From a virus, in IMG/VR virus record IMGVR_UViG_3300033153_002797, positions 1-43,984 of that record: 43,984 nt of DNA. One strand, given 5' to 3'. The notes under the pieces were generated by a model. The model searched no databases. It was given only the letters and a program-made list of their open reading frames with translations, and was not told the origin of the DNA. Shown here piece after piece: positions 1 through 43,984 of the stretch. How positions within the stretch are numbered: position 1 is the first letter of the stretch; every line of letters begins with the position of its first letter. The position numbers and the translations under genes were made by a program.

Positions 1-114
1 CAAGAGGCGGCTCGGGAGAAGGCGGCACAACAGCAGATGCAAGCTGCCGCCCAGGAAGCTCAGATGCTCGGGCAGATGAGAGATGCCGTAGAACCCCGAG
101 GCGCAGGTGGAGGC
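1..114. repeat. Terminal direct repeat (assembly circle overlap)
   Basis: These 114 bases are identical to positions 43871-43984. The repeat lies inside the portal reading frame, which continues in phase from the end of the window into its beginning. That is what an assembler leaves when it closes a circular or circularly permuted genome. A true short terminal repeat cutting through the portal gene would be unusual. Confidence 0.95.
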
Positions 115-249
115 CAACCATCCCCCGTACAAGGAGAGGCAATCCAGCAGGGACAGATGGGTGGGCTCACCGGAAACGAGCAGCACTATGGCGCGGAGAT
201 GGGGGCTGTGAAGGACGCCGCAGAAAAAATGTCTGGACGTGAAGGATGA
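1..249 (+). CDS. Portal protein, C-terminal end (continued from 41948)
   Basis: This is the last 82 codons of the portal gene that starts at 41948; the frame opens at base 1 (Gln-Glu-Ala-Ala) and stops at 247-249. The piece is rich in Ala, Gln, Met and Glu, the low-complexity helical tail common at the C-terminus of P22-like and SU10-like portals. Joining the two parts over the 114-base overlap gives 723 residues. The stop overlaps the next start (ATGA at 246-249), so the two genes are translationally coupled. An ATG at 37 in the same frame is internal and not a gene start. Confidence 0.93.
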   Translation, partial: QEAAREKAAQQQMQAAAQEAQMLGQMRDAVEPRGAGGGQPSPVQGEAIQQGQMGGLTGNEQHYGAEMGAVKDAAEKMSGREG

Positions 250-602
250 GCGAAGACACGCGAGTTCTGGGCCTTGAAATCGAGCAACTTGCCCGAGAGC
301 GGGACGACTTTCTCGACATCACGGCCCTACGCGGACAGAACGGGTGGGAAGCCCTGCTCCGCAAGATGGAAGCCGACGAAAAACTCAAACTGGACGCACT
401 CCTCGTTGAGCGTGATCCCGCTGCCATGTACCACACTCAAGGCTACATCGACGCCCTAAGGACGATGAGGCTGATTGTGGAAACAGCAGAAGAGGGAGCG
501 AAAAACAGGAACGAGGAGGTGGCGGACAGAACCCAATTGAAGGATGAAATGCTCGTCCAAGAGGAGTATGAGCGGCGGGAGTCCCTCTCCCCGCAGTCTT
601 GA
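246..602 (+). CDS. Small head-region protein of unknown function
   Basis: 118 residues, highly charged and mostly predicted helical, with heptad-like Leu/Ile spacing over residues 5-45 and 75-105. It overlaps the portal stop by ATGA. A small charged helical protein between portal and scaffold is common in podovirus head operons, but I recognise no family. It could be a second scaffold component or a minor head protein. No cysteines, signal or membrane segment are seen. Confidence 0.8.
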   Translation: MSEDTRVLGLEIEQLARERDDFLDITALRGQNGWEALLRKMEADEKLKLDALLVERDPAAMYHTQGYIDALRTMRLIVETAEEGAKNRNEEVADRTQLKDEMLVQEEYERRESLSPQS

Positions 603-641
603 CATCGGGAGTAACAAGCGTCCCCGAACGCGGAGGTAAAG

Positions 642-1304
642 ATGTTCCCTTGGTTAGAAGTGTGTCGAAGCGCGAACGAGTCCGTAGAGGATTCCGAGGC
701 TTTGGCGGGTGAGAGTACGGAAGCCACCTCACCGGCACCTGAATCGGAGCAGGAAACTCCGGAGGAAAAGCAGTCAGTCCCCGTAAAGCGGTTCAAGGCT
801 GTCAACGACAAGCTCGTTGATGCCCTGAAGAAGATCGCCGAGATGGAGGTAGGAGAGACTCCGGAGTCACCCACACCTTCGATCACAGCGGACGACTTCA
901 AATCCATGATGAAGGACGCGCTGAAGGATCTCGGCCTCTCCGGCTTCGCGCAGGAGGCCAAGCAACTTCGGATCGAGAGGAAACGCGATCAACTCCTCAC
1001 CGAGTTGGGCAAGTTCCCGCAGTTCGATCAGGCCCGCGACCTTCCTCGAATCCAGGAAAAGATGAAGTCGGAGGGAGTAGGCGCGATCAACGCCTTCAAG
1101 CTCCTGCTCGTCGATGGCCCCCCGGAGAAGGCTCCCGTAGCGCATGACGCGCAGGGAACCACCACCGGAGGGGACAAGCCTGAGAAGGGATTTGAGCCCC
1201 AAGGAATGCCCGCGCTTCGGCGTGAGCAGGCGGCGACTGCACAGTTGAAGCAAATCTTCGAGAGAGATCCGAAGATGCGCAAGGCCCTCGAACTAGACGA
1301 CTAG
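642..1304 (+). CDS. Probable capsid scaffold protein
   Basis: 220 residues. The first 70 are acidic and disordered (Glu, Ser, Pro, Thr rich), followed by a helical coiled-coil-like part (about 50-75 and 85-155) and a charged C-terminal tail. Very acidic, helical, Cys-poor proteins placed directly before the major capsid gene are typically scaffolds that guide procapsid assembly and leave or are cleaved before packaging. The start at 642 has a strong ribosome site, GGAGGT at 631-636. The function is inferred from position and composition; no scaffold sequence motif was identified. Confidence 0.75.
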   Translation: MFPWLEVCRSANESVEDSEALAGESTEATSPAPESEQETPEEKQSVPVKRFKAVNDKLVDALKKIAEMEVGETPESPTPSITADDFKSMMKDALKDLGLSGFAQEAKQLRIERKRDQLLTELGKFPQFDQARDLPRIQEKMKSEGVGAINAFKLLLVDGPPEKAPVAHDAQGTTTGGDKPEKGFEPQGMPALRREQAATAQLKQIFERDPKMRKALELDD

Positions 1305-1336
1305 CAGCATAGTGTCGGGGGCGGAAAGGCAGAAAG

Positions 1337-2257
1337 ATGGCTGATGTCGTCTTTCAGTATTACACCAGCTCCGGCACAACCAAGGAGGACATCCTCGATC
1401 TGGTGACGAACATCTCACCCGAGGATAGCCCCTTCCTTTCGATGTGCCAGACTGCTCCCGACGCAACCAGTCGGGTTCACCAATTCGCCACCGACACTCT
1501 TGGTGTGCGAACTTCAGCGGCGGCGATTGAAGGTTTCACGTTCTCCGGCACTACCCTCGTAGGTCGTGTTCGGCTGACGAACTACACCGAAATCCGCCAC
1601 CGTAACGTCTCCGTGTCCGACTCGGCTCGTGCGATGGACAACATCGGGACTACCGATGAGTACGCGTACCAGTCGATGAAGGCCACGAAGCAGTTGGCGA
1701 TTCACTTCGAGAACGCCCTCTGGACTACCGCCACCGGAGCCGTGGGCAATGCCACGCTCGGCGCGACCATGAAGGCCATCCTCCCGTGGATCACCACCAA
1801 CAAGTCCACCTCTTCCGCGACTCGCACTCTGACCACGGTCCTGATGAACACGATTCTTCAGGCAGCGTGGGAGCAGGGCGGATCCCCGGACTACATTTTC
1901 TGTGGCCCGGCGAGGAAGATCGGACTGAGCGCCATCATCTCCACGGCCTACGGTGAGCGCCAAGTGCCCGCCACTGGTGGTGGGGCAGGCGGCATCGGTG
2001 GGACCATCGCCCAGTACGTCGATGTCTACATGAACGACTTTGGGCACCAGCAGGTGATTCTCTCGCGTGACATCGCGGTTGACACCTACGCGGCTATCGA
2101 CATGAGTCGGTGGGCTATTTCCTGGCTCTCCGGACGCCGACCGATGATTAAGCCTGTCGGACGGCGGGGTGACAAGACCGAATGCTACATCGTCGGTGAG
2201 TCTACCCTCGAAGGCCGGGCGGAGAACGCATCCGCCAAGCTCGAAGAGATTGCCTAG
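1337..2257 (+). CDS. Major capsid protein, DUF5309 / SU10 type
   Basis: 306 residues. The N-terminus carries the signature of the DUF5309 (SU10-like) capsid family: a helix followed by an Ile-Ser-Pro-Glu-Asp-Ser-Pro-Phe motif (about residues 26-33), then the strand with Asp-Thr-Leu (about 52-54). A later segment near residues 85-115 has the family's Arg-Asn-Val-Ser-Val-Ser-Asp pattern. It forms the HK97-fold icosahedral shell. A Gly-rich loop (Ala-Thr-Gly-Gly-Gly-Ala-Gly-Gly) lies near residue 215. It follows the scaffold by 32 nt, and a strong hairpin follows it, as is usual for a highly expressed capsid gene. No maturation protease is seen next to it. Confidence 0.92.
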   Translation: MADVVFQYYTSSGTTKEDILDLVTNISPEDSPFLSMCQTAPDATSRVHQFATDTLGVRTSAAAIEGFTFSGTTLVGRVRLTNYTEIRHRNVSVSDSARAMDNIGTTDEYAYQSMKATKQLAIHFENALWTTATGAVGNATLGATMKAILPWITTNKSTSSATRTLTTVLMNTILQAAWEQGGSPDYIFCGPARKIGLSAIISTAYGERQVPATGGGAGGIGGTIAQYVDVYMNDFGHQQVILSRDIAVDTYAAIDMSRWAISWLSGRRPMIKPVGRRGDKTECYIVGESTLEGRAENASAKLEEIA

Positions 2258-2266
2258 CACATACAG

Positions 2267-2293
2267 CGGGCGGGGGGTTTCGCCTCCCGCCCG
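2267..2293 (+). terminator. Hairpin after the capsid gene
   Basis: CGGGCGGG (2267-2274) pairs with CCCGCCCG (2286-2293), and inner G/C pairs extend the stem to about 11 bp around a TTTCG loop. It starts 9 nt after the capsid stop. The following bases (TTCGAGG) are not T-rich, so it is probably a partial terminator or an mRNA 3'-end stabiliser. Confidence 0.6.
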
Positions 2294-2308
2294 TTCGAGG
2301 AGACCAGA

Positions 2309-2674
2309 ATGCGGATCGTCATGTCCGAGAAGCCGACCGTGGGACTCGATGCTGATACCTTGCTTCGGGTGAGGTACGGGAAAGGCGCGAAAGAGGCTAT
2401 CGCCAAGGACTGTCGTAATGGGCGAAAGCATTTCGAGGAGGCCCAAGAATCCAAGGCCAATCGGAAGCGGAGCGCCATGGGGCACTTGATGATGCAACTG
2501 CCCGCAGCGATGTTCTTCGCAGACGCCCAGAAGGAACCGAATTTCTGGCAGACCAGTGACGGCAAGAAGCGACTTGCGCTTCTGTGGGAGGAGTTTCCCG
2601 ACTGCCGACGCATCAAGACCAGAGGCCACAGGAACCCGTTTGGGAAAACCGGATGGGCACCAAGGACGATATGA
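2309..2674 (+). CDS. Hypothetical protein between capsid and sugar/methyl genes
   Basis: 121 residues, basic, with a helical middle part (Arg/Lys/Glu rich, about 25-60) and several Trp/Phe residues after it. A GGAG ribosome site (2298-2301) precedes the ATG. Its stop overlaps the next start (ATGA at 2671). I do not recognise a family; no cysteines form a motif except a single Asp-Cys-Arg. It is the first gene after the capsid hairpin and shares an operon with a methyltransferase-like and a glycosyltransferase gene. Confidence 0.75.
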   Translation: MRIVMSEKPTVGLDADTLLRVRYGKGAKEAIAKDCRNGRKHFEEAQESKANRKRSAMGHLMMQLPAAMFFADAQKEPNFWQTSDGKKRLALLWEEFPDCRRIKTRGHRNPFGKTGWAPRTI

Positions 2675-3195
2675 CCAGAATCGTCAACATCTCAGACCCG
2701 TTCGATCTCGAATTCCCGCTCCTTGAGCGATGGCCGTTCGAGGACAACTCAATCATCTCCGTCTCCGTTGAAGCTCGGGTGATGGTGGTGATGCCGCACG
2801 CCAACGTGCTCAATGGTGAGGCGGATCCGCTTACCCATGTAGTCACCGAGGCCAACCGCGTTCTTCAGGAGGGCGGCACTCTCGAACTCAAGGCCCCCTA
2901 TCACCTTCACAACTCCGGACTCGGACACCCGATGCAGCAGCGCATCTACAACCAAGCGTGCTTCTACGCCTATGGATGCCCGGAGAACGCCGAACACCCG
3001 ATCAGCAAGCAACTGGATACCGGAGGGGTGGAACTCGGAGTCAAGGAGCAGCCTATCGACCCCAACGATCACCCGTGGAACTGGTGGCATGGCGTTGAGT
3101 TCGGGGTGAAGATGCGCGTCATCTCTCTCCAGCATGACGAACACTACTGGATCGTCTTCTACCAGAAGTTCCGTCAGGACGAGATCCATGGATGA
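2671..3195 (+). CDS. Methyltransferase-like protein lacking the SAM-binding motif I
   Basis: 174 residues from the ATG that overlaps the upstream stop; a longer frame from 2584 exists but lies inside the previous gene. Residues 14-75 match the C-terminal half of class I (type 11) methyltransferases: Trp-Pro-Phe-Glu-Asp-Asn-Ser, then a Glu-Ala-Asn-Arg-Val-Leu-Gln-Glu-Gly-Gly helix and strand leading to Ala-Pro-Tyr. The upstream Gly-rich SAM loop is absent, so the protein may be inactive, or bind a partner or ligand instead. Short methyltransferase-like proteins of this kind are found in phages near glycosyltransferases. The role here is unknown; modification of virion sugars is a guess. Confidence 0.7.
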   Translation: MTRIVNISDPFDLEFPLLERWPFEDNSIISVSVEARVMVVMPHANVLNGEADPLTHVVTEANRVLQEGGTLELKAPYHLHNSGLGHPMQQRIYNQACFYAYGCPENAEHPISKQLDTGGVELGVKEQPIDPNDHPWNWWHGVEFGVKMRVISLQHDEHYWIVFYQKFRQDEIHG

Positions 3196-4423
3196 TTTCC
3201 TGATCGTCGGCAAGTCTTCTCTCGACGGAGCCCACGAATGGCTGCGCTGTAAGCAGTGCATGAAGGTCATGGGTGACGCTGGATACCGAACCGTGTTCAT
3301 GCCTGCTGGCGGCGATCCCGAAGAGTCTGAGCATTGGCTCAACCGTGCAGATATGTTCGTGTCAGGTCAGGGAGTCGGGGTAGGCGCGATGCCGCACTAC
3401 TTCCTGTGGCGCGAGGAGCTTTACCGCGAAACCGGGAAGTACGTCCCGATTGTCTGGGATGTGGACGACAACCCGGATTTCATCTCCCCCTGGAATTCGG
3501 CGTATGAGAATTTCGGGCTGGAGGAAGTGACCATCGTTAATCCGGATACCAAGGTCGAGCGGTTGCTGTGGGAGAACGGTAAGGGTGGCTTTGATCTCGT
3601 CCGTAACCGCCTGAGTGTCAAGTCCTACAAGTTTCTGCTTCGGCATGTGGATGCCCTGATCGTCACTCAGCCGTACCTCGCGGACCAACTCAGGAAGTAC
3701 AACCCGAACATCGAGATCATCCCGAACGACGTGGACTTCAAGAACCACTACCGCATCCGGAACACGCCGCAACGAGACGGCAAGGTTCGCATCCTGTACA
3801 TGGGTGGGAGTTCGCACTTCCTCGACTGGAAATTCATCGCTCCGACCCTGAAGTCCATCACGCAGCAGTACCCGCATGTACGGGTATGTTGCTTCGGAGA
3901 CATTCGACGGTGGGCCATCGCGGATCTGGGTGAGGAGTTCGTGGAGGACATGCAGTGGCAGGGCGATTACAAGTCCTTCTGCCTGAAGATGGGGACGATG
4001 GGGATTGACTTCGCCATTGCCCCGCTCGCCATGGAAGACCCGTTCGAAGCGGAGTTCAACCGCTGTAAGTCCTGCCTGAAGTGGGTGGATTACGGGGCGG
4101 TAGGAATTCCGTGTATCGCTCAGAACGACATCCCGTACTCGCCGGAGATCACCTTTGGCGATGACATTCCCGATCTGCTCTGGGATGGGGTTTTGGCCTC
4201 GACGCCGGAAGAGTGGTTCCTGGCGCTGTCTACGATGATCGAAAACCCGCAGATGCGGGAAGTGATTGGCGGCAACGCCTACCAGACGGTGTTCAAGAAG
4301 TGGAACTCTGGAACCAAGGCAGACGAGTACCACGCTGTCTTTGAGCGCATTCTCGGATACTCGGAGTGGAAGGGTGAGGTTGACCTTTCCGATGTCAGAG
4401 CGGGTGTGACAGTCGAAGCCTAG
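3188..4423 (+). CDS. GT-B fold glycosyltransferase
   Basis: 411 residues, starting 8 nt inside the previous gene; a longer frame from 3134 overlaps that gene more. The N-terminal half has a Val-Trp-Asp-Val-Asp-Asp-Asn segment (about residues 90-96). The linker Asp-Ala-Leu-Ile-Val-Thr (about 155) leads to the C-terminal Rossmann part (Ile-Leu-Tyr-Met-Gly-Gly, about 200). The donor-sugar site is the Glu-Phe-Asn-Arg-Cys-Lys-Ser-Cys-Leu-Lys helix followed by Tyr-Gly-Ala-Val-Gly-Ile-Pro (about 289-309), typical of GT4/GT1-like enzymes. It transfers a sugar from a nucleotide donor; the acceptor cannot be read from sequence. Its place between capsid and adaptor suggests it decorates a virion protein, or a host structure during assembly. 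It is less likely to act on DNA, since no hypermodified-base genes are seen. Confidence 0.85.
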   Translation: MDDFLIVGKSSLDGAHEWLRCKQCMKVMGDAGYRTVFMPAGGDPEESEHWLNRADMFVSGQGVGVGAMPHYFLWREELYRETGKYVPIVWDVDDNPDFISPWNSAYENFGLEEVTIVNPDTKVERLLWENGKGGFDLVRNRLSVKSYKFLLRHVDALIVTQPYLADQLRKYNPNIEIIPNDVDFKNHYRIRNTPQRDGKVRILYMGGSSHFLDWKFIAPTLKSITQQYPHVRVCCFGDIRRWAIADLGEEFVEDMQWQGDYKSFCLKMGTMGIDFAIAPLAMEDPFEAEFNRCKSCLKWVDYGAVGIPCIAQNDIPYSPEITFGDDIPDLLWDGVLASTPEEWFLALSTMIENPQMREVIGGNAYQTVFKKWNSGTKADEYHAVFERILGYSEWKGEVDLSDVRAGVTVEA

Positions 4424-4448
4424 GAGGTGAGCCATCGCCGGAGATACT

Positions 4449-5336
4449 TTGTTCACTCGTCGCGCCCGGCTAGCGGAGCGGATTGGCATCTCTCGCTCTC
4501 AGACCATCCCTGCTGACCTTCAGACGCAACTCAACGGCTACGTCGAGGATGCCATCCGCCGCATCTCACGGCACCACGAATGGGGCTGGATGCGCGGCTA
4601 CGACCGCATCGAACTCGAAGCCAAGGTTGATGTGGGCACGGTGGCGGTATCGGCAGGGGGCACCGCAGTCACCGGAACCGGGACGGCCTTCCCTACCGTT
4701 TGGGCCAACGAAGACTACGGCGAGATGCGGATTGGGCGGGAAGTCTACCGGGTCGCATCCATCACTGATGGCACCAATCTTGTCCTCACGGATTCCGCTT
4801 TGGTGGAAGCTACCGCCGCGAGCTTCCAACTCTACAAGAACCGCTACGTCCTATCGAACGTCTACGCCTTGGAAACCATCGTCTCCACGGTGGGGGCGCA
4901 GGATGCGGTAGAGGCGGTGAGCAACGAGCACGTTCAGGGGATGAAGTCTCAGTTCCTCTCCTTCGGGCGTCCTCGCTTCTGGTCGAATCCGGAGTATGTC
5001 GGCGGCTTGCCGGTGATCGAAGTCTACCCGGTGCCCAACTACAACGAGATTCTTCACGTTCGGGGGCTGAAGCTGCCCACCATTCCCTCTGCTGACGGCG
5101 ACACCGACGACATTCCGGAACAGTGGAGTCAGGTGGTGGACGAGTGGGCCAAGGTTGAGATGTACGAGGCCATGGAGGATCAGCGGTACTCAACGGCACT
5201 GAGGATGGCTGAGAAGTCTCTGGCGAGGATGATACAGGAGTCGGACGCCAACCGAGACGGGGCGAGGTTTGAGCTTGACCCCCGTTTCTACCGCAACCCG
5301 CGTAGACATCAAGGCTACGGAGGGGTGGTGAACTGA
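4449..5336 (+). CDS. Head-tail adaptor (SU10 adaptor-like)
   Basis: About 295 residues. The N-terminal part has the helix Leu-Asn-Gly-Tyr-Val-Glu-Asp-Ala-Ile-Arg-Arg-Ile, then a His-Glu-Trp-Gly-Trp segment (about 40-50) typical of podovirus adaptors that dock under the portal. A small beta-rich insertion (about 62-115) and a C-terminal helical part follow. The start is uncertain. TTG at 4449 has GGAG at 4440-4443, but a stronger site AGGAGG (4422-4427) lies 6 nt before an in-frame ATC at 4434. That ATC would add five residues (Ala-Gly-Asp-Thr-Leu after the initiator). No in-frame ATG or GTG is available upstream. Confidence 0.82.
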   Translation: MFTRRARLAERIGISRSQTIPADLQTQLNGYVEDAIRRISRHHEWGWMRGYDRIELEAKVDVGTVAVSAGGTAVTGTGTAFPTVWANEDYGEMRIGREVYRVASITDGTNLVLTDSALVEATAASFQLYKNRYVLSNVYALETIVSTVGAQDAVEAVSNEHVQGMKSQFLSFGRPRFWSNPEYVGGLPVIEVYPVPNYNEILHVRGLKLPTIPSADGDTDDIPEQWSQVVDEWAKVEMYEAMEDQRYSTALRMAEKSLARMIQESDANRDGARFELDPRFYRNPRRHQGYGGVVN

Positions 5337-6301
5337 TGCCTACCCAGAGGGTGAAGATCGACTTCCGGCAGAACCTATCGCCGGGAAAGGGCTCGGTGGA
5401 TGATCGCACCGACATTCACCTTCTGGACCCGTTTGCCGTCTTCGCTACCGCTACGGATGTGCAGGCTTCGAGAGGGAGGTTGGAGAAGGCCGATGGACAC
5501 CTACGGCTCGCCGGGATTACTCCTGCCGGGTACTCTCTTGTCTTGGACGGGACTGCTGCGGATTACGCCGAGTTTCCGGATCACGCAGATTATGACATGG
5601 GGCTTTTCTGGACCTTGGACCTCGTCTACTCCCCGTCAACCGTGCCTGGAGCGGCGGCTTACGATCCGGTTCTATGGAGAGCCGACTCCTCCAACAATCA
5701 GATTTTCACCTTGGAGTACGGAAACTCAGGGGAGTTCCTGTTCACCCATCGAGACTCCGGTGGAACTGAGAAAACCGTAACGCTCACCGGCTGTGACACC
5801 GTTGATGCTGTCTATCGGGTTCGGGTGGAACGGCACTACGGCATCCTTCGGATCCGAACAGATATGGGGGCTTGGACATCTCGCTCTGATCTCTCAACGA
5901 CTCTCGGCGGTGCGGCGGCGGCGACGAAGCTCTACGTCGGCAAGAAGACGATCACGGACGGGGCTACTCCTGATGGAAATACAGCACGGGGGAAGATTGA
6001 CGAGATCAGGCTCTTTCGGGAGTCGCTTCAGGACGTTGGACGCTACACCTACTGCGAATACCCGTGGCTGTGGGATCCGCGTTTGGTGCTGTACGCGAGG
6101 CTGAACGACGATGCCGCTCAGGACTACTCTCTTAATGAGAACACCGGCACGATCAACGGTACTCCAACTACGGACGGGGCGGCGTTGGTGACACCGTTGC
6201 AGCCTTGCCGGAAGATACATCACCTTGGCTTGAGTGACGGTTCGGCGTGGTGGCTCGTGTGGTTCGATACAGCCTTTCACGCCGAGAAAGTAGGAGGATG
6301 A
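5336..6301 (+). CDS. Tail protein with concanavalin A-like (LamG-type) domain
   Basis: 321 residues, TGATG overlap with the adaptor. Residues about 60-230 read as a jelly-roll lectin/LamG domain: a strand ending Asp-Tyr-Ala-Glu-Phe-Pro-Asp, the Trp-Thr-Leu-Asp-Leu-Val strand, the Gly-Ile-Leu-Arg-Ile-Arg strand, and a Lys-Ile-Asp-Glu-Ile-Arg-Leu-Phe-Arg motif that is characteristic of LamG-like domains. A second partial repeat follows (Leu-Val-Leu-Tyr-Ala-Arg-Leu-Asn). Such domains bind surface glycans. It is probably a fibre or decoration protein on the tail; the binding target is unknown. Confidence 0.75.
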   Translation: MPTQRVKIDFRQNLSPGKGSVDDRTDIHLLDPFAVFATATDVQASRGRLEKADGHLRLAGITPAGYSLVLDGTAADYAEFPDHADYDMGLFWTLDLVYSPSTVPGAAAYDPVLWRADSSNNQIFTLEYGNSGEFLFTHRDSGGTEKTVTLTGCDTVDAVYRVRVERHYGILRIRTDMGAWTSRSDLSTTLGGAAAATKLYVGKKTITDGATPDGNTARGKIDEIRLFRESLQDVGRYTYCEYPWLWDPRLVLYARLNDDAAQDYSLNENTGTINGTPTTDGAALVTPLQPCRKIHHLGLSDGSAWWLVWFDTAFHAEKVGG

Positions 6302-6534
6302 TGTCTTGGACAGTGAAGGTGAAGTTGGAAGAGGAGGAGTGTTTCTGCTTGGTCACGGCTACATGCAACGCCGGGCAGGAGTGCGAGTTCGTCTTCGTGG
6401 ATCGTGTCGAGGTGTGCAGCTTGGACGGAAACCGCTTCGTAAGTGACGCCCTAGCCGCACTCGTAGCTCGTGACGACGATAACGGAGATGACATCCCATT
6501 TGTGGATTGGCTGACGACAAAGCTGAATTCGTAG
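6301..6534 (+). CDS. Small acidic protein of unknown function in the tail operon
   Basis: 77 residues from the ATG at 6301 (an adjacent in-frame ATG at 6298 is also possible), with GGAGG at 6293-6297. It overlaps the previous stop. It is acidic, with an early beta-rich part containing three Cys (Cys-Phe-Cys and one further on) and an Asp-rich stretch near residue 62. No family recognised. Confidence 0.7.
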   Translation: MSWTVKVKLEEEECFCLVTATCNAGQECEFVFVDRVEVCSLDGNRFVSDALAALVARDDDNGDDIPFVDWLTTKLNS

Positions 6535-6543
6535 GAGCCTGAC

Positions 6544-6576
6544 ATGGAACACGAAATCATCGCACTGGTGGGCTGA
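6544..6576 (+). CDS. Ten-residue coupling peptide ORF
   Basis: ATG at 6544 has an ideal ribosome site, AGGAG at 6533-6537 with 6-nt spacing. The frame encodes Met-Glu-His-Glu-Ile-Ile-Ala-Leu-Val-Gly and ends in a TGA that overlaps the next ATG (TGATG, 6574-6578). The next gene has only a weak ribosome site (GGTGGG) of its own, so this minimal ORF probably loads ribosomes that re-initiate there. Whether the peptide itself has a role is unknown. Confidence 0.5.
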   Translation: MEHEIIALVG

Positions 6577-6905
6577 TGAGCTACGCATCTGACATCTACG
6601 ACGCGGCCAAGGTTGCGGGGTGGACTGCCGCTCAAGCAGCAGGGGCGAGCAGAACGCAGGTGCTCGCTGCCGCAGGGTACACCTACGAGACCGTTCCATC
6701 AGGCACGTTCGCGTGGAAGGGGCTTCGTGGGATTGTTGCTGCTCGCCTTGCGATAGAGGAAGCGGATGCCGCAGACGCAGCCGAGCGGGCTGTGGTGCGG
6801 ACCAAGGTGCGCGAGATCGCGGCTCTGTCTGGTGCGGAAGTTTCCATCGTCCGGGCAGGTGAGACTGCTACCGGGCCGTGCATCGTTATCAGGAGGGCCG
6901 ACTGA
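6576..6905 (+). CDS. Small Ala-rich tail-operon protein
   Basis: 109 residues. The N-terminal 60 residues are helical and Ala-rich, with alternating hydrophobic spacing, and the helix continues in an Ala/Glu/Arg-rich stretch at 60-85; the C-terminus is beta-rich. It sits between a lectin-like and a beta-helix tail protein, in TGATG overlap with both the mini-ORF before it and the gene after it. It could be a small tail-fibre accessory or chaperone, but no family is recognised. Confidence 0.7.
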   Translation: MSYASDIYDAAKVAGWTAAQAAGASRTQVLAAAGYTYETVPSGTFAWKGLRGIVAARLAIEEADAADAAERAVVRTKVREIAALSGAEVSIVRAGETATGPCIVIRRAD

Positions 6906-8170
6906 TGGCCTTCACCGAGTTCTACGTCACCAAGGGCAGCGCGGTTTCCAACCTGAACGGCGGTGGGCCTTCGCTCGGAACCAACGACGCCCCTGTGGAC
7001 GTGAGTACAAACTGTTCATCGGACGGTGCGGGGACAGCAATCACCGATGACGATGCGGGCGGATGGCCGAATGCCGCTGTAGGTGATTTCATCTGCTTCG
7101 ATGCGGGCGGAACGCCTGAGTACGGTTCGCGGATCACGGACATCACTGGGGAGGTTCTCACCGTCACTCCGGCAGTAACCGCAAGCCAAAGCGGAAAGAC
7201 GGTGAACGTCGGCGGAGCATGGGCCACCATCGACCACGCAGCGAGCACTGTCACCACGGCATTCGTCAACGCGGCAGGCAACTCCCCGCGAGTGAACATC
7301 AAGGCGACCTCGGCCTATGCCGAGAACGTCGTCCTCGACAATTCGGGATCGAACACCGTCCCGCTCACCTTCGAAGGATACACCGCGGCGGCAGGCGATG
7401 GCGGGCAGTGCGAAGTAACAGGGCAGGCGGGCGCGGATGTCATACACGCGGCGGCGGGTAAGAACTACATCCGCCTGTTGAACATCTACGCCCACACTGC
7501 CGAGAACGGCCATTCCGCTTTCGAATGCGATATTGATCACGGGCACTTCCACAACTGTAAGGCGTTCGCCACGGGAACTGGCGGGATCGGCTTCGACACG
7601 CATGGCCTGAACAACCTACTGTTCAAGTGCTTGGTCACGGCCTCCACGAGCTATGGGTTCTGGGACGGTGACAGCATTACCTATATAGCGTGCAAGTCGA
7701 TAGACGCTGGTAGTGACGCCTTCCACGCTGACGGAGCGGCGCTTGCTATCGACTGCATAGCCGACACCCCTGCGGGCGATGGGTTTGTGCAGGAAACTAA
7801 CACGCAGATGAGGTGCTACGCCTGCACGGTGTACAATAGCGCGGGCGGAAGTGGAGTTAAGATCCAAGGAACGGCCCCGTCTGGCGCGTTTGCCCCATTT
7901 ACCCTCAACTGCGTCCTTTACGGCAACAATCAGTACGGAATTGAGCTTGTGTCGGGGTTCACCATGCCACTTCTCGCGGACTACAACGCCTTCGATGCGA
8001 ACGGCGTGGGGGATCGCCTGAACGTGGACGCTGGGCTGCACGACGTAGACGACCCAGACATCACGGGCGATCCGTTCACTGATGCGCCGGGATCCGACTT
8101 CTCCTTGAACGATACCGCGAACCGTGGGGCAGCCTGTCGGGACGCCGGTATAGACGGAGGGGATCTCTAG
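6905..8170 (+). CDS. Right-handed beta-helix tail protein (fibre or spike)
   Basis: 421 residues from the ATG overlapping the previous stop. After an N-terminal part of about 100 residues there are repeated short strands with Asn/Cys/Gly turns (about 120-330), such as Ile-Arg-Leu-Leu-Asn-Ile-Tyr-Ala, Phe-His-Asn-Cys-Lys-Ala and Tyr-Ile-Ala-Cys-Lys-Ser-Ile. This is the ladder of a right-handed parallel beta-helix (pectate-lyase-like) found in phage spikes that bind or cut polysaccharide. The C-terminus (Asp-Phe-Ser-Leu-Asn, then Gly-Ala-Ala-Cys-Arg-Asp-Ala-Gly) is the usual last part of such domains, but the normal closing motif comes only after the TAG at 8168-8170, in the same frame in the next gene. 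No catalytic residues could be assigned. Confidence 0.82.
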   Translation: MAFTEFYVTKGSAVSNLNGGGPSLGTNDAPVDVSTNCSSDGAGTAITDDDAGGWPNAAVGDFICFDAGGTPEYGSRITDITGEVLTVTPAVTASQSGKTVNVGGAWATIDHAASTVTTAFVNAAGNSPRVNIKATSAYAENVVLDNSGSNTVPLTFEGYTAAAGDGGQCEVTGQAGADVIHAAAGKNYIRLLNIYAHTAENGHSAFECDIDHGHFHNCKAFATGTGGIGFDTHGLNNLLFKCLVTASTSYGFWDGDSITYIACKSIDAGSDAFHADGAALAIDCIADTPAGDGFVQETNTQMRCYACTVYNSAGGSGVKIQGTAPSGAFAPFTLNCVLYGNNQYGIELVSGFTMPLLADYNAFDANGVGDRLNVDAGLHDVDDPDITGDPFTDAPGSDFSLNDTANRGAACRDAGIDGGDL

Positions 8171-8173
8171 CTC

Positions 8174-8839
8174 ATGGCGAGCATTGGGGCGGTACAACTT
8201 GCGGGGAGAGACATCGGGGCGGCGCAGAGTACGCCTGCCACCGGAGACGTTGCCCTTCCTGCCGCTGACGACTTCGGCACGGGGGGTGACGCGACCCTTG
8301 ACGGCGCTACCATGTCGGATACGACGCACACATGGGCGCTGGACCACGACGGCGGATGGAGCCGAAGTTCAGGGGTGGCAGTCTGTGACGCTACGGACGG
8401 TGCTCAGTATTGCGACAACATGCCGGATACAGCAGACATCGAAGTTTCAGCGGTAGCCAAGGTGGGGAAGAACGGCGTCACTGCTAGGAGAACAGCGGGC
8501 GAGAACTACTACTACCTTCGGGCGGAAATCGGTGCGGCGCTCTCTCTGTTCAAGCGCGTCAATAGTACATGGACTGCAATCGGCACCGGAGCCAACGTCA
8601 GCGCGGATGACGCCTACACGCTTCGCTGCTATAACGACACGATCTACGGGCTGCTGAATGGCTCGATTGAGATCACAGCTACTAGCCAAAGCGATCACGC
8701 CACGGGCAAGGCAGGCATGCGCGGGGCTGCTTCGGCTGATGCTTTAGATACTTGGGCGGCAGCGGTTTACACCCCGGCGGCGGGTGGGGCTTTCACGGAA
8801 CATTACTACCGGCATCTACTTGCGGGAGTATCACGATGA
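8174..8839 (+). CDS. Tail protein with beta-helix closing motif and lectin-like domain
   Basis: 221 residues, in the same reading frame as the previous gene and separated from it by TAG-CTC. The first residues repeat an Ile-Gly-Ala-Val-Gln / Asp-Ile-Gly-Ala-Ala-Gln motif, which normally closes beta-helix domains. Residues about 30-200 look like a concanavalin A-like jelly roll (Asp-Asp-Phe start, Tyr-Tyr-Tyr-Leu-Arg-Ala-Glu strand, a Gly-Lys-Ala-Gly-Met-Arg strand near the end). The nearest ribosome site is GGAGG at 8156-8160, 13 nt before the ATG, rather far. It may be an independent protein, a readthrough extension of the upstream protein, or both. The stop overlaps the next start (ATGA). 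Confidence 0.75.
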   Translation: MASIGAVQLAGRDIGAAQSTPATGDVALPAADDFGTGGDATLDGATMSDTTHTWALDHDGGWSRSSGVAVCDATDGAQYCDNMPDTADIEVSAVAKVGKNGVTARRTAGENYYYLRAEIGAALSLFKRVNSTWTAIGTGANVSADDAYTLRCYNDTIYGLLNGSIEITATSQSDHATGKAGMRGAASADALDTWAAAVYTPAAGGAFTEHYYRHLLAGVSR

Positions 8840-11373
8840 AGAAGAACGTGGCTTCTCAGAAGTGGCGCGTGTTCGCATATGGGCTTCCCGATCACGCTAG
8901 TCCGGGCGAACCCATCACCGGAGATGCGGCACAGATCAGCGCGAAGATCAGCAAAGATGGAGCCGCTCTTTCCGCTCTTGGTGATGCCGCTCCCGTTGAG
9001 TTGGAGGACGGCTTCTACGAGTTCGATCTGACGCAAGCAGAGACGAACGCTCACGATCTCTTGCTCTCTCCGGAGTCATCAACGGCAGAAGTCCAAGTCA
9101 TCGGGGTTCCGGGGAACATCGTCACCACCGCTCAGTATTTCAGCGAACTTGGGGTGGAGAGCGACGGCGATCTGACGAAGGTTAACCTGTGTGCGCAAAC
9201 GACACTCGTGGATCAGTGTACGCTTGCGGATACCGTCACAGATGTAACGAACGAAGTGAGCGCCAATATGACATCTATCAGCGGCGACACGCCTGCCGCT
9301 GACAACCTTGAGGCGATGTATGACGGAACGGGCTATGTGGACGGAACGGCTCCGTCTTCTCGGGATCAGGTTGGGAACATCGCGTCGGGTTCCGCAGCGA
9401 TCAACGCTGTCACCATCCTCGCTCCAAATGGTTTCGTCATCACCACTGGCACCAACGAAGTAAACGACGAGGACAGCACCCACGAGGAGGACGCAACCTA
9501 TCACTCTCTGGACGACGTTGGAAACGCCATCGACGCTCACTACCTCTTCAACATTGGAGGAAACGGCGCTCCCGTCTCGGTGTCGTGGCACGGATACGCT
9601 CAAGGGAATAACAAGGCGTTTGCCGTCTACGCATGGAACTACTCGCTAGGAACTCCAGCATGGGAGCAGATCGGAACTATCACAGGCTCGACGTTAGCTA
9701 CCCACCAAACCGTAGCGTTCGACCTCACATCTGGACAGGTTGGGACGGGCGCGAATATCGGTGAGGTGAAGTTCCGCTTCGCCACGGCTGACGGCGCAAC
9801 CTTCGCCACGGATCGGATCCTCTGCTCCTACGCAGTTGTGGCTCAGTCTGTCGGTTACGCTGACGGGGCGATTTGGGTTGACTCTGCCGGTACTGCCGGA
9901 GCAGAGGTTTACGTCAACGGGACGGCGGATAACCCGTGTCCTTGGGCGAACGCGCTGACCATCAACGCGACGCTTGGGCTCAACAAGTTCCACATCGCCT
10001 CCGGTGTTACCGTCACTCTTGCTGCTGCTGCCACGAACTACTCGCTCTACGGTGAGGGACTGTGGGTTCTTGCTCTCGGTGGACAGAGCATTGCCGGAGC
10101 GTTCTTCACCAAGGCATCGGTGAGCGGAACGGCCACTGGCGCTAACGCCATCTTCGAGAGATGTGCGATCCAGGCGAACGCCTCCATTGCGAATTGCAGG
10201 TTCGACAAGTGCGGCTTCAACACCCCTTCCGGGAGCCCGTTCGTTTCGAACGCCGCTGGGCAGTTCGTCTTCGTGGACTGCTTCTCTCTCGTGGCTGGAA
10301 GTGGAACGCCCTACTTCGATTTCACCGGAGAGGGAACCACGGTTGGCATCAATAACCGGAGATGGGCGGGCGGGTTCCACTGCACCATGGACTCCGACTG
10401 TGTTCTCTCGCACGAAGTTGTCGTTGGTGGTGGATGCACGATTATCACGGGTGGCGGTGACGCTGAAATCCGAGGTATCACTCGCAGCCTGACGGCGACA
10501 ATGAGCGCGGCTGAAACCGTGCAATTCGATGGGATCACCGGACCCATAATCCTGAGCGGGACCACCACGGCGACGGTTAACCTGTACGGAGTGTCTTCCT
10601 CTCTTTCAGACACGACGAGCGCAGCAACGGTGAACGACCTCACGACCCGTGGACCCGACGTGGCTGCTATCCTCGTGGACACAGGAACTACCATCCCCAC
10701 CACGCTTGGAACTCCGGCAGACACCGACATCGCTACTGACATCGCCAATGTGGATGCCAATGTGGACTCGATCTTGACGGACACAGCAGAGATCGGCGCC
10801 GCAGGAGCGGGACTCACCGATCTCGGCGGCATGTCCGTTGGCATGAAGGCGGAAGTCCAAGTGGAGGCGGATGACGCCCTTGTGGCGAACCATCTCGATC
10901 ACTTCTTCAAGGTGGCCTTCAACGCCGCTGCGGAGCCGGGAGACGCTGACTCGTGGATCAACTTCGTCACGCAGGACAACGGTAGCGGAAAGCCGCAATT
11001 CACCGTGGACGCTCTCGAAAAGGGTCCATCGGGAGGAGCGGCATCAGACCGCTACGAGGTCATGGGCGATCTCGTTCAAGACGAAGGCGGCGCTGTCCGG
11101 TGGTGCGCGTGGTTGGAACACAACGGTCAGCCTCAGACCACAGCCACGAATTGCCGTACAGACTCTTGGCAGTTCAATGGTGACGGGACGATCACGACGC
11201 TCGGGACAGATCAGGATGTCGTCAATCCCGACGCGCACGGAACGTTCAATGGGTCGATCTCGCCAGCATTGGAGCCTGGGATCGAGTACAAGATGCGCAT
11301 CATCATCGAATTTGACTCGACGGATTACGTCGGTTTCTTGCCGTTCAAGCTGCCCGTGAGAGCAACGAGTTGA
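8836..11373 (+). CDS. Large tail fibre protein
   Basis: 845 residues from the ATG at 8836, which has GGGAG at 8824-8828 and overlaps the previous stop. The first 90 residues look like a small N-terminal beta domain that may attach to the virion. Residues about 185-335 form a beta-sandwich (Trp/Tyr-rich strands), and about 345-610 are a beta-helix-like region rich in Thr, Ala and Gly with Cys at turns. A segment near 640-670 has the Asp-Ala-Asn-Val-Asp-Ser-Ile-Leu and Asp-Thr-Ala-Glu-Ile-Gly-Ala-Ala-Gly pattern that recurs in trimeric phage fibres. The C-terminal 150 residues are a beta-rich head. Host recognition is the likely role. Confidence 0.78.
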   Translation: MKKNVASQKWRVFAYGLPDHASPGEPITGDAAQISAKISKDGAALSALGDAAPVELEDGFYEFDLTQAETNAHDLLLSPESSTAEVQVIGVPGNIVTTAQYFSELGVESDGDLTKVNLCAQTTLVDQCTLADTVTDVTNEVSANMTSISGDTPAADNLEAMYDGTGYVDGTAPSSRDQVGNIASGSAAINAVTILAPNGFVITTGTNEVNDEDSTHEEDATYHSLDDVGNAIDAHYLFNIGGNGAPVSVSWHGYAQGNNKAFAVYAWNYSLGTPAWEQIGTITGSTLATHQTVAFDLTSGQVGTGANIGEVKFRFATADGATFATDRILCSYAVVAQSVGYADGAIWVDSAGTAGAEVYVNGTADNPCPWANALTINATLGLNKFHIASGVTVTLAAAATNYSLYGEGLWVLALGGQSIAGAFFTKASVSGTATGANAIFERCAIQANASIANCRFDKCGFNTPSGSPFVSNAAGQFVFVDCFSLVAGSGTPYFDFTGEGTTVGINNRRWAGGFHCTMDSDCVLSHEVVVGGGCTIITGGGDAEIRGITRSLTATMSAAETVQFDGITGPIILSGTTTATVNLYGVSSSLSDTTSAATVNDLTTRGPDVAAILVDTGTTIPTTLGTPADTDIATDIANVDANVDSILTDTAEIGAAGAGLTDLGGMSVGMKAEVQVEADDALVANHLDHFFKVAFNAAAEPGDADSWINFVTQDNGSGKPQFTVDALEKGPSGGAASDRYEVMGDLVQDEGGAVRWCAWLEHNGQPQTTATNCRTDSWQFNGDGTITTLGTDQDVVNPDAHGTFNGSISPALEPGIEYKMRIIIEFDSTDYVGFLPFKLPVRATS

Positions 11374-11446
11374 GATGTGGAAACAACGGAGATCAGTGTC
11401 GTTCATCAAGTATCCCGGCTATCCGGGGTCTGGAAAGGGAATCGCC

Positions 11447-13300
11447 ATGGCGAATAGCCTGAAATGGCCTGTAATTCAAGGCAACCAACCGGCGTTCCCC
11501 GGACGGCAAGTGACGATCCCCGCGTCCATCGCTTCCGGTGCGTCTCGCGCTCTCTTGGATCTCCGCGCCTTCTCTGCCGCCAAGAAGTCCGGACTCGACG
11601 TGTTCGGGCGGTACTCCATCGCTCAAATGCTCGACATGCTGTTCTTCGCCAACGGTAAGGACGCGGTGCAAATCTTCGATCCTGCCAATCAGACGGTGAA
11701 GAACCTTGGACTCGCCGCTCCTGCTGCTGCTCCGACGACTGCCGATCAGGGCACGGGGACGTTCGCCGGAACCTACACCTACGTCGTGCGGTGGATGAGA
11801 CTCGCTACGGGTGAGTTCTCTGCTCCTTCGGACATCGACACCATAACCGCTGACGGAAGTTCTGAGTTCGTTCGGGTGACATGGACGGACCCGAGTATCG
11901 ACGGTGCTGACAGGGCTCAGGTGTTCCGCTCCAAGACGGGGCTGATTGGGCCTCTGTACCTGATTGCCACGGTGGACATCACCACGGAACTCTTTGACGA
12001 TGACACCGCAGATAACGACATCGACATCACGCTCATTCTACCGGCTCGTCCCGCTCCGGGCGGTTCGTCTTCGGTGCCCGTCTTCGACTTCATCGAGAGC
12101 TACAACGGGCGGCTGTGGGGAGTCAAGGACGACGATCTCTACTGGAGCGAAGCGAACTTCCCGTGGATGATTCCGGCCACGAACTTTGTCAAGGTGCAGC
12201 CCAACGACAGGGACAAGGTGACGGCTATCCGGCAGTCTTCCGGTGCGCTCTACATCTTCAAGCGCCGTCACACCTACGTCGTGTCCAACATCGAACTAGA
12301 GGCGGGGATCGCAGGGCAGGGGCAGCTACTTCTGCCGACTATCACGATGGTGGACAACGCCACCGGAGCAGCTTCCGAAGACTCCATCGTGAGTGCCGAG
12401 AACCGCCTCTACTTCATGTCCGGTGAAGGGAAGCTCTACGAACTCACGGGAGGAGCAGCAACCGAGATCGGGCCGAAACTCGAAGGGACGCTCAAGACTC
12501 TCTTCACCAAGAGACTTGCGGACGTTTCAGCAGGGTACGACGAAGCCAACCGCAAGGTGTGGTTCACGATGACTCAGGACGAGGACGTTCACAACAACCT
12601 GGGTATCGTCTTGGATCTCGCGTCTCCCGGTTGGTATCTGGACACTCGCCACATGGAAACCATCGGGCAATTGCAGGACGCCGATGGACGTGAACGGATG
12701 GTGTTCGGTGATCTGCTCGGCAACGTCTACCAGATGGGCTACGGCTATTCCTTCGGGGCTCTCTCAGGGACGCTCTACGGCACCGTCACCAGCGCCACGC
12801 GCAATACGCTGAAACACACAGGGGCGGTGTTCGCCATCGACGTAGCGGGGCTTCCTGTGACTTTGGTGGATAGCGACAACTTCGTGGTGGAGCGGAACAC
12901 GATTGCTGCTCGGGACGGGGACGAGGATCTGACGATGCTCTACCCGTGGACCACGGTTCCTGACTCAAACTACACCTACCTGATTGGCTCCAATGCTCCG
13001 AGTTGGACCTACGGCTACACGGATCTTGGTTCGCCTTCGGTGTGGAAGCAGATCAAGACGATAGAGGTATCCTTCGATCCTTCGACGTGGAAGGGCGCGT
13101 TCTTCCTGAGTATTGACGAGGGAGCGGAGCGGTTTGCGGGGTATGTGGATTTCGCCAATACGCGGGGCAAGTACACGGTGCCAATCTTCCTTGGAGGGAA
13201 CGAGTTGAAGGTGAGGGTGGAGGCTTTGGACGGAGGCCAGCCGTTCGGCATCCACGCTCTTGAGTTCGCTATTCAGACTTCAGGGCCGAACCTTTTATGA
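11447..13300 (+). CDS. Tail nozzle protein (beta-propeller hub)
   Basis: 617 residues from ATG 11447, which has AAAGGGA 6 nt upstream; an in-frame ATG at 11375 has only a poor ribosome site and would add 24 residues. The order fits podovirus nozzles (P22 gp10 / T7 gp12 / SU10 type): N-terminal beta part; a fibronectin-III-like insert at about 100-190 (Tyr-Val-Val-Arg-Trp, then Ala-Pro-Ser and an Arg-Val-Thr-Trp strand); then propeller-like blades with Asn-Gly-Arg-Leu-Trp-Gly, Ala-Leu-Tyr-Ile-Phe-Lys, Asn-Arg-Leu-Tyr-Phe-Met and Lys-Val-Trp-Phe-Thr-Met strands (about 200-430). The C-terminal 180 residues are beta-rich. It extends the adaptor ring to form the tube through which DNA leaves. Confidence 0.82.
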   Translation: MANSLKWPVIQGNQPAFPGRQVTIPASIASGASRALLDLRAFSAAKKSGLDVFGRYSIAQMLDMLFFANGKDAVQIFDPANQTVKNLGLAAPAAAPTTADQGTGTFAGTYTYVVRWMRLATGEFSAPSDIDTITADGSSEFVRVTWTDPSIDGADRAQVFRSKTGLIGPLYLIATVDITTELFDDDTADNDIDITLILPARPAPGGSSSVPVFDFIESYNGRLWGVKDDDLYWSEANFPWMIPATNFVKVQPNDRDKVTAIRQSSGALYIFKRRHTYVVSNIELEAGIAGQGQLLLPTITMVDNATGAASEDSIVSAENRLYFMSGEGKLYELTGGAATEIGPKLEGTLKTLFTKRLADVSAGYDEANRKVWFTMTQDEDVHNNLGIVLDLASPGWYLDTRHMETIGQLQDADGRERMVFGDLLGNVYQMGYGYSFGALSGTLYGTVTSATRNTLKHTGAVFAIDVAGLPVTLVDSDNFVVERNTIAARDGDEDLTMLYPWTTVPDSNYTYLIGSNAPSWTYGYTDLGSPSVWKQIKTIEVSFDPSTWKGAFFLSIDEGAERFAGYVDFANTRGKYTVPIFLGGNELKVRVEALDGGQPFGIHALEFAIQTSGPNLL

Positions 13301-13719
13301 GCGGCATCGAAACCTACATGAAGCGGGAGCAGAACGCATCGTTGGCGGTGACGGTTCCTGTCACCATCGGCGTGTCGGATACCGTTCCGCTTCTAGCTGC
13401 TCCGCAGGGTGGGGCGACGTTACTCCGCATTCGCTTCATGCCGCCGATCACTTACGCTGTGGACGGTTCGAACTATTGGACGCTCTCGCTGATTGTGTAC
13501 GACGCTGACGGGACAGAGAAGCGAACGATCACCTTGGACAATTGCGGGTTGAACGTGTTGCCGTTCACGAAGCACAAGACGATGACATGGCCGGTTGTCG
13601 GGCGTTTTGACGAGCGGATGGACGAGGGCGAGACGGTTGCCCTTCAGATTGACACTACCGGCTCGCCCGGTACGGATTACTTGGTGGTTCAACTGGATTA
13701 CCTGCGAGCAGGGAGGTAG
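13297..13719 (+). CDS. Small tail structural protein
   Basis: 140 residues, beta-rich, ATGA overlap with the nozzle gene. It reads as one beta-sandwich: strands at about 17-33, 38-48, 58-80 and 120-137, with an acidic loop (Asp-Glu-Arg-Met-Asp-Glu-Gly-Glu) near 105-113. A single small beta protein right after the nozzle may cap or decorate the tail tip. No family recognised. The stop TAG lies 3 nt before the next ATG and in the same frame, but that ATG has its own perfect ribosome site (GGGAGG, 6 nt). Confidence 0.72.
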   Translation: MSGIETYMKREQNASLAVTVPVTIGVSDTVPLLAAPQGGATLLRIRFMPPITYAVDGSNYWTLSLIVYDADGTEKRTITLDNCGLNVLPFTKHKTMTWPVVGRFDERMDEGETVALQIDTTGSPGTDYLVVQLDYLRAGR

Positions 13720-13722
13720 ATC

Positions 13723-14793
13723 ATGGCTTGGAGCATCGGCAGATGGCATCAGCACGAAAAGGGCCGGGTAGACAGGGCGATCAAGAAAGGCCCTGCCGCC
13801 ATCCAGACGTTGATCGACGACTACGAAGCGCGGTATGAGAACAACGTCGGTGCGGGGGAATCCGATTGGGGAACGCTCCACGGGAACATGCTGTGGAATC
13901 TCTACAAGGCTGGAGGCCAAGGTCCGGGCGAGCCCTACGAGGGGCGGAACGACTACATCAAGAACGTCGTTGGGAGGGGTGGCGATCCGCTCGGTTACGG
14001 TGAGTGGAAGCCGGGACAGAAGGATGTCTACTTCGATGAGGAAACCGGCGAGTCGTCAGCAGAACCACCGGAAGGGTACGAAGGACCGGACCTGACGGAG
14101 CGGAAGCAGGATTGGCGGGAGATGAGTGCGCCTCCCAACTGGCTGAAATCCATGGCCTCCAAGGACGGCGGTGAGCTTCAGCTTCAGTTCATGGCGATGG
14201 AAAACGCCATGGCGGGGCGGGCGGCAGCCGTCGATCAACTCACGGGTTTCGATGAGGAGATGCAGGAGCAGATCGGACAGCCGGTAATCTCTCCCGAAGA
14301 CGAGCAAGAGATGCTTGCCATGTCTTCCGGCACGATTGCTCAGGGGTACGAGAACCAACGTCTCGGGGCTACTCACGCCATGGGAATGCGGGGCATCGAT
14401 CCCCGATCAGGCGTTAATCAGGAGTTGATGGCTTCGATGCGTTTCGGCGCTTTGGCTGAACAGGCGCAGACGGACATCGGAACACGGCTTCAGAACAAGC
14501 AAATCAACCGCGGTGCCTTGGAACGAGCGATTGGGCTCAGGACAGGTATTCAGGGTGGGATTGCAGACTTGATGGCGGGACAGCCGTTGGCTGCAACGTC
14601 CATGGCTGCGGCTTCATCCTCGATGGTTCACTCCGCGAATATGGCTGACTTGGCCTACGACATGGGCAAGCCGAAGGGCGTTCTCGGCTCCATGCAGGCG
14701 GGCGCTGTTCAGGGTTCTCAGGCAGCCGGTGGCGGAATCATGGGTATCGCTGGCGGCGCTATCAACGCTCCCATTAGCATGATTAATCGGTAA
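13723..14793 (+). CDS. Internal virion / DNA ejection protein A
   Basis: 356 residues. An N-terminal helical part is followed by an acidic Pro/Tyr-rich region (85-130). A long helical part (145-290) is rich in Met, Ala and Gln and includes a Met-Gly-Met-Arg-Gly-Ile-Asp-Pro-Arg-Ser-Gly turn. The C-terminus is a Gly/Ala hydrophobic tail (Gly-Gly-Gly-Ile-Met-Gly-Ile-Ala-Gly-Gly). This organisation, and the position after the nozzle, match the first of three podovirus ejection proteins (P22 gp7, T7 gp14 roles), which leave the head and form a channel across the host envelope. The Gly-rich tail could insert in a membrane. Sequence similarity to named families is weak. Confidence 0.72.
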   Translation: MAWSIGRWHQHEKGRVDRAIKKGPAAIQTLIDDYEARYENNVGAGESDWGTLHGNMLWNLYKAGGQGPGEPYEGRNDYIKNVVGRGGDPLGYGEWKPGQKDVYFDEETGESSAEPPEGYEGPDLTERKQDWREMSAPPNWLKSMASKDGGELQLQFMAMENAMAGRAAAVDQLTGFDEEMQEQIGQPVISPEDEQEMLAMSSGTIAQGYENQRLGATHAMGMRGIDPRSGVNQELMASMRFGALAEQAQTDIGTRLQNKQINRGALERAIGLRTGIQGGIADLMAGQPLAATSMAAASSSMVHSANMADLAYDMGKPKGVLGSMQAGAVQGSQAAGGGIMGIAGGAINAPISMINR

Positions 14794-14804
14794 AGGAGTT
14801 CGAT

Positions 14805-16370
14805 ATGGTGATCTGGGGCGGAATGGCTGCTGGCGCTCTCAGCGGAGGGGGCGGCGGAATAGGCGACATGATCGGCGGGATCATCGGTGGCGGTGGGGGT
14901 GGAGCCCAAGCAACGGAACCAACCGCTCTCGCCCCGAGGCAAACTCCGCACTTCGGGACGATGATGCTCCAGGCATTTCTCGGTGGCGTTCCGGGCGTTG
15001 GTGGCAAGCGGAATACGCTCGCCGCAGGCAGTCTGGACATGCAACTCCAGTCGGGCATGATCACCGAAGGCGAATACTACAAGCTCAAATCGCTCGGGCA
15101 CGAAGCGAAGTACAAGAACGAGCTGTGGACGAAGAACGCCGCCTACGAGGATTGGCTTAAGGGGACGGATGTTGGTGGTGGAGTTAGAGCGCGTCCGGTT
15201 GGACTGGGACCGTCACCGTTGAACGACGCTGAGAAGACGTATCTCAAGATCCCGACCTCGTGGCAAGTAAACGCTTCGAAGCAGATCGCCGCAATCATGG
15301 ATCCCAAGAGCGGGCTGTCTGAGCCGGAGCAGATCCAAGCTCTCCATGACTCCGACGATCTGACGAGACAGTGGGCGGGCTTGCGCGTCTACTCCATGGA
15401 GGAGCGCAGGCAGCAGGAGGTGGGAAATCTCCGATGGGGGTGGGCGGAAGGAACCCTCAATCCGAAGCAGGAGGAGATGTATAAGAAGCTCACTGCCAAG
15501 CCGTTGACCGCTCACGATCAGATGACGAAGGATGAAGTTGATACTTGGTCGCACTGGAACGTGAACTGGCTCAAGTATCTCGACACCAACAACGTCATCG
15601 AGTCGGACCTGACGAAAGAGGAACTGAAGCACCATCGCCTCAAGGCGTTCGGCGGTGACTACGGCGCGGCGGTGATGTTCGACCACTACAACGGGAAGTA
15701 CGGAGAGAAATTCACAGCTCGCAGCACAGAGAAGAAGCGAGACCAGTTTCAACTCGCCGTACTCCGGTTCCTGCCACAGATTGACGAGCACCCGACGCTC
15801 TCGCCGGAGCAGAAGATCACGCTCAAGCAGAAGATCGGCAGAGCCAGGAGCTATCCCGCGCTCAAGAACATCACGGGACCGAACGGCGAGCCCCTTGGCG
15901 ACATCGCTTACGACGGCGTGAAGGTGGTAGAGAACGAGATATTCCTTGCCAATGCGGAGATGGCAGACGAGAAACTCCGACTCGACAGAGGGACCGCAAG
16001 GCTGAGGTACGACGACGCGAGGCAGGATTGGCTCGCCCGTGTAAGCCCCGAGGAGCAGCGCAAGATTGATTTGGACATCAAGGTTGCCGAGGAGCAGCGC
16101 GAGATCCAAGCCAGAAAGGATGTCGCCACATTCCTAGCGGATCTCAAGGCGCAGTATGCAGGTGGAGAACTCGCCGGGATCACCCCGGCAACCGGATCGA
16201 CTATTGTCAATAAGATCTCAGAGTTGCTCATAGCTGACTCCAGAGCCAAGGATGACGGAGCACCAGCCGTCATCACTGATCCTGAAGACGTGGAGATGAT
16301 GTACGACATACTGATGAAGGTGTTCAGTGACTATCAGGAGAAGATGAATGCCGCCGAAAACAAAGAGTAA
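14805..16370 (+). CDS. Internal virion / DNA ejection protein B
   Basis: 521 residues, strong ribosome site AAAGGAG. The first 35 residues are a Gly-rich hydrophobic segment (repeated Gly-Gly-Gly with Ile, Met, Ala), the mirror image of the Gly-rich tail of the gene before it. The rest is charged and helical, with many Lys/Glu and Trp, suiting an extended internal core protein. Position and composition fit the middle ejection protein of podoviruses. The last 23 nt overlap the start of the next gene in another frame. No lytic transglycosylase motif was seen. Confidence 0.72.
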   Translation: MVIWGGMAAGALSGGGGGIGDMIGGIIGGGGGGAQATEPTALAPRQTPHFGTMMLQAFLGGVPGVGGKRNTLAAGSLDMQLQSGMITEGEYYKLKSLGHEAKYKNELWTKNAAYEDWLKGTDVGGGVRARPVGLGPSPLNDAEKTYLKIPTSWQVNASKQIAAIMDPKSGLSEPEQIQALHDSDDLTRQWAGLRVYSMEERRQQEVGNLRWGWAEGTLNPKQEEMYKKLTAKPLTAHDQMTKDEVDTWSHWNVNWLKYLDTNNVIESDLTKEELKHHRLKAFGGDYGAAVMFDHYNGKYGEKFTARSTEKKRDQFQLAVLRFLPQIDEHPTLSPEQKITLKQKIGRARSYPALKNITGPNGEPLGDIAYDGVKVVENEIFLANAEMADEKLRLDRGTARLRYDDARQDWLARVSPEEQRKIDLDIKVAEEQREIQARKDVATFLADLKAQYAGGELAGITPATGSTIVNKISELLIADSRAKDDGAPAVITDPEDVEMMYDILMKVFSDYQEKMNAAENKE

Positions 16371-19300
16371 GCCGCCGAAGGAACCCACCGATCAAGAAGC
16401 GATCAACGCCTACCTCGCCGTAGAGGTTTTAAACTTGGTGGCGACGGGTGGTGATAAGGAGCCTTCTTCAGCGCCGATGGACATGCCCGACATCCTGTGG
16501 GATGAACACAAAGAGGACGTTGCTCGCACCAAGAGTGGTGGCTACCCGAAGACAGCGGAAACCACAGGCACGCTCCTCGATCCGCTGACGGAATGGTTCA
16601 CGACCCCGTGGAAGACGGCGCTGTTTGGTGGAGATGCAGGCGTGTTCGGTGGGGAGTCTAAGCGAGGAACACATGTGCCTGGACTGCTCACGTTCCCGCA
16701 AGAGACGGGAGAGGCCATCCCCGCCCCTTCGTTTGGAAAGACAGTGGAAGGCGACAACCTGTACGACTGGCTCAGTCGTCAAGGATTTCCACTACTGAGC
16801 AGAGATGAGCCGTCTCGGAAGATCGTCACCGACCCGATCATTGCCGGTTCCGTAGCAAAGGGAATGGCCGGTGCCTTGTTCAGAGAGACATCCGAAGCCG
16901 CTCTCGGCCAGTACGCTCGCAACGCCCTGCGGTGGGCAGCCAAGGAAGCCCTTCCGGCAGGGAAGACGGTTAACCCCGCAACGAAGCTGTTTGGACAGTG
17001 GAAGAAGGCACGCGAGGCATCCAAGGTTACGAAGTGGACGAAGTATTACGACAAGTTCGAGGACGCCATGTGGAAGGGGTCCGACAAGGCGTTTGGCCCT
17101 GAAGTTCAAGACTTTCTGAAGCACAACTTCCAGACGACTAGGGTGAAGTTCGGTTCGGGTCTTGCGGACGCCATGCTGGACATCAGATCGGTGCAGGCGC
17201 TAGCCAAGGTCAAGATGATGCCGGTGATCAAGCGAGTCCAAGCCATCACCTCTGACGCGGATCAACTCGCTCTCTCTCGGTATCTGCGACCTCGGGTGGT
17301 TGGCGGTGAGAAGGTTTGGCCGACGCACTTGTCGAAGAAGTTCACCGATGATGTCTACAAGGGCGGATACGAGGTTTTTGATCCCGACTTGAAGAAGTAT
17401 TTCGACCGACACGTAGCCACCGTCGAGCGGAAGTCTGCTCAAGCCGTTGAACTCAACACGATGTCCAAGAACGTCCTCGAAGAGTACGGCGGTGACTGGT
17501 ATCCGAGACGCTTCCAAAGCAAAGATTTCATCAACGAAGGCCACACGGTTTCGAAGAAGGCCATAGGGCCAGCCAAGGAACTGCACTTCGCCCGTGACGG
17601 TTACGGTGTGCGGGTGAAGATGTCCAAGGAGGAAGCGGACACGCTGCTGAAGGGGGTTGGAGAGAGCGAAGTGCAAGGTGAATTGTTGTTTCATGGTTCC
17701 CCAAGCGGGAAGCTCACTTCATTCGAACCAACACACCATACGCAAGTATGGGGACAAGGGATCGGCACATACGTCACTTCCTCAGAGGATGTGGCAAGGC
17801 TATATGCAAAGGGGCGCACAGCGCAGGGAGCGAGACTAGCAAGTGCGGCAGAAAAAGGAGACGTAACCGCATTTAGGGTAAAGGGTGGAGTCAAGCCAAA
17901 GATATTTGATCTTGAGGCCCCGGCAGACGTTGAGTTTTGGAAGAAGGCTTCCGAGACTGGCGGTGTTCCCTTTGATGATGTTATTTCCGCAACGAACAAG
18001 GAGACGAGAAAGAAGTTCATCCAGGCACACAGGAAGGCTCATGGGTTTGAGGATCCTGACGAGGCTAAATATGCCTTTGAAAGCATCCTCGATGATGCCG
18101 GAATTGACGCTACAAGACACGTCGAGTTGGAGAGCGCGACGGGCAAGTCGCATGAAGTGCTAATCATCAAGAATAAGCGTGCCTATGAGATTGTGGGCGA
18201 CAAGGACATTCCATCCACCGGCTCCGCTGTCTCCAAGACGGATCTTGTGAAGGGACGCGCCGAACTGGACCCGATCTACTCAGGCGAGAAGTCCAACGTC
18301 TCGTTCGTGAAGTTCTCTCCTAAGCAGTACGGTGGCTCTGAAGAGGCGGCAGCCGCAGCAAGAGACGAGTTCACCAAGCGTGCAGTAAACGCCGGATACA
18401 AGCCCATTAAGAGCGGGGAAAGCATTTTCGTGAACCCGTTCACCGAGGCTGAACTTGCCGAGATGGGCGAGCTTACACAAGCGGCTCCAAATATGTTTGC
18501 GGCGATGGAATCGTTGGACATGCGGATCGCACAAGGGCGAGTATTCAGGGAGGTTGCGAAAGACTCGGAGTACGCCTTGGCCGTCGCAGAAGCCCAAGCC
18601 CAAGGCAAGGTGGCGGGTGGCGTTGCGGGGAAGGCAAACCTCGGATGGCGTCACATTCCAGACTCAACCAAGTGGGGCGATCTTGCCGGGATGTATGTTC
18701 GTCCTGACATCTACCGGGAACTGGTAACGATAGACCAGACGTTGCTCGGTCCAGGTAAGCGGATTTACCAGGATGTCGTTCGGAACGTGAAGTCCAGCTA
18801 CACCATCTGGTCCTACCCGACCTTGGTTCGGAACTGGTTCTCCAACGCGATGACGGTAGCCACGGGCGGAAACACACCGCCTTGGATCGGTGGGCTCCAC
18901 AACACGCCGCATTATTGGGAGGCTCTTTGGACCAAGAAGGGCAGCCCGATGCACCTAGAGTTCATCAAAAAAGGGGTGGATCGCGCTGGATTTGTCGAGA
19001 CTGAACTCGACATGTTCAAGGCCGTGGTGAAATCAAAAGTCCCCATGTCTGAGAAGACAATCGCAGGGGACGTGAAGAACTTCCTCTCGCACCTTCCCTT
19101 CATGAAGAAGTCCGTTCTCACCAAGAGCAATCTAGCCAAGGCTCAGGGCAGGGTCTACGGTGCCGCCGACGTTTGGCACCGCAGGGCGATGTATCTCAAG
19201 GCCAGAAAGGTTTGGAAGTTCACCCCCGAAGAAACTATCGCCCATGTGAACAAGTACACCCAGAACTACCCCGAGATCGGGAACATCCCGAAGATGACTC

Positions 19301-20298
19301 GGGATATGCCGATGGGTGCGATGTTGGTTTCGTACCCGGTAGAGTCAATTCGGATGCTCAGAAACGGGATACGCGAGCATCCGCTCAGGACTGCCTTGGT
19401 GATGGGCGCACCGTTCCTTTGGAACCAAGGCCACAAGTACGCATCCGGCATGAGCGACGAGGAGTACGCAGGGCTCAAGAACGACAGCCCACTATCGGTC
19501 ACCTACCCATTCCGAAACGAGAGGGGCAATTGGGAGCACATCGGTACAGAATACTGGCATCCTTACGGGTGGATGATGCCACCGTTTACCGGCGACAAGT
19601 ACACCCGGCAGGAGGAGATGGAGTCTGGTTCGACTGGATGGGCTGGGAAAGTCTTCCGTGCTGCGAAGGTGATTAGGTCATTCGCATTCAATGAGCCTGT
19701 CTTCAACATCGCTGGCGGGGCCATTTCCGGGCACGATCTCTTCACGGGCCGTCCAATCCAACAGGAAGGGGAGAAGATCCTCCCGGCCTATACCGAGTGG
19801 TTTATGCAGGCCATGTTGCCATCTCAATTCCCCCCGTACGGTCGCAACTACCAAAGGCAGACCGACTACACAAAGGGGCTGAAGAGGTACGGTGGCAAGG
19901 AAATCACGCTAGGCGATACGGCCATGAAGACGGTGCTTGGGGTGGGGTTTGACGAGTACGATCCTGATCTTGAGCGCGAGCGGTGGAGATCGCAGGAGAA
20001 TTGGGCAAAGAGGGAGATGGAGAAGCAGATCAATCGCATGCGCAAGCTATATGACGACGAGCGCATCCTGGAAGGCGAGTACAAAGAACGAGCATCCACT
20101 ATCGCGGAGAAGTACGCCGTCTTCATCCGCGAGGGCAAGGAGCGAAAGCTGTTGTCTATGATCGTTCTTACCCAGCGCGACATGGAGGCTGGTAAGAAGG
20201 CACGCTACGACATCGGTGAGTTGAAGTTACTACTTGAAGAAGTCAGGGCAGGTAAGAACGCCCCTAGTGTCCAGCGCAAGATCGACGCTGGAAAGTAG
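16348..20298 (+). CDS. Giant internal virion protein with ADP-ribosyltransferase-like module
   Basis: 1316 residues; start ATG at 16348 with AGGAG 7 nt upstream, inside the end of the previous gene. The long charged helical body is typical of the largest ejection protein of podoviruses and of polyvalent phage proteins. Residues about 705-830 carry a conserved-looking block (Gly-Trp-Arg-His-Ile-Pro-Asp, then Leu-Ala-Gly-Met-Tyr-Val). Residues about 975-1050 contain a Pro/Gly-rich aromatic segment with a hydrophobic stretch. Inserted at about 445-620 is a module like the ART-PolyVal ADP-ribosyltransferases (see separate entry). The protein should be packed in the head and delivered with DNA, so any enzymatic module would act in the host at once. 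Assignment as ejection protein is by size and position. Confidence 0.8.
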   Translation: MPPKTKSKPPKEPTDQEAINAYLAVEVLNLVATGGDKEPSSAPMDMPDILWDEHKEDVARTKSGGYPKTAETTGTLLDPLTEWFTTPWKTALFGGDAGVFGGESKRGTHVPGLLTFPQETGEAIPAPSFGKTVEGDNLYDWLSRQGFPLLSRDEPSRKIVTDPIIAGSVAKGMAGALFRETSEAALGQYARNALRWAAKEALPAGKTVNPATKLFGQWKKAREASKVTKWTKYYDKFEDAMWKGSDKAFGPEVQDFLKHNFQTTRVKFGSGLADAMLDIRSVQALAKVKMMPVIKRVQAITSDADQLALSRYLRPRVVGGEKVWPTHLSKKFTDDVYKGGYEVFDPDLKKYFDRHVATVERKSAQAVELNTMSKNVLEEYGGDWYPRRFQSKDFINEGHTVSKKAIGPAKELHFARDGYGVRVKMSKEEADTLLKGVGESEVQGELLFHGSPSGKLTSFEPTHHTQVWGQGIGTYVTSSEDVARLYAKGRTAQGARLASAAEKGDVTAFRVKGGVKPKIFDLEAPADVEFWKKASETGGVPFDDVISATNKETRKKFIQAHRKAHGFEDPDEAKYAFESILDDAGIDATRHVELESATGKSHEVLIIKNKRAYEIVGDKDIPSTGSAVSKTDLVKGRAELDPIYSGEKSNVSFVKFSPKQYGGSEEAAAAARDEFTKRAVNAGYKPIKSGESIFVNPFTEAELAEMGELTQAAPNMFAAMESLDMRIAQGRVFREVAKDSEYALAVAEAQAQGKVAGGVAGKANLGWRHIPDSTKWGDLAGMYVRPDIYRELVTIDQTLLGPGKRIYQDVVRNVKSSYTIWSYPTLVRNWFSNAMTVATGGNTPPWIGGLHNTPHYWEALWTKKGSPMHLEFIKKGVDRAGFVETELDMFKAVVKSKVPMSEKTIAGDVKNFLSHLPFMKKSVLTKSNLAKAQGRVYGAADVWHRRAMYLKARKVWKFTPEETIAHVNKYTQNYPEIGNIPKMTRDMPMGAMLVSYPVESIRMLRNGIREHPLRTALVMGAPFLWNQGHKYASGMSDEEYAGLKNDSPLSVTYPFRNERGNWEHIGTEYWHPYGWMMPPFTGDKYTRQEEMESGSTGWAGKVFRAAKVIRSFAFNEPVFNIAGGAISGHDLFTGRPIQQEGEKILPAYTEWFMQAMLPSQFPPYGRNYQRQTDYTKGLKRYGGKEITLGDTAMKTVLGVGFDEYDPDLERERWRSQENWAKREMEKQINRMRKLYDDERILEGEYKERASTIAEKYAVFIREGKERKLLSMIVLTQRDMEAGKKARYDIGELKLLLEEVRAGKNAPSVQRKIDAGK
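17680..18213 (+). other. ADP-ribosyltransferase-like domain inside the giant virion protein
   Basis: Residues about 445-622 of the 1316-residue protein. It opens with Leu-Phe-His-Gly-Ser-Pro-Ser-Gly (His449), then 26 residues on Gly-Ile-Gly-Thr-Tyr-Val-Thr-Ser-Ser (Tyr475) followed by Asp-Val-Ala-Arg-Leu-Tyr-Ala. This is the His...Tyr core of the H-Y-[EQ] ADP-ribosyltransferases, in the arrangement of the ART-PolyVal family. A candidate third catalytic residue is Glu603 in Ser-His-Glu-Val-Leu-Ile-Ile-Lys. These enzymes move ADP-ribose from NAD+ to a target. By hand count GC is about 51% over four lines of this module (17761-17820 and 17881-18060) against 58-65% in nearby parts of the gene, consistent with later acquisition. 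Confidence 0.7.
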
Positions 20299-20324
20299 AT
20301 GCCGCACTTTTAGGAGAGTAGGGC

Positions 20325-20594
20325 ATGGAACATTGGCGTGAAGCGCTTTCGATTTTTGGCCTACTCTTTGGGAGCGGAGCCGTGCTGAAATTGCTGCGGT
20401 ACATCTCGAAGCATGATCGGATCCACGTGCAGATTGAAGAGAGATTGAAGCGCGGATCTGAAGAATTCGAAGAGAACAAGGAAGACCACGAACGGATTGA
20501 AGGAAAGTTGGATGTTCTTGGTATCGGGGTTCGCGAGTTGCTCGTTCACGAGGGCTTGCGGAAGCCGGGGCAGGGCATCAACGGTGAGGAATAG
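20325..20594 (+). CDS. Small membrane protein with coiled coil (holin or spanin candidate)
   Basis: 89 residues. One hydrophobic segment at about 8-26 (Leu-Ser-Ile-Phe-Gly-Leu-Leu-Phe-Gly) is followed by a charged helix with heptads from about 30 to 65 (Arg-Ile-His-Val-Gln-Ile-Glu-Glu-Arg-Leu). An N-terminal anchor followed by a coiled coil is the plan of inner-membrane spanins, though 89 residues is short; single-segment holins are another option. It is the first gene after the ejection proteins, followed by a promoter and more membrane genes, so a lysis role is likely by context only. Confidence 0.65.
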   Translation: MEHWREALSIFGLLFGSGAVLKLLRYISKHDRIHVQIEERLKRGSEEFEENKEDHERIEGKLDVLGIGVRELLVHEGLRKPGQGINGEE

Positions 20595-20598
20595 CGGT

Positions 20599-20627
20599 TT
20601 GACCGCAGGGGAAGTACGGCCTACACT
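20599..20627 (+). promoter_or_regulatory. Sigma70-type promoter before the small zinc/lipoprotein genes
   Basis: TTGACC (20599-20604), a 17-bp spacer, TACACT (20622-20627). The -10 is identical to that of the repressor promoter at 21876. Transcription would start near 20634. The leader has GGGGAAG (20608-20614) facing CTTCCCC (20641-20647), and GGCCTA/ACTGGTC with complements at 20655-20660 and 20664-20670. These could form alternative or knotted pairs, although the first arm lies upstream of the predicted start. Confidence 0.6.
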
Positions 20628-20682
20628 GGTCGGGCTTAGGCTTCCCCGCTTTTCTAGGCCAGTGACCAGTTTGAGGTGAAAC

Positions 20683-20901
20683 ATGGACAATTGGGAGCAC
20701 AGATCGAAGCACATGCGTTGCGTGTCGTGCATGTGGTTTGTTCCGAAGGACGCGCCTGCGGGCGATGGGCCTTCGGTGGTTAGCGACCTGGGCAGATGCA
20801 GGAGGAGATGCCCTACGATGAACGGATTCCCCGCTGTGTACCAGACTGACTGGTGTGGCGATCACAAGATTGATGAGGGGTATGCTGGAGGTGAGAGATG
20901 A
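20683..20901 (+). CDS. Cys-rich small phage protein (zinc-binding candidate)
   Basis: 72 residues with Cys-Val-Ser-Cys-Met-Trp-Phe at 13-19, Cys-Arg-Arg-Arg-Cys-Pro at about 39-44, and a C-terminal Thr-Asp-Trp-Cys-Gly-Asp-His-Lys motif. This Cys-X2-Cys, Cys-X3-Cys, Trp-Cys-Gly-Asp-His pattern recurs in small uncharacterised proteins of many tailed phages and suggests one or two bound metal ions. It is the first gene behind the promoter at 20599. Its function is unknown. The stop overlaps the lipoprotein start. Confidence 0.75.
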   Translation: MDNWEHRSKHMRCVSCMWFVPKDAPAGDGPSVVSDLGRCRRRCPTMNGFPAVYQTDWCGDHKIDEGYAGGER

Positions 20902-21224
20902 GGATTACCAGTGGATTGCTAATCGTGTTGCTGATTAGTATCGTGGGTTGCACGACCAACCACAGCACGAAGACCCTGAACGTCCACCCGAGCGCCCTGA
21001 CTCAGTTCCCGCCGGGAGTCACCGTGGAGTCCATGACGGTGATGGAGGATGGACAGGTACAGTACGAGATCATCCTTCCCGATGGCACGTATCAAACGGT
21101 AGTTGGGAGGGGCAACGTCGGCAACTTCACCGCGATCTTCAACCAGAACGACGGTACTGAGCAGAAGGCCGACGCCAAGGTGGACGCGAAGGTGGATGCC
21201 GACGTAAGCGTGGTGCCGGAATGA
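20898..21224 (+). CDS. Lipoprotein (signal peptidase II type)
   Basis: 108 residues. The N-terminus is a lipoprotein signal: Met-Arg, a hydrophobic core, then the lipobox Ile-Val-Gly-Cys with Cys18 as the lipid-modified residue; Thr follows the Cys, which does not signal inner-membrane retention. The mature part is a small beta-rich domain, and the tail repeats Asp-Ala-Lys-Val (about 92-102). In a lysis region it could be the outer-membrane spanin partner, but it lacks the usual Pro-rich small form; a superinfection-exclusion lipoprotein is the other option. ATGA overlap on both sides. Confidence 0.75.
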   Translation: MRITSGLLIVLLISIVGCTTNHSTKTLNVHPSALTQFPPGVTVESMTVMEDGQVQYEIILPDGTYQTVVGRGNVGNFTAIFNQNDGTEQKADAKVDAKVDADVSVVPE

Positions 21225-21382
21225 TCCGCGAAAACGCATTCAGGTTCGCCCTGACCGTCCTTCTCATGGCCTTCGCCGTGTTCGTCTATTGGCGTACCGG
21301 CGCGGTGGATGAGTGGCTTGTGGGGCTCGTGGGCATGGCCGTGGGCAACACCTTCCGGCTGCAACCGGCGATACCGAAATGA
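21221..21382 (+). CDS. 53-residue two-segment membrane protein (holin candidate)
   Basis: 53 residues with two hydrophobic segments, about 6-25 (Ala-Phe-Arg-Phe-Ala-Leu-Thr-Val-Leu-Leu) and 31-45 (Glu-Trp-Leu-Val-Gly-Leu-Val-Gly). They are joined by a short polar turn, and the ends are charged. This is the shape of small class II holins. It starts in the lipoprotein stop (ATGA) and its own stop overlaps the next start, so it is embedded in the same translational unit. The location in the presumed lysis region supports a membrane role; no direct homology is claimed. Confidence 0.65.
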   Translation: MIRENAFRFALTVLLMAFAVFVYWRTGAVDEWLVGLVGMAVGNTFRLQPAIPK

Positions 21383-21636
21383 TGCTGCTCGACGGCGTCT
21401 ACACACGCATCCAGAACGACCCGATCACCGTACCCGCCGCAGCAGATTTCGTGGTTTCTGACGGCGGGAACAGGATTGAATGGACGGACGGACGGACGTA
21501 CCTGTGGGACGGCAATCAGTACGAGACCGACCCCTGCGGGCACGCCATCGTTTTCATCGAGAATGGCGACTATCTCGAAGTCCACACCAACCCGGTGAGC
21601 TACGCACGCGGCACTCTCGGCCCTGGCGTTCAATAG
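21379..21636 (+). CDS. Hypothetical 85-residue protein
   Basis: 85 residues, acidic, beta-rich, starting at ATG 21379 (a second in-frame ATG at 21382). It contains repeated aromatic/Asp turns (Trp-Thr-Asp-Gly-Arg-Thr-Tyr-Leu-Trp-Asp-Gly) near 37-47. One Cys-Gly-His is present at about 55-57. Last gene of the late transcription unit. No family recognised. Confidence 0.65.
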   Translation: MMLLDGVYTRIQNDPITVPAAADFVVSDGGNRIEWTDGRTYLWDGNQYETDPCGHAIVFIENGDYLEVHTNPVSYARGTLGPGVQ

Positions 21637-21638
21637 TC

Positions 21639-21667
21639 TTGACGTGGGCACGACGTTGCGCTAGCAT
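21639..21667 (+). promoter_or_regulatory. Sigma70-type promoter for a short untranslated RNA
   Basis: TTGACG (21639-21644), 17-bp spacer, TAGCAT (21662-21667); start predicted near 21674. It begins 2 nt after the stop of the last late gene and faces the early operon, with a hairpin terminator about 65-95 nt downstream. Confidence 0.65.
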
Positions 21668-21673
21668 GTGTAC

Positions 21674-21771
21674 CGACGCCTTGGGATTAAGCCCCTCATG
21701 GCAAGCGGTACTGTTTAGTGGTAGCATGAGCCTTGGCCCGAGTCGCGTTACCGCGTGGCTCGGGCTTCTTC
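21674..21771 (+). ncRNA. Candidate small phage RNA (promoter to terminator, no convincing gene)
   Basis: About 100 nt between the promoter at 21639 and the hairpin at 21736-21765. The only open frame through it (from an ATG at 21667, 39 codons) has no ribosome site and begins upstream of the predicted start site. GCGGTA near 21696-21701 can pair with TACCGC (21749-21754) in the loop of the terminator hairpin. That gives an alternative or knotted fold. It could be a regulatory RNA, or a leader for read-through into the repressor gene. Confidence 0.45.
21736..21771 (+). terminator. Intrinsic terminator-like hairpin
   Basis: GCCCGAG (21736-21742) pairs with CTCGGGC (21759-21765) around a 16-nt loop, followed by TTCTTCG. 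The T tract is weak, so partial read-through into the early operon is expected. Confidence 0.6.
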
Positions 21772-21819
21772 GTATGGTAGTCTGATAGCGGTATCAACCG
21801 GCTCTTCCTTCCCTAGCGT

Positions 21820-21845
21820 GGGGCGGTTCAATCGTGAGCCGCCCC
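21820..21845 (+). other. Hairpin upstream of the repressor promoter
   Basis: GGGGCGG (21820-21826) pairs with CCGCCCC (21839-21845), loop of 12 nt. It is not followed by a T tract. It may be a second weak terminator insulating the repressor promoter, or a protein-binding site. Confidence 0.4.
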
Positions 21846-21870
21846 TACCTTCCACACGACTTTCTCGGAA

Positions 21871-21904
21871 TGTACTTGACGCGGGCATATACGTCGCGTA
21901 CACT
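21871..21904 (+). promoter_or_regulatory. Leaderless repressor promoter overlapped by a palindromic operator
   Basis: TTGACG (21876-21881), 17-bp spacer, TACACT (21899-21904), then 6 nt and the ATG of the HTH gene at 21911. The predicted transcription start is the ATG itself. A dyad TGTAC-N2-GACG-N10-CGTC-N2-GTACA spans 21871-21902 with all arms about one centre. It covers both hexamers, as expected for an operator bound by the repressor dimer made just downstream. Confidence 0.65.
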
Positions 21905-21910
21905 TCCCCC

Positions 21911-22126
21911 ATGAGCAAGACACCGAAACGGCCTGACACGCTTCCGGCGCTTCTGCTTGCCGCTCGCAAGCGCCACGGCATGAGACAGTCGGACGCCGCT
22001 CAGATCATGGGGGTGACGGCTGCTACGGTATCGCGTTGGGAGTCTCGGCAACTCGGCTTTCACCCCGCCATGCGCGAGCGCGTAGAGAAGTGGGTAGCCT
22101 ACTGGCTGGAAGGGAGCGAGCGATGA
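21911..22126 (+). CDS. XRE-family HTH transcriptional regulator
   Basis: 71 residues. Helices at about 10-22, then the helix-turn-helix: Arg-Gln-Ser-Asp-Ala-Ala-Gln-Ile-Met-Gly-Val (25-35), and the recognition helix Ala-Ala-Thr-Val-Ser-Arg-Trp-Glu-Ser (37-45). It is a Cro/C1-type DNA-binding domain with no dimerisation or peptidase domain. No ribosome site precedes the ATG, and the promoter geometry predicts a leaderless mRNA. It is the first gene of the early operon and probably represses its own promoter through the palindrome over it; control of the neighbouring promoters is also possible. Confidence 0.88.
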   Translation: MSKTPKRPDTLPALLLAARKRHGMRQSDAAQIMGVTAATVSRWESRQLGFHPAMRERVEKWVAYWLEGSER

Positions 22127-22299
22127 CGAGGAAAGAGCAGCGCGAGATTGCCGAAGCCCTTGTGGATGATGACGAGTTTGCCTGCGATCTCTTCAACATG
22201 ACAGAGAACGTTCGGTGGGGGCAGGTTATCAATAAGGCCGCACGCGCACGCGCCATCAAGCGGGCGATAGAGCTTATGTGGCCGAAGGTGACGTCATGA
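22123..22299 (+). CDS. Small early protein of unknown function
   Basis: 58 residues, starting in the repressor stop (ATGA). Helical and charged: an acidic N-terminal half (Asp-Asp-Asp-Glu) and a basic C-terminal helix (Ala-Arg-Ala-Arg-Ala-Ile-Lys-Arg). No motif recognised. It is followed by a 33-residue membrane peptide gene in ATGA overlap. Confidence 0.65.
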   Translation: MTRKEQREIAEALVDDDEFACDLFNMTENVRWGQVINKAARARAIKRAIELMWPKVTS

Positions 22300-22397
22300 C
22301 CCCCAAGCCCACCTACGGCCTGCTCGTCACCGGAACGTGCTGCCTGCTCGCGTGCGCTGTGGGAGTGGCGCGGATACTCTGGACGTTGGTTTTCTGA
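22296..22397 (+). CDS. 33-residue single-span membrane peptide
   Basis: Short frame with one hydrophobic segment (about residues 8-25, including Cys-Cys-Leu-Leu-Ala-Cys) and a hydrophobic C-terminal end (Leu-Trp-Thr-Leu-Val-Phe). It overlaps the previous stop as ATGA, like the surrounding genes. Other single-span micro-proteins occur in the same operon (23702, 30035, 30306, 30815). Confidence 0.5.
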   Translation: MTPKPTYGLLVTGTCCLLACAVGVARILWTLVF

Positions 22398-22411
22398 CAG
22401 GGAGAGATGAG

Positions 22412-22723
22412 ATGAAGTTCGAGGTTGCAGACGGAACCAACTGCCGCGAAGCCGATGCGGAAGTTGGGAGAACGATAGGTATCAGACAGGCGGAAGATGA
22501 TGGGCTATGGGTTGCCGCGATGGAAGGCGATTGGGTAGACGGCGATCCGCGCAAACTAGCCACTCTCTTCGCCGCTGCGCCCGAATTGCTCGCCGTGGTG
22601 GAGATGGCGCAGATCGAAGCACTCACCCTAGAGCCGCGACTCACCGCCCCGTTCGCGGGAACCATGCGCATCCTGGCCGAACGCTGCAAGGAAGCCATCG
22701 CCAAAGCCACGGTGACGCCATGA
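22412..22723 (+). CDS. Small early protein, Ala-rich helical
   Basis: 103 residues from ATG 22412 behind a GGGAG ribosome site. The N-terminal half is acidic and mixed alpha/beta (Trp-Val-Ala-Ala-Met-Glu-Gly-Asp-Trp near 38-46). The second half has the pattern Leu-Ala-Thr-Leu-Phe-Ala-Ala-Ala-Pro-Glu-Leu-Leu, common at the C-terminus of many small phage proteins of unknown role. The stop overlaps the next ATG. Confidence 0.7.
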   Translation: MKFEVADGTNCREADAEVGRTIGIRQAEDDGLWVAAMEGDWVDGDPRKLATLFAAAPELLAVVEMAQIEALTLEPRLTAPFAGTMRILAERCKEAIAKATVTP

Positions 22724-22935
22724 GCACGAGCACGAAGGTAGAGACGAAGGTGAACCCCGTCTGCGGTGGGGATGAATTCACGCTGTACTTCCGTTCTTAT
22801 GGCGGCCTGTCTGTCGAGACGACGGTGTGGCTGTCGCCTGCTGAGTTGAACCTGCTCGCGGCTCAGATCGAAGAGCAGCGTGCCGAATTCGCCTGCCAGG
22901 ACTGCGGCGAGTTCCCGTGCGGATGCCGCAAATGA
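22720..22935 (+). CDS. Small protein with C-terminal Cys cluster
   Basis: 71 residues. A short beta/alpha part is followed by a C-terminal Cys-Gln-Asp-Cys-Gly-Glu-Phe-Pro-Cys-Gly-Cys cluster (about 59-69), a likely zinc site. It starts in the previous stop (ATGA). Function unknown; it is one of many Cys-pair micro-proteins in this operon. Confidence 0.68.
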   Translation: MSTSTKVETKVNPVCGGDEFTLYFRSYGGLSVETTVWLSPAELNLLAAQIEEQRAEFACQDCGEFPCGCRK

Positions 22936-23081
22936 AAACTCACCGGGGGCACTCCATAAGTTGCCCGCAACGCCCGGAAGTACGGGGTGCCCCTACGAGA
23001 CTTCTCCCTACACCGGATTGTGGGGCGAGTGGTTACCGGTGGCCTACCTACGGCTCGCCCCTGAAGGGAGAGAAGCGATGA
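22932..23081 (+). CDS. Possible 49-residue basic protein
   Basis: The frame begins in the stop of the previous gene (ATGA) and ends in the start of the next (ATGA), the spacing seen for accepted genes here. The product is basic, Pro/Arg-rich with two Cys, and looks poorly folded. There is no ribosome site. The same stretch can form a hairpin, with GGGGCAC in 22943-22950 and GTGCCCC near 22988-22994. It may therefore be an untranslated spacer instead. Confidence 0.4.
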   Translation: MKTHRGHSISCPQRPEVRGAPTRLLPTPDCGASGYRWPTYGSPLKGEKR

Positions 23082-23272
23082 GATTTCCAGACGTAACCGT
23101 GAACCTGACCGACATCGACGGCAACGCCTTTGTGATCTTGGGAACCGTCCAGCGGGCACTCAAGCGCGGCGGGGCTGACGCAGGTGAGATCAGGGAATTC
23201 ATAACCGAAGCTCAGTCGGGCGACTACGACAACCTGCTTCGGACTGTCATGAAGTGGGTAGAGGTGTCCTGA
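23078..23272 (+). CDS. Small conserved-type phage protein
   Basis: 64 residues: a beta strand with Val-Asn-Leu-Thr-Asp, then Asp-Gly-Asn-Ala-Phe-Val-Ile-Leu-Gly and a helical half. Short proteins with this Gly-Asn-Ala-Phe layout are frequent in phage early regions but have no known function. Ribosome site GGGAG upstream; the stop overlaps the next ATG (TGATG). Confidence 0.7.
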   Translation: MRFPDVTVNLTDIDGNAFVILGTVQRALKRGGADAGEIREFITEAQSGDYDNLLRTVMKWVEVS

Positions 23273-23541
23273 TGAGCTTGGACAACGAAGCCGATTACGC
23301 TTATGCGATGTTCGAACGGGTTGACGCCCAACTCGCGCACATGCTCACCCGCGCCGAGAGAGACGCGGAAGCGTTCCGGGCGCAGGAAGCCGTGATTGCG
23401 GGGCTTGTGGACGCTGCGGTGGACTTCTGCGAGAAGGTGGACAAGGGGTGGGCTCGAAGCGTGAACAGCTACCATTTTTTCAAGTCCGCCATCAAACTCG
23501 CCCGCAAGCCCGACGCCGACGTACTCAAGGTGACGCCGTGA
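23272..23541 (+). CDS. Helical early protein of unknown function
   Basis: 89 residues, almost entirely helical and charged, Ala/Glu/Arg rich, with one Cys. It begins in the stop of the previous gene. A bundle or adaptor-like role is possible, but no family is recognised. Confidence 0.68.
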   Translation: MSLDNEADYAYAMFERVDAQLAHMLTRAERDAEAFRAQEAVIAGLVDAAVDFCEKVDKGWARSVNSYHFFKSAIKLARKPDADVLKVTP

Positions 23542-23705
23542 AGTGCGCGATATGCGGTGGCGGGACGGATCTCACCGTGCTCTGCGATTATCACAGCCGG
23601 TGGGCAGACGACGCCGTAACCGAGCGCCGCGTGGACGAAGACGCGATCTCGGCTCATGACGATTTGCTGGTGGTGGTGATTGAGAGATCGGGGGCGGAAG
23701 AATGA
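23538..23705 (+). CDS. 55-residue protein with N-terminal zinc-ribbon-like motif
   Basis: GTG start overlapping the previous stop (GTGA). The N-terminus is Met-Lys-Cys-Ala-Ile-Cys-Gly-Gly-Gly and is followed at residues 16-19 by Cys-Asp-Tyr-His. That is a Cys-X2-Cys ... Cys-X2-His site able to hold zinc. The remainder is an acidic helix. Function unknown. Confidence 0.65.
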   Translation: MKCAICGGGTDLTVLCDYHSRWADDAVTERRVDEDAISAHDDLLVVVIERSGAEE

Positions 23706-23854
23706 GCGCACTCAAGGCATTCCTTCTTTCGACGGCATGCGTGAACGCCGTTCTTGCCGTAGCGGAGGACAAGTCTTTCATGGTTGCCGCTCATGTGGTG
23801 CTCATGTGGGTAGGGCTGTTCCTTGGTTTAGTGTGGGAGAAGCCCGATGAATAG
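23702..23854 (+). CDS. 50-residue membrane protein with two hydrophobic segments
   Basis: Starts in the previous stop (ATGA). Segments at about 4-20 and 27-44 (Met-Val-Ala-Ala-His-Val-Val-Leu-Met-Trp-Val-Gly) are separated by a short charged loop. It overlaps the next gene by 8 nt. An early two-segment membrane micro-protein may alter the host envelope or act in exclusion. Confidence 0.6.
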   Translation: MSALKAFLLSTACVNAVLAVAEDKSFMVAAHVVLMWVGLFLGLVWEKPDE

Positions 23855-24104
23855 CCACGACGACATCCGCCAAGAGCTTCACGACCGCGCCCTGATCACC
23901 GACGACGAATGGGCAGACGAGGACCGCCCCATTCTCAACCTGCGGACGCACCCGAGAATGGTGATCGGACACACCCAGGCGGGGGATTACTTCTACGCGG
24001 TACTCGAATGCGGGCACCGTACGCTGATTACGAAACACGCGGACCGACGCCCGGACATCGGGGCTACGCATTTCTGTCAGGATTGCAGGATGGGGAGGAA
24101 GTGA
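23847..24104 (+). CDS. Small protein with His/Cys cluster
   Basis: 85 residues, acidic N-terminal helix, then Glu-Cys-Gly-His (about 54-57) and His-Phe-Cys-Gln-Asp-Cys (about 75-80), a likely Cys/His metal site. It overlaps the following ERF gene (TGATG). Function unknown. Confidence 0.68.
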   Translation: MNSHDDIRQELHDRALITDDEWADEDRPILNLRTHPRMVIGHTQAGDYFYAVLECGHRTLITKHADRRPDIGATHFCQDCRMGRK

Positions 24105-24892
24105 TGACGCTCGCTGAGAAGCTCGTCGCGGTGGCCAAGGAACTCGACGCCATCGCCAAGGACAAGGAACACCCGCACTACAAGTACGTCAGCGCGGAAG
24201 CATTCATCAAGGCCGTCCGTGGTCCGCTCATGGCTCAAGGCATCATCATCATCCCGAGCGACTTCAAGGCGGAATGGTTGCCGCAGCAGAGCCCGAGCGG
24301 GAAGCCCGGCGTTGCCGCTCACCTTCACGCCGGATACACCATCACGGACGGGAAAGAGTCAATCCAGGCGTCTGTAGTGGGCGAAGGGTGGGATGGCTCG
24401 GGGGATAAGGCGAGCTATAAAGCCATGACAGGGGCACACAAGTACCTTCTGCGCATCCTGTTTAACATCCCGATGGTAGACGACCCTGAAGCATCGGGGG
24501 GCGGTTACGGGCGCTCTCAGGCCCCACCAGCGGGCAGTGAGCAACCACGCGGGCAGTCCAGGGGCAAGCTCAACTTCGAGATGACGGACGCGCCCCACTA
24601 CAAGAGCGGCAAGCACGTCTTCGCTTCCGGCCCCAAACGTGAGATGTGGGACGGGTGGACGTGGAAGCAGATGGCCCTGATGCACGAAGCCCAACTCAAC
24701 GCGGGGAACGCCACCATCGAAGCGGACCCCATCACCAACATGCTTTCGGAAGGGCAGGCGCAATACATCACGGGATGGAACCTTGAGCAAGCGCAAGAGA
24801 TTGACCGCATGGCGAAGTTCAAGGTTGAGAACGAGCCCGCGAACTCTCAGCCGCCGGATGATGACATGAACCTTCAGGAATGTCCTTTCTGA
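24104..24892 (+). CDS. erf: ERF-family single-strand annealing protein
   Basis: 262 residues, start in TGATG overlap with GGGGAGGAAG before it. The N-terminal 130 residues match the ERF core: Lys-Asp-Lys-Glu-His-Pro-His-Tyr-Lys-Tyr-Val, the Ala-Phe-Ile-Lys-Ala-Val helix, Gly-Ile-Ile-Ile-Ile-Pro, and the hallmark Gly-Ser-Gly-Asp-Lys-Ala-Ser-Tyr-Lys-Ala ... Lys-Tyr-Leu-Leu-Arg. These proteins anneal complementary single strands in phage recombination and genome circularisation or repair. A linker with Gly/Pro/Gln precedes a second part (155-235). The tail ends with three Asp, Met-Asn-Leu-Gln-Glu and Cys-Pro-Phe, resembling the acidic tips by which SSB recruits partners. The RusA gene lies 4.5 kb downstream in the same operon. 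Confidence 0.9.
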   Translation: MTLAEKLVAVAKELDAIAKDKEHPHYKYVSAEAFIKAVRGPLMAQGIIIIPSDFKAEWLPQQSPSGKPGVAAHLHAGYTITDGKESIQASVVGEGWDGSGDKASYKAMTGAHKYLLRILFNIPMVDDPEASGGGYGRSQAPPAGSEQPRGQSRGKLNFEMTDAPHYKSGKHVFASGPKREMWDGWTWKQMALMHEAQLNAGNATIEADPITNMLSEGQAQYITGWNLEQAQEIDRMAKFKVENEPANSQPPDDDMNLQECPF

Positions 24893-25134
24893 TGAAACGC
24901 CACCGCCCCAAAGATCACGCCGAGTGGGTTGCGGCAAGGGACGCGCAGCTTGCAAGGGAGCCCTACTGCGCGATGTGCGGGCGGGAAGCAACAGTGGTTC
25001 ACCATCTACGCACCCACGGGATGTCAAAGCGGAACCATGCAGCGGACAACCTTCAATCTGCGTGCTTCTGGTGTCACCTTGAAGCACATAACCCACGAGA
25101 TAAGGACTTTTGGCCGAAGGGAGAAGAAGAATGA
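24892..25134 (+). CDS. HNH nuclease-like zinc protein
   Basis: 80 residues starting in the ERF stop (an in-frame ATG at 24880 lies inside ERF). The pattern is Cys26-X2-Cys29, Val-Val-His-His (His37-His38), Asn53 and Cys58-X2-Cys61-His62: a zinc-ribbon HNH core with the structural Cys pairs around the catalytic His. The ERF-HNH-RusA context suggests processing of branched or damaged DNA. A homing nuclease is less likely, as it is coupled to ERF and has no DNA-binding extension. Confidence 0.82.
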   Translation: MKRHRPKDHAEWVAARDAQLAREPYCAMCGREATVVHHLRTHGMSKRNHAADNLQSACFWCHLEAHNPRDKDFWPKGEEE

Positions 25135-25370
25135 AGCCGCCACTAGGCCACAGCGCCCAATGCCATCCCGGCTGCATGTGTCTTTGCTGCCAGGAAGCGC
25201 GGAAGCCAATCCCCGGATGCTCTGACTGCGGGAAGGATGAATGCGAGTGCCCGGCGCTCAAGGCATGCAACGTGTGTGGTGGCGTCTACCCCGAGGGCGA
25301 ACACCGGCACGAAACGCTGGGCGAGTTAGTTGAGCGCGCCAAGCGCATGAAGGAGGTGGGATGTGAGTGA
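25131..25370 (+). CDS. Cys-rich small protein
   Basis: 79 residues with 13 Cys, in pairs such as Cys-His-Pro-Gly-Cys-Met-Cys, Cys-Ser-Asp-Cys, Cys-Glu-Cys and Cys-Asn-Val-Cys, then a charged C-terminal helix. It could bind two or three zinc ions. It starts in the HNH stop, and its stop region overlaps the GTG of the next gene. Function unknown. Confidence 0.65.
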   Translation: MKPPLGHSAQCHPGCMCLCCQEARKPIPGCSDCGKDECECPALKACNVCGGVYPEGEHRHETLGELVERAKRMKEVGCE

Positions 25371-26016
25371 CGCTCGATACACACCGTTTTACGGATGCGT
25401 AATGTGTGGCGAGGATGTCGGAACGCCCGCCGAGGAACTTCGGTTGCTTCCGAGTGGAGACATCATCTGCCGCAATTGTTACGAGCAGGACAACCCACCG
25501 GAAGCGGGCGAATGGGACAGCCTTCCCGCATTTGTGCCCGAGCTACGGGCCGAAGTCGAGCGGGTGACCGAGGACAGAGACGCAGCCCGAGAGTCTTGCG
25601 AGGGGGCGTTCCGTGGTGCCGAGTTGGTGCGGAAAAGGCTCACCGCCGCCGAGCAGCGCGCGTCGGAACTCGTGGGGCTGCTGGAGCGCGTGGACGTGGT
25701 GATGGACACTGCCGCGATACACGGAGCCGTGTGTATGATCCCACCCGAGTACCAACGGGGATGGGCCGAGCTTCATGCTGCCGTCGGCACCACTCTCGCC
25801 AAGAGCCCCGAGACTTGCCTGAAGTGCGGTGGAAGCGGCTTGGGCTACCCGATTACCGATGATCCGTGCCCCGCCTGCCATCCCAAGAGCGAGCCGGAAT
25901 GCTACTGCACCTTCGATCCTGATAGCGGACAGGTGATCCAGGGCTGCGACGTATGCTACCCGCCTAAGAGTGAGCGTCCGCACGACGGCGAGCATGACTA
26001 CCCGGAGGGGGAGTGA
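25363..26016 (+). CDS. Zinc-finger / coiled-coil early protein
   Basis: 217 residues from a GTG start in 8-nt overlap with the previous gene. An N-terminal Cys-X2-Cys plus Cys-Arg-Asn-Cys forms a probable zinc ribbon (12-39). It is followed by a long helix (55-110, heptad Leu/Val) and then a second set: Cys-Leu-Lys-Cys-Gly-Gly-Ser-Gly and Cys-Pro-Ala-Cys-His (about 147-172), a DnaJ-like zinc knuckle. The acidic tail ends with Pro-Glu-Gly-Glu. No enzymatic motif. A DNA- or protein-binding adaptor is likely. Confidence 0.7.
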   Translation: MSDARYTPFYGCVMCGEDVGTPAEELRLLPSGDIICRNCYEQDNPPEAGEWDSLPAFVPELRAEVERVTEDRDAARESCEGAFRGAELVRKRLTAAEQRASELVGLLERVDVVMDTAAIHGAVCMIPPEYQRGWAELHAAVGTTLAKSPETCLKCGGSGLGYPITDDPCPACHPKSEPECYCTFDPDSGQVIQGCDVCYPPKSERPHDGEHDYPEGE

Positions 26017-26489
26017 TGAGGGAGATTGAGAAGCGGTTCCGCACCGATGATGGACGCGAGTTTGACACCCCAGGGTTAGCCGAGCGCCACGAAGCGATGG
26101 TGAAAGCCCAGGGCCACCTAGAGGACGCGCAGCGCCGCTTTCGCCGGGCATTTGTCGAGACGCTCGTGACGGCAGATGGCAAGCCATTCGACTTCGGCCA
26201 GTGGGCCTACTACCGCGTCCAGAACGGCTTCTCTGGCATTCCAACCGTGGGGCGAGTGTCTTTCGATCAGTGGCGGTTTGAGTATCGGGCGGAGAACGGA
26301 GAGACGAACCTGCTCGCGTGGCACGAGAAGGAGCGCAAGTTCTTCTCCTACCCGATCAGCGAACTCTACGCCGTTGAGCGCAATGCACAGATGAACTGCT
26401 TGGCCTTGGCAAAGGAACGAATTCGTGACTTCGTGGAGGATGTTGCGGAAATGGCCCGTCGATTCAAGATCCAAGAGGAGCCCCAATGA
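26016..26489 (+). CDS. Early protein of unknown function
   Basis: 157 residues from ATG 26016 (a GTG at 26013 is also in frame). An N-terminal helical part is rich in Arg/Glu; the centre (50-105) is beta-rich with many aromatic residues (Trp-Ala-Tyr-Tyr, Trp-Arg-Phe-Glu-Tyr). The C-terminal helix is charged. No family recognised. It overlaps the previous stop. Confidence 0.68.
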   Translation: MREIEKRFRTDDGREFDTPGLAERHEAMVKAQGHLEDAQRRFRRAFVETLVTADGKPFDFGQWAYYRVQNGFSGIPTVGRVSFDQWRFEYRAENGETNLLAWHEKERKFFSYPISELYAVERNAQMNCLALAKERIRDFVEDVAEMARRFKIQEEPQ

Positions 26490-26548
26490 GCGCCCCGAGC
26501 AAGGCGAGTCTGGATACGAACATTGACGGCGACCGCCAGGAAGCGTAG
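26486..26548 (+). CDS. Possible 20-residue peptide
   Basis: Frame starting in the previous stop (ATGA), encoding a polar 20-residue peptide. The second half overlaps the promoter hexamers at 26523-26551, so it may only be read-through of the operon end. Low support. Confidence 0.3.
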   Translation: MSAPSKASLDTNIDGDRQEA

Positions 26549-26551
26549 GAT
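26523..26551 (+). promoter_or_regulatory. Sigma70-type promoter for the replication genes
   Basis: TTGACG (26523-26528), 17-bp spacer, TAGGAT (26546-26551). An ATG lies exactly 6 nt after the -10 (26558), the same geometry as at 21911, 40362 and 41948. The leader then passes through a terminator-like structure before the replication gene at 26685. Confidence 0.65.
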
Positions 26552-26557
26552 TAGGCT

Positions 26558-26722
26558 ATGGCAACGTGGATACTTCCGAACCTACCAAGACGCCCCCTGA
26601 CCCGGCAGTCCCTGTCTGCGTTGCCAGCGCCCTCGGGACAAGACCAGTCGGGGGGTGTTTTTGTAGGCTCAGGAGGAGGGCGCGATGGGGCGAAAGCCTT
26701 GGCGCAAACTATGGCAGGATAA
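26558..26722 (+). CDS. Candidate leader peptide through an attenuator
   Basis: 54-codon frame starting at the predicted transcription start of the promoter at 26523. It runs through the terminator-like structure at 26590-26662 and ends inside the replication gene, in another frame. The peptide is Pro/Arg/Gly-rich and not protein-like. Translation through the structure would prevent the hairpin and allow transcription into the replication genes. AGGA at 26547-26550 lies 7 nt before the ATG but would be upstream of the transcript start. Speculative. Confidence 0.35.
   Translation: MATWILPNLPRRPLTRQSLSALPAPSGQDQSGGVFVGSGGGRDGAKALAQTMAG
26590..26662 (+). terminator. Intrinsic terminator or attenuator before the replication gene
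   Basis: A 12-position stem pairs 26590-26601 (ACGCCCCCTGAC) with 26647-26658 (GTCGGGGGGTGT), allowing two G-T pairs, followed by TTTT. The long loop folds further (GTCCC 26608-26612 with GGGAC 26635-26639). It lies between a promoter and its gene, so it can regulate read-through. Confidence 0.6.
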
Positions 26723-27551
26723 ACTCCGCTCATCTCCGAAGTGGACACGCCTTCGGATGGCGGACAAAGGCTTCTGGTTCGAATGCTTCCAGATGGCCCA
26801 AGAAGACGGGGCCATGATGTTACGCCCCAACAAACCACTCACCCCCCGCGACCTAGCCTATGAGTTCCGCACCCGAGAATGCACCGTCCAAGGATGGATG
26901 GACGCGCTCGTCAACGCCGGTTTAGCAGAGCAGAATGACGGCGTGTTTTCGCTCACCGGTATGACAACGCTCCTACAGGTGTACCACAAGCGCCCTACAG
27001 GTGTAGCCCAACACGACGACATTCCGACAGGCGAAGACAGTGAGAGTAACGACTTACCGCAGAATAAACGCGCCCCTAAAGAGGGAGAAGAGAAGAAGAG
27101 AGAGAGAAAGAAGAAAAAACCCCCTAAATCCCCCAAGGGGGACTACTCGGTTTCCTTTGAGAAGTGGTGGCCTGAGTTCCCGCCCCGTCCCGGCGGAAAC
27201 CGTGGATCAAAAAGCAAGGCGTTCGCCAAGTGGAAGGAAGATGGGCTTGGCCCCCGTCTCGACGAAATGCTTTCCATCCTTGAAGCCTTCAAAGACTGCC
27301 GGGAATGGCAAAAAGGCTACAGCCCGAACGTGAATACCTATCTCAACCAACGTCTCTACGAAGATCCGCCGTCGAACGGACGCCCCAAGCCCAAAGCCCA
27401 CCCACGCACATGGCCCGTTGGAGCCGAACCGCACGGAAAGAAAGCAGGCGACGAATGGACGAACAAGCAGGGCGCGACGTACCGGATCAATCAGGACTGG
27501 ATTTGGCAGATCAGGACGCCCCAAAGCGATTGGGTGAAGGCGGAGAGATGA
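26685..27551 (+). CDS. Replication initiator / DnaD-like replisome organiser
   Basis: 288 residues, strong ribosome site AGGAGGAGGG. The N-terminal 100 residues form a winged helix of the phage replisome-organiser kind: Lys-Gly-Phe-Trp-Phe-Glu-Cys-Phe-Gln-Met-Ala, Met-Met-Leu-Arg-Pro, Pro-Arg-Asp-Leu-Ala, then Val-Gln-Gly-Trp-Met-Asp-Ala-Leu. A highly basic linker (130-150, Lys/Arg/Glu runs) leads to a C-terminal part with Phe-Glu-Lys-Trp-Trp-Pro and Trp-Gln-Lys-Gly-Tyr-Ser-Pro-Asn-Val-Asn-Thr-Tyr-Leu. That last motif is frequent at the end of phage O/DnaD-like initiators. It would bind the origin and load host helicase. The origin may lie in or near this gene, but no iterons were spotted. 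Confidence 0.8.
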   Translation: MGRKPWRKLWQDKLRSSPKWTRLRMADKGFWFECFQMAQEDGAMMLRPNKPLTPRDLAYEFRTRECTVQGWMDALVNAGLAEQNDGVFSLTGMTTLLQVYHKRPTGVAQHDDIPTGEDSESNDLPQNKRAPKEGEEKKRERKKKKPPKSPKGDYSVSFEKWWPEFPPRPGGNRGSKSKAFAKWKEDGLGPRLDEMLSILEAFKDCREWQKGYSPNVNTYLNQRLYEDPPSNGRPKPKAHPRTWPVGAEPHGKKAGDEWTNKQGATYRINQDWIWQIRTPQSDWVKAER

Positions 27552-28108
27552 AGGCAATCTTCCAACGCTTCGCGGACAAGTACGATCCCGAGAAAGATCC
27601 TCGCATTCACGGCGACAAGGAAGGCGAGTACGTCAAGATCGAATGCCCCCTCTGCGAAGACGAAGGCATCGTCTACTACAGCCGCGTCGATCCTGACGGC
27701 GTGCGGTATTGGTTCGTGGCCCGCTGTTCCTGCCCTGCCGTTGCCCTTCCACCCGTCTACCGAATCTGTGTTGCGAAAGAGAAGTATCAGGACAGCAAAG
27801 ATATTCCGCGCTGGAACCAAGTGATGACGCGCAAGGGGCAGAGCAAACTCCTCACGACGCAGGACATCATCTGCGTTCGGCTGCAACCGTTCGCAATGGA
27901 AACCGGGGTGCTTCCATATCCGATGCTTGAGCCCTTGCGCATCTTCTACCGGAAACGCCCTGAGCCTGACTCGCTGGAATACGACAGGGCGCAGAACCAG
28001 GCCAGAGCGGACGGCGAAGCAGGCAGGAAACCGGAAGACGAAGACAGGCTGAAGAGGGCAGGACTTCTTGAGCAGGGCGGTGAGCCGAATTACGAGTTGC
28101 CGCTATGA
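27548..28108 (+). CDS. Zinc-finger protein linked to the replication initiator
   Basis: 186 residues, ATGA overlap with the initiator. A zinc-ribbon-like part has Cys-Pro-Leu-Cys (about 34-37) and Cys-Ser-Cys (about 60-62) flanking a beta hairpin with Val-Tyr-Tyr-Ser and Tyr-Trp-Phe-Val. The rest is basic and helical, with no Walker motifs, so it is not a DnaC-type loader. Coupling with the initiator suggests a partner in helicase recruitment, or a single-strand DNA binding role. Confidence 0.68.
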   Translation: MKAIFQRFADKYDPEKDPRIHGDKEGEYVKIECPLCEDEGIVYYSRVDPDGVRYWFVARCSCPAVALPPVYRICVAKEKYQDSKDIPRWNQVMTRKGQSKLLTTQDIICVRLQPFAMETGVLPYPMLEPLRIFYRKRPEPDSLEYDRAQNQARADGEAGRKPEDEDRLKRAGLLEQGGEPNYELPL

Positions 28109-28152
28109 ACGCCGACGCCCCTGGAGGGTGGCGGTTTAGGGAAGGGGTTTAG
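28105..28152 (+). CDS. Possible 15-residue peptide
   Basis: Frame starting in the previous stop (ATGA) and ending just before the methyltransferase ATG at 28155. It may serve only to carry ribosomes to that gene, which also has its own site (GAAGGGG). Low support. Confidence 0.25.
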   Translation: MNADAPGGWRFREGV

Positions 28153-28154
28153 AG

Positions 28155-28790
28155 ATGCGGTTGCTGGACTTGTTCTGCGGGGCAGGTGGCGCGGCAATGG
28201 GTTACCACCGGGCGGGGTTCGAAGTCGTGGGAGTGGATCTCGCGCCGCAGCCGCGCTACCCGTTCGAATTCCACCAAGCCGACGCGCTGGAGTATCCGCT
28301 GGACGGGTTTGACGTGGTTCATGCCAGCCCCCCGTGTCAGACGTTCACGCGAGCGAAGCATTTACGACGAGCTCAGGGGAAAGAATGCTCTTCCATAGAT
28401 TGCCTTGGGAGCACGCGAGACTGCCTTCGGCGTTTTGGTATTCCCTACATCATCGAGAACGTGCCCGGCGCACCGATGTCAGGGATTGTCCTTTGCGGCA
28501 CGATGTTTGGCCTTGCCGTCCGGCGTCACCGCATATTTGAGACGAGCCCCGCCATTCTCGCGCCTGAGTGCAACCACGCCGCTCAAGGCCGTCCGATAGG
28601 CGTCTATCACCGGATGAAGGACGAGATTCCCCACGGCGGAAGGACGGCGCGAACTCTCGATGAAGCGCAGAAGGCAATGGGGATTAACTGGATGACGTGG
28701 AACGAGCTCAAGGAAGCCATCCCCCCCGCGTACACCGAATACATCGGGAAGCAACTCATGAACACACTCACCGGAGATCACCATGAATGA
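28155..28790 (+). CDS. dcm: DNA cytosine-5 methyltransferase, compact
   Basis: 211 residues. Motif I is Leu-Asp-Leu-Phe-Cys-Gly-Ala-Gly-Gly (4-12). Motif II acid is Asp28. Motif IV is Ala-Ser-Pro-Pro-Cys-Gln (57-62) with catalytic Cys61. Motif VI is Glu101-Asn-Val. Motif VIII-like is Arg-Arg-His-Arg (123-126). Motif X-like is Pro-Pro-Ala-Tyr-Thr-Glu-Tyr-Ile-Gly-Lys-Gln-Leu near the end. It transfers methyl from SAM to C5 of cytosine. Usual enzymes exceed 300 residues; here only about 60 residues separate motif VIII from motif X, so the target recognition domain is very small. No restriction partner is seen. Protection of phage DNA from host restriction is likely. Confidence 0.88.
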   Translation: MRLLDLFCGAGGAAMGYHRAGFEVVGVDLAPQPRYPFEFHQADALEYPLDGFDVVHASPPCQTFTRAKHLRRAQGKECSSIDCLGSTRDCLRRFGIPYIIENVPGAPMSGIVLCGTMFGLAVRRHRIFETSPAILAPECNHAAQGRPIGVYHRMKDEIPHGGRTARTLDEAQKAMGINWMTWNELKEAIPPAYTEYIGKQLMNTLTGDHHE

Positions 28791-29100
28791 CACCGAGCGA
28801 GAGCGGATTGTGCGGGAAGCGGTGGACGGCGAGAACATCGAGTTCGATCCGAAGGGGTGGGCGGGCGAAGCCACGGGCTCGTCCTACTCTCGGCGTTTCT
28901 TCGAAGCACTCGTGCATCGTGCATTGAGCATGGCCGTCCCTGCTGACTCTGTAGTGGTCAAGCGCGAACATTTGGAAAAGATACGGCGGGCGGGTTCTTG
29001 CAGGCGATTATGGGGAACGTGTCCATCCTGTGATGCAAGCGCAAGTCAAAACCACGCTCCCGACTGCTGGCTGGCTACCGCTCTAGGGGGTGCGTCTTGA
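28783..29100 (+). CDS. Zinc-tail protein, paralogue of the 30508 gene product
   Basis: 105 residues. The C-terminal half reads Val-Val-Val-Lys-Arg-Glu-His-Leu-Glu-Lys-Ile, then Cys-Pro-Ser-Cys-Asp-Ala, His-Ala-Pro and Asp-Cys-Trp-Leu-Ala. The 30508 product has the same order (Val-Val-Val-X2-Glu-X-Leu, Cys-X2-Cys-X-Ala, His-X-Pro-X-Cys-Trp-Leu-Ala), so the two are paralogues. A Cys-X2-Cys...His...Cys site suggests one zinc ion. The N-terminal half differs. 8-nt overlap with the methyltransferase gene. Function unknown. Confidence 0.7.
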   Translation: MNDTERERIVREAVDGENIEFDPKGWAGEATGSSYSRRFFEALVHRALSMAVPADSVVVKREHLEKIRRAGSCRRLWGTCPSCDASASQNHAPDCWLATALGGAS

Positions 29101-29195
29101 CGAACTGGATGCGCCAATTCCGCAGCCACGATTACAAGCGCACGGCAGCAGCCAAGGCAGCGGCGGAAGAAGCCGAAAGGCGGTTGGGACGGTGA
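29097..29195 (+). CDS. Possible 32-residue basic helical peptide
   Basis: TTG start in the previous stop (TTGA), stop overlapping the GTG of the next gene. It has a GGGGGTG ribosome-site-like run upstream. The peptide is a basic Ala/Arg/Glu helix. The double overlap supports it; it is too short to classify. Confidence 0.45.
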   Translation: MTNWMRQFRSHDYKRTAAAKAAAEEAERRLGR

Positions 29196-29464
29196 GCGAA
29201 GACGGTTGGGCGACTAAGCGCATAGGGCCGATGAGATGCAAACGCGGCATCTACCACGCTAACTACGTCTGCGATTGCGTCGATTGGGCGGAAGAGATGG
29301 CAAAGAACCTTCCCGCCAACGTCCGCCGCGCAGCTATAGAAGAGTGCCTCGCGGTGGTGGACGATTACGCCGCCCGCGCCAACGTCAAGGGGCTGCACGT
29401 TCAGAACGACACGGCGCGATTTCTAGCCGACGCTCTCCGGGCTCTGTTGGGTGACGAGTCGTGA
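29192..29464 (+). CDS. Early protein of unknown function
   Basis: 90 residues from GTG at 29192. It has Arg-Cys-Lys-Arg-Gly-Ile-Tyr-His and Tyr-Val-Cys-Asp-Cys (about 15-29), which could be a small metal site, then two long helices. Starts and ends with GTGA overlaps. No family recognised. Confidence 0.65.
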   Translation: MSEDGWATKRIGPMRCKRGIYHANYVCDCVDWAEEMAKNLPANVRRAAIEECLAVVDDYAARANVKGLHVQNDTARFLADALRALLGDES

Positions 29465-29865
29465 AGTTCACCATCCCCACCGAGCCGGTTCCGAAGCTGC
29501 GGCCCCGAGTCGTCCGGCAGGGCGGTTTCCCCCGCGCCTTCACTCCGCAGAAGACGCTCGACTTCGAAGCAACCGTCAAGATAGCCGCTCTCGCTGCCGG
29601 AATGGTGCCTTGCTTAGGCCCTATCGTTATTCGGGCGGAATTCTACCACCGGCTACCAAAAGCCAAGGAACGCAAGCGCAGGCCCATTGGCGAGCAACCG
29701 AAACCGACAAAACCCGATTTGGATAACCTGCTCAAGAGTTTGCTCGACGGCATGGAAGGCGTCTGCTTCGATCACGACTCGGCGGTAGTGCGGATAAACG
29801 CGGGGAAGTGGTGGGCTGCTCAGGGTGACGAACCGCGCATCGACGTTGAGATTGAGCAGCTATGA
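29461..29865 (+). CDS. rusA: RusA-type Holliday junction resolvase
   Basis: 134 residues, GTG start in the previous stop. The N-terminus has Pro-Lys-Leu-Arg-Pro-Arg. The centre has Phe-Tyr-His-Arg-Leu-Pro-Lys, and the active-site part is Lys-Pro-Asp-Leu-Asp-Asn-Leu-Leu-Lys-Ser-Leu-Leu-Asp-Gly with Asp86, Asp88 and Asp96, then Phe-Asp-His-Asp-Ser. These acidic residues bind Mg and cut four-way junctions symmetrically. It resolves replication and recombination branches before packaging and complements the ERF annealing protein of the same operon. Length is normal for the family (about 120-140). Confidence 0.9.
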   Translation: MKFTIPTEPVPKLRPRVVRQGGFPRAFTPQKTLDFEATVKIAALAAGMVPCLGPIVIRAEFYHRLPKAKERKRRPIGEQPKPTKPDLDNLLKSLLDGMEGVCFDHDSAVVRINAGKWWAAQGDEPRIDVEIEQL

Positions 29866-30038
29866 TCCGCATACAGGTATTCCACGCTCACCACTGGCGA
29901 GTAACCACGAAAGCGGGCACGGACGTTGAGTTGAGACGTTTCGGTTCCGACTCGTGGGCAGTAGGCAGGATAGACGCGACGGACTTTGAAATGGTTGCAG
30001 CGAAACTCAGATGTTTGGAAGGGAAGGTGACACGATGA
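29862..30038 (+). CDS. 58-residue protein after rusA
   Basis: Starts in the rusA stop (ATGA) and ends overlapping the next start. Basic, beta-rich first half with His-Ala-His-His-Trp at 8-12, then a helix. No family recognised. Confidence 0.55.
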   Translation: MIRIQVFHAHHWRVTTKAGTDVELRRFGSDSWAVGRIDATDFEMVAAKLRCLEGKVTR

Positions 30039-30154
30039 AGATGGTAAGCGGGAAATGGTTTGTGGCGTGGTTCGTATTTGTTGGGGCGCTCTCACTTGGC
30101 TTTCTCGGCTTGATTGCGTGGGCGATTATCCGCATCGTTGGGGCGTTGACGTGA
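30035..30154 (+). CDS. 39-residue membrane peptide
   Basis: Almost wholly hydrophobic after a basic N-terminus (Met-Lys-Met-Val-Ser-Gly-Lys). Hydrophobic stretch 8-37 with Gly spacing; long enough for one or two short spans. ATGA/GTGA overlaps on both sides. Confidence 0.55.
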   Translation: MKMVSGKWFVAWFVFVGALSLGFLGLIAWAIIRIVGALT

Positions 30155-30309
30155 GTGACTTAACGAAATGCCCCGGTGCCATGCGCCCCATCTGCATCAA
30201 CTGTGCCCGTCGGATTGTGCTTCCGCCGTCCAGTGGCAAGGGATGGATGACGCCACCAATCCGCGACGACGACTCGTGTGAGTTCTTTGTGAAAGGGGAA
30301 GCGCGATGA
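30151..30309 (+). CDS. 52-residue zinc-ribbon-like protein
   Basis: GTG start. Cys7 is followed by Cys-Ile-Asn-Cys (15-18) and a later Asp-Ser-Cys-Glu-Phe near the end: four Cys that could hold one zinc, in a layout similar to the gene products at 36501 and 20683. Function unknown. Confidence 0.6.
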   Translation: MSDLTKCPGAMRPICINCARRIVLPPSSGKGWMTPPIRDDDSCEFFVKGEAR

Positions 30310-30515
30310 AGCACATTGTATGGTCACTGATTGGCGCGGCGTCGTGGGCTGCGTACCCGCACCTGCCGGGCGCATGGAAGTTGGCAGCGTGTATTGGTTT
30401 TGGGGCTTGGTGTGGGTGGCTTGGCGCGTATCAGATGCAATTCGAGTCGGAAATCAGTTACCTTCGCGGCTCGCTTGTGGCCCTAGCGCGGCGGAAAGTG
30501 GAAGACGATGACTGA
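30306..30515 (+). CDS. 69-residue membrane protein
   Basis: Two hydrophobic segments (about 4-16 and 24-41, the second Gly/Trp-rich), then a charged helical C-terminus with a Lys-Val-Glu-Asp-Asp-Asp end. Overlaps on both sides. Inner-membrane location is likely; the role is unknown. Confidence 0.62.
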   Translation: MKHIVWSLIGAASWAAYPHLPGAWKLAACIGFGAWCGWLGAYQMQFESEISYLRGSLVALARRKVEDDD

Positions 30516-30792
30516 CGCCGAGAAGCAGTGGATTATGATGCACCACGTAAATGCGTGCATGGCGATGCTGCTGGATGATTGGGAACAACAGTCCGCAATT
30601 GAGAGCGCCATCACAGGTGCGGTGGAAGAAGCCATCCCTAAGGGTAGCGTAGTGGTGACGGTGGAACAGTTGCGGGACGTTGAGCGCGTGCATGACAACG
30701 CCAACATGCCATCGTGGTGCTGCGCGGCGTGCGGAGCGAACAAGTCACATTATCCGGGCTGTTGGCTCGCCATCGCTATAGGTGCTGAATGA
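30508..30792 (+). CDS. Zinc-tail protein, paralogue of the 28783 gene product
   Basis: 94 residues. An N-terminal helix with Met/His/Gln is followed by Ala-Ile-Pro-Lys-Gly-Ser-Val-Val-Val and Glu-Gln-Leu. The C-terminal metal site is Cys-Cys-Ala-Ala-Cys-Gly-Ala ... His-Tyr-Pro-Gly-Cys-Trp-Leu-Ala. The 30929 product shares the Ala-Ile-Pro-Asp-Gly-Ala and Val-X4-Leu part but lacks the zinc tail, so the three genes appear to be a local duplication family. Confidence 0.68.
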   Translation: MTDAEKQWIMMHHVNACMAMLLDDWEQQSAIESAITGAVEEAIPKGSVVVTVEQLRDVERVHDNANMPSWCCAACGANKSHYPGCWLAIAIGAE

Positions 30793-30815
30793 AGCCGCTC
30801 CAGGGGGGAAGCTGA
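30789..30815 (+). CDS. Possible 8-residue coupling ORF
   Basis: Frame Met-Lys-Pro-Leu-Gln-Gly-Gly-Ser, starting in the previous stop and ending in the next ATG (TGATG). It also encodes the GGGGGGAA ribosome site of the next gene, so it may be only a by-product of that site. Confidence 0.25.
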   Translation: MKPLQGGS

Positions 30816-30925
30816 TGAGATATTCCAGATGGATGGTCTTCTTCATATTTCTAACGGGCCTGTTCATCGGTTCGTTCCTGACGAGTTGGTTCTTTCTGAT
30901 GAAGGAACTGAAGTGGGGAGGGTAA
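30815..30925 (+). CDS. 36-residue single-span membrane peptide
   Basis: Basic N-terminus (Met-Arg-Tyr-Ser-Arg-Trp), a strongly hydrophobic Phe-rich segment (7-28), and a short Lys/Glu tail. Good ribosome site GGGGGGAA 5 nt upstream. Confidence 0.6.
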   Translation: MRYSRWMVFFIFLTGLFIGSFLTSWFFLMKELKWGG

Positions 30926-30928
30926 GAC

Positions 30929-31186
30929 ATGGAAGTGACGACTGAGAGCCTAGAAGCGGCGCGAGCGTGGTTCTACGCAAACACGCAGGAAACGCTCGAC
31001 GCGCCACATATCCGCGAAGTCATCAAGTCTCTCGCCACCTTCCGAGATGACGCTATTCCCGATGGTGCCGAACTCGTTCCGTCTGACGTCCTAGAAACCA
31101 TTCTAGAGCAGGCGTTGGACGATGTGTGGCTAGGCGACGACAAGGCTTACCAGTGGGCGATGCAGCGGACGGCAGGTGACTCATGA
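30929..31186 (+). CDS. Early protein related to the zinc-tail family
   Basis: 85 residues, acidic and helical. Residues about 42-60 (Asp-Ala-Ile-Pro-Asp-Gly-Ala-Glu-Leu-Val, then Leu) resemble the linker of the 28783 and 30508 products, but there are no Cys. Start ATG 3 nt after the previous stop. Function unknown. Confidence 0.65.
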   Translation: MEVTTESLEAARAWFYANTQETLDAPHIREVIKSLATFRDDAIPDGAELVPSDVLETILEQALDDVWLGDDKAYQWAMQRTAGDS

Positions 31187-31371
31187 CGCCGGAGGAACTA
31201 GAACGCCGCGCAACGCCGATTTTGCCCCTGATTGAAGACGATCTAGACGCCTTGGAAGAACATGGGTGCATCGTCGTCGTGGAACGCGAGCGGGCAATCT
31301 GCATTCTAGCCGGACAGATGCTTGCGTTTCTAGACAAGCGGCACAAATTGCCGAAGGGGGTTGTGAGATGA
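31183..31371 (+). CDS. 62-residue early protein
   Basis: Helical, acidic first half (Glu-Asp-Asp-Leu-Asp-Ala-Leu-Glu-Glu) with a beta strand Cys-Ile-Val-Val-Val-Glu in the middle and a helix after it. ATGA overlaps on both sides. No family recognised. Confidence 0.6.
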   Translation: MTPEELERRATPILPLIEDDLDALEEHGCIVVVERERAICILAGQMLAFLDKRHKLPKGVVR

Positions 31372-31664
31372 ACAACGCATGCAGGCCGTCCGAAGAAGGA
31401 ATGCGCCGATACAGGACGCGCTATTTCAAACGCGGGCGGCGTGTGATGAGTAGGCCCGACGCAGAAGCAATCGTGGATCAAGTGGCGGCCCAAATCATCA
31501 ACGACATAATCGTCGAGCGGCTTGAGTTGGGGGTTGCGTTTGATATCGAGGACATAACCGACGCGTCCATTGAGAAAGATATGAGAATTACAATGTCGGA
31601 AGTGGCGGCAATTGTGGACAGGATGCTTAAAGAGGGGCTACTGAAGGAGGGTGACGATGGATAG
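31368..31664 (+). CDS. Early protein, possible winged helix
   Basis: 98 residues. A basic N-terminal part (Arg-Arg-Tyr-Arg-Thr-Arg) leads to helices, and residues about 58-94 read like a small winged-helix or HTH unit (Phe-Asp-Ile-Glu-Asp-Ile-Thr-Asp-Ala-Ser-Ile, then Val-Ala-Ala-Ile-Val-Asp-Arg-Met-Leu-Lys-Glu-Gly-Leu-Leu). This is only a suggestion from pattern. Starts in the previous stop. Confidence 0.62.
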   Translation: MNNACRPSEEGMRRYRTRYFKRGRRVMSRPDAEAIVDQVAAQIINDIIVERLELGVAFDIEDITDASIEKDMRITMSEVAAIVDRMLKEGLLKEGDDG

Positions 31665-31899
31665 CGTGAACGACGGCTGCCGGTTCTGCTCAGGACGCGG
31701 AACGGGTGCGCAAGTGAGCGTGCCTGAAGGAATTGTGGGATGTCCCGAATGCCGCCGAGTTCGCGCCCTGCTCAAAGACGAGCGGGAACGGGTGTTGAAG
31801 GTGGTAGTCGGCCACGCAGAGTATTGTCGAGAGCGGGACAACGTAGAAGGTGCGTGGGTGCTAGAGTGCGCGGCTGAGAAGATCAAGGAACTGCCATGA
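31657..31899 (+). CDS. 80-residue DnaJ-like zinc-knuckle protein
   Basis: ATG at 31657 is 6 nt after AGGAGG (a GTG at 31651 is also in frame). Cys-Arg-Phe-Cys-Ser-Gly-Arg-Gly-Thr-Gly (9-18) and Cys-Pro-Glu-Cys-Arg-Arg (about 29-34) form the Cys-X2-Cys-X-Gly-X-Gly knuckle found in DnaJ-type zinc centres, followed by a charged helix. It could bind unfolded protein or nucleic acid. The stop overlaps the next start. Confidence 0.65.
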   Translation: MDSVNDGCRFCSGRGTGAQVSVPEGIVGCPECRRVRALLKDERERVLKVVVGHAEYCRERDNVEGAWVLECAAEKIKELP

Positions 31900-32294
31900 A
31901 GCCCCGCAGGCTCGCCCACGGCTCAGAAGGTGGCGTAATGCGCTGTTGCACGCCGTCAGAAGCCATGATTGAACCGAGCATCCGATCAGGCCGGCGCACC
32001 GAAGCGGGAACGAAGTACGGCCCTAAGCGCGAACTCAATCCAGACGAATGCCTGATGGATGGGTGCAAGCGGAAGCCGAAAGATGGTGACGCTCTCTGCC
32101 GTGGATGCGCCAAGCAGTACCGCCGAGAATGTCAGATTTGCGGCCACAAGATCAGCGACGAAGCCGACAGGAAGACGAACGGCAAACTCTGTATGAAATG
32201 CCACTATCGGCACACCAAGCCCGGCAAGAACGAACGGGCGCAACTAGCGAGGTACAAGCGAATGGCAGAGAAAATTAAGAGGGAGCGGCCATGA
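31896..32294 (+). CDS. Basic zinc-finger protein
   Basis: 132 residues, very basic. Cys-Leu-Met-Asp-Gly-Cys (about 52-57), Cys-Arg-Gly-Cys (about 68-71), Cys-Gln-Ile-Cys-Gly (about 79-83) and Cys-Met-Lys-Cys-His (about 98-102) give four Cys pairs, enough for two zinc fingers. The C-terminal tail is Lys/Arg-rich. It probably binds nucleic acid. ATGA overlaps on both sides. Confidence 0.66.
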   Translation: MKPRRLAHGSEGGVMRCCTPSEAMIEPSIRSGRRTEAGTKYGPKRELNPDECLMDGCKRKPKDGDALCRGCAKQYRRECQICGHKISDEADRKTNGKLCMKCHYRHTKPGKNERAQLARYKRMAEKIKRERP

Positions 32295-32902
32295 AACTGC
32301 GAGCTATCGAAGACATCGACGCGGACGTTGAAGCCGGGGGAGTTCACGCGGTAGCTGCTCTCTTCAAGGACGAGCCTGAGGTTCTATATCGCTACGCTCG
32401 AAAGTCTCCGGGGCCTATCGTGGAGATTGGAACCTATGCCGGCGGGGGAACCTGCCTCCTGGCGAAAGCGAGCCGAGACGGTTGCGGAGAGTTGGTGTAC
32501 GCCATCGACAGGCACGAATCCACTGCCCCACACACTGAGGGTTCAGCCGCCACGCCGTACAAGCTGACTGATTGGAAGCGATTCATGCTGGAGGTGATTT
32601 CAGCGGAAGCCTACGACTTGATTCGTCCGGTGGGACTCTGGAGCCACGAGGCGGTCCCCGCATTCCAGACGACTCAGTTGGGCCTCGTATTCATCGACGG
32701 TGCCCACGTTTTCCGAGCCGTCACTCAGGATCTCAAGGATTGGGCACCGTTGGTTCATCCGGAGGGGTGGATTATCACCCACGACCTCCAAATCCCCGGT
32801 GTCCGGAAAGCCGTCGAGCAGTGGCTAGGATCGGCGGATTGTGCTTTCGAGATCATCGAAACGGCCGGTTCTCTTGCTGTGTTCGCCCGGAAGCACCGCT
32901 AG
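32291..32902 (+). CDS. Class I SAM methyltransferase (Methyltransf_24-like)
   Basis: 203 residues. Motif I is Val-Glu-Ile-Gly-Thr-Tyr-Ala-Gly-Gly-Gly-Thr (44-54). The next acidic residue is Asp73 in Val-Tyr-Ala-Ile-Asp-Arg-His. The characteristic Leu-Val-Phe-Ile-Asp-Gly-Ala-His (132-139) leads to Val-Thr-Gln-Asp-Leu-Lys-Asp-Trp and Gly-Trp-Ile-Ile-Thr-His-Asp. This is the Methyltransf_24 arrangement, whose members act on small molecules or sugars and often sit near glycosyltransferases. The substrate is unknown. It is the last gene of the early plus-strand operon and is followed by a strong hairpin. Confidence 0.82.
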   Translation: MKLRAIEDIDADVEAGGVHAVAALFKDEPEVLYRYARKSPGPIVEIGTYAGGGTCLLAKASRDGCGELVYAIDRHESTAPHTEGSAATPYKLTDWKRFMLEVISAEAYDLIRPVGLWSHEAVPAFQTTQLGLVFIDGAHVFRAVTQDLKDWAPLVHPEGWIITHDLQIPGVRKAVEQWLGSADCAFEIIETAGSLAVFARKHR

Positions 32903-32937
32903 AAACGCCAGAACAGCCCCTTCCTTGCGTTTCGGCT

Positions 32938-32965
32938 CCCCGGAGGCGCGTTGATACCTCCGGGG
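32938..32965. terminator. Hairpin between convergent operons
   Basis: CCCCGGAGG (32938-32946) pairs with CCTCCGGGG (32957-32965), 10-nt loop. It sits between the end of the plus-strand early operon and the end of the minus-strand operon. It lacks a T tract on either strand, so it may act as a weak or Rho-assisted bidirectional end. Confidence 0.5.
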
Positions 32966-32978
32966 GGGTGGACGGCTG

Positions 32979-33248
32979 CTAGGCGTGTTGTGGTAGCGAC
33001 TCCACGGCGATAAGCGCCTCGCTTACAGCGTCTTCCGAGAGCCATCCGAGCACATCGTCCGTGATTGGGGTGCTGTAGCAGAGTCCGCCGGTGTCGGTTA
33101 CGGCTAGCTCGTACTTCCCCTGCTTCCCGCCGTAGCTGAACGAGTGCCGAACCACGCTCACCCCGTAGCCGTTCGGGAAGGTGTGTTCCGCCTGTATCCC
33201 TCCAACGTCGTCCGAAAACACCTTGAACGCCAAGTCTCTGAACGTCAT
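32979..33248 (-). CDS. 89-residue protein at the end of the minus operon
   Basis: Beta-rich: Phe-Pro-Asn-Gly-Tyr-Gly-Val-Ser-Val-Val-Arg (24-34), Tyr-Glu-Leu-Ala-Val (about 46-50), then an acidic helix. Small proteins with this Pro-Asn-Gly-Tyr-Gly-Val-Ser-Val-Val pattern are frequent in phage genomes without known function. It overlaps the Cro-like gene (ATGA). Confidence 0.65.
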   Translation of the reverse strand: MTFRDLAFKVFSDDVGGIQAEHTFPNGYGVSVVRHSFSYGGKQGKYELAVTDTGGLCYSTPITDDVLGWLSEDAVSEALIAVESLPQHA

Positions 33249-33433
33249 TTTGCTTCTCCCGTTTTGATGAAATGGAGCACGTTAGGGATGTTCCGGAGGC
33301 CGATGTTACGAGTTCCGGCCTCCCACCTTCCTACGCTCAACGTCGTAATCCCCAGGATCACGGCTAGTTCGGCTTGGGTGATACCGCGTTTCCTGCGGGC
33401 ACGTTTCAGGCGAGTGATTAGCGGGACGGGCAT
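33245..33433 (-). CDS. Cro-like XRE regulator
   Basis: 62 residues. After a basic N-terminus (Arg-Leu-Lys-Arg-Ala-Arg-Arg-Lys-Arg) comes the helix-turn-helix Thr-Gln-Ala-Glu-Leu-Ala-Val-Ile-Leu-Gly-Ile (19-29), then Ser-Val-Gly-Arg-Trp-Glu-Ala-Gly (33-40). It is the second XRE protein of the genome and lies on the opposite strand to the first. It probably controls the divergent region near 35300-35430 or the early promoter at 21876. TAATG overlap with the gene before it. Confidence 0.85.
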   Translation of the reverse strand: MPVPLITRLKRARRKRGITQAELAVILGITTLSVGRWEAGTRNIGLRNIPNVLHFIKTGEAK

Positions 33434-33726
33434 TATTCCTCCGGATAAGCGTTACCAGTAAGCCAGAAACCCCGACTCGCGCCGTACTTCCATTCGATAG
33501 CATGGCGCAAACGATAAGGCGGATGGTCGCTCCCGAGCGGGAAATGGTACTCCCCACACAGGAGCAAGCCTGCCGCCTTGAGTGCCTCCCTAGCGGGTTC
33601 CGGCGGGTTTGGCAACCGGACGCTCATACCTGTTCCGACATAGCTCACAATCGAGCATCCGGCATCCTCAACGGCGGTTCTGTACCGCATTCGAACATCG
33701 TGAGGAAGGGTGGCGAAATCTCTCAT
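33433..33726 (-). CDS. 97-residue protein of unknown function
   Basis: Start at 33726 overlaps the upstream stop (ATGA); a longer frame from 33792 would sit inside that gene. A helical first 25 residues is followed by beta segments, with Gly-Met-Ser-Val-Arg-Leu-Pro-Asn-Pro-Pro and Leu-Leu-Leu-Cys-Gly-Glu-Tyr. One or two Cys only. No family recognised. Confidence 0.62.
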   Translation of the reverse strand: MRDFATLPHDVRMRYRTAVEDAGCSIVSYVGTGMSVRLPNPPEPAREALKAAGLLLCGEYHFPLGSDHPPYRLRHAIEWKYGASRGFWLTGNAYPEE

Positions 33727-33929
33727 GGCTTCACTTCGTAGTGCGCCGTCTTGTCCACGTCGGACATATACCCGTTCACCATGTTCAGGCACACCTTCGA
33801 GCAGACGGTGAACGCGGGGGAGGCATAGATTATATCTCCCGCCTCATGGGGCGAATTGCAGTTCAGGCATCCACCGTCAGTCCGGGCGGTTACAAGCCGG
33901 AACCCCTTGTCGGTTTCGTACTGAGTCAT
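33723..33929 (-). CDS. 68-residue zinc-finger-like protein
   Basis: Cys-Leu-Asn-Cys (about 21-24) and Cys-Ser-Lys-Val-Cys-Leu-Asn-Met (about 43-50) with an intervening His suggest one zinc ion, like Lim/FCS-type fingers. ATGA overlaps on both sides. Function unknown. Confidence 0.62.
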   Translation of the reverse strand: MTQYETDKGFRLVTARTDGGCLNCNSPHEAGDIIYASPAFTVCSKVCLNMVNGYMSDVDKTAHYEVKP

Positions 33930-34552
33930 GGCAGCATCCCTCCCATTTCGACTTCCTGAAGCATCGCTCGTAGGTTATTGTGGCACTTGACGGCAAGCTT
34001 TTCGTATTCGGCTACGGGTTTCCCGTCCAGCCCCGCACCGATAGCGATTTCACGGCAACGGGCCGCAAATGGTTTCTTCAAGCCACGACGCGCCAACCGT
34101 ATCGGCAAGCACCTCGAAAGCAGAGGCGCGGAGTCTAATTTGCCCTCAAAGAGGCTCTCTTGAGCCTCGGACGTGGTGGTAAACACTACCGTTACCCATT
34201 CAGGCAAACGCTCCAGAATGGTTAGCAGACGGGCAATAACGGCAGGTTTGAGGCGATGCGCCTCATCCACGATCCAAGCGATTCCCTTTCCCAAAGGACG
34301 AAAACGGCAGCCTGCCTCCATTTCCGTTAGTTCAGCCATTCCGAGACGTTCACCATCGGTTTCGTAGGTAGCCCAATCGGCAGCAACCTTCGAGGCTATG
34401 ATGCGGGCAATCGTCGTCTTACCCGTTCCACTGCTTCCGGTAATCCAGTAGGCTCTACCTCCCAAGGACAGACGGGAAAGCACGGTGCAGGCTCGCTCCT
34501 GGCCTACGATGTCCGAGAAATTGGTGGGACGGTGGGTTTCATAGAGGTTCAT
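33926..34552 (-). CDS. Clamp-loader-like AAA+ ATPase (DnaX/RFC type)
   Basis: 208 residues. The N-terminus Arg-Pro-Thr-Asn-Phe-Ser-Asp-Ile-Val-Gly-Gln-Glu (8-19) is the DnaX/RFC box. Walker A is Gly-Ser-Ser-Gly-Thr-Gly-Lys-Thr-Thr (39-47). Walker B is Ile-Ala-Trp-Ile-Val-Asp-Glu-Ala-His (91-99). Sensor 1 lies at Thr-Thr-Thr-Ser (125-128), and Leu-Leu-Ser-Arg-Cys (144-148) is the SRC arginine finger of clamp loaders. No zinc module is present, and the chain ends before the collar domain that joins normal subunits. It may be a phage clamp-loader subunit, a T4 gp44 analogue in role, or a decoy that enters the host loader. The other genes of this operon give no further clue. Confidence 0.85.
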   Translation of the reverse strand: MNLYETHRPTNFSDIVGQERACTVLSRLSLGGRAYWITGSSGTGKTTIARIIASKVAADWATYETDGERLGMAELTEMEAGCRFRPLGKGIAWIVDEAHRLKPAVIARLLTILERLPEWVTVVFTTTSEAQESLFEGKLDSAPLLSRCLPIRLARRGLKKPFAARCREIAIGAGLDGKPVAEYEKLAVKCHNNLRAMLQEVEMGGMLP

Positions 34553-34725
34553 TCGGGCACCTCGTAGAACGACGGGCTCCAGATAGGGTCAACGCAAACC
34601 GCACCGGTACGCTCGCGCCATGCCTTGAACTCATCAAGTACAGGCTTGAACGGGCATCCCTCACACTGCTCCCCGCACTTGTCGCAGTAGGCTGAAGTGC
34701 AGCAGCTAGGGTATCTGCGTCTCAT
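34549..34725 (-). CDS. 58-residue Cys-rich protein
   Basis: Start ATG 34725 overlaps the upstream stop (TGATG) and has GGGAGGT upstream. Cys8, Cys9, Cys14, Cys-X2-Cys and Cys-Glu-Gly-Cys-Pro in the first 30 residues suggest a zinc site. The C-terminus is Trp/Pro-rich. It is coupled to the AAA+ gene downstream. Confidence 0.62.
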   Translation of the reverse strand: MRRRYPSCCTSAYCDKCGEQCEGCPFKPVLDEFKAWRERTGAVCVDPIWSPSFYEVPE

Positions 34726-34907
34726 CAAAACACCTCCCAATCACACCCGATAGCGTATCCCGTCCAAGTTATCCCCTTCTTCCATGCAGCCACCAAATCA
34801 GCAGCACAAGCGTCGTCAGGGACAATCTTGTAGACCTCCGACAGCCGACGATCATGCGGCATGATGCGTACGGTTTTGAGGCCGGTGCATTCGTTCACGG
34901 GGTTCAT
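34725..34907 (-). CDS. 60-residue protein of unknown function
   Basis: Short alpha/beta protein with Cys-Thr-Gly and Trp-Thr-Gly-Tyr-Ala-Ile-Gly near its end. It overlaps the upstream stop (ATGA). No family recognised. Confidence 0.6.
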   Translation of the reverse strand: MNPVNECTGLKTVRIMPHDRRLSEVYKIVPDDACAADLVAAWKKGITWTGYAIGCDWEVF

Positions 34908-35302
34908 TGCTCACCGAAGCAAAAGAACGAGGCGAACGAAACCAAGGCGGTAGTTTCATCGGCTGAGAGGTTGATAGCCTCCCAAGGTTGAAACCAATCC
35001 TGCCCTTCGATGCGAGCGGACTCAGGCTGAGAGAATTCGTCCAAATCCCCCACGATCTGTACCGCAGGACCGCCCGTGGACAAGAGCAACCGGAAGAACG
35101 CAGGCTTCACGTCTTCCTGCCAAGGTGCCTCCCATGCCGTCCGAACCTCAACGCTCAAAGGCATCTCTTCGATAGCCTCGGTAATCATCTCCCCCCGCGT
35201 CCAATCGGAACGCTCCTGAGTCTTCCCGTAAATCCGCACCAGCCGGACAATATCGTCCAGCTTCGAGCGAGCCTGCGACAAGCCGCCATTCTCAGTCTTC
35301 AT
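34904..35302 (-). CDS. First gene of the minus-strand operon, unknown function
   Basis: 132 residues. ATG at 35302 has GGGAG 7 nt upstream; a TTG two codons earlier would be too close to that site. An N-terminal helical part is charged (Arg-Ser-Lys-Leu-Asp-Asp-Ile-Val-Arg-Leu-Val-Arg), the middle contains Trp-Thr-Arg-Gly-Glu, and the C-terminal third is acidic with a Phe-rich end. Transcribed from the promoter at 35347-35375. No family recognised. Confidence 0.68.
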   Translation of the reverse strand: MKTENGGLSQARSKLDDIVRLVRIYGKTQERSDWTRGEMITEAIEEMPLSVEVRTAWEAPWQEDVKPAFFRLLLSTGGPAVQIVGDLDEFSQPESARIEGQDWFQPWEAINLSADETTALVSFASFFCFGEQ

Positions 35303-35346
35303 CGTCAATCTCCCTGCCGTACCTACACGGCTAACTAACCATCCAC

Positions 35347-35375
35347 AATCTATCCCACACCCACCCCACAGTCAA
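35347..35375 (-). promoter_or_regulatory. Promoter of the minus-strand operon
   Basis: On the minus strand TTGACT (35375-35370), 17-bp spacer, TAGATT (35352-35347); start predicted near 35340, about 38 nt before the first ATG. The spacer is G-rich. It is the only convincing minus-strand promoter I found. Confidence 0.65.
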
Positions 35376-35435
35376 ACGCTAATTCCAAACTTTTCACTCG
35401 CATCATCGCAAACCGCCGATAGCCTGAGACTTACG

Positions 35436-35930
35436 ATGAATCAAAAATCCGCAACCGCCACTATCGAAGCAGGCGTATCAGGTATCGGAACCAAATTCGG
35501 ATTAAGCTATCCGGATACCGTATTCGTATGCCTAGTGACGCTAGGTATCACCGCTAAGGACGCATATCTAGCCACTAGGCCACACGTTAAGCCAAATTCA
35601 GCCGCAGTTATGGGATGCAACCTTCATGGCAGGCTGCGTAACACCATCTCCGCGATGTCCTTCAGGGACGCTATCGAAGCCCTTGGTGACACTGTCCCGG
35701 TGAGCCTAGCGCTGACATCCGAGGACGAGAACATCCGGCTAGCCGCTGCACGCGAGATCAACAAGCTATCCGGACGTTATGAACGCGCCGCGACTGTCTC
35801 GGACATGGCTGCACTCATGGGCGCGATGTCGATGCCTAATCAAGCGTCGAATACGGGTACATCGGACGATGAATTCGTGGACGAACTAGCGGAAACCGTG
35901 GACCTCACACGCCCAGGTGACGCAAGCTAG
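35436..35930 (+). CDS. Possible terminase small subunit
   Basis: 164 residues, divergent from the minus operon. Residues about 35-75 (Gly-Ile-Thr-Ala-Lys-Asp-Ala-Tyr-Leu, then Pro-Asn-Ser-Ala-Ala-Val-Met-Gly-Cys) look like the DNA-binding helices of small terminases, followed by helices of an oligomerisation part and an acidic disordered tail (Asp-Asp-Glu-Phe-Val-Asp-Glu). The gene lies 2.9 kb before the large terminase. It is followed directly by a hairpin. A DNA-binding regulator is the alternative. I see no promoter or good ribosome site for it. Confidence 0.5.
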   Translation: MNQKSATATIEAGVSGIGTKFGLSYPDTVFVCLVTLGITAKDAYLATRPHVKPNSAAVMGCNLHGRLRNTISAMSFRDAIEALGDTVPVSLALTSEDENIRLAAAREINKLSGRYERAATVSDMAALMGAMSMPNQASNTGTSDDEFVDELAETVDLTRPGDAS

Positions 35931-35957
35931 CACCCCTGGGGAGGAGGTACCGGGGTG
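35931..35957 (+). terminator. Hairpin after the 35436 gene
   Basis: CACCCC (35931-35936) pairs with GGGGTG (35952-35957); it directly follows the stop codon. No T tract follows. Confidence 0.45.
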
Positions 35958-36162
35958 GGCAGTACTTATATAGCTAAGCGCCGCGTAATCTTGGTGGTTT
36001 TTGGGGAAGTCGTCTGTAACGGGGTTGTCCACCGAGCCGAGTCGATAGCATTTCGAGATTGAGCGTAGCGATGCGATGAAATGGCTGAGACGTTGGCGAA
36101 GCTCAGGCTCTCAATCCAGTTGTATGTATGCGAGCTTCTTTGACGAGAGACGGCGTAACGCC

Positions 36163-36180
36163 TTGCTCGCTTTGCTCGCT
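36163..36180 (+). repeat. Perfect tandem 9-mer
   Basis: TTGCTCGCT occurs twice in a row (36163-36171 and 36172-36180), inside the GACGAG/CTCGTC hairpin. Tandem short repeats beside a terminase gene can be protein-binding sites. Confidence 0.7.
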
Positions 36181-36192
36181 CGTCGTGAGATG

Positions 36193-36218
36193 CCCCAACC
36201 CCCCAACCCCCCTTCCCC
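36193..36218 (-). other. Four-tract G-quadruplex motif
   Basis: The plus strand reads C4-AA-C6-AA-C6-TT-C4. On the minus strand this is four runs of at least four G with 2-nt loops, an ideal intramolecular G-quadruplex; the plus strand can form an i-motif. It is in the gene-free stretch before the promoter at 36270. Confidence 0.8.
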
Positions 36219-36269
36219 GGAGATTGTAGGGATATTTTTTGGTGTGTCCAGCTAAATCTTTGGTTCGAT

Positions 36270-36298
36270 TTGACTTTGTTGGATTCGTGGGATAGGCT
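36270..36298 (+). promoter_or_regulatory. Promoter of the packaging operon
   Basis: TTGACT (36270-36275), 17-bp spacer, TAGGCT (36293-36298). The gene at 36320 follows with AAAGGAGG (36307-36314), so this one makes a conventional leader. Confidence 0.65.
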
Positions 36299-36319
36299 TT
36301 GGTTTGAAAGGAGGCTGAG

Positions 36320-36508
36320 ATGCCGAGAGAGTTTGAGGTTGGCGATTTGGTGCGTTTGGTCTCGGGCAGTCCGTTGCTGACGGTGACGGAGGCGCATCCC
36401 GTTGGAATTCCCCATGTTGGCGTTGAGTGGATGGTAGATGGGGAGGTGCGCACCCATGTTTTCCCTGTTGTGGCTCTCCGTTTGGATGAGGAGGTGAGCG
36501 ATGCCTGA
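36320..36508 (+). CDS. YodC/DUF2158-like small protein
   Basis: 62 residues. Val-Gly-Asp-Leu-Val-Arg-Leu-Val-Ser-Gly-Ser-Pro-Leu-Leu-Thr-Val (7-22), then a Val-Glu-Trp strand and a Phe-Pro-Val-Val-Ala-Leu end, match the DUF2158 (YodC) pattern of a small SH3-like beta barrel. The family has no assigned function and is frequent in phages. Excellent ribosome site AAAGGAGG. This gene and the next two use more T-ending codons than the flanking genes, by eye. Confidence 0.75.
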   Translation: MPREFEVGDLVRLVSGSPLLTVTEAHPVGIPHVGVEWMVDGEVRTHVFPVVALRLDEEVSDA

Positions 36509-36710
36509 GATACCGGAGTATATGCGTTGTAATCGGTGCGTTTGGTATGAGCCGATCGCTCTGGGGGATGCCTGTTTTTACGAGGATGGGCATGGGGAGT
36601 GTTCGTCCAATTACTCGACGCCGAAGTACAGGCTGTCTACTAGTTGTGAGGCCGATGGTTCCTGTGGGATGTTTGCTTCATCTTGGCCGAAGGAGAACAA
36701 AGATGCCTGA
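36501..36710 (+). CDS. 69-residue Cys-rich protein
   Basis: Cys-Asn-Arg-Cys-Val-Trp-Tyr (10-16), Cys-Phe, Gly-Glu-Cys, a Ser-Cys and a Ser-Cys-Gly-Met-Phe end. The arrangement parallels the 20683 product (Cys-X2-Cys-X-Trp-Phe start), so a similar zinc fold is likely. It overlaps its neighbours by 8 nt on each side. Function unknown. Confidence 0.68.
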   Translation: MPEIPEYMRCNRCVWYEPIALGDACFYEDGHGECSSNYSTPKYRLSTSCEADGSCGMFASSWPKENKDA

Positions 36711-37341
36711 GGAGCGCAGAGAGATAGTTCGTGAGGAGTTGCCTGCTGAGTTGGAGGCGGAGCTACCCCCGGTGCCGAATCCTGAGCCTGAGCACCCACC
36801 TGTTGAGCCTGACCCGTCTCTGTCTGGCACAGAGGAGCGGAGCGGTACGGTTCAGTCTCCGTCTCTTGACGCTTCTGGTGTCATTCGTCCCTGCAAAGTC
36901 TGCGGGGTGAGCCTGGAGGGTGAGCATCCCCGGCGTGAAACCTGCAAACCGTGTCAGGCTGACAAGCAGAAGCAGCGGAACGTGGAGTTTGCGGCCAAGG
37001 AGGAAGCGTTACCGGAGGATGAGCGGGCCGGGGCTTTGGGGTTCGTGATGCCGGTTTTGGTGATTGTGGAGGGTGAGAACCCGGACATTACAGGGTGGGT
37101 GGTGTCGATCTACAAGCTGATGAAGCACCATTTCGGGCTATCCAAGAACGGGATTTCGGCTGTTCTGGACTCGTTTCGGGTTGGTGCCCCGCTGAGTGTG
37201 GCGGTGGGGTTGTACGCTGAGATGGTGGAACAGTTGTCCGGGCTGGAGTTCGCCGATGAGGCTACCAAGATCGGGCTGATTTGCGCTGCCCTGGAGAAGT
37301 GCCTTGGGAAAGACATTGCGCAGAAGTGGAAGGCGTTTTGA
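36703..37341 (+). CDS. Packaging-operon protein with Pro/Glu tail and zinc ribbon
   Basis: 212 residues from ATG 36703. The first 65 residues are Pro/Glu-rich and disordered. Then come Cys-Lys-Val-Cys-Gly-Val-Ser-Leu (about 64-71) and Cys-Lys-Pro-Cys-Gln (about 83-87), a likely zinc ribbon. The C-terminal 110 residues are a helical domain. Function unknown. A DNA-binding packaging factor, or the real small terminase, are possible given the position before the large terminase. Confidence 0.68.
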   Translation: MPEERREIVREELPAELEAELPPVPNPEPEHPPVEPDPSLSGTEERSGTVQSPSLDASGVIRPCKVCGVSLEGEHPRRETCKPCQADKQKQRNVEFAAKEEALPEDERAGALGFVMPVLVIVEGENPDITGWVVSIYKLMKHHFGLSKNGISAVLDSFRVGAPLSVAVGLYAEMVEQLSGLEFADEATKIGLICAALEKCLGKDIAQKWKAF

Positions 37342-37342
37342 G

Positions 37343-37741
37343 ATGAGCGACAGAGCGATACTCCGGCTGACTCAGGAAGTTGACGCCTGCCTGATTGACT
37401 TGGAGGCGCAAGACGCTTTGACCGAGTCGTTTCTGTCCGACATCGACACTCTCCGCGCTGCTCTGGAGAAATCCCAAGCACAAGTCATGGAACTCACCAC
37501 CAAGCTGAAGGAGGCTCAAACCATTCTGGACAATCACATGATTGCTCTTGGCAAGGGCTTTCAGACGGGCGAGGCTGCTGAAATTATCAAGGCGGCGCAG
37601 GACGAGGTTCAAAAGCAGGAAGCCAAGTCCGACGACGAGCTTCTGATGGAACGCAACGTCGCTCTGGGCTACGTCGATGGCGTCATCAAGAAACAGGACG
37701 CGGACGTGGAGCCTCCGTTCGTCAGTGGGGATGAGCAATAA
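37343..37741 (+). CDS. Coiled-coil protein in the packaging operon
   Basis: 132 residues, acidic, with a long heptad-patterned helix (about 3-95: Leu/Ile/Val every 3-4 residues, many Gln/Glu/Lys). The C-terminal acidic tail has Asp-Ala-Asp-Val-Glu-Pro. No family recognised. The stop overlaps the next ATG. Confidence 0.65.
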   Translation: MSDRAILRLTQEVDACLIDLEAQDALTESFLSDIDTLRAALEKSQAQVMELTTKLKEAQTILDNHMIALGKGFQTGEAAEIIKAAQDEVQKQEAKSDDELLMERNVALGYVDGVIKKQDADVEPPFVSGDEQ

Positions 37742-37926
37742 TGTTGGCTCAACCCCTGAAGCTCGAAACTCCGCGCTCGGTAGAGGTCGTGCAAGTGGTG
37801 AGGGTCGTCGCCGCTCGTGGACACGGAAACGCGAACGATCCGATCCGCGAGGTGACGCAATACTGGTCGCCCGATGGCAAGCTCCTTGCTGAGTATGACT
37901 CGGAAGTCGTGCGGTACGAGGCGTGA
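37741..37926 (+). CDS. 61-residue protein of unknown function
   Basis: Beta-rich: Val-Glu-Val-Val-Gln-Val-Val-Arg-Val-Val (14-23), then Gln-Tyr-Trp-Ser-Pro-Asp-Gly-Lys-Leu-Leu-Ala-Glu-Tyr. The latter is a common strand-turn-strand of small phage proteins. Its stop overlaps the GTG of the phosphodiesterase-like gene. Confidence 0.62.
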   Translation: MLAQPLKLETPRSVEVVQVVRVVAARGHGNANDPIREVTQYWSPDGKLLAEYDSEVVRYEA

Positions 37927-38666
37927 AATCCCTCGCGGTGATTACGCTGGATTCCGTCCGCTTCGATCAGATCATCGCCGCCAACACCCCCTTCCTCGAC
38001 TCTCTCGGCAAAATCTACCCTGCTCGTTCTCACGCCGATTCCACTTTCCCATCCCACATGGCACTGCTCTCCGGAAACCTCAACTGGCCGGATTTCATCT
38101 CCAACAAGTCCATGCTCAAACCACCGTGGATGCCGTCATGGTTCAAGAGCAAGGGCTACACCACCATCTGTGCCGCCGCCCTGCCCTGGATTCGCAAGGA
38201 GTTCTTCGGTAAGGACTTCATGCACTTCTTCGAGCAACCGCTCTCAGCAGACGGCTCCATGATGCCGCTCCCACAGATGCTCCGAGATGTCGATTGGGTG
38301 GCTCAGGAGCCGAACTTCCTGTGCATGAACATCGGGGAGTCGCACTTTCCCTACGATCCCGACATGAAGAACGCCTCACGCCAACTGATGCTCGACGACA
38401 TGATCAACAACCCGAAGCAAATCCACCCCAAGATGGGCGAGGCCATGAAATCCGATCAGCGAGAGACAATCTCGTGGGTGGACGCTCGTCTCGGCAGATT
38501 CTTCCAGGAGCGGGAAGACTGGATTGTGTTCATAACCGCAGATCACGGTGAAATGTTCGGGGAGCATGGACTCTGGATTCACGGGCACGGGTGTTTCGAG
38601 GAAGAGGTCAACGTCTTCGCGGTCTGCAACGATTGGGATGCGCTGATTACGGGGGATTTCGAGTGA
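37923..38666 (+). CDS. Alkaline-phosphatase superfamily enzyme (NPP/sulfatase-like)
   Basis: 247 residues, GTG start in the previous stop. The N-terminal metal Asp is in Val-Ile-Thr-Leu-Asp10-Ser-Val-Arg. The nucleophile region is Ser-Thr41-Phe-Pro-Ser-His-Met-Ala-Leu-Leu-Ser-Gly, almost the Thr-Phe-Pro-Asn-His box of nucleotide pyrophosphatase/phosphodiesterases, where Thr is the nucleophile (sulfatases have Cys or Ser with Arg). The second metal set is Phe-Ile-Thr-Ala-Asp207-His208-Gly-Glu-Met with a later His220-Gly-His. These enzymes cut phosphodiester, phosphonate or sulfate esters using two metals. About 250 residues is short for the family. The substrate is unknown; no signal peptide, so it acts in the cytoplasm. 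It is unusual for a phage and lies in the packaging operon. Confidence 0.82.
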   Translation: MKSLAVITLDSVRFDQIIAANTPFLDSLGKIYPARSHADSTFPSHMALLSGNLNWPDFISNKSMLKPPWMPSWFKSKGYTTICAAALPWIRKEFFGKDFMHFFEQPLSADGSMMPLPQMLRDVDWVAQEPNFLCMNIGESHFPYDPDMKNASRQLMLDDMINNPKQIHPKMGEAMKSDQRETISWVDARLGRFFQEREDWIVFITADHGEMFGEHGLWIHGHGCFEEEVNVFAVCNDWDALITGDFE

Positions 38667-38803
38667 CAGTCACCAAGACACAGCGGTTCGGGATGGCATA
38701 TTTCGGGCGTCCGTGGGTGGTGGTGGTCCGCACCGGCAACAACAAGGCTACTCACCGCTTCAAGACGGAGCCCGAAGCAGACACCTTCATCGCTGAACTC
38801 TGA
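38663..38803 (+). CDS. 46-residue protein before large terminase
   Basis: GTG start in the previous stop. A small beta protein (Trp-Val-Val-Val-Val-Arg) ending with Asp-Thr-Phe-Ile-Ala-Glu-Leu. Its stop overlaps the terminase ATG (TGATG), and terminase has no ribosome site of its own, so it probably couples terminase translation. Confidence 0.6.
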   Translation: MTVTKTQRFGMAYFGRPWVVVVRTGNNKATHRFKTEPEADTFIAEL

Positions 38804-40344
38804 TGGTGAAAAAGTACGACAAGAGAATCACGGATACCATCAAATTGTGCAGACAAGCCCCTTGGCTTGTTTTCATCCCCAAGTACCGAGGCAACGTTGC
38901 CGTCCTCGACATTGCGGGAGTTTCTGAGAAGCGCAAGACGGGTGTCCCCCGATACCTCACCGCGCCTCAGCAAGAGTTCATGTCGTCTCAGGCTGACGAG
39001 CGGTGGTTTGTGGGCTCCAACCGCTCTGGAAAAACGTTTGGTGGTGCGTTGGAGACGGCCTTTTGGGCGAACGGCATCCACCCTTTCAGGCAAGTCCCTG
39101 AACCACCAAACCTCATCTGGGCTGGCTTCCCCGACTTCAAGAACCACGGACGCCCCATTACCGTTCCACTGCTCAAGTGGGCTTTGGGCAAGCTCGACGT
39201 GGAATACCAGAGAGCAGCAGACAAATTCATCGTCACAGCCGCTAATGGTGCAGAGTCCATCATCTACCTGAAGTCCTACGACTCCGGTGCGGACAAGTGG
39301 CAAGGTGACGCCCCCGATCTGATCTGGTTTGACGAAGTTCCCCAGGATCAGGGCATTTACGACGAAGCCTGTATGCGGATTGGGGAAGAAGAAGCCCTGA
39401 ACATCATCGGCACCATGACGCCGCTGAACCAATGCGCCTGGCTCTACTCCGACGTGTACGAGCCTTGGGTGGACGCCAACAAGCCCAAGGACATGATCTT
39501 CATCAACGCGGACATCTACTCAAACCCCCACCTCTCGAAGGCTGCGGTAAAGAAGGCCGAGACAAAATACGCAAATGATCCTGATCAGGCAAAAGTCAGG
39601 CTCAAAGGAGAGTGGGCACACATCGCCGGGCGGATCTACCCGATGCTCTCCGCACTGGTCCACATCATTCCCGACTTCGAGATCCCTGGCGTACATCGGG
39701 CCGTGAAAGATGGGGAGGAACCGTGGACTCTCTACCGCGCTATCGACGTTGGCATCCGCAACAATTCCGTCGTGCTGTGGATAGCCGTTTCCCCCGATGG
39801 ATTGTGCTACATTTATCGAGAGCTTTGCAAGTCCGACACCAGCATACCCACCATGTGTACCATCGCGCTCGCCATGGAAACCGCCCACGAGAAGGCCACC
39901 GGATTTGTCTACAGCGTTATCGACCCCTCCTCAACCCAACGCGATCCGGCGACTGGCTTCGCTAGGGTTGACACCTACGCCACCAACGGAATCACCTGTA
40001 TCACCGGCAACAACAAGTTCGTGCACGGAACAGGCAGGATGAAGGATGCTTTCGCCTTCAAGCGGGAAGAGAGCACCGGGATTTTGGTATCGCCCCCGAA
40101 GTATCGCTTCTTCAAGACGTGTCCGATAACGTGGAAAGAGCATCGACGGTACGCTTATGCGGCGGCGGCAGGATCGTCCGTGGTGGATCCCAGAGAAAGT
40201 GCGCTGAAAAAGGACGATCATTGCTGCGACGCGATTCGTTATTTGGAGGCCACCAACCAAGGCCCCTTGTTCCGCACTCAGGAACCGGACGAATACGAAT
40301 TCGCGGATGCTCAGTATACGGAAGACGAGACAACGGGCTACTGA
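38803..40344 (+). CDS. terL: Terminase large subunit
   Basis: 513 residues. The ATPase part has Walker A Gly-Ser-Asn-Arg-Ser-Gly-Lys-Thr (71-78), Walker B Leu-Ile-Trp-Phe-Asp177-Glu178 and coupling motif Gly-Thr-Met-Thr-Pro (203-207). The RNase H-like nuclease part has Asp315 in Ala-Ile-Asp-Val-Gly, Asp374 in Val-Ile-Asp-Pro-Ser, and Asp476 in His-Cys-Cys-Asp-Ala-Ile-Arg-Tyr. It pumps DNA into the procapsid through the portal and cuts it. Length is normal. It is separated from the portal by two ParB-associated genes, rather than adjacent as is common. Confidence 0.95.
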   Translation: MVKKYDKRITDTIKLCRQAPWLVFIPKYRGNVAVLDIAGVSEKRKTGVPRYLTAPQQEFMSSQADERWFVGSNRSGKTFGGALETAFWANGIHPFRQVPEPPNLIWAGFPDFKNHGRPITVPLLKWALGKLDVEYQRAADKFIVTAANGAESIIYLKSYDSGADKWQGDAPDLIWFDEVPQDQGIYDEACMRIGEEEALNIIGTMTPLNQCAWLYSDVYEPWVDANKPKDMIFINADIYSNPHLSKAAVKKAETKYANDPDQAKVRLKGEWAHIAGRIYPMLSALVHIIPDFEIPGVHRAVKDGEEPWTLYRAIDVGIRNNSVVLWIAVSPDGLCYIYRELCKSDTSIPTMCTIALAMETAHEKATGFVYSVIDPSSTQRDPATGFARVDTYATNGITCITGNNKFVHGTGRMKDAFAFKREESTGILVSPPKYRFFKTCPITWKEHRRYAYAAAAGSSVVDPRESALKKDDHCCDAIRYLEATNQGPLFRTQEPDEYEFADAQYTEDETTGY

Positions 40345-40355
40345 CGTGGTATAGT
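40327..40355 (+). promoter_or_regulatory. Extended -10 promoter at the end of terL
   Basis: GAGACA (40327-40332, 4 of 6 consensus), 17-bp spacer, TATAGT (40350-40355) preceded by TG at 40347-40348 (extended -10). A GTG at 40362 and ATG at 40365 follow, the GTG exactly 6 nt past the hexamer, so the mRNA would be leaderless. Confidence 0.6.
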
Positions 40356-40364
40356 GTTAGCGTG

Positions 40365-40469
40365 ATGGCTACCGGACACGAAACCAATGCCCCTGCCCTG
40401 AGCGGAAATCCCTTCCGGTTTCCATCACGCGCTCTCGGTGGGGGCTCTTTGATTCTGGAGGAAATATGA
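40365..40469 (+). CDS. 34-residue leader ORF before the 40466 gene
   Basis: Starts at or 3 nt after the predicted transcription start (GTG 40362 / ATG 40365) and has no ribosome site. It ends overlapping the next ATG (ATGA 40466-40469). The peptide is Gly/Pro/Ser-rich and not protein-like. A small hairpin (GGAAA...TTTCC near 40407-40425) lies within. It may carry leaderless-initiated ribosomes into the next gene, which also has its own GGAGG. Confidence 0.4.
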   Translation: MATGHETNAPALSGNPFRFPSRALGGGSLILEEI

Positions 40470-41080
40470 CGAACGAACTTCTCACGAAGGATGAAGCAGA
40501 TCGAATGCTCTCCTTGGAGAGTGCCATCGAGCAAGGCGTTAAGACGTTCGTTGAGGTGGGTGCCGCCCTGATGGAGATCAGGGAGTCCAGGCTCTACCGG
40601 GTGTCCCACAAGACGTTCGAGGCGTACTGCAAGGAGCGGTGGGATATGTCGAAAACGAACGCGAACCGTCTGATTGGGTCCGCGACTGTTGTCGAGAATT
40701 TGGCACCAATTGGTGTCAAACCGCAGAGTGAAGCCCAAGCCCGCCCACTCACTGCGCTTGAACCTGAAGATCAGGTAGAGGTGTGGGGAGAGGTGGTGGA
40801 GAAAGCCAAGGAAGAGGATCGCCCTGTCACGGCAAAGGACGTTACTCGCGCCGTGAAGGAGCGGACCAAGCCCACGGAGAAGGCAGAACCGAAACCAACG
40901 GGCGCGTTGCCCAAAGGCTTCTGCAACCGGAAGGAGATGGACACGGTAAGCGACATCGTTTTCCGGTTGCAGTCTACGGCGAGCGTCATCCGCAAGCAGT
41001 TCAAGGGATGGCACAAGTCGAACAAGGAACGAGTGATGGATGCCGCATCGGAAGTTCAGGCGGCTTTAGGAAGGGAATGA
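40466..41080 (+). CDS. DNA-binding helical protein linked to a ParB-like gene
   Basis: 204 residues. The N-terminal part has Val-Gly-Ala-Ala-Leu-Met-Glu-Ile-Arg-Glu-Ser-Arg-Leu-Tyr-Arg (31-45), then Thr-Phe-Glu-Ala-Tyr-Cys-Lys-Glu-Arg-Trp and Asn-Ala-Asn-Arg-Leu-Ile-Gly-Ser-Ala. The block Glu-Ala-Gln-Ala-Arg-Pro-Leu-Thr-Ala-Leu with Val-Trp follows. This is the pattern of HTH proteins found beside ParB-like proteins in phages and plasmids. The middle is a Lys/Pro/Glu linker; the C-terminal helices are basic. It probably binds a specific DNA site, perhaps near the packaging start. Confidence 0.78.
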   Translation: MTNELLTKDEADRMLSLESAIEQGVKTFVEVGAALMEIRESRLYRVSHKTFEAYCKERWDMSKTNANRLIGSATVVENLAPIGVKPQSEAQARPLTALEPEDQVEVWGEVVEKAKEEDRPVTAKDVTRAVKERTKPTEKAEPKPTGALPKGFCNRKEMDTVSDIVFRLQSTASVIRKQFKGWHKSNKERVMDAASEVQAALGRE

Positions 41081-41083
41081 TCC

Positions 41084-41854
41084 ATGGAATATGGGAACAA
41101 AGGACGATGGCGACAACTGAGCCCTAAGAGCATCTACCTCGACGCGAAGTATCAGCGCGACACGAGCCTGAGACGTGCCAAGAAGATTGCCGCAGAGTTT
41201 CAGTGGTGCTTCTTTGGTTGCGTGGTGGTGTCCAAGCGCAAGGGGTCGTTCTACGCCATTGACGGTGGACACCGTCTGGTAGCGGCGTGCATGATGGATC
41301 TCCCTCAAGTCCCGTGCATCGTCTTCGATGGGATGTCGTTGCAGCGCGAAGCAGAGGCGTTCGTGCGGTGGAATAACACCCCACGTCCATCCTCGATCCA
41401 ACTGTGGCAGTCTAACCTCTCTGCGGAAGAACCTAATACGATGGGTGCCCACAAAGTCCTCGTCGCCAACAACTTCCGCATTGGCAGCAGCACCAACGGC
41501 GACCGTCGCGTGATCCGCTCTCCGGTGGTCATCTTGCGCCTGTACCGTTTCGGCATCTTGCACGACACTCTTCATGTGATGTGCGGTTGCTGGCCGGATA
41601 GCGGCGTTCTGAACAGCGGGCTGGTGATTGCTGGCGTGGGCCGGTTCATCCGCATGTACCGCGACTCCAAAGATCCGATCCAGAGCGGCGATATGATGAA
41701 GAAGATCCGCTCTTGGAGTTTGGAGAAGATCGTCCGCGAAGGTATGGCGCTCACCACTCTTTCCGGGTGGAGTAGAGAGATCGCGGTTTGCTCAATCTTG
41801 GTCAAGCTCTACAACAAGGGCCTCCGCCAGCACCAGCGCATCGAGATGACGTAG
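41084..41854 (+). CDS. ParB/sulfiredoxin-fold protein (DUF6551-like)
   Basis: 256 residues, AGGGA ribosome site. The N-terminal 75 residues carry Leu-Asp-Ala-Lys-Tyr-Gln-Arg (19-25), and Tyr-Ala-Ile-Asp-Gly-Gly-His-Arg (57-64) followed by a helix, which is the ParB/Srx box that binds CTP or ATP in ParB relatives. The rest is helical, as in phage DUF6551 proteins. No HTH is obvious, so the partner at 40466 may supply DNA binding. Possible roles are segregation, transcriptional control or packaging-site marking. A strong terminator follows. Confidence 0.82.
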   Translation: MEYGNKGRWRQLSPKSIYLDAKYQRDTSLRRAKKIAAEFQWCFFGCVVVSKRKGSFYAIDGGHRLVAACMMDLPQVPCIVFDGMSLQREAEAFVRWNNTPRPSSIQLWQSNLSAEEPNTMGAHKVLVANNFRIGSSTNGDRRVIRSPVVILRLYRFGILHDTLHVMCGCWPDSGVLNSGLVIAGVGRFIRMYRDSKDPIQSGDMMKKIRSWSLEKIVREGMALTTLSGWSREIAVCSILVKLYNKGLRQHQRIEMT

Positions 41855-41862
41855 TAGCAGCC

Positions 41863-41900
41863 TACCGGGCGTGTTCAATTTTCGGACATGCCCGGTATTT
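41863..41900 (+). terminator. Strong intrinsic terminator before the portal promoter
   Basis: TACCGGGCGTGT (41863-41874) pairs with ACATGCCCGGTA (41886-41897), 12 pairs with one G-T, then TTT. It separates the packaging operon from the portal promoter 13 nt downstream. Confidence 0.75.
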
Positions 41901-41912
41901 GGACAGTTTCTC

Positions 41913-41941
41913 TTGACATAGCGTAAACCTAGACTTACGTT
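41913..41941 (+). promoter_or_regulatory. Leaderless portal promoter
   Basis: TTGACA (41913-41918, perfect -35), 17-bp spacer, TACGTT (41936-41941), 6 nt, then the portal ATG at 41948. There is no ribosome site before this ATG, so the head operon is predicted to begin on its own start codon. Confidence 0.65.
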
Positions 41942-41947
41942 TCTCGC

Positions 41948-43984
41948 ATGGCTGCGCAAGAGAACCCTCCGTCTGAGCGATTCACGCCTCCCGACAAAAA
42001 GAACTACGCCGGAGTCGAAGAAGTCGCGGTGCGTGCCAAGAAAACGGTCATGCACGGGCTCAAACTCGCCAAAGAACAGCGTCAGAACGCTGAATGGCGA
42101 TGGGCGCGGATGTATTCCGCCTTCAGAGCCAAACGCAAGCGCAAGAACTACATGGGACGGGCCAATATCGTTGACCCGGAACCATCCAAAGCCATCGAAA
42201 CCCTCGCTGCTCGCATCGAAGACTCCATTCTGGGCCAACGCCCTCTCGCTAGAGGGATGCCCCGAGAGAAAGCCGATCAGCAACAGGTAGAACTCAACGA
42301 GCAGTTGATTCAGTACCAGATGGACAGGGACGAATTCGAGCGCAAGTTCGGCTCATTCACCAAAAACCTGTGTATCTACGGGACAGCGATGATGCGCGTC
42401 TCCTGGCAGGAAGTCACCCGCCAGCACGCCAAGAGAGTCAAGAACAAGGAAGACAACGGTTGGGATCTCTTCGCTGGCGAGTCTCCGGTTTACGCCGGCC
42501 CCACCGCCAGAGAGGTCCAGATCGGTGATTTCTACGTCGGGAACGTCCGCAAGGAGACGGTGGAGGAGCAGGATTTCGTCATCGAGCGCATGGTGGTGGA
42601 CCGCTCCTACCTGATGAGCCTCCAGAAGCAGGGACTTCTCAAGAACGTGGAGAAGATCAAGCGGGACTCTCAGCCCGAGATCAAGTTCGACGACTACCTG
42701 AAGAACTCCAAAGCCCAAGACTCGGAGCAGGGTGTCACTCAGAGAGAGGAAGCCCTCTGGTCTCCGGTCCAGAAGGTGTCCATCTCCATGTACGAGGGCA
42801 AATTCGCTCTCAACTCGGACAACGAGGACATCACCAAGTTCAAGGCTGAAGTGGAGTGCTGGATTTGGGTTACGGATTGCGGCCAAGTGCTGATGTGCCA
42901 GGAGAATCCTTACTGGCACGGGCTCAAGAGCTACGTTTCCTGCCACTACATCAAGGTTCCGGGCGAGTTCTACGGGATTGGCGTCATCGACTGGATTGAG
43001 GATCTGTGGACGGAACTCTGCGACTCTCACAACCAAGCCCTTGACTCCAAGAACCTGTCCATGAACTCCATGATTCTCGCGGGCGCGGGCGCGGGACTGA
43101 CGACTTCCAAGCTCACCGCGTCTCCGGGCCGAGTCATCCGCATGAACGGGGACGTGAACCAGATCAAGCCCATGATCATCCCCGACACTTCGGGCACTTC
43201 CTATCAGGCCATCGGCGTTCTCAGGAACATGATGCGCGAGACTACCGGAGCCACGGACTTGATGCAGGGGCAGTCTGCGGGAGGGATTGACAAGGCCACC
43301 ATCTTCGCAGGATTGCTCTCCGAGTCGAACATGCGGCTGAAGACGGTGATTCGCAACTGCTATTTGATGCTCATTGAGCCGTTGATGGTTCGTTGGTACG
43401 GGCTCAATCAGCAGTACATCGACACCGAAACAGTGGTGCGAGTGGTGGGTTCCAAGGGTTTCGACTGGATACCCATGACGCCGGAATCCCTGAACACGCC
43501 CATGGACTTCAAGGGCACCGGCACCGGGATGCTCGGAACAACGCTGGCCCGGAACGCCGGGCTGCAATCACTCCTTCAGATGATGGTTCCGCTGATGCAA
43601 GCGGGGTTGCAGGTTGATTTGCCCGCGATGATGAAGCGGATCTGGCATGACGTGTTCGGCTACGACGACGCCGACACCATCTTTGGCGGCAAGGACGCCT
43701 TCCGTGCCCACGATCCGCGAGAAGAGAACATGATCCTCTCTCAGCGTCAGGCGGTGGACTTGCACCCGTCCGACGACGACATCGGGCACATGCAGCTTCA
43801 CATCCAACTCGGAGCCACCACCGAAGATCCGATTGTGGCTCGTCTCACCATGGAGCATGTCGAGCAGCACCAAGAGGCGGCTCGGGAGAAGGCGGCACAA
43901 CAGCAGATGCAAGCTGCCGCCCAGGAAGCTCAGATGCTCGGGCAGATGAGAGATGCCGTAGAACCCCGAGGCGCAGGTGGAGGC
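41948..43984 (+). CDS. Portal protein (N-terminal 679 codons; continues at base 1)
   Basis: The frame is open from ATG 41948 to the end of the window and continues in phase at base 1, ending at 249; 723 residues after removing the 114-base overlap. The N-terminus is a charged helix; residues about 70-110 hold the conserved Ala-Asn-Ile-Val-Asp-Pro-Glu-Pro and Ala-Arg-Ile-Glu-Asp-Ser. A Tyr-Gly-Thr-Ala-Met-Met-Arg-Val-Ser-Trp motif follows at about 143-152. The stem region has Asp-Leu-Met-Gln-Gly-Gln-Ser-Ala-Gly-Gly (about 437-446), typical of P22/SU10-like portals that form the dodecameric DNA gate. Preceded by a leaderless promoter. Confidence 0.92.
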   Translation, partial: MAAQENPPSERFTPPDKKNYAGVEEVAVRAKKTVMHGLKLAKEQRQNAEWRWARMYSAFRAKRKRKNYMGRANIVDPEPSKAIETLAARIEDSILGQRPLARGMPREKADQQQVELNEQLIQYQMDRDEFERKFGSFTKNLCIYGTAMMRVSWQEVTRQHAKRVKNKEDNGWDLFAGESPVYAGPTAREVQIGDFYVGNVRKETVEEQDFVIERMVVDRSYLMSLQKQGLLKNVEKIKRDSQPEIKFDDYLKNSKAQDSEQGVTQREEALWSPVQKVSISMYEGKFALNSDNEDITKFKAEVECWIWVTDCGQVLMCQENPYWHGLKSYVSCHYIKVPGEFYGIGVIDWIEDLWTELCDSHNQALDSKNLSMNSMILAGAGAGLTTSKLTASPGRVIRMNGDVNQIKPMIIPDTSGTSYQAIGVLRNMMRETTGATDLMQGQSAGGIDKATIFAGLLSESNMRLKTVIRNCYLMLIEPLMVRWYGLNQQYIDTETVVRVVGSKGFDWIPMTPESLNTPMDFKGTGTGMLGTTLARNAGLQSLLQMMVPLMQAGLQVDLPAMMKRIWHDVFGYDDADTIFGGKDAFRAHDPREENMILSQRQAVDLHPSDDDIGHMQLHIQLGATTEDPIVARLTMEHVEQHQEAAREKAAQQQMQAAAQEAQMLGQMRDAVEPRGAGGG
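43871..43984. repeat. Terminal direct repeat (copy of 1-114)
   Basis: Identical to positions 1-114 and in the same portal reading frame. It shows that the contig closes on itself; remove one copy to obtain the 43,870-bp genome. Confidence 0.95.

Follow-up and report, generated by a model that had tools for sequence, protein, structure and literature searches.

A giant late protein of 1316 amino acids (16348..20298, + strand) carries an apparently intact ADP-ribosyltransferase (ART) domain of the polyvalent type, whose base composition is unlike that of the remaining gene; this much was shown by sequence comparison. The gene lies in the window, by which we mean the whole stretch of DNA that was analysed (43,984 nucleotides, IMG/VR virus record IMGVR_UViG_3300033153_002797). 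We think it probable that the protein is the largest member of an ejection set of the SU10/LUZ24 type and that its ART would act on the host after ejection.

An ADP-ribosyltransferase-like domain within a giant late protein

The ATG of the giant gene has AGGAG directly upstream, and the start of the reading frame overlaps the end of the upstream gene. A preliminary description of this DNA had placed an ART module at 17680-18213, which corresponds to residues 445-622 of the protein, in frame and without an internal stop. The motifs and residues that it named are exact: LFHGSP runs from residue 447, GIGTYVT from 471, and DVARLYA from 481. The ART is the only recognisable domain in the 1316 amino acids. 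No sequence relative was detected for residues 1-440 and 625-1316, and queries with the whole protein, the ART segment, and the C-terminal part found no close relative in viral contigs, phages, plasmids, or genomes. Weak tblastn matches (E of 1 or worse) were put down to chance, and weak matches to Eisosome1, BamB, and others were set aside for the same reason. The sequence YPTLVRNWFSN (about residues 820-831) presumably resembles a motif of polyvalent proteins; we found one similar sequence (in locus L027) and no Pfam match, and we make no claim for it.

The best Pfam match of the segment is ART-PolyVal (PF18760), with E values of 0.0015-0.003 and scores of 18.7-19.7 bits. This match spans just the first third of the Pfam model and lies below the gathering cut-off of 31.2 bits, which is a threshold for annotation and not a biological trait. 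Because 19.7 bits falls short of 31.2, we file the domain as a divergent relative of ART-PolyVal and not as an automatic PF18760 annotation.

Since the Pfam match alone was suggestive, we built a profile from phage ART domains. Phage loci were gathered with a DNA pattern ([F/Y]HG[S/T] and then GxGxxY-like codons), and 58 non-redundant domains went into the profile. (The pattern matches in L009, L014, L017, L020, L022, L025, L030, and L032 proved to be one repeated 23-amino-acid frame and not ARTs.) In alignment A2, all 27 of the 27 members match PF18760. The profile matches residues 445-612 (17680..18183, + strand) with 44.6 bits for the segment and 39.7 bits for the whole protein (38-44 bits overall). 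As the loci had been picked by their motifs, we used a control in which both motifs were kept in place: across 1000 such shuffles, the mean score was 9.7 and the maximum was 24.3, versus the 44.6 bits observed. The region past the second motif, scored by itself, reached 14.5, and the shuffles reached at most 8.0. Because this tail beats all 1000 shuffles, the homology spans the whole domain, as far as the GxD motif and the final HEVLII strand. The profile matches of the segment are to PARP-like mono-ARTs (PARP12, E = 4.8e-5). At the level of sequence, then, homology of residues ~445-612 to Pfam ART-PolyVal was confirmed; the proposed module is upheld by both the Pfam match and the 58-domain profile, and the homology to ART families that the preliminary description had proposed to look for was found.

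The same description had proposed a structure prediction, and the outcome agrees with an ART at limited confidence. A first model, made from 10 sequences, had a pLDDT of 45 and was useless. The AlphaFold2 model of the segment from 27 sequences (pLDDT 68.6, pTM 0.63) resembles ART folds, with His449 in strand 445-451 (strand 1) and Tyr475 in strand 474-477 (strand 2). A Foldseek search of viral models returned 28 matches at E <= 1e-3, several of them annotated as ART-PolyVal. Against the PDB, it returned RES toxins (the best matches), tankyrases, and diphtheria toxin, all weakly (E of 0.03 or worse). With VIA-align, the best match was 9k3a_B residues 1418-1600, from the cyanophage A4 pre-ejectosome (Z of 8.0 over 143 residues, where values of 6-8 are in the range that the tool calls common), and the toxins MbcT and ParT also ranked high. 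A split beta-sheet NAD-binding fold may be present: the matches are ARTs, but at Z of 6-8 and from a model of moderate confidence. Such Z values are weak by themselves; what carries weight is that fold, sequence profile, and biological setting agree.

In the predicted active site, His449 (17692..17694, + strand) is the strand 1 histidine, which is H in 58 of 58 domains, and Tyr475 (17770..17772, + strand) is the strand 2 tyrosine of the GxGxY motif, which is Y in 54 of 58. The preliminary description had named Glu603 (18154..18156, + strand; within SHEVLII) as the third residue. In the alignment to PARP12, Glu603 falls in the classical PARP position, which we take to be that of the catalytic glutamate, and this position is E in 28 of the 58 domains. 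Asp587 (18106..18108, + strand), in the GxD motif, is the sole invariant aspartate (58/58); it stands at the start of model strand 588-596, and Glu603 is in the next strand. Iyer and colleagues described the active site of ART-PolyVal as H-Y-D (PMC5512222), and we infer that Asp587 is their strand-5 D. Because Asp587 is invariant and the family is described as H-Y-D, Asp587 is the best candidate for the third active-site residue, and Glu603, which is present and in the place expected from PARPs, becomes the second candidate.

Might the fold be catalytically dead, or given over to a structural or binding role in the ejectosome? Several features would fit: the domain is just 12-27% identical to the family domains and below the Pfam cut-off; in its last strand, Ile607 replaces the usual phenylalanine; and the conserved IKS tail is absent. 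Also, the ART-like domain of cyanophage A4, which is part of an ordered pre-ejectosome, scores still lower. Yet the domain keeps His449, Tyr475, the two GxGxY glycines, Asp587, and Glu603, and decay should have lost some of them. We consider a dead or repurposed domain unlikely.

Another alternative is an active ART whose substrate is nucleic acid or NAD+ itself, as for DarT-, RES-, or NADase-like enzymes; such an activity might blunt an NAD-based defence or mark DNA. The RES-domain toxins at the top of the Foldseek matches from the PDB and the high VIA ranks of MbcT and ParT point this way. Against this, the sequence profile matches PARP-like mono-ARTs, and the ART-PolyVal family is grouped with protein-modifying ARTs (PMC5512222). 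We regard a substrate of this kind as somewhat less probable again than a dead fold.

Gene context and the predicted ejection set

The window has a direct terminal repeat of 114 bases (1-114 and 43871-43984): its first 100 bases are repeated at 43871, and its last 100 bases are repeated at 15. Because of this repeat, we read the record as probably a complete genome of about 43.87 kb. The capsid, adaptor, portal, and terminase genes and the virion and late protein genes described here are on the + strand. The major capsid protein (1337..2257; PF17236, E = 2.8e-64), the adaptor protein (4449..5336; PF24175, E = 1.4e-8, which exceeds the cut-off), and the portal protein (41948..43984; PF23899, E = 5.1e-36) are all of the SU10 type, and the reading frame of the portal protein runs on from the right end through the terminal repeat to position 249. 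The terminase large subunit is at 38803..40344. The head, portal, and adaptor genes support the assignment of the source phage to SU10/LUZ24-type podoviruses, as judged by their sequences, and agree with the earlier label of podovirus-like. LUZ24-like phages, for example Pseudomonas phage TL, have capsids that resemble this one, as does Pelagibacter phage HTVC106P; among viral contigs, queries with the capsid and with the 641-amino-acid virion protein described below gave only two relatives, both of them distant and of the capsid. One phage with a related capsid, Thiohalocapsa phage LS06-2018-MD04, has a DarB-like antirestriction protein (L036 3010-5868) directly before its portal gene, which is probably another injected protein in the same phage group.

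Two other genes of the window are worth recording. A glycosyltransferase gene (3134-4423; PHROG 7162, E = 2.8e-29) lies within the structural block, between capsid and adaptor, and upstream of the terminase there is a gene for a sulfatase-family protein (37923-38666; PF00884, E = 1.3e-10), which phages of such size do not usually carry. Among the other genes of the window that were tested with Pfam, none had a domain that removes ADP-ribose (macro, NADAR, or glycohydrolase).

A 641-amino-acid virion protein without cysteine (11375..13300) matches PHROG 511, "internal virion protein" (E = 4.6e-14), and also head closure Hc3 (E = 9.5e-5). It is followed by a 356-amino-acid late protein (13723..14793) and a 521-amino-acid late protein (14805..16370), which from their position and lack of cysteine are probably the first and second ejection proteins. 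The giant gene is the final large gene of the late block; after it come small genes, which are followed by genes for recombination (ERF, RusA). In podoviruses of this kind, the internal virion genes are reported to come after the tail genes, on their right-hand side, and their divergence and mosaicism hinder placement in trees (PMC10386132). The absence of detectable homology outside the ART accords with the rapid divergence of such genes (PMC10386132).

The 356-, 521-, and 1316-amino-acid proteins contain no cysteine at all; given that the other late proteins have cysteine at a rate of 1.4%, the chance of this is about 1e-14. The final three large late proteins are also free of cysteine in six of six relatives (TL, HTVC106P, EBPR podovirus 2, TPMD04, ppBeUSDA76-2, and ctXG6705), in a count that leaves aside a lysis-type gene of TPMD04 and a small terminal gene of TL. 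The same is true of T7 gp15 and gp16; P22 gp7, gp20, and gp16; N4 gp50, gp51, and gp52; and phiEco32 proteins 22-26. In the same phages, most of the remaining large virion proteins contain some cysteine. Proteins 22-26 of phiEco32 match gp20-24 of SU10 by position, and a proteomic comparison of virions and release intermediates detected SU10 gp20-24 in virions and no longer after release, and so showed them to be ejected (PMC9509320). The absence of cysteine from the N4 virion RNA polymerase has been attributed to its passage through the tail (PMC3915230). There are exceptions, as T7 gp14 has one cysteine and the cyanophage giant proteins have one or two, and the cysteine-free state is not exclusive to ejection proteins, as it also occurs in scaffolds and a few capsid proteins.

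Giant phage proteins with ART domains show a similar pattern. Among 79 such ORFs, 45 are without cysteine, and when they were clustered at 30% identity, the median number of cysteines was zero in 26 of 46 clusters. Overall, cysteine makes up 0.11% of the giant phage ART proteins, versus 0.82% of 140 neighbouring proteins.

By analogy with these systems, the late-gene position, the exclusion of cysteine, and the precedent of the cyanophage A4 pre-ejectosome support the view that the giant protein is an ejection protein. The preliminary description had the ART fused into a DNA ejection protein; the three lines of evidence favour that claim, and no homology of the remaining protein backs it. The term "ejection protein" rests on context because residues 1-440 and 625-1316 are without a detected relative. 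Could the giant protein instead belong to the virion, or to the late products generally, without being ejected, in which case the ART would act on the particle itself or at a late stage? Outside the ART, it does lack sequence homology to any proven ejection protein. Its location, as the right-hand member of a structural block of the SU10 type, and its lack of cysteine are as in proven ejection sets, and we judge this alternative improbable, more so than the two above. That the motifs arose by chance and there is no ART, for which one could cite the single-sequence Pfam E value of just 0.0015 and the missed cut-off, is scarcely credible, given that none of 1000 motif-preserving shuffles reaches the observed score, that the tail by itself beats them all, and that the fold searches give ART matches.

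If the giant protein is an ejection protein with an active ART, as we favour, then it would be packaged in the head and would exit via the portal, largely unfolded, before or with the DNA. It would help to build a channel across the envelope, and the ART would refold on the cytoplasmic side. The enzyme would then move ADP-ribose from host NAD+ onto at least one host macromolecule during the first few minutes of infection, ahead of any phage gene expression. The preliminary description named RNA polymerase, ribosomes, and defence proteins as possible targets; RNA polymerase is suggested solely by analogy with T4 Alt, an enzyme of a different ART clade.

Base composition of the ART segment

We computed codon third-position GC content (GC3) in 180-codon windows and corrected it for amino-acid content, with codon usage in the remaining late genes as the reference. 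The corrected GC3 of the giant gene has its minimum at residues 437-616 (17656..18195, + strand), with a z score of -5.9; the lowest value among 359 windows of other late genes was -2.7. Amino-acid content as the cause of the drop was tested by this correction and rejected. The low-GC3 window coincides with the ART as defined by homology (445-612), and its ends are the probable boundaries of a cassette. No match to the ART was found anywhere in the genomes of six comparison phages (TL, phiEco32, T7, N4, HTVC106P, and TPMD04). Because GC3 drops over the ART, the domain looks like a recently acquired cassette, and the simplest reading is that it was inserted recently into a pre-existing ejection protein.

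A broader idea would be that phage-ejected proteins are in general marked by exclusion of cysteine, and that effector domains (ARTs, for example) are cassettes, recently exchanged, that were inserted into ejection proteins under that constraint. We put this forward tentatively, as something that may well not hold, because of the cysteine-free sets of T7, P22, N4, and phiEco32, the clusters of giant ART proteins, and the ART cassette delimited by composition. The literature that we searched contained no general statement of cysteine exclusion in ejected proteins.

Relation to known systems

The closest known family is that of the ART-PolyVal domains of phage polyvalent proteins (PF18760; Tox-ART-HYD2 clade, PMC5512222), in which several distinct effector domains are found in one polypeptide (PMC5512222). 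The giant protein shares with them the strand 1 histidine, the GxGxY motif with the strand 2 tyrosine, the invariant GxD, and the setting of an ART inside a large late phage protein that is usually free of cysteine. It differs in that its ART is divergent and below the cut-off, is the sole recognisable domain, belongs to an SU10/LUZ24-type podovirus, and has a marked anomaly of composition. Two other large proteins are worth recording. A 1103-amino-acid protein that adjoins a portal-like gene (L007 3919-7230) has a Nudix box, a phosphatase-like YPSGHS...H motif, a second ART-like segment (YRG...SSW...GEFEF), and a C-terminal ART-PolyVal domain, and a repetitive 1272-amino-acid protein (L002 15918-19736) has a Hint/intein-like end (CFTGDTLVTTPEGYKAIKDIQVGDTV).

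The cyanophages provide podovirus giant proteins of the ejection apparatus that have ART-like domains, as we propose here. A4L_27 of Anabaena phage A-4L (A-4(L)) matches chain B of PDB 9k3a over its full length. The ART profile matches A4L_27 at residues 1422-1596 (L118 20116-25269) and PfWMP3_26 at residues 1197-1378 (L117 21214-25701). (Pfam misses the ART-like domains in these giant proteins of cyanophages A-4L and Pf-WMP3.) In both of these proteins the ART is near the C-terminus, whereas the ART of the window is mid-protein; no homology was detected elsewhere in the proteins, and the phage families are different.

In a comparison with the ejection proteins of SU10 and phiEco32, the type of head, portal, and adaptor, the position at the right end, the large last protein (1473 amino acids in phiEco32), and the lack of cysteine are all alike, but no ART was found in phiEco32 and no sequence similarity was detected.

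T4 Alt, which the preliminary description cited as a precedent, is a phage ART that is carried in the head and injected with the DNA, and it belongs to the R-S-E clade (PMC5512222). It stands as a functional analogue, alike in predicted delivery only, as it is from a separate ART clade (PMC5512222) and is not a podovirus ejection protein. In Roseovarius Plymouth podovirus 1, which we compared by description only, an ART is likewise in a giant injected podovirus protein (CBX87992; PMC5512222). There it is fused to an N4-type virion RNA polymerase, and no such polymerase is detectable in the giant protein of the window.

Papers from 2017 and 2022 (PMC5512222, PMC9503650) had already predicted injected phage ARTs, including fusions to a podovirus virion polymerase and a location close to head genes. 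Relative to those predictions, the giant protein is a divergent further case; the outline that composition gives the module, and the distribution of cysteine among giant phage ART proteins, are less familiar, and we put them forward as a generalisation that can be tested and not as a settled rule. Our analysis adds an SU10/LUZ24-type podovirus to the phages for which injection of an ADP-ribosyltransferase is predicted. A cassette whose boundaries are visible in an otherwise orphan, predicted ejection protein offers a clean comparison of that protein with and without the module. If the cysteine pattern is upheld in a larger survey, it would be a cheap test of the long-standing prediction that polyvalent phage proteins enter the host together with the DNA, and if the broader idea is true, then a phage's injected proteome could be listed from sequence alone.
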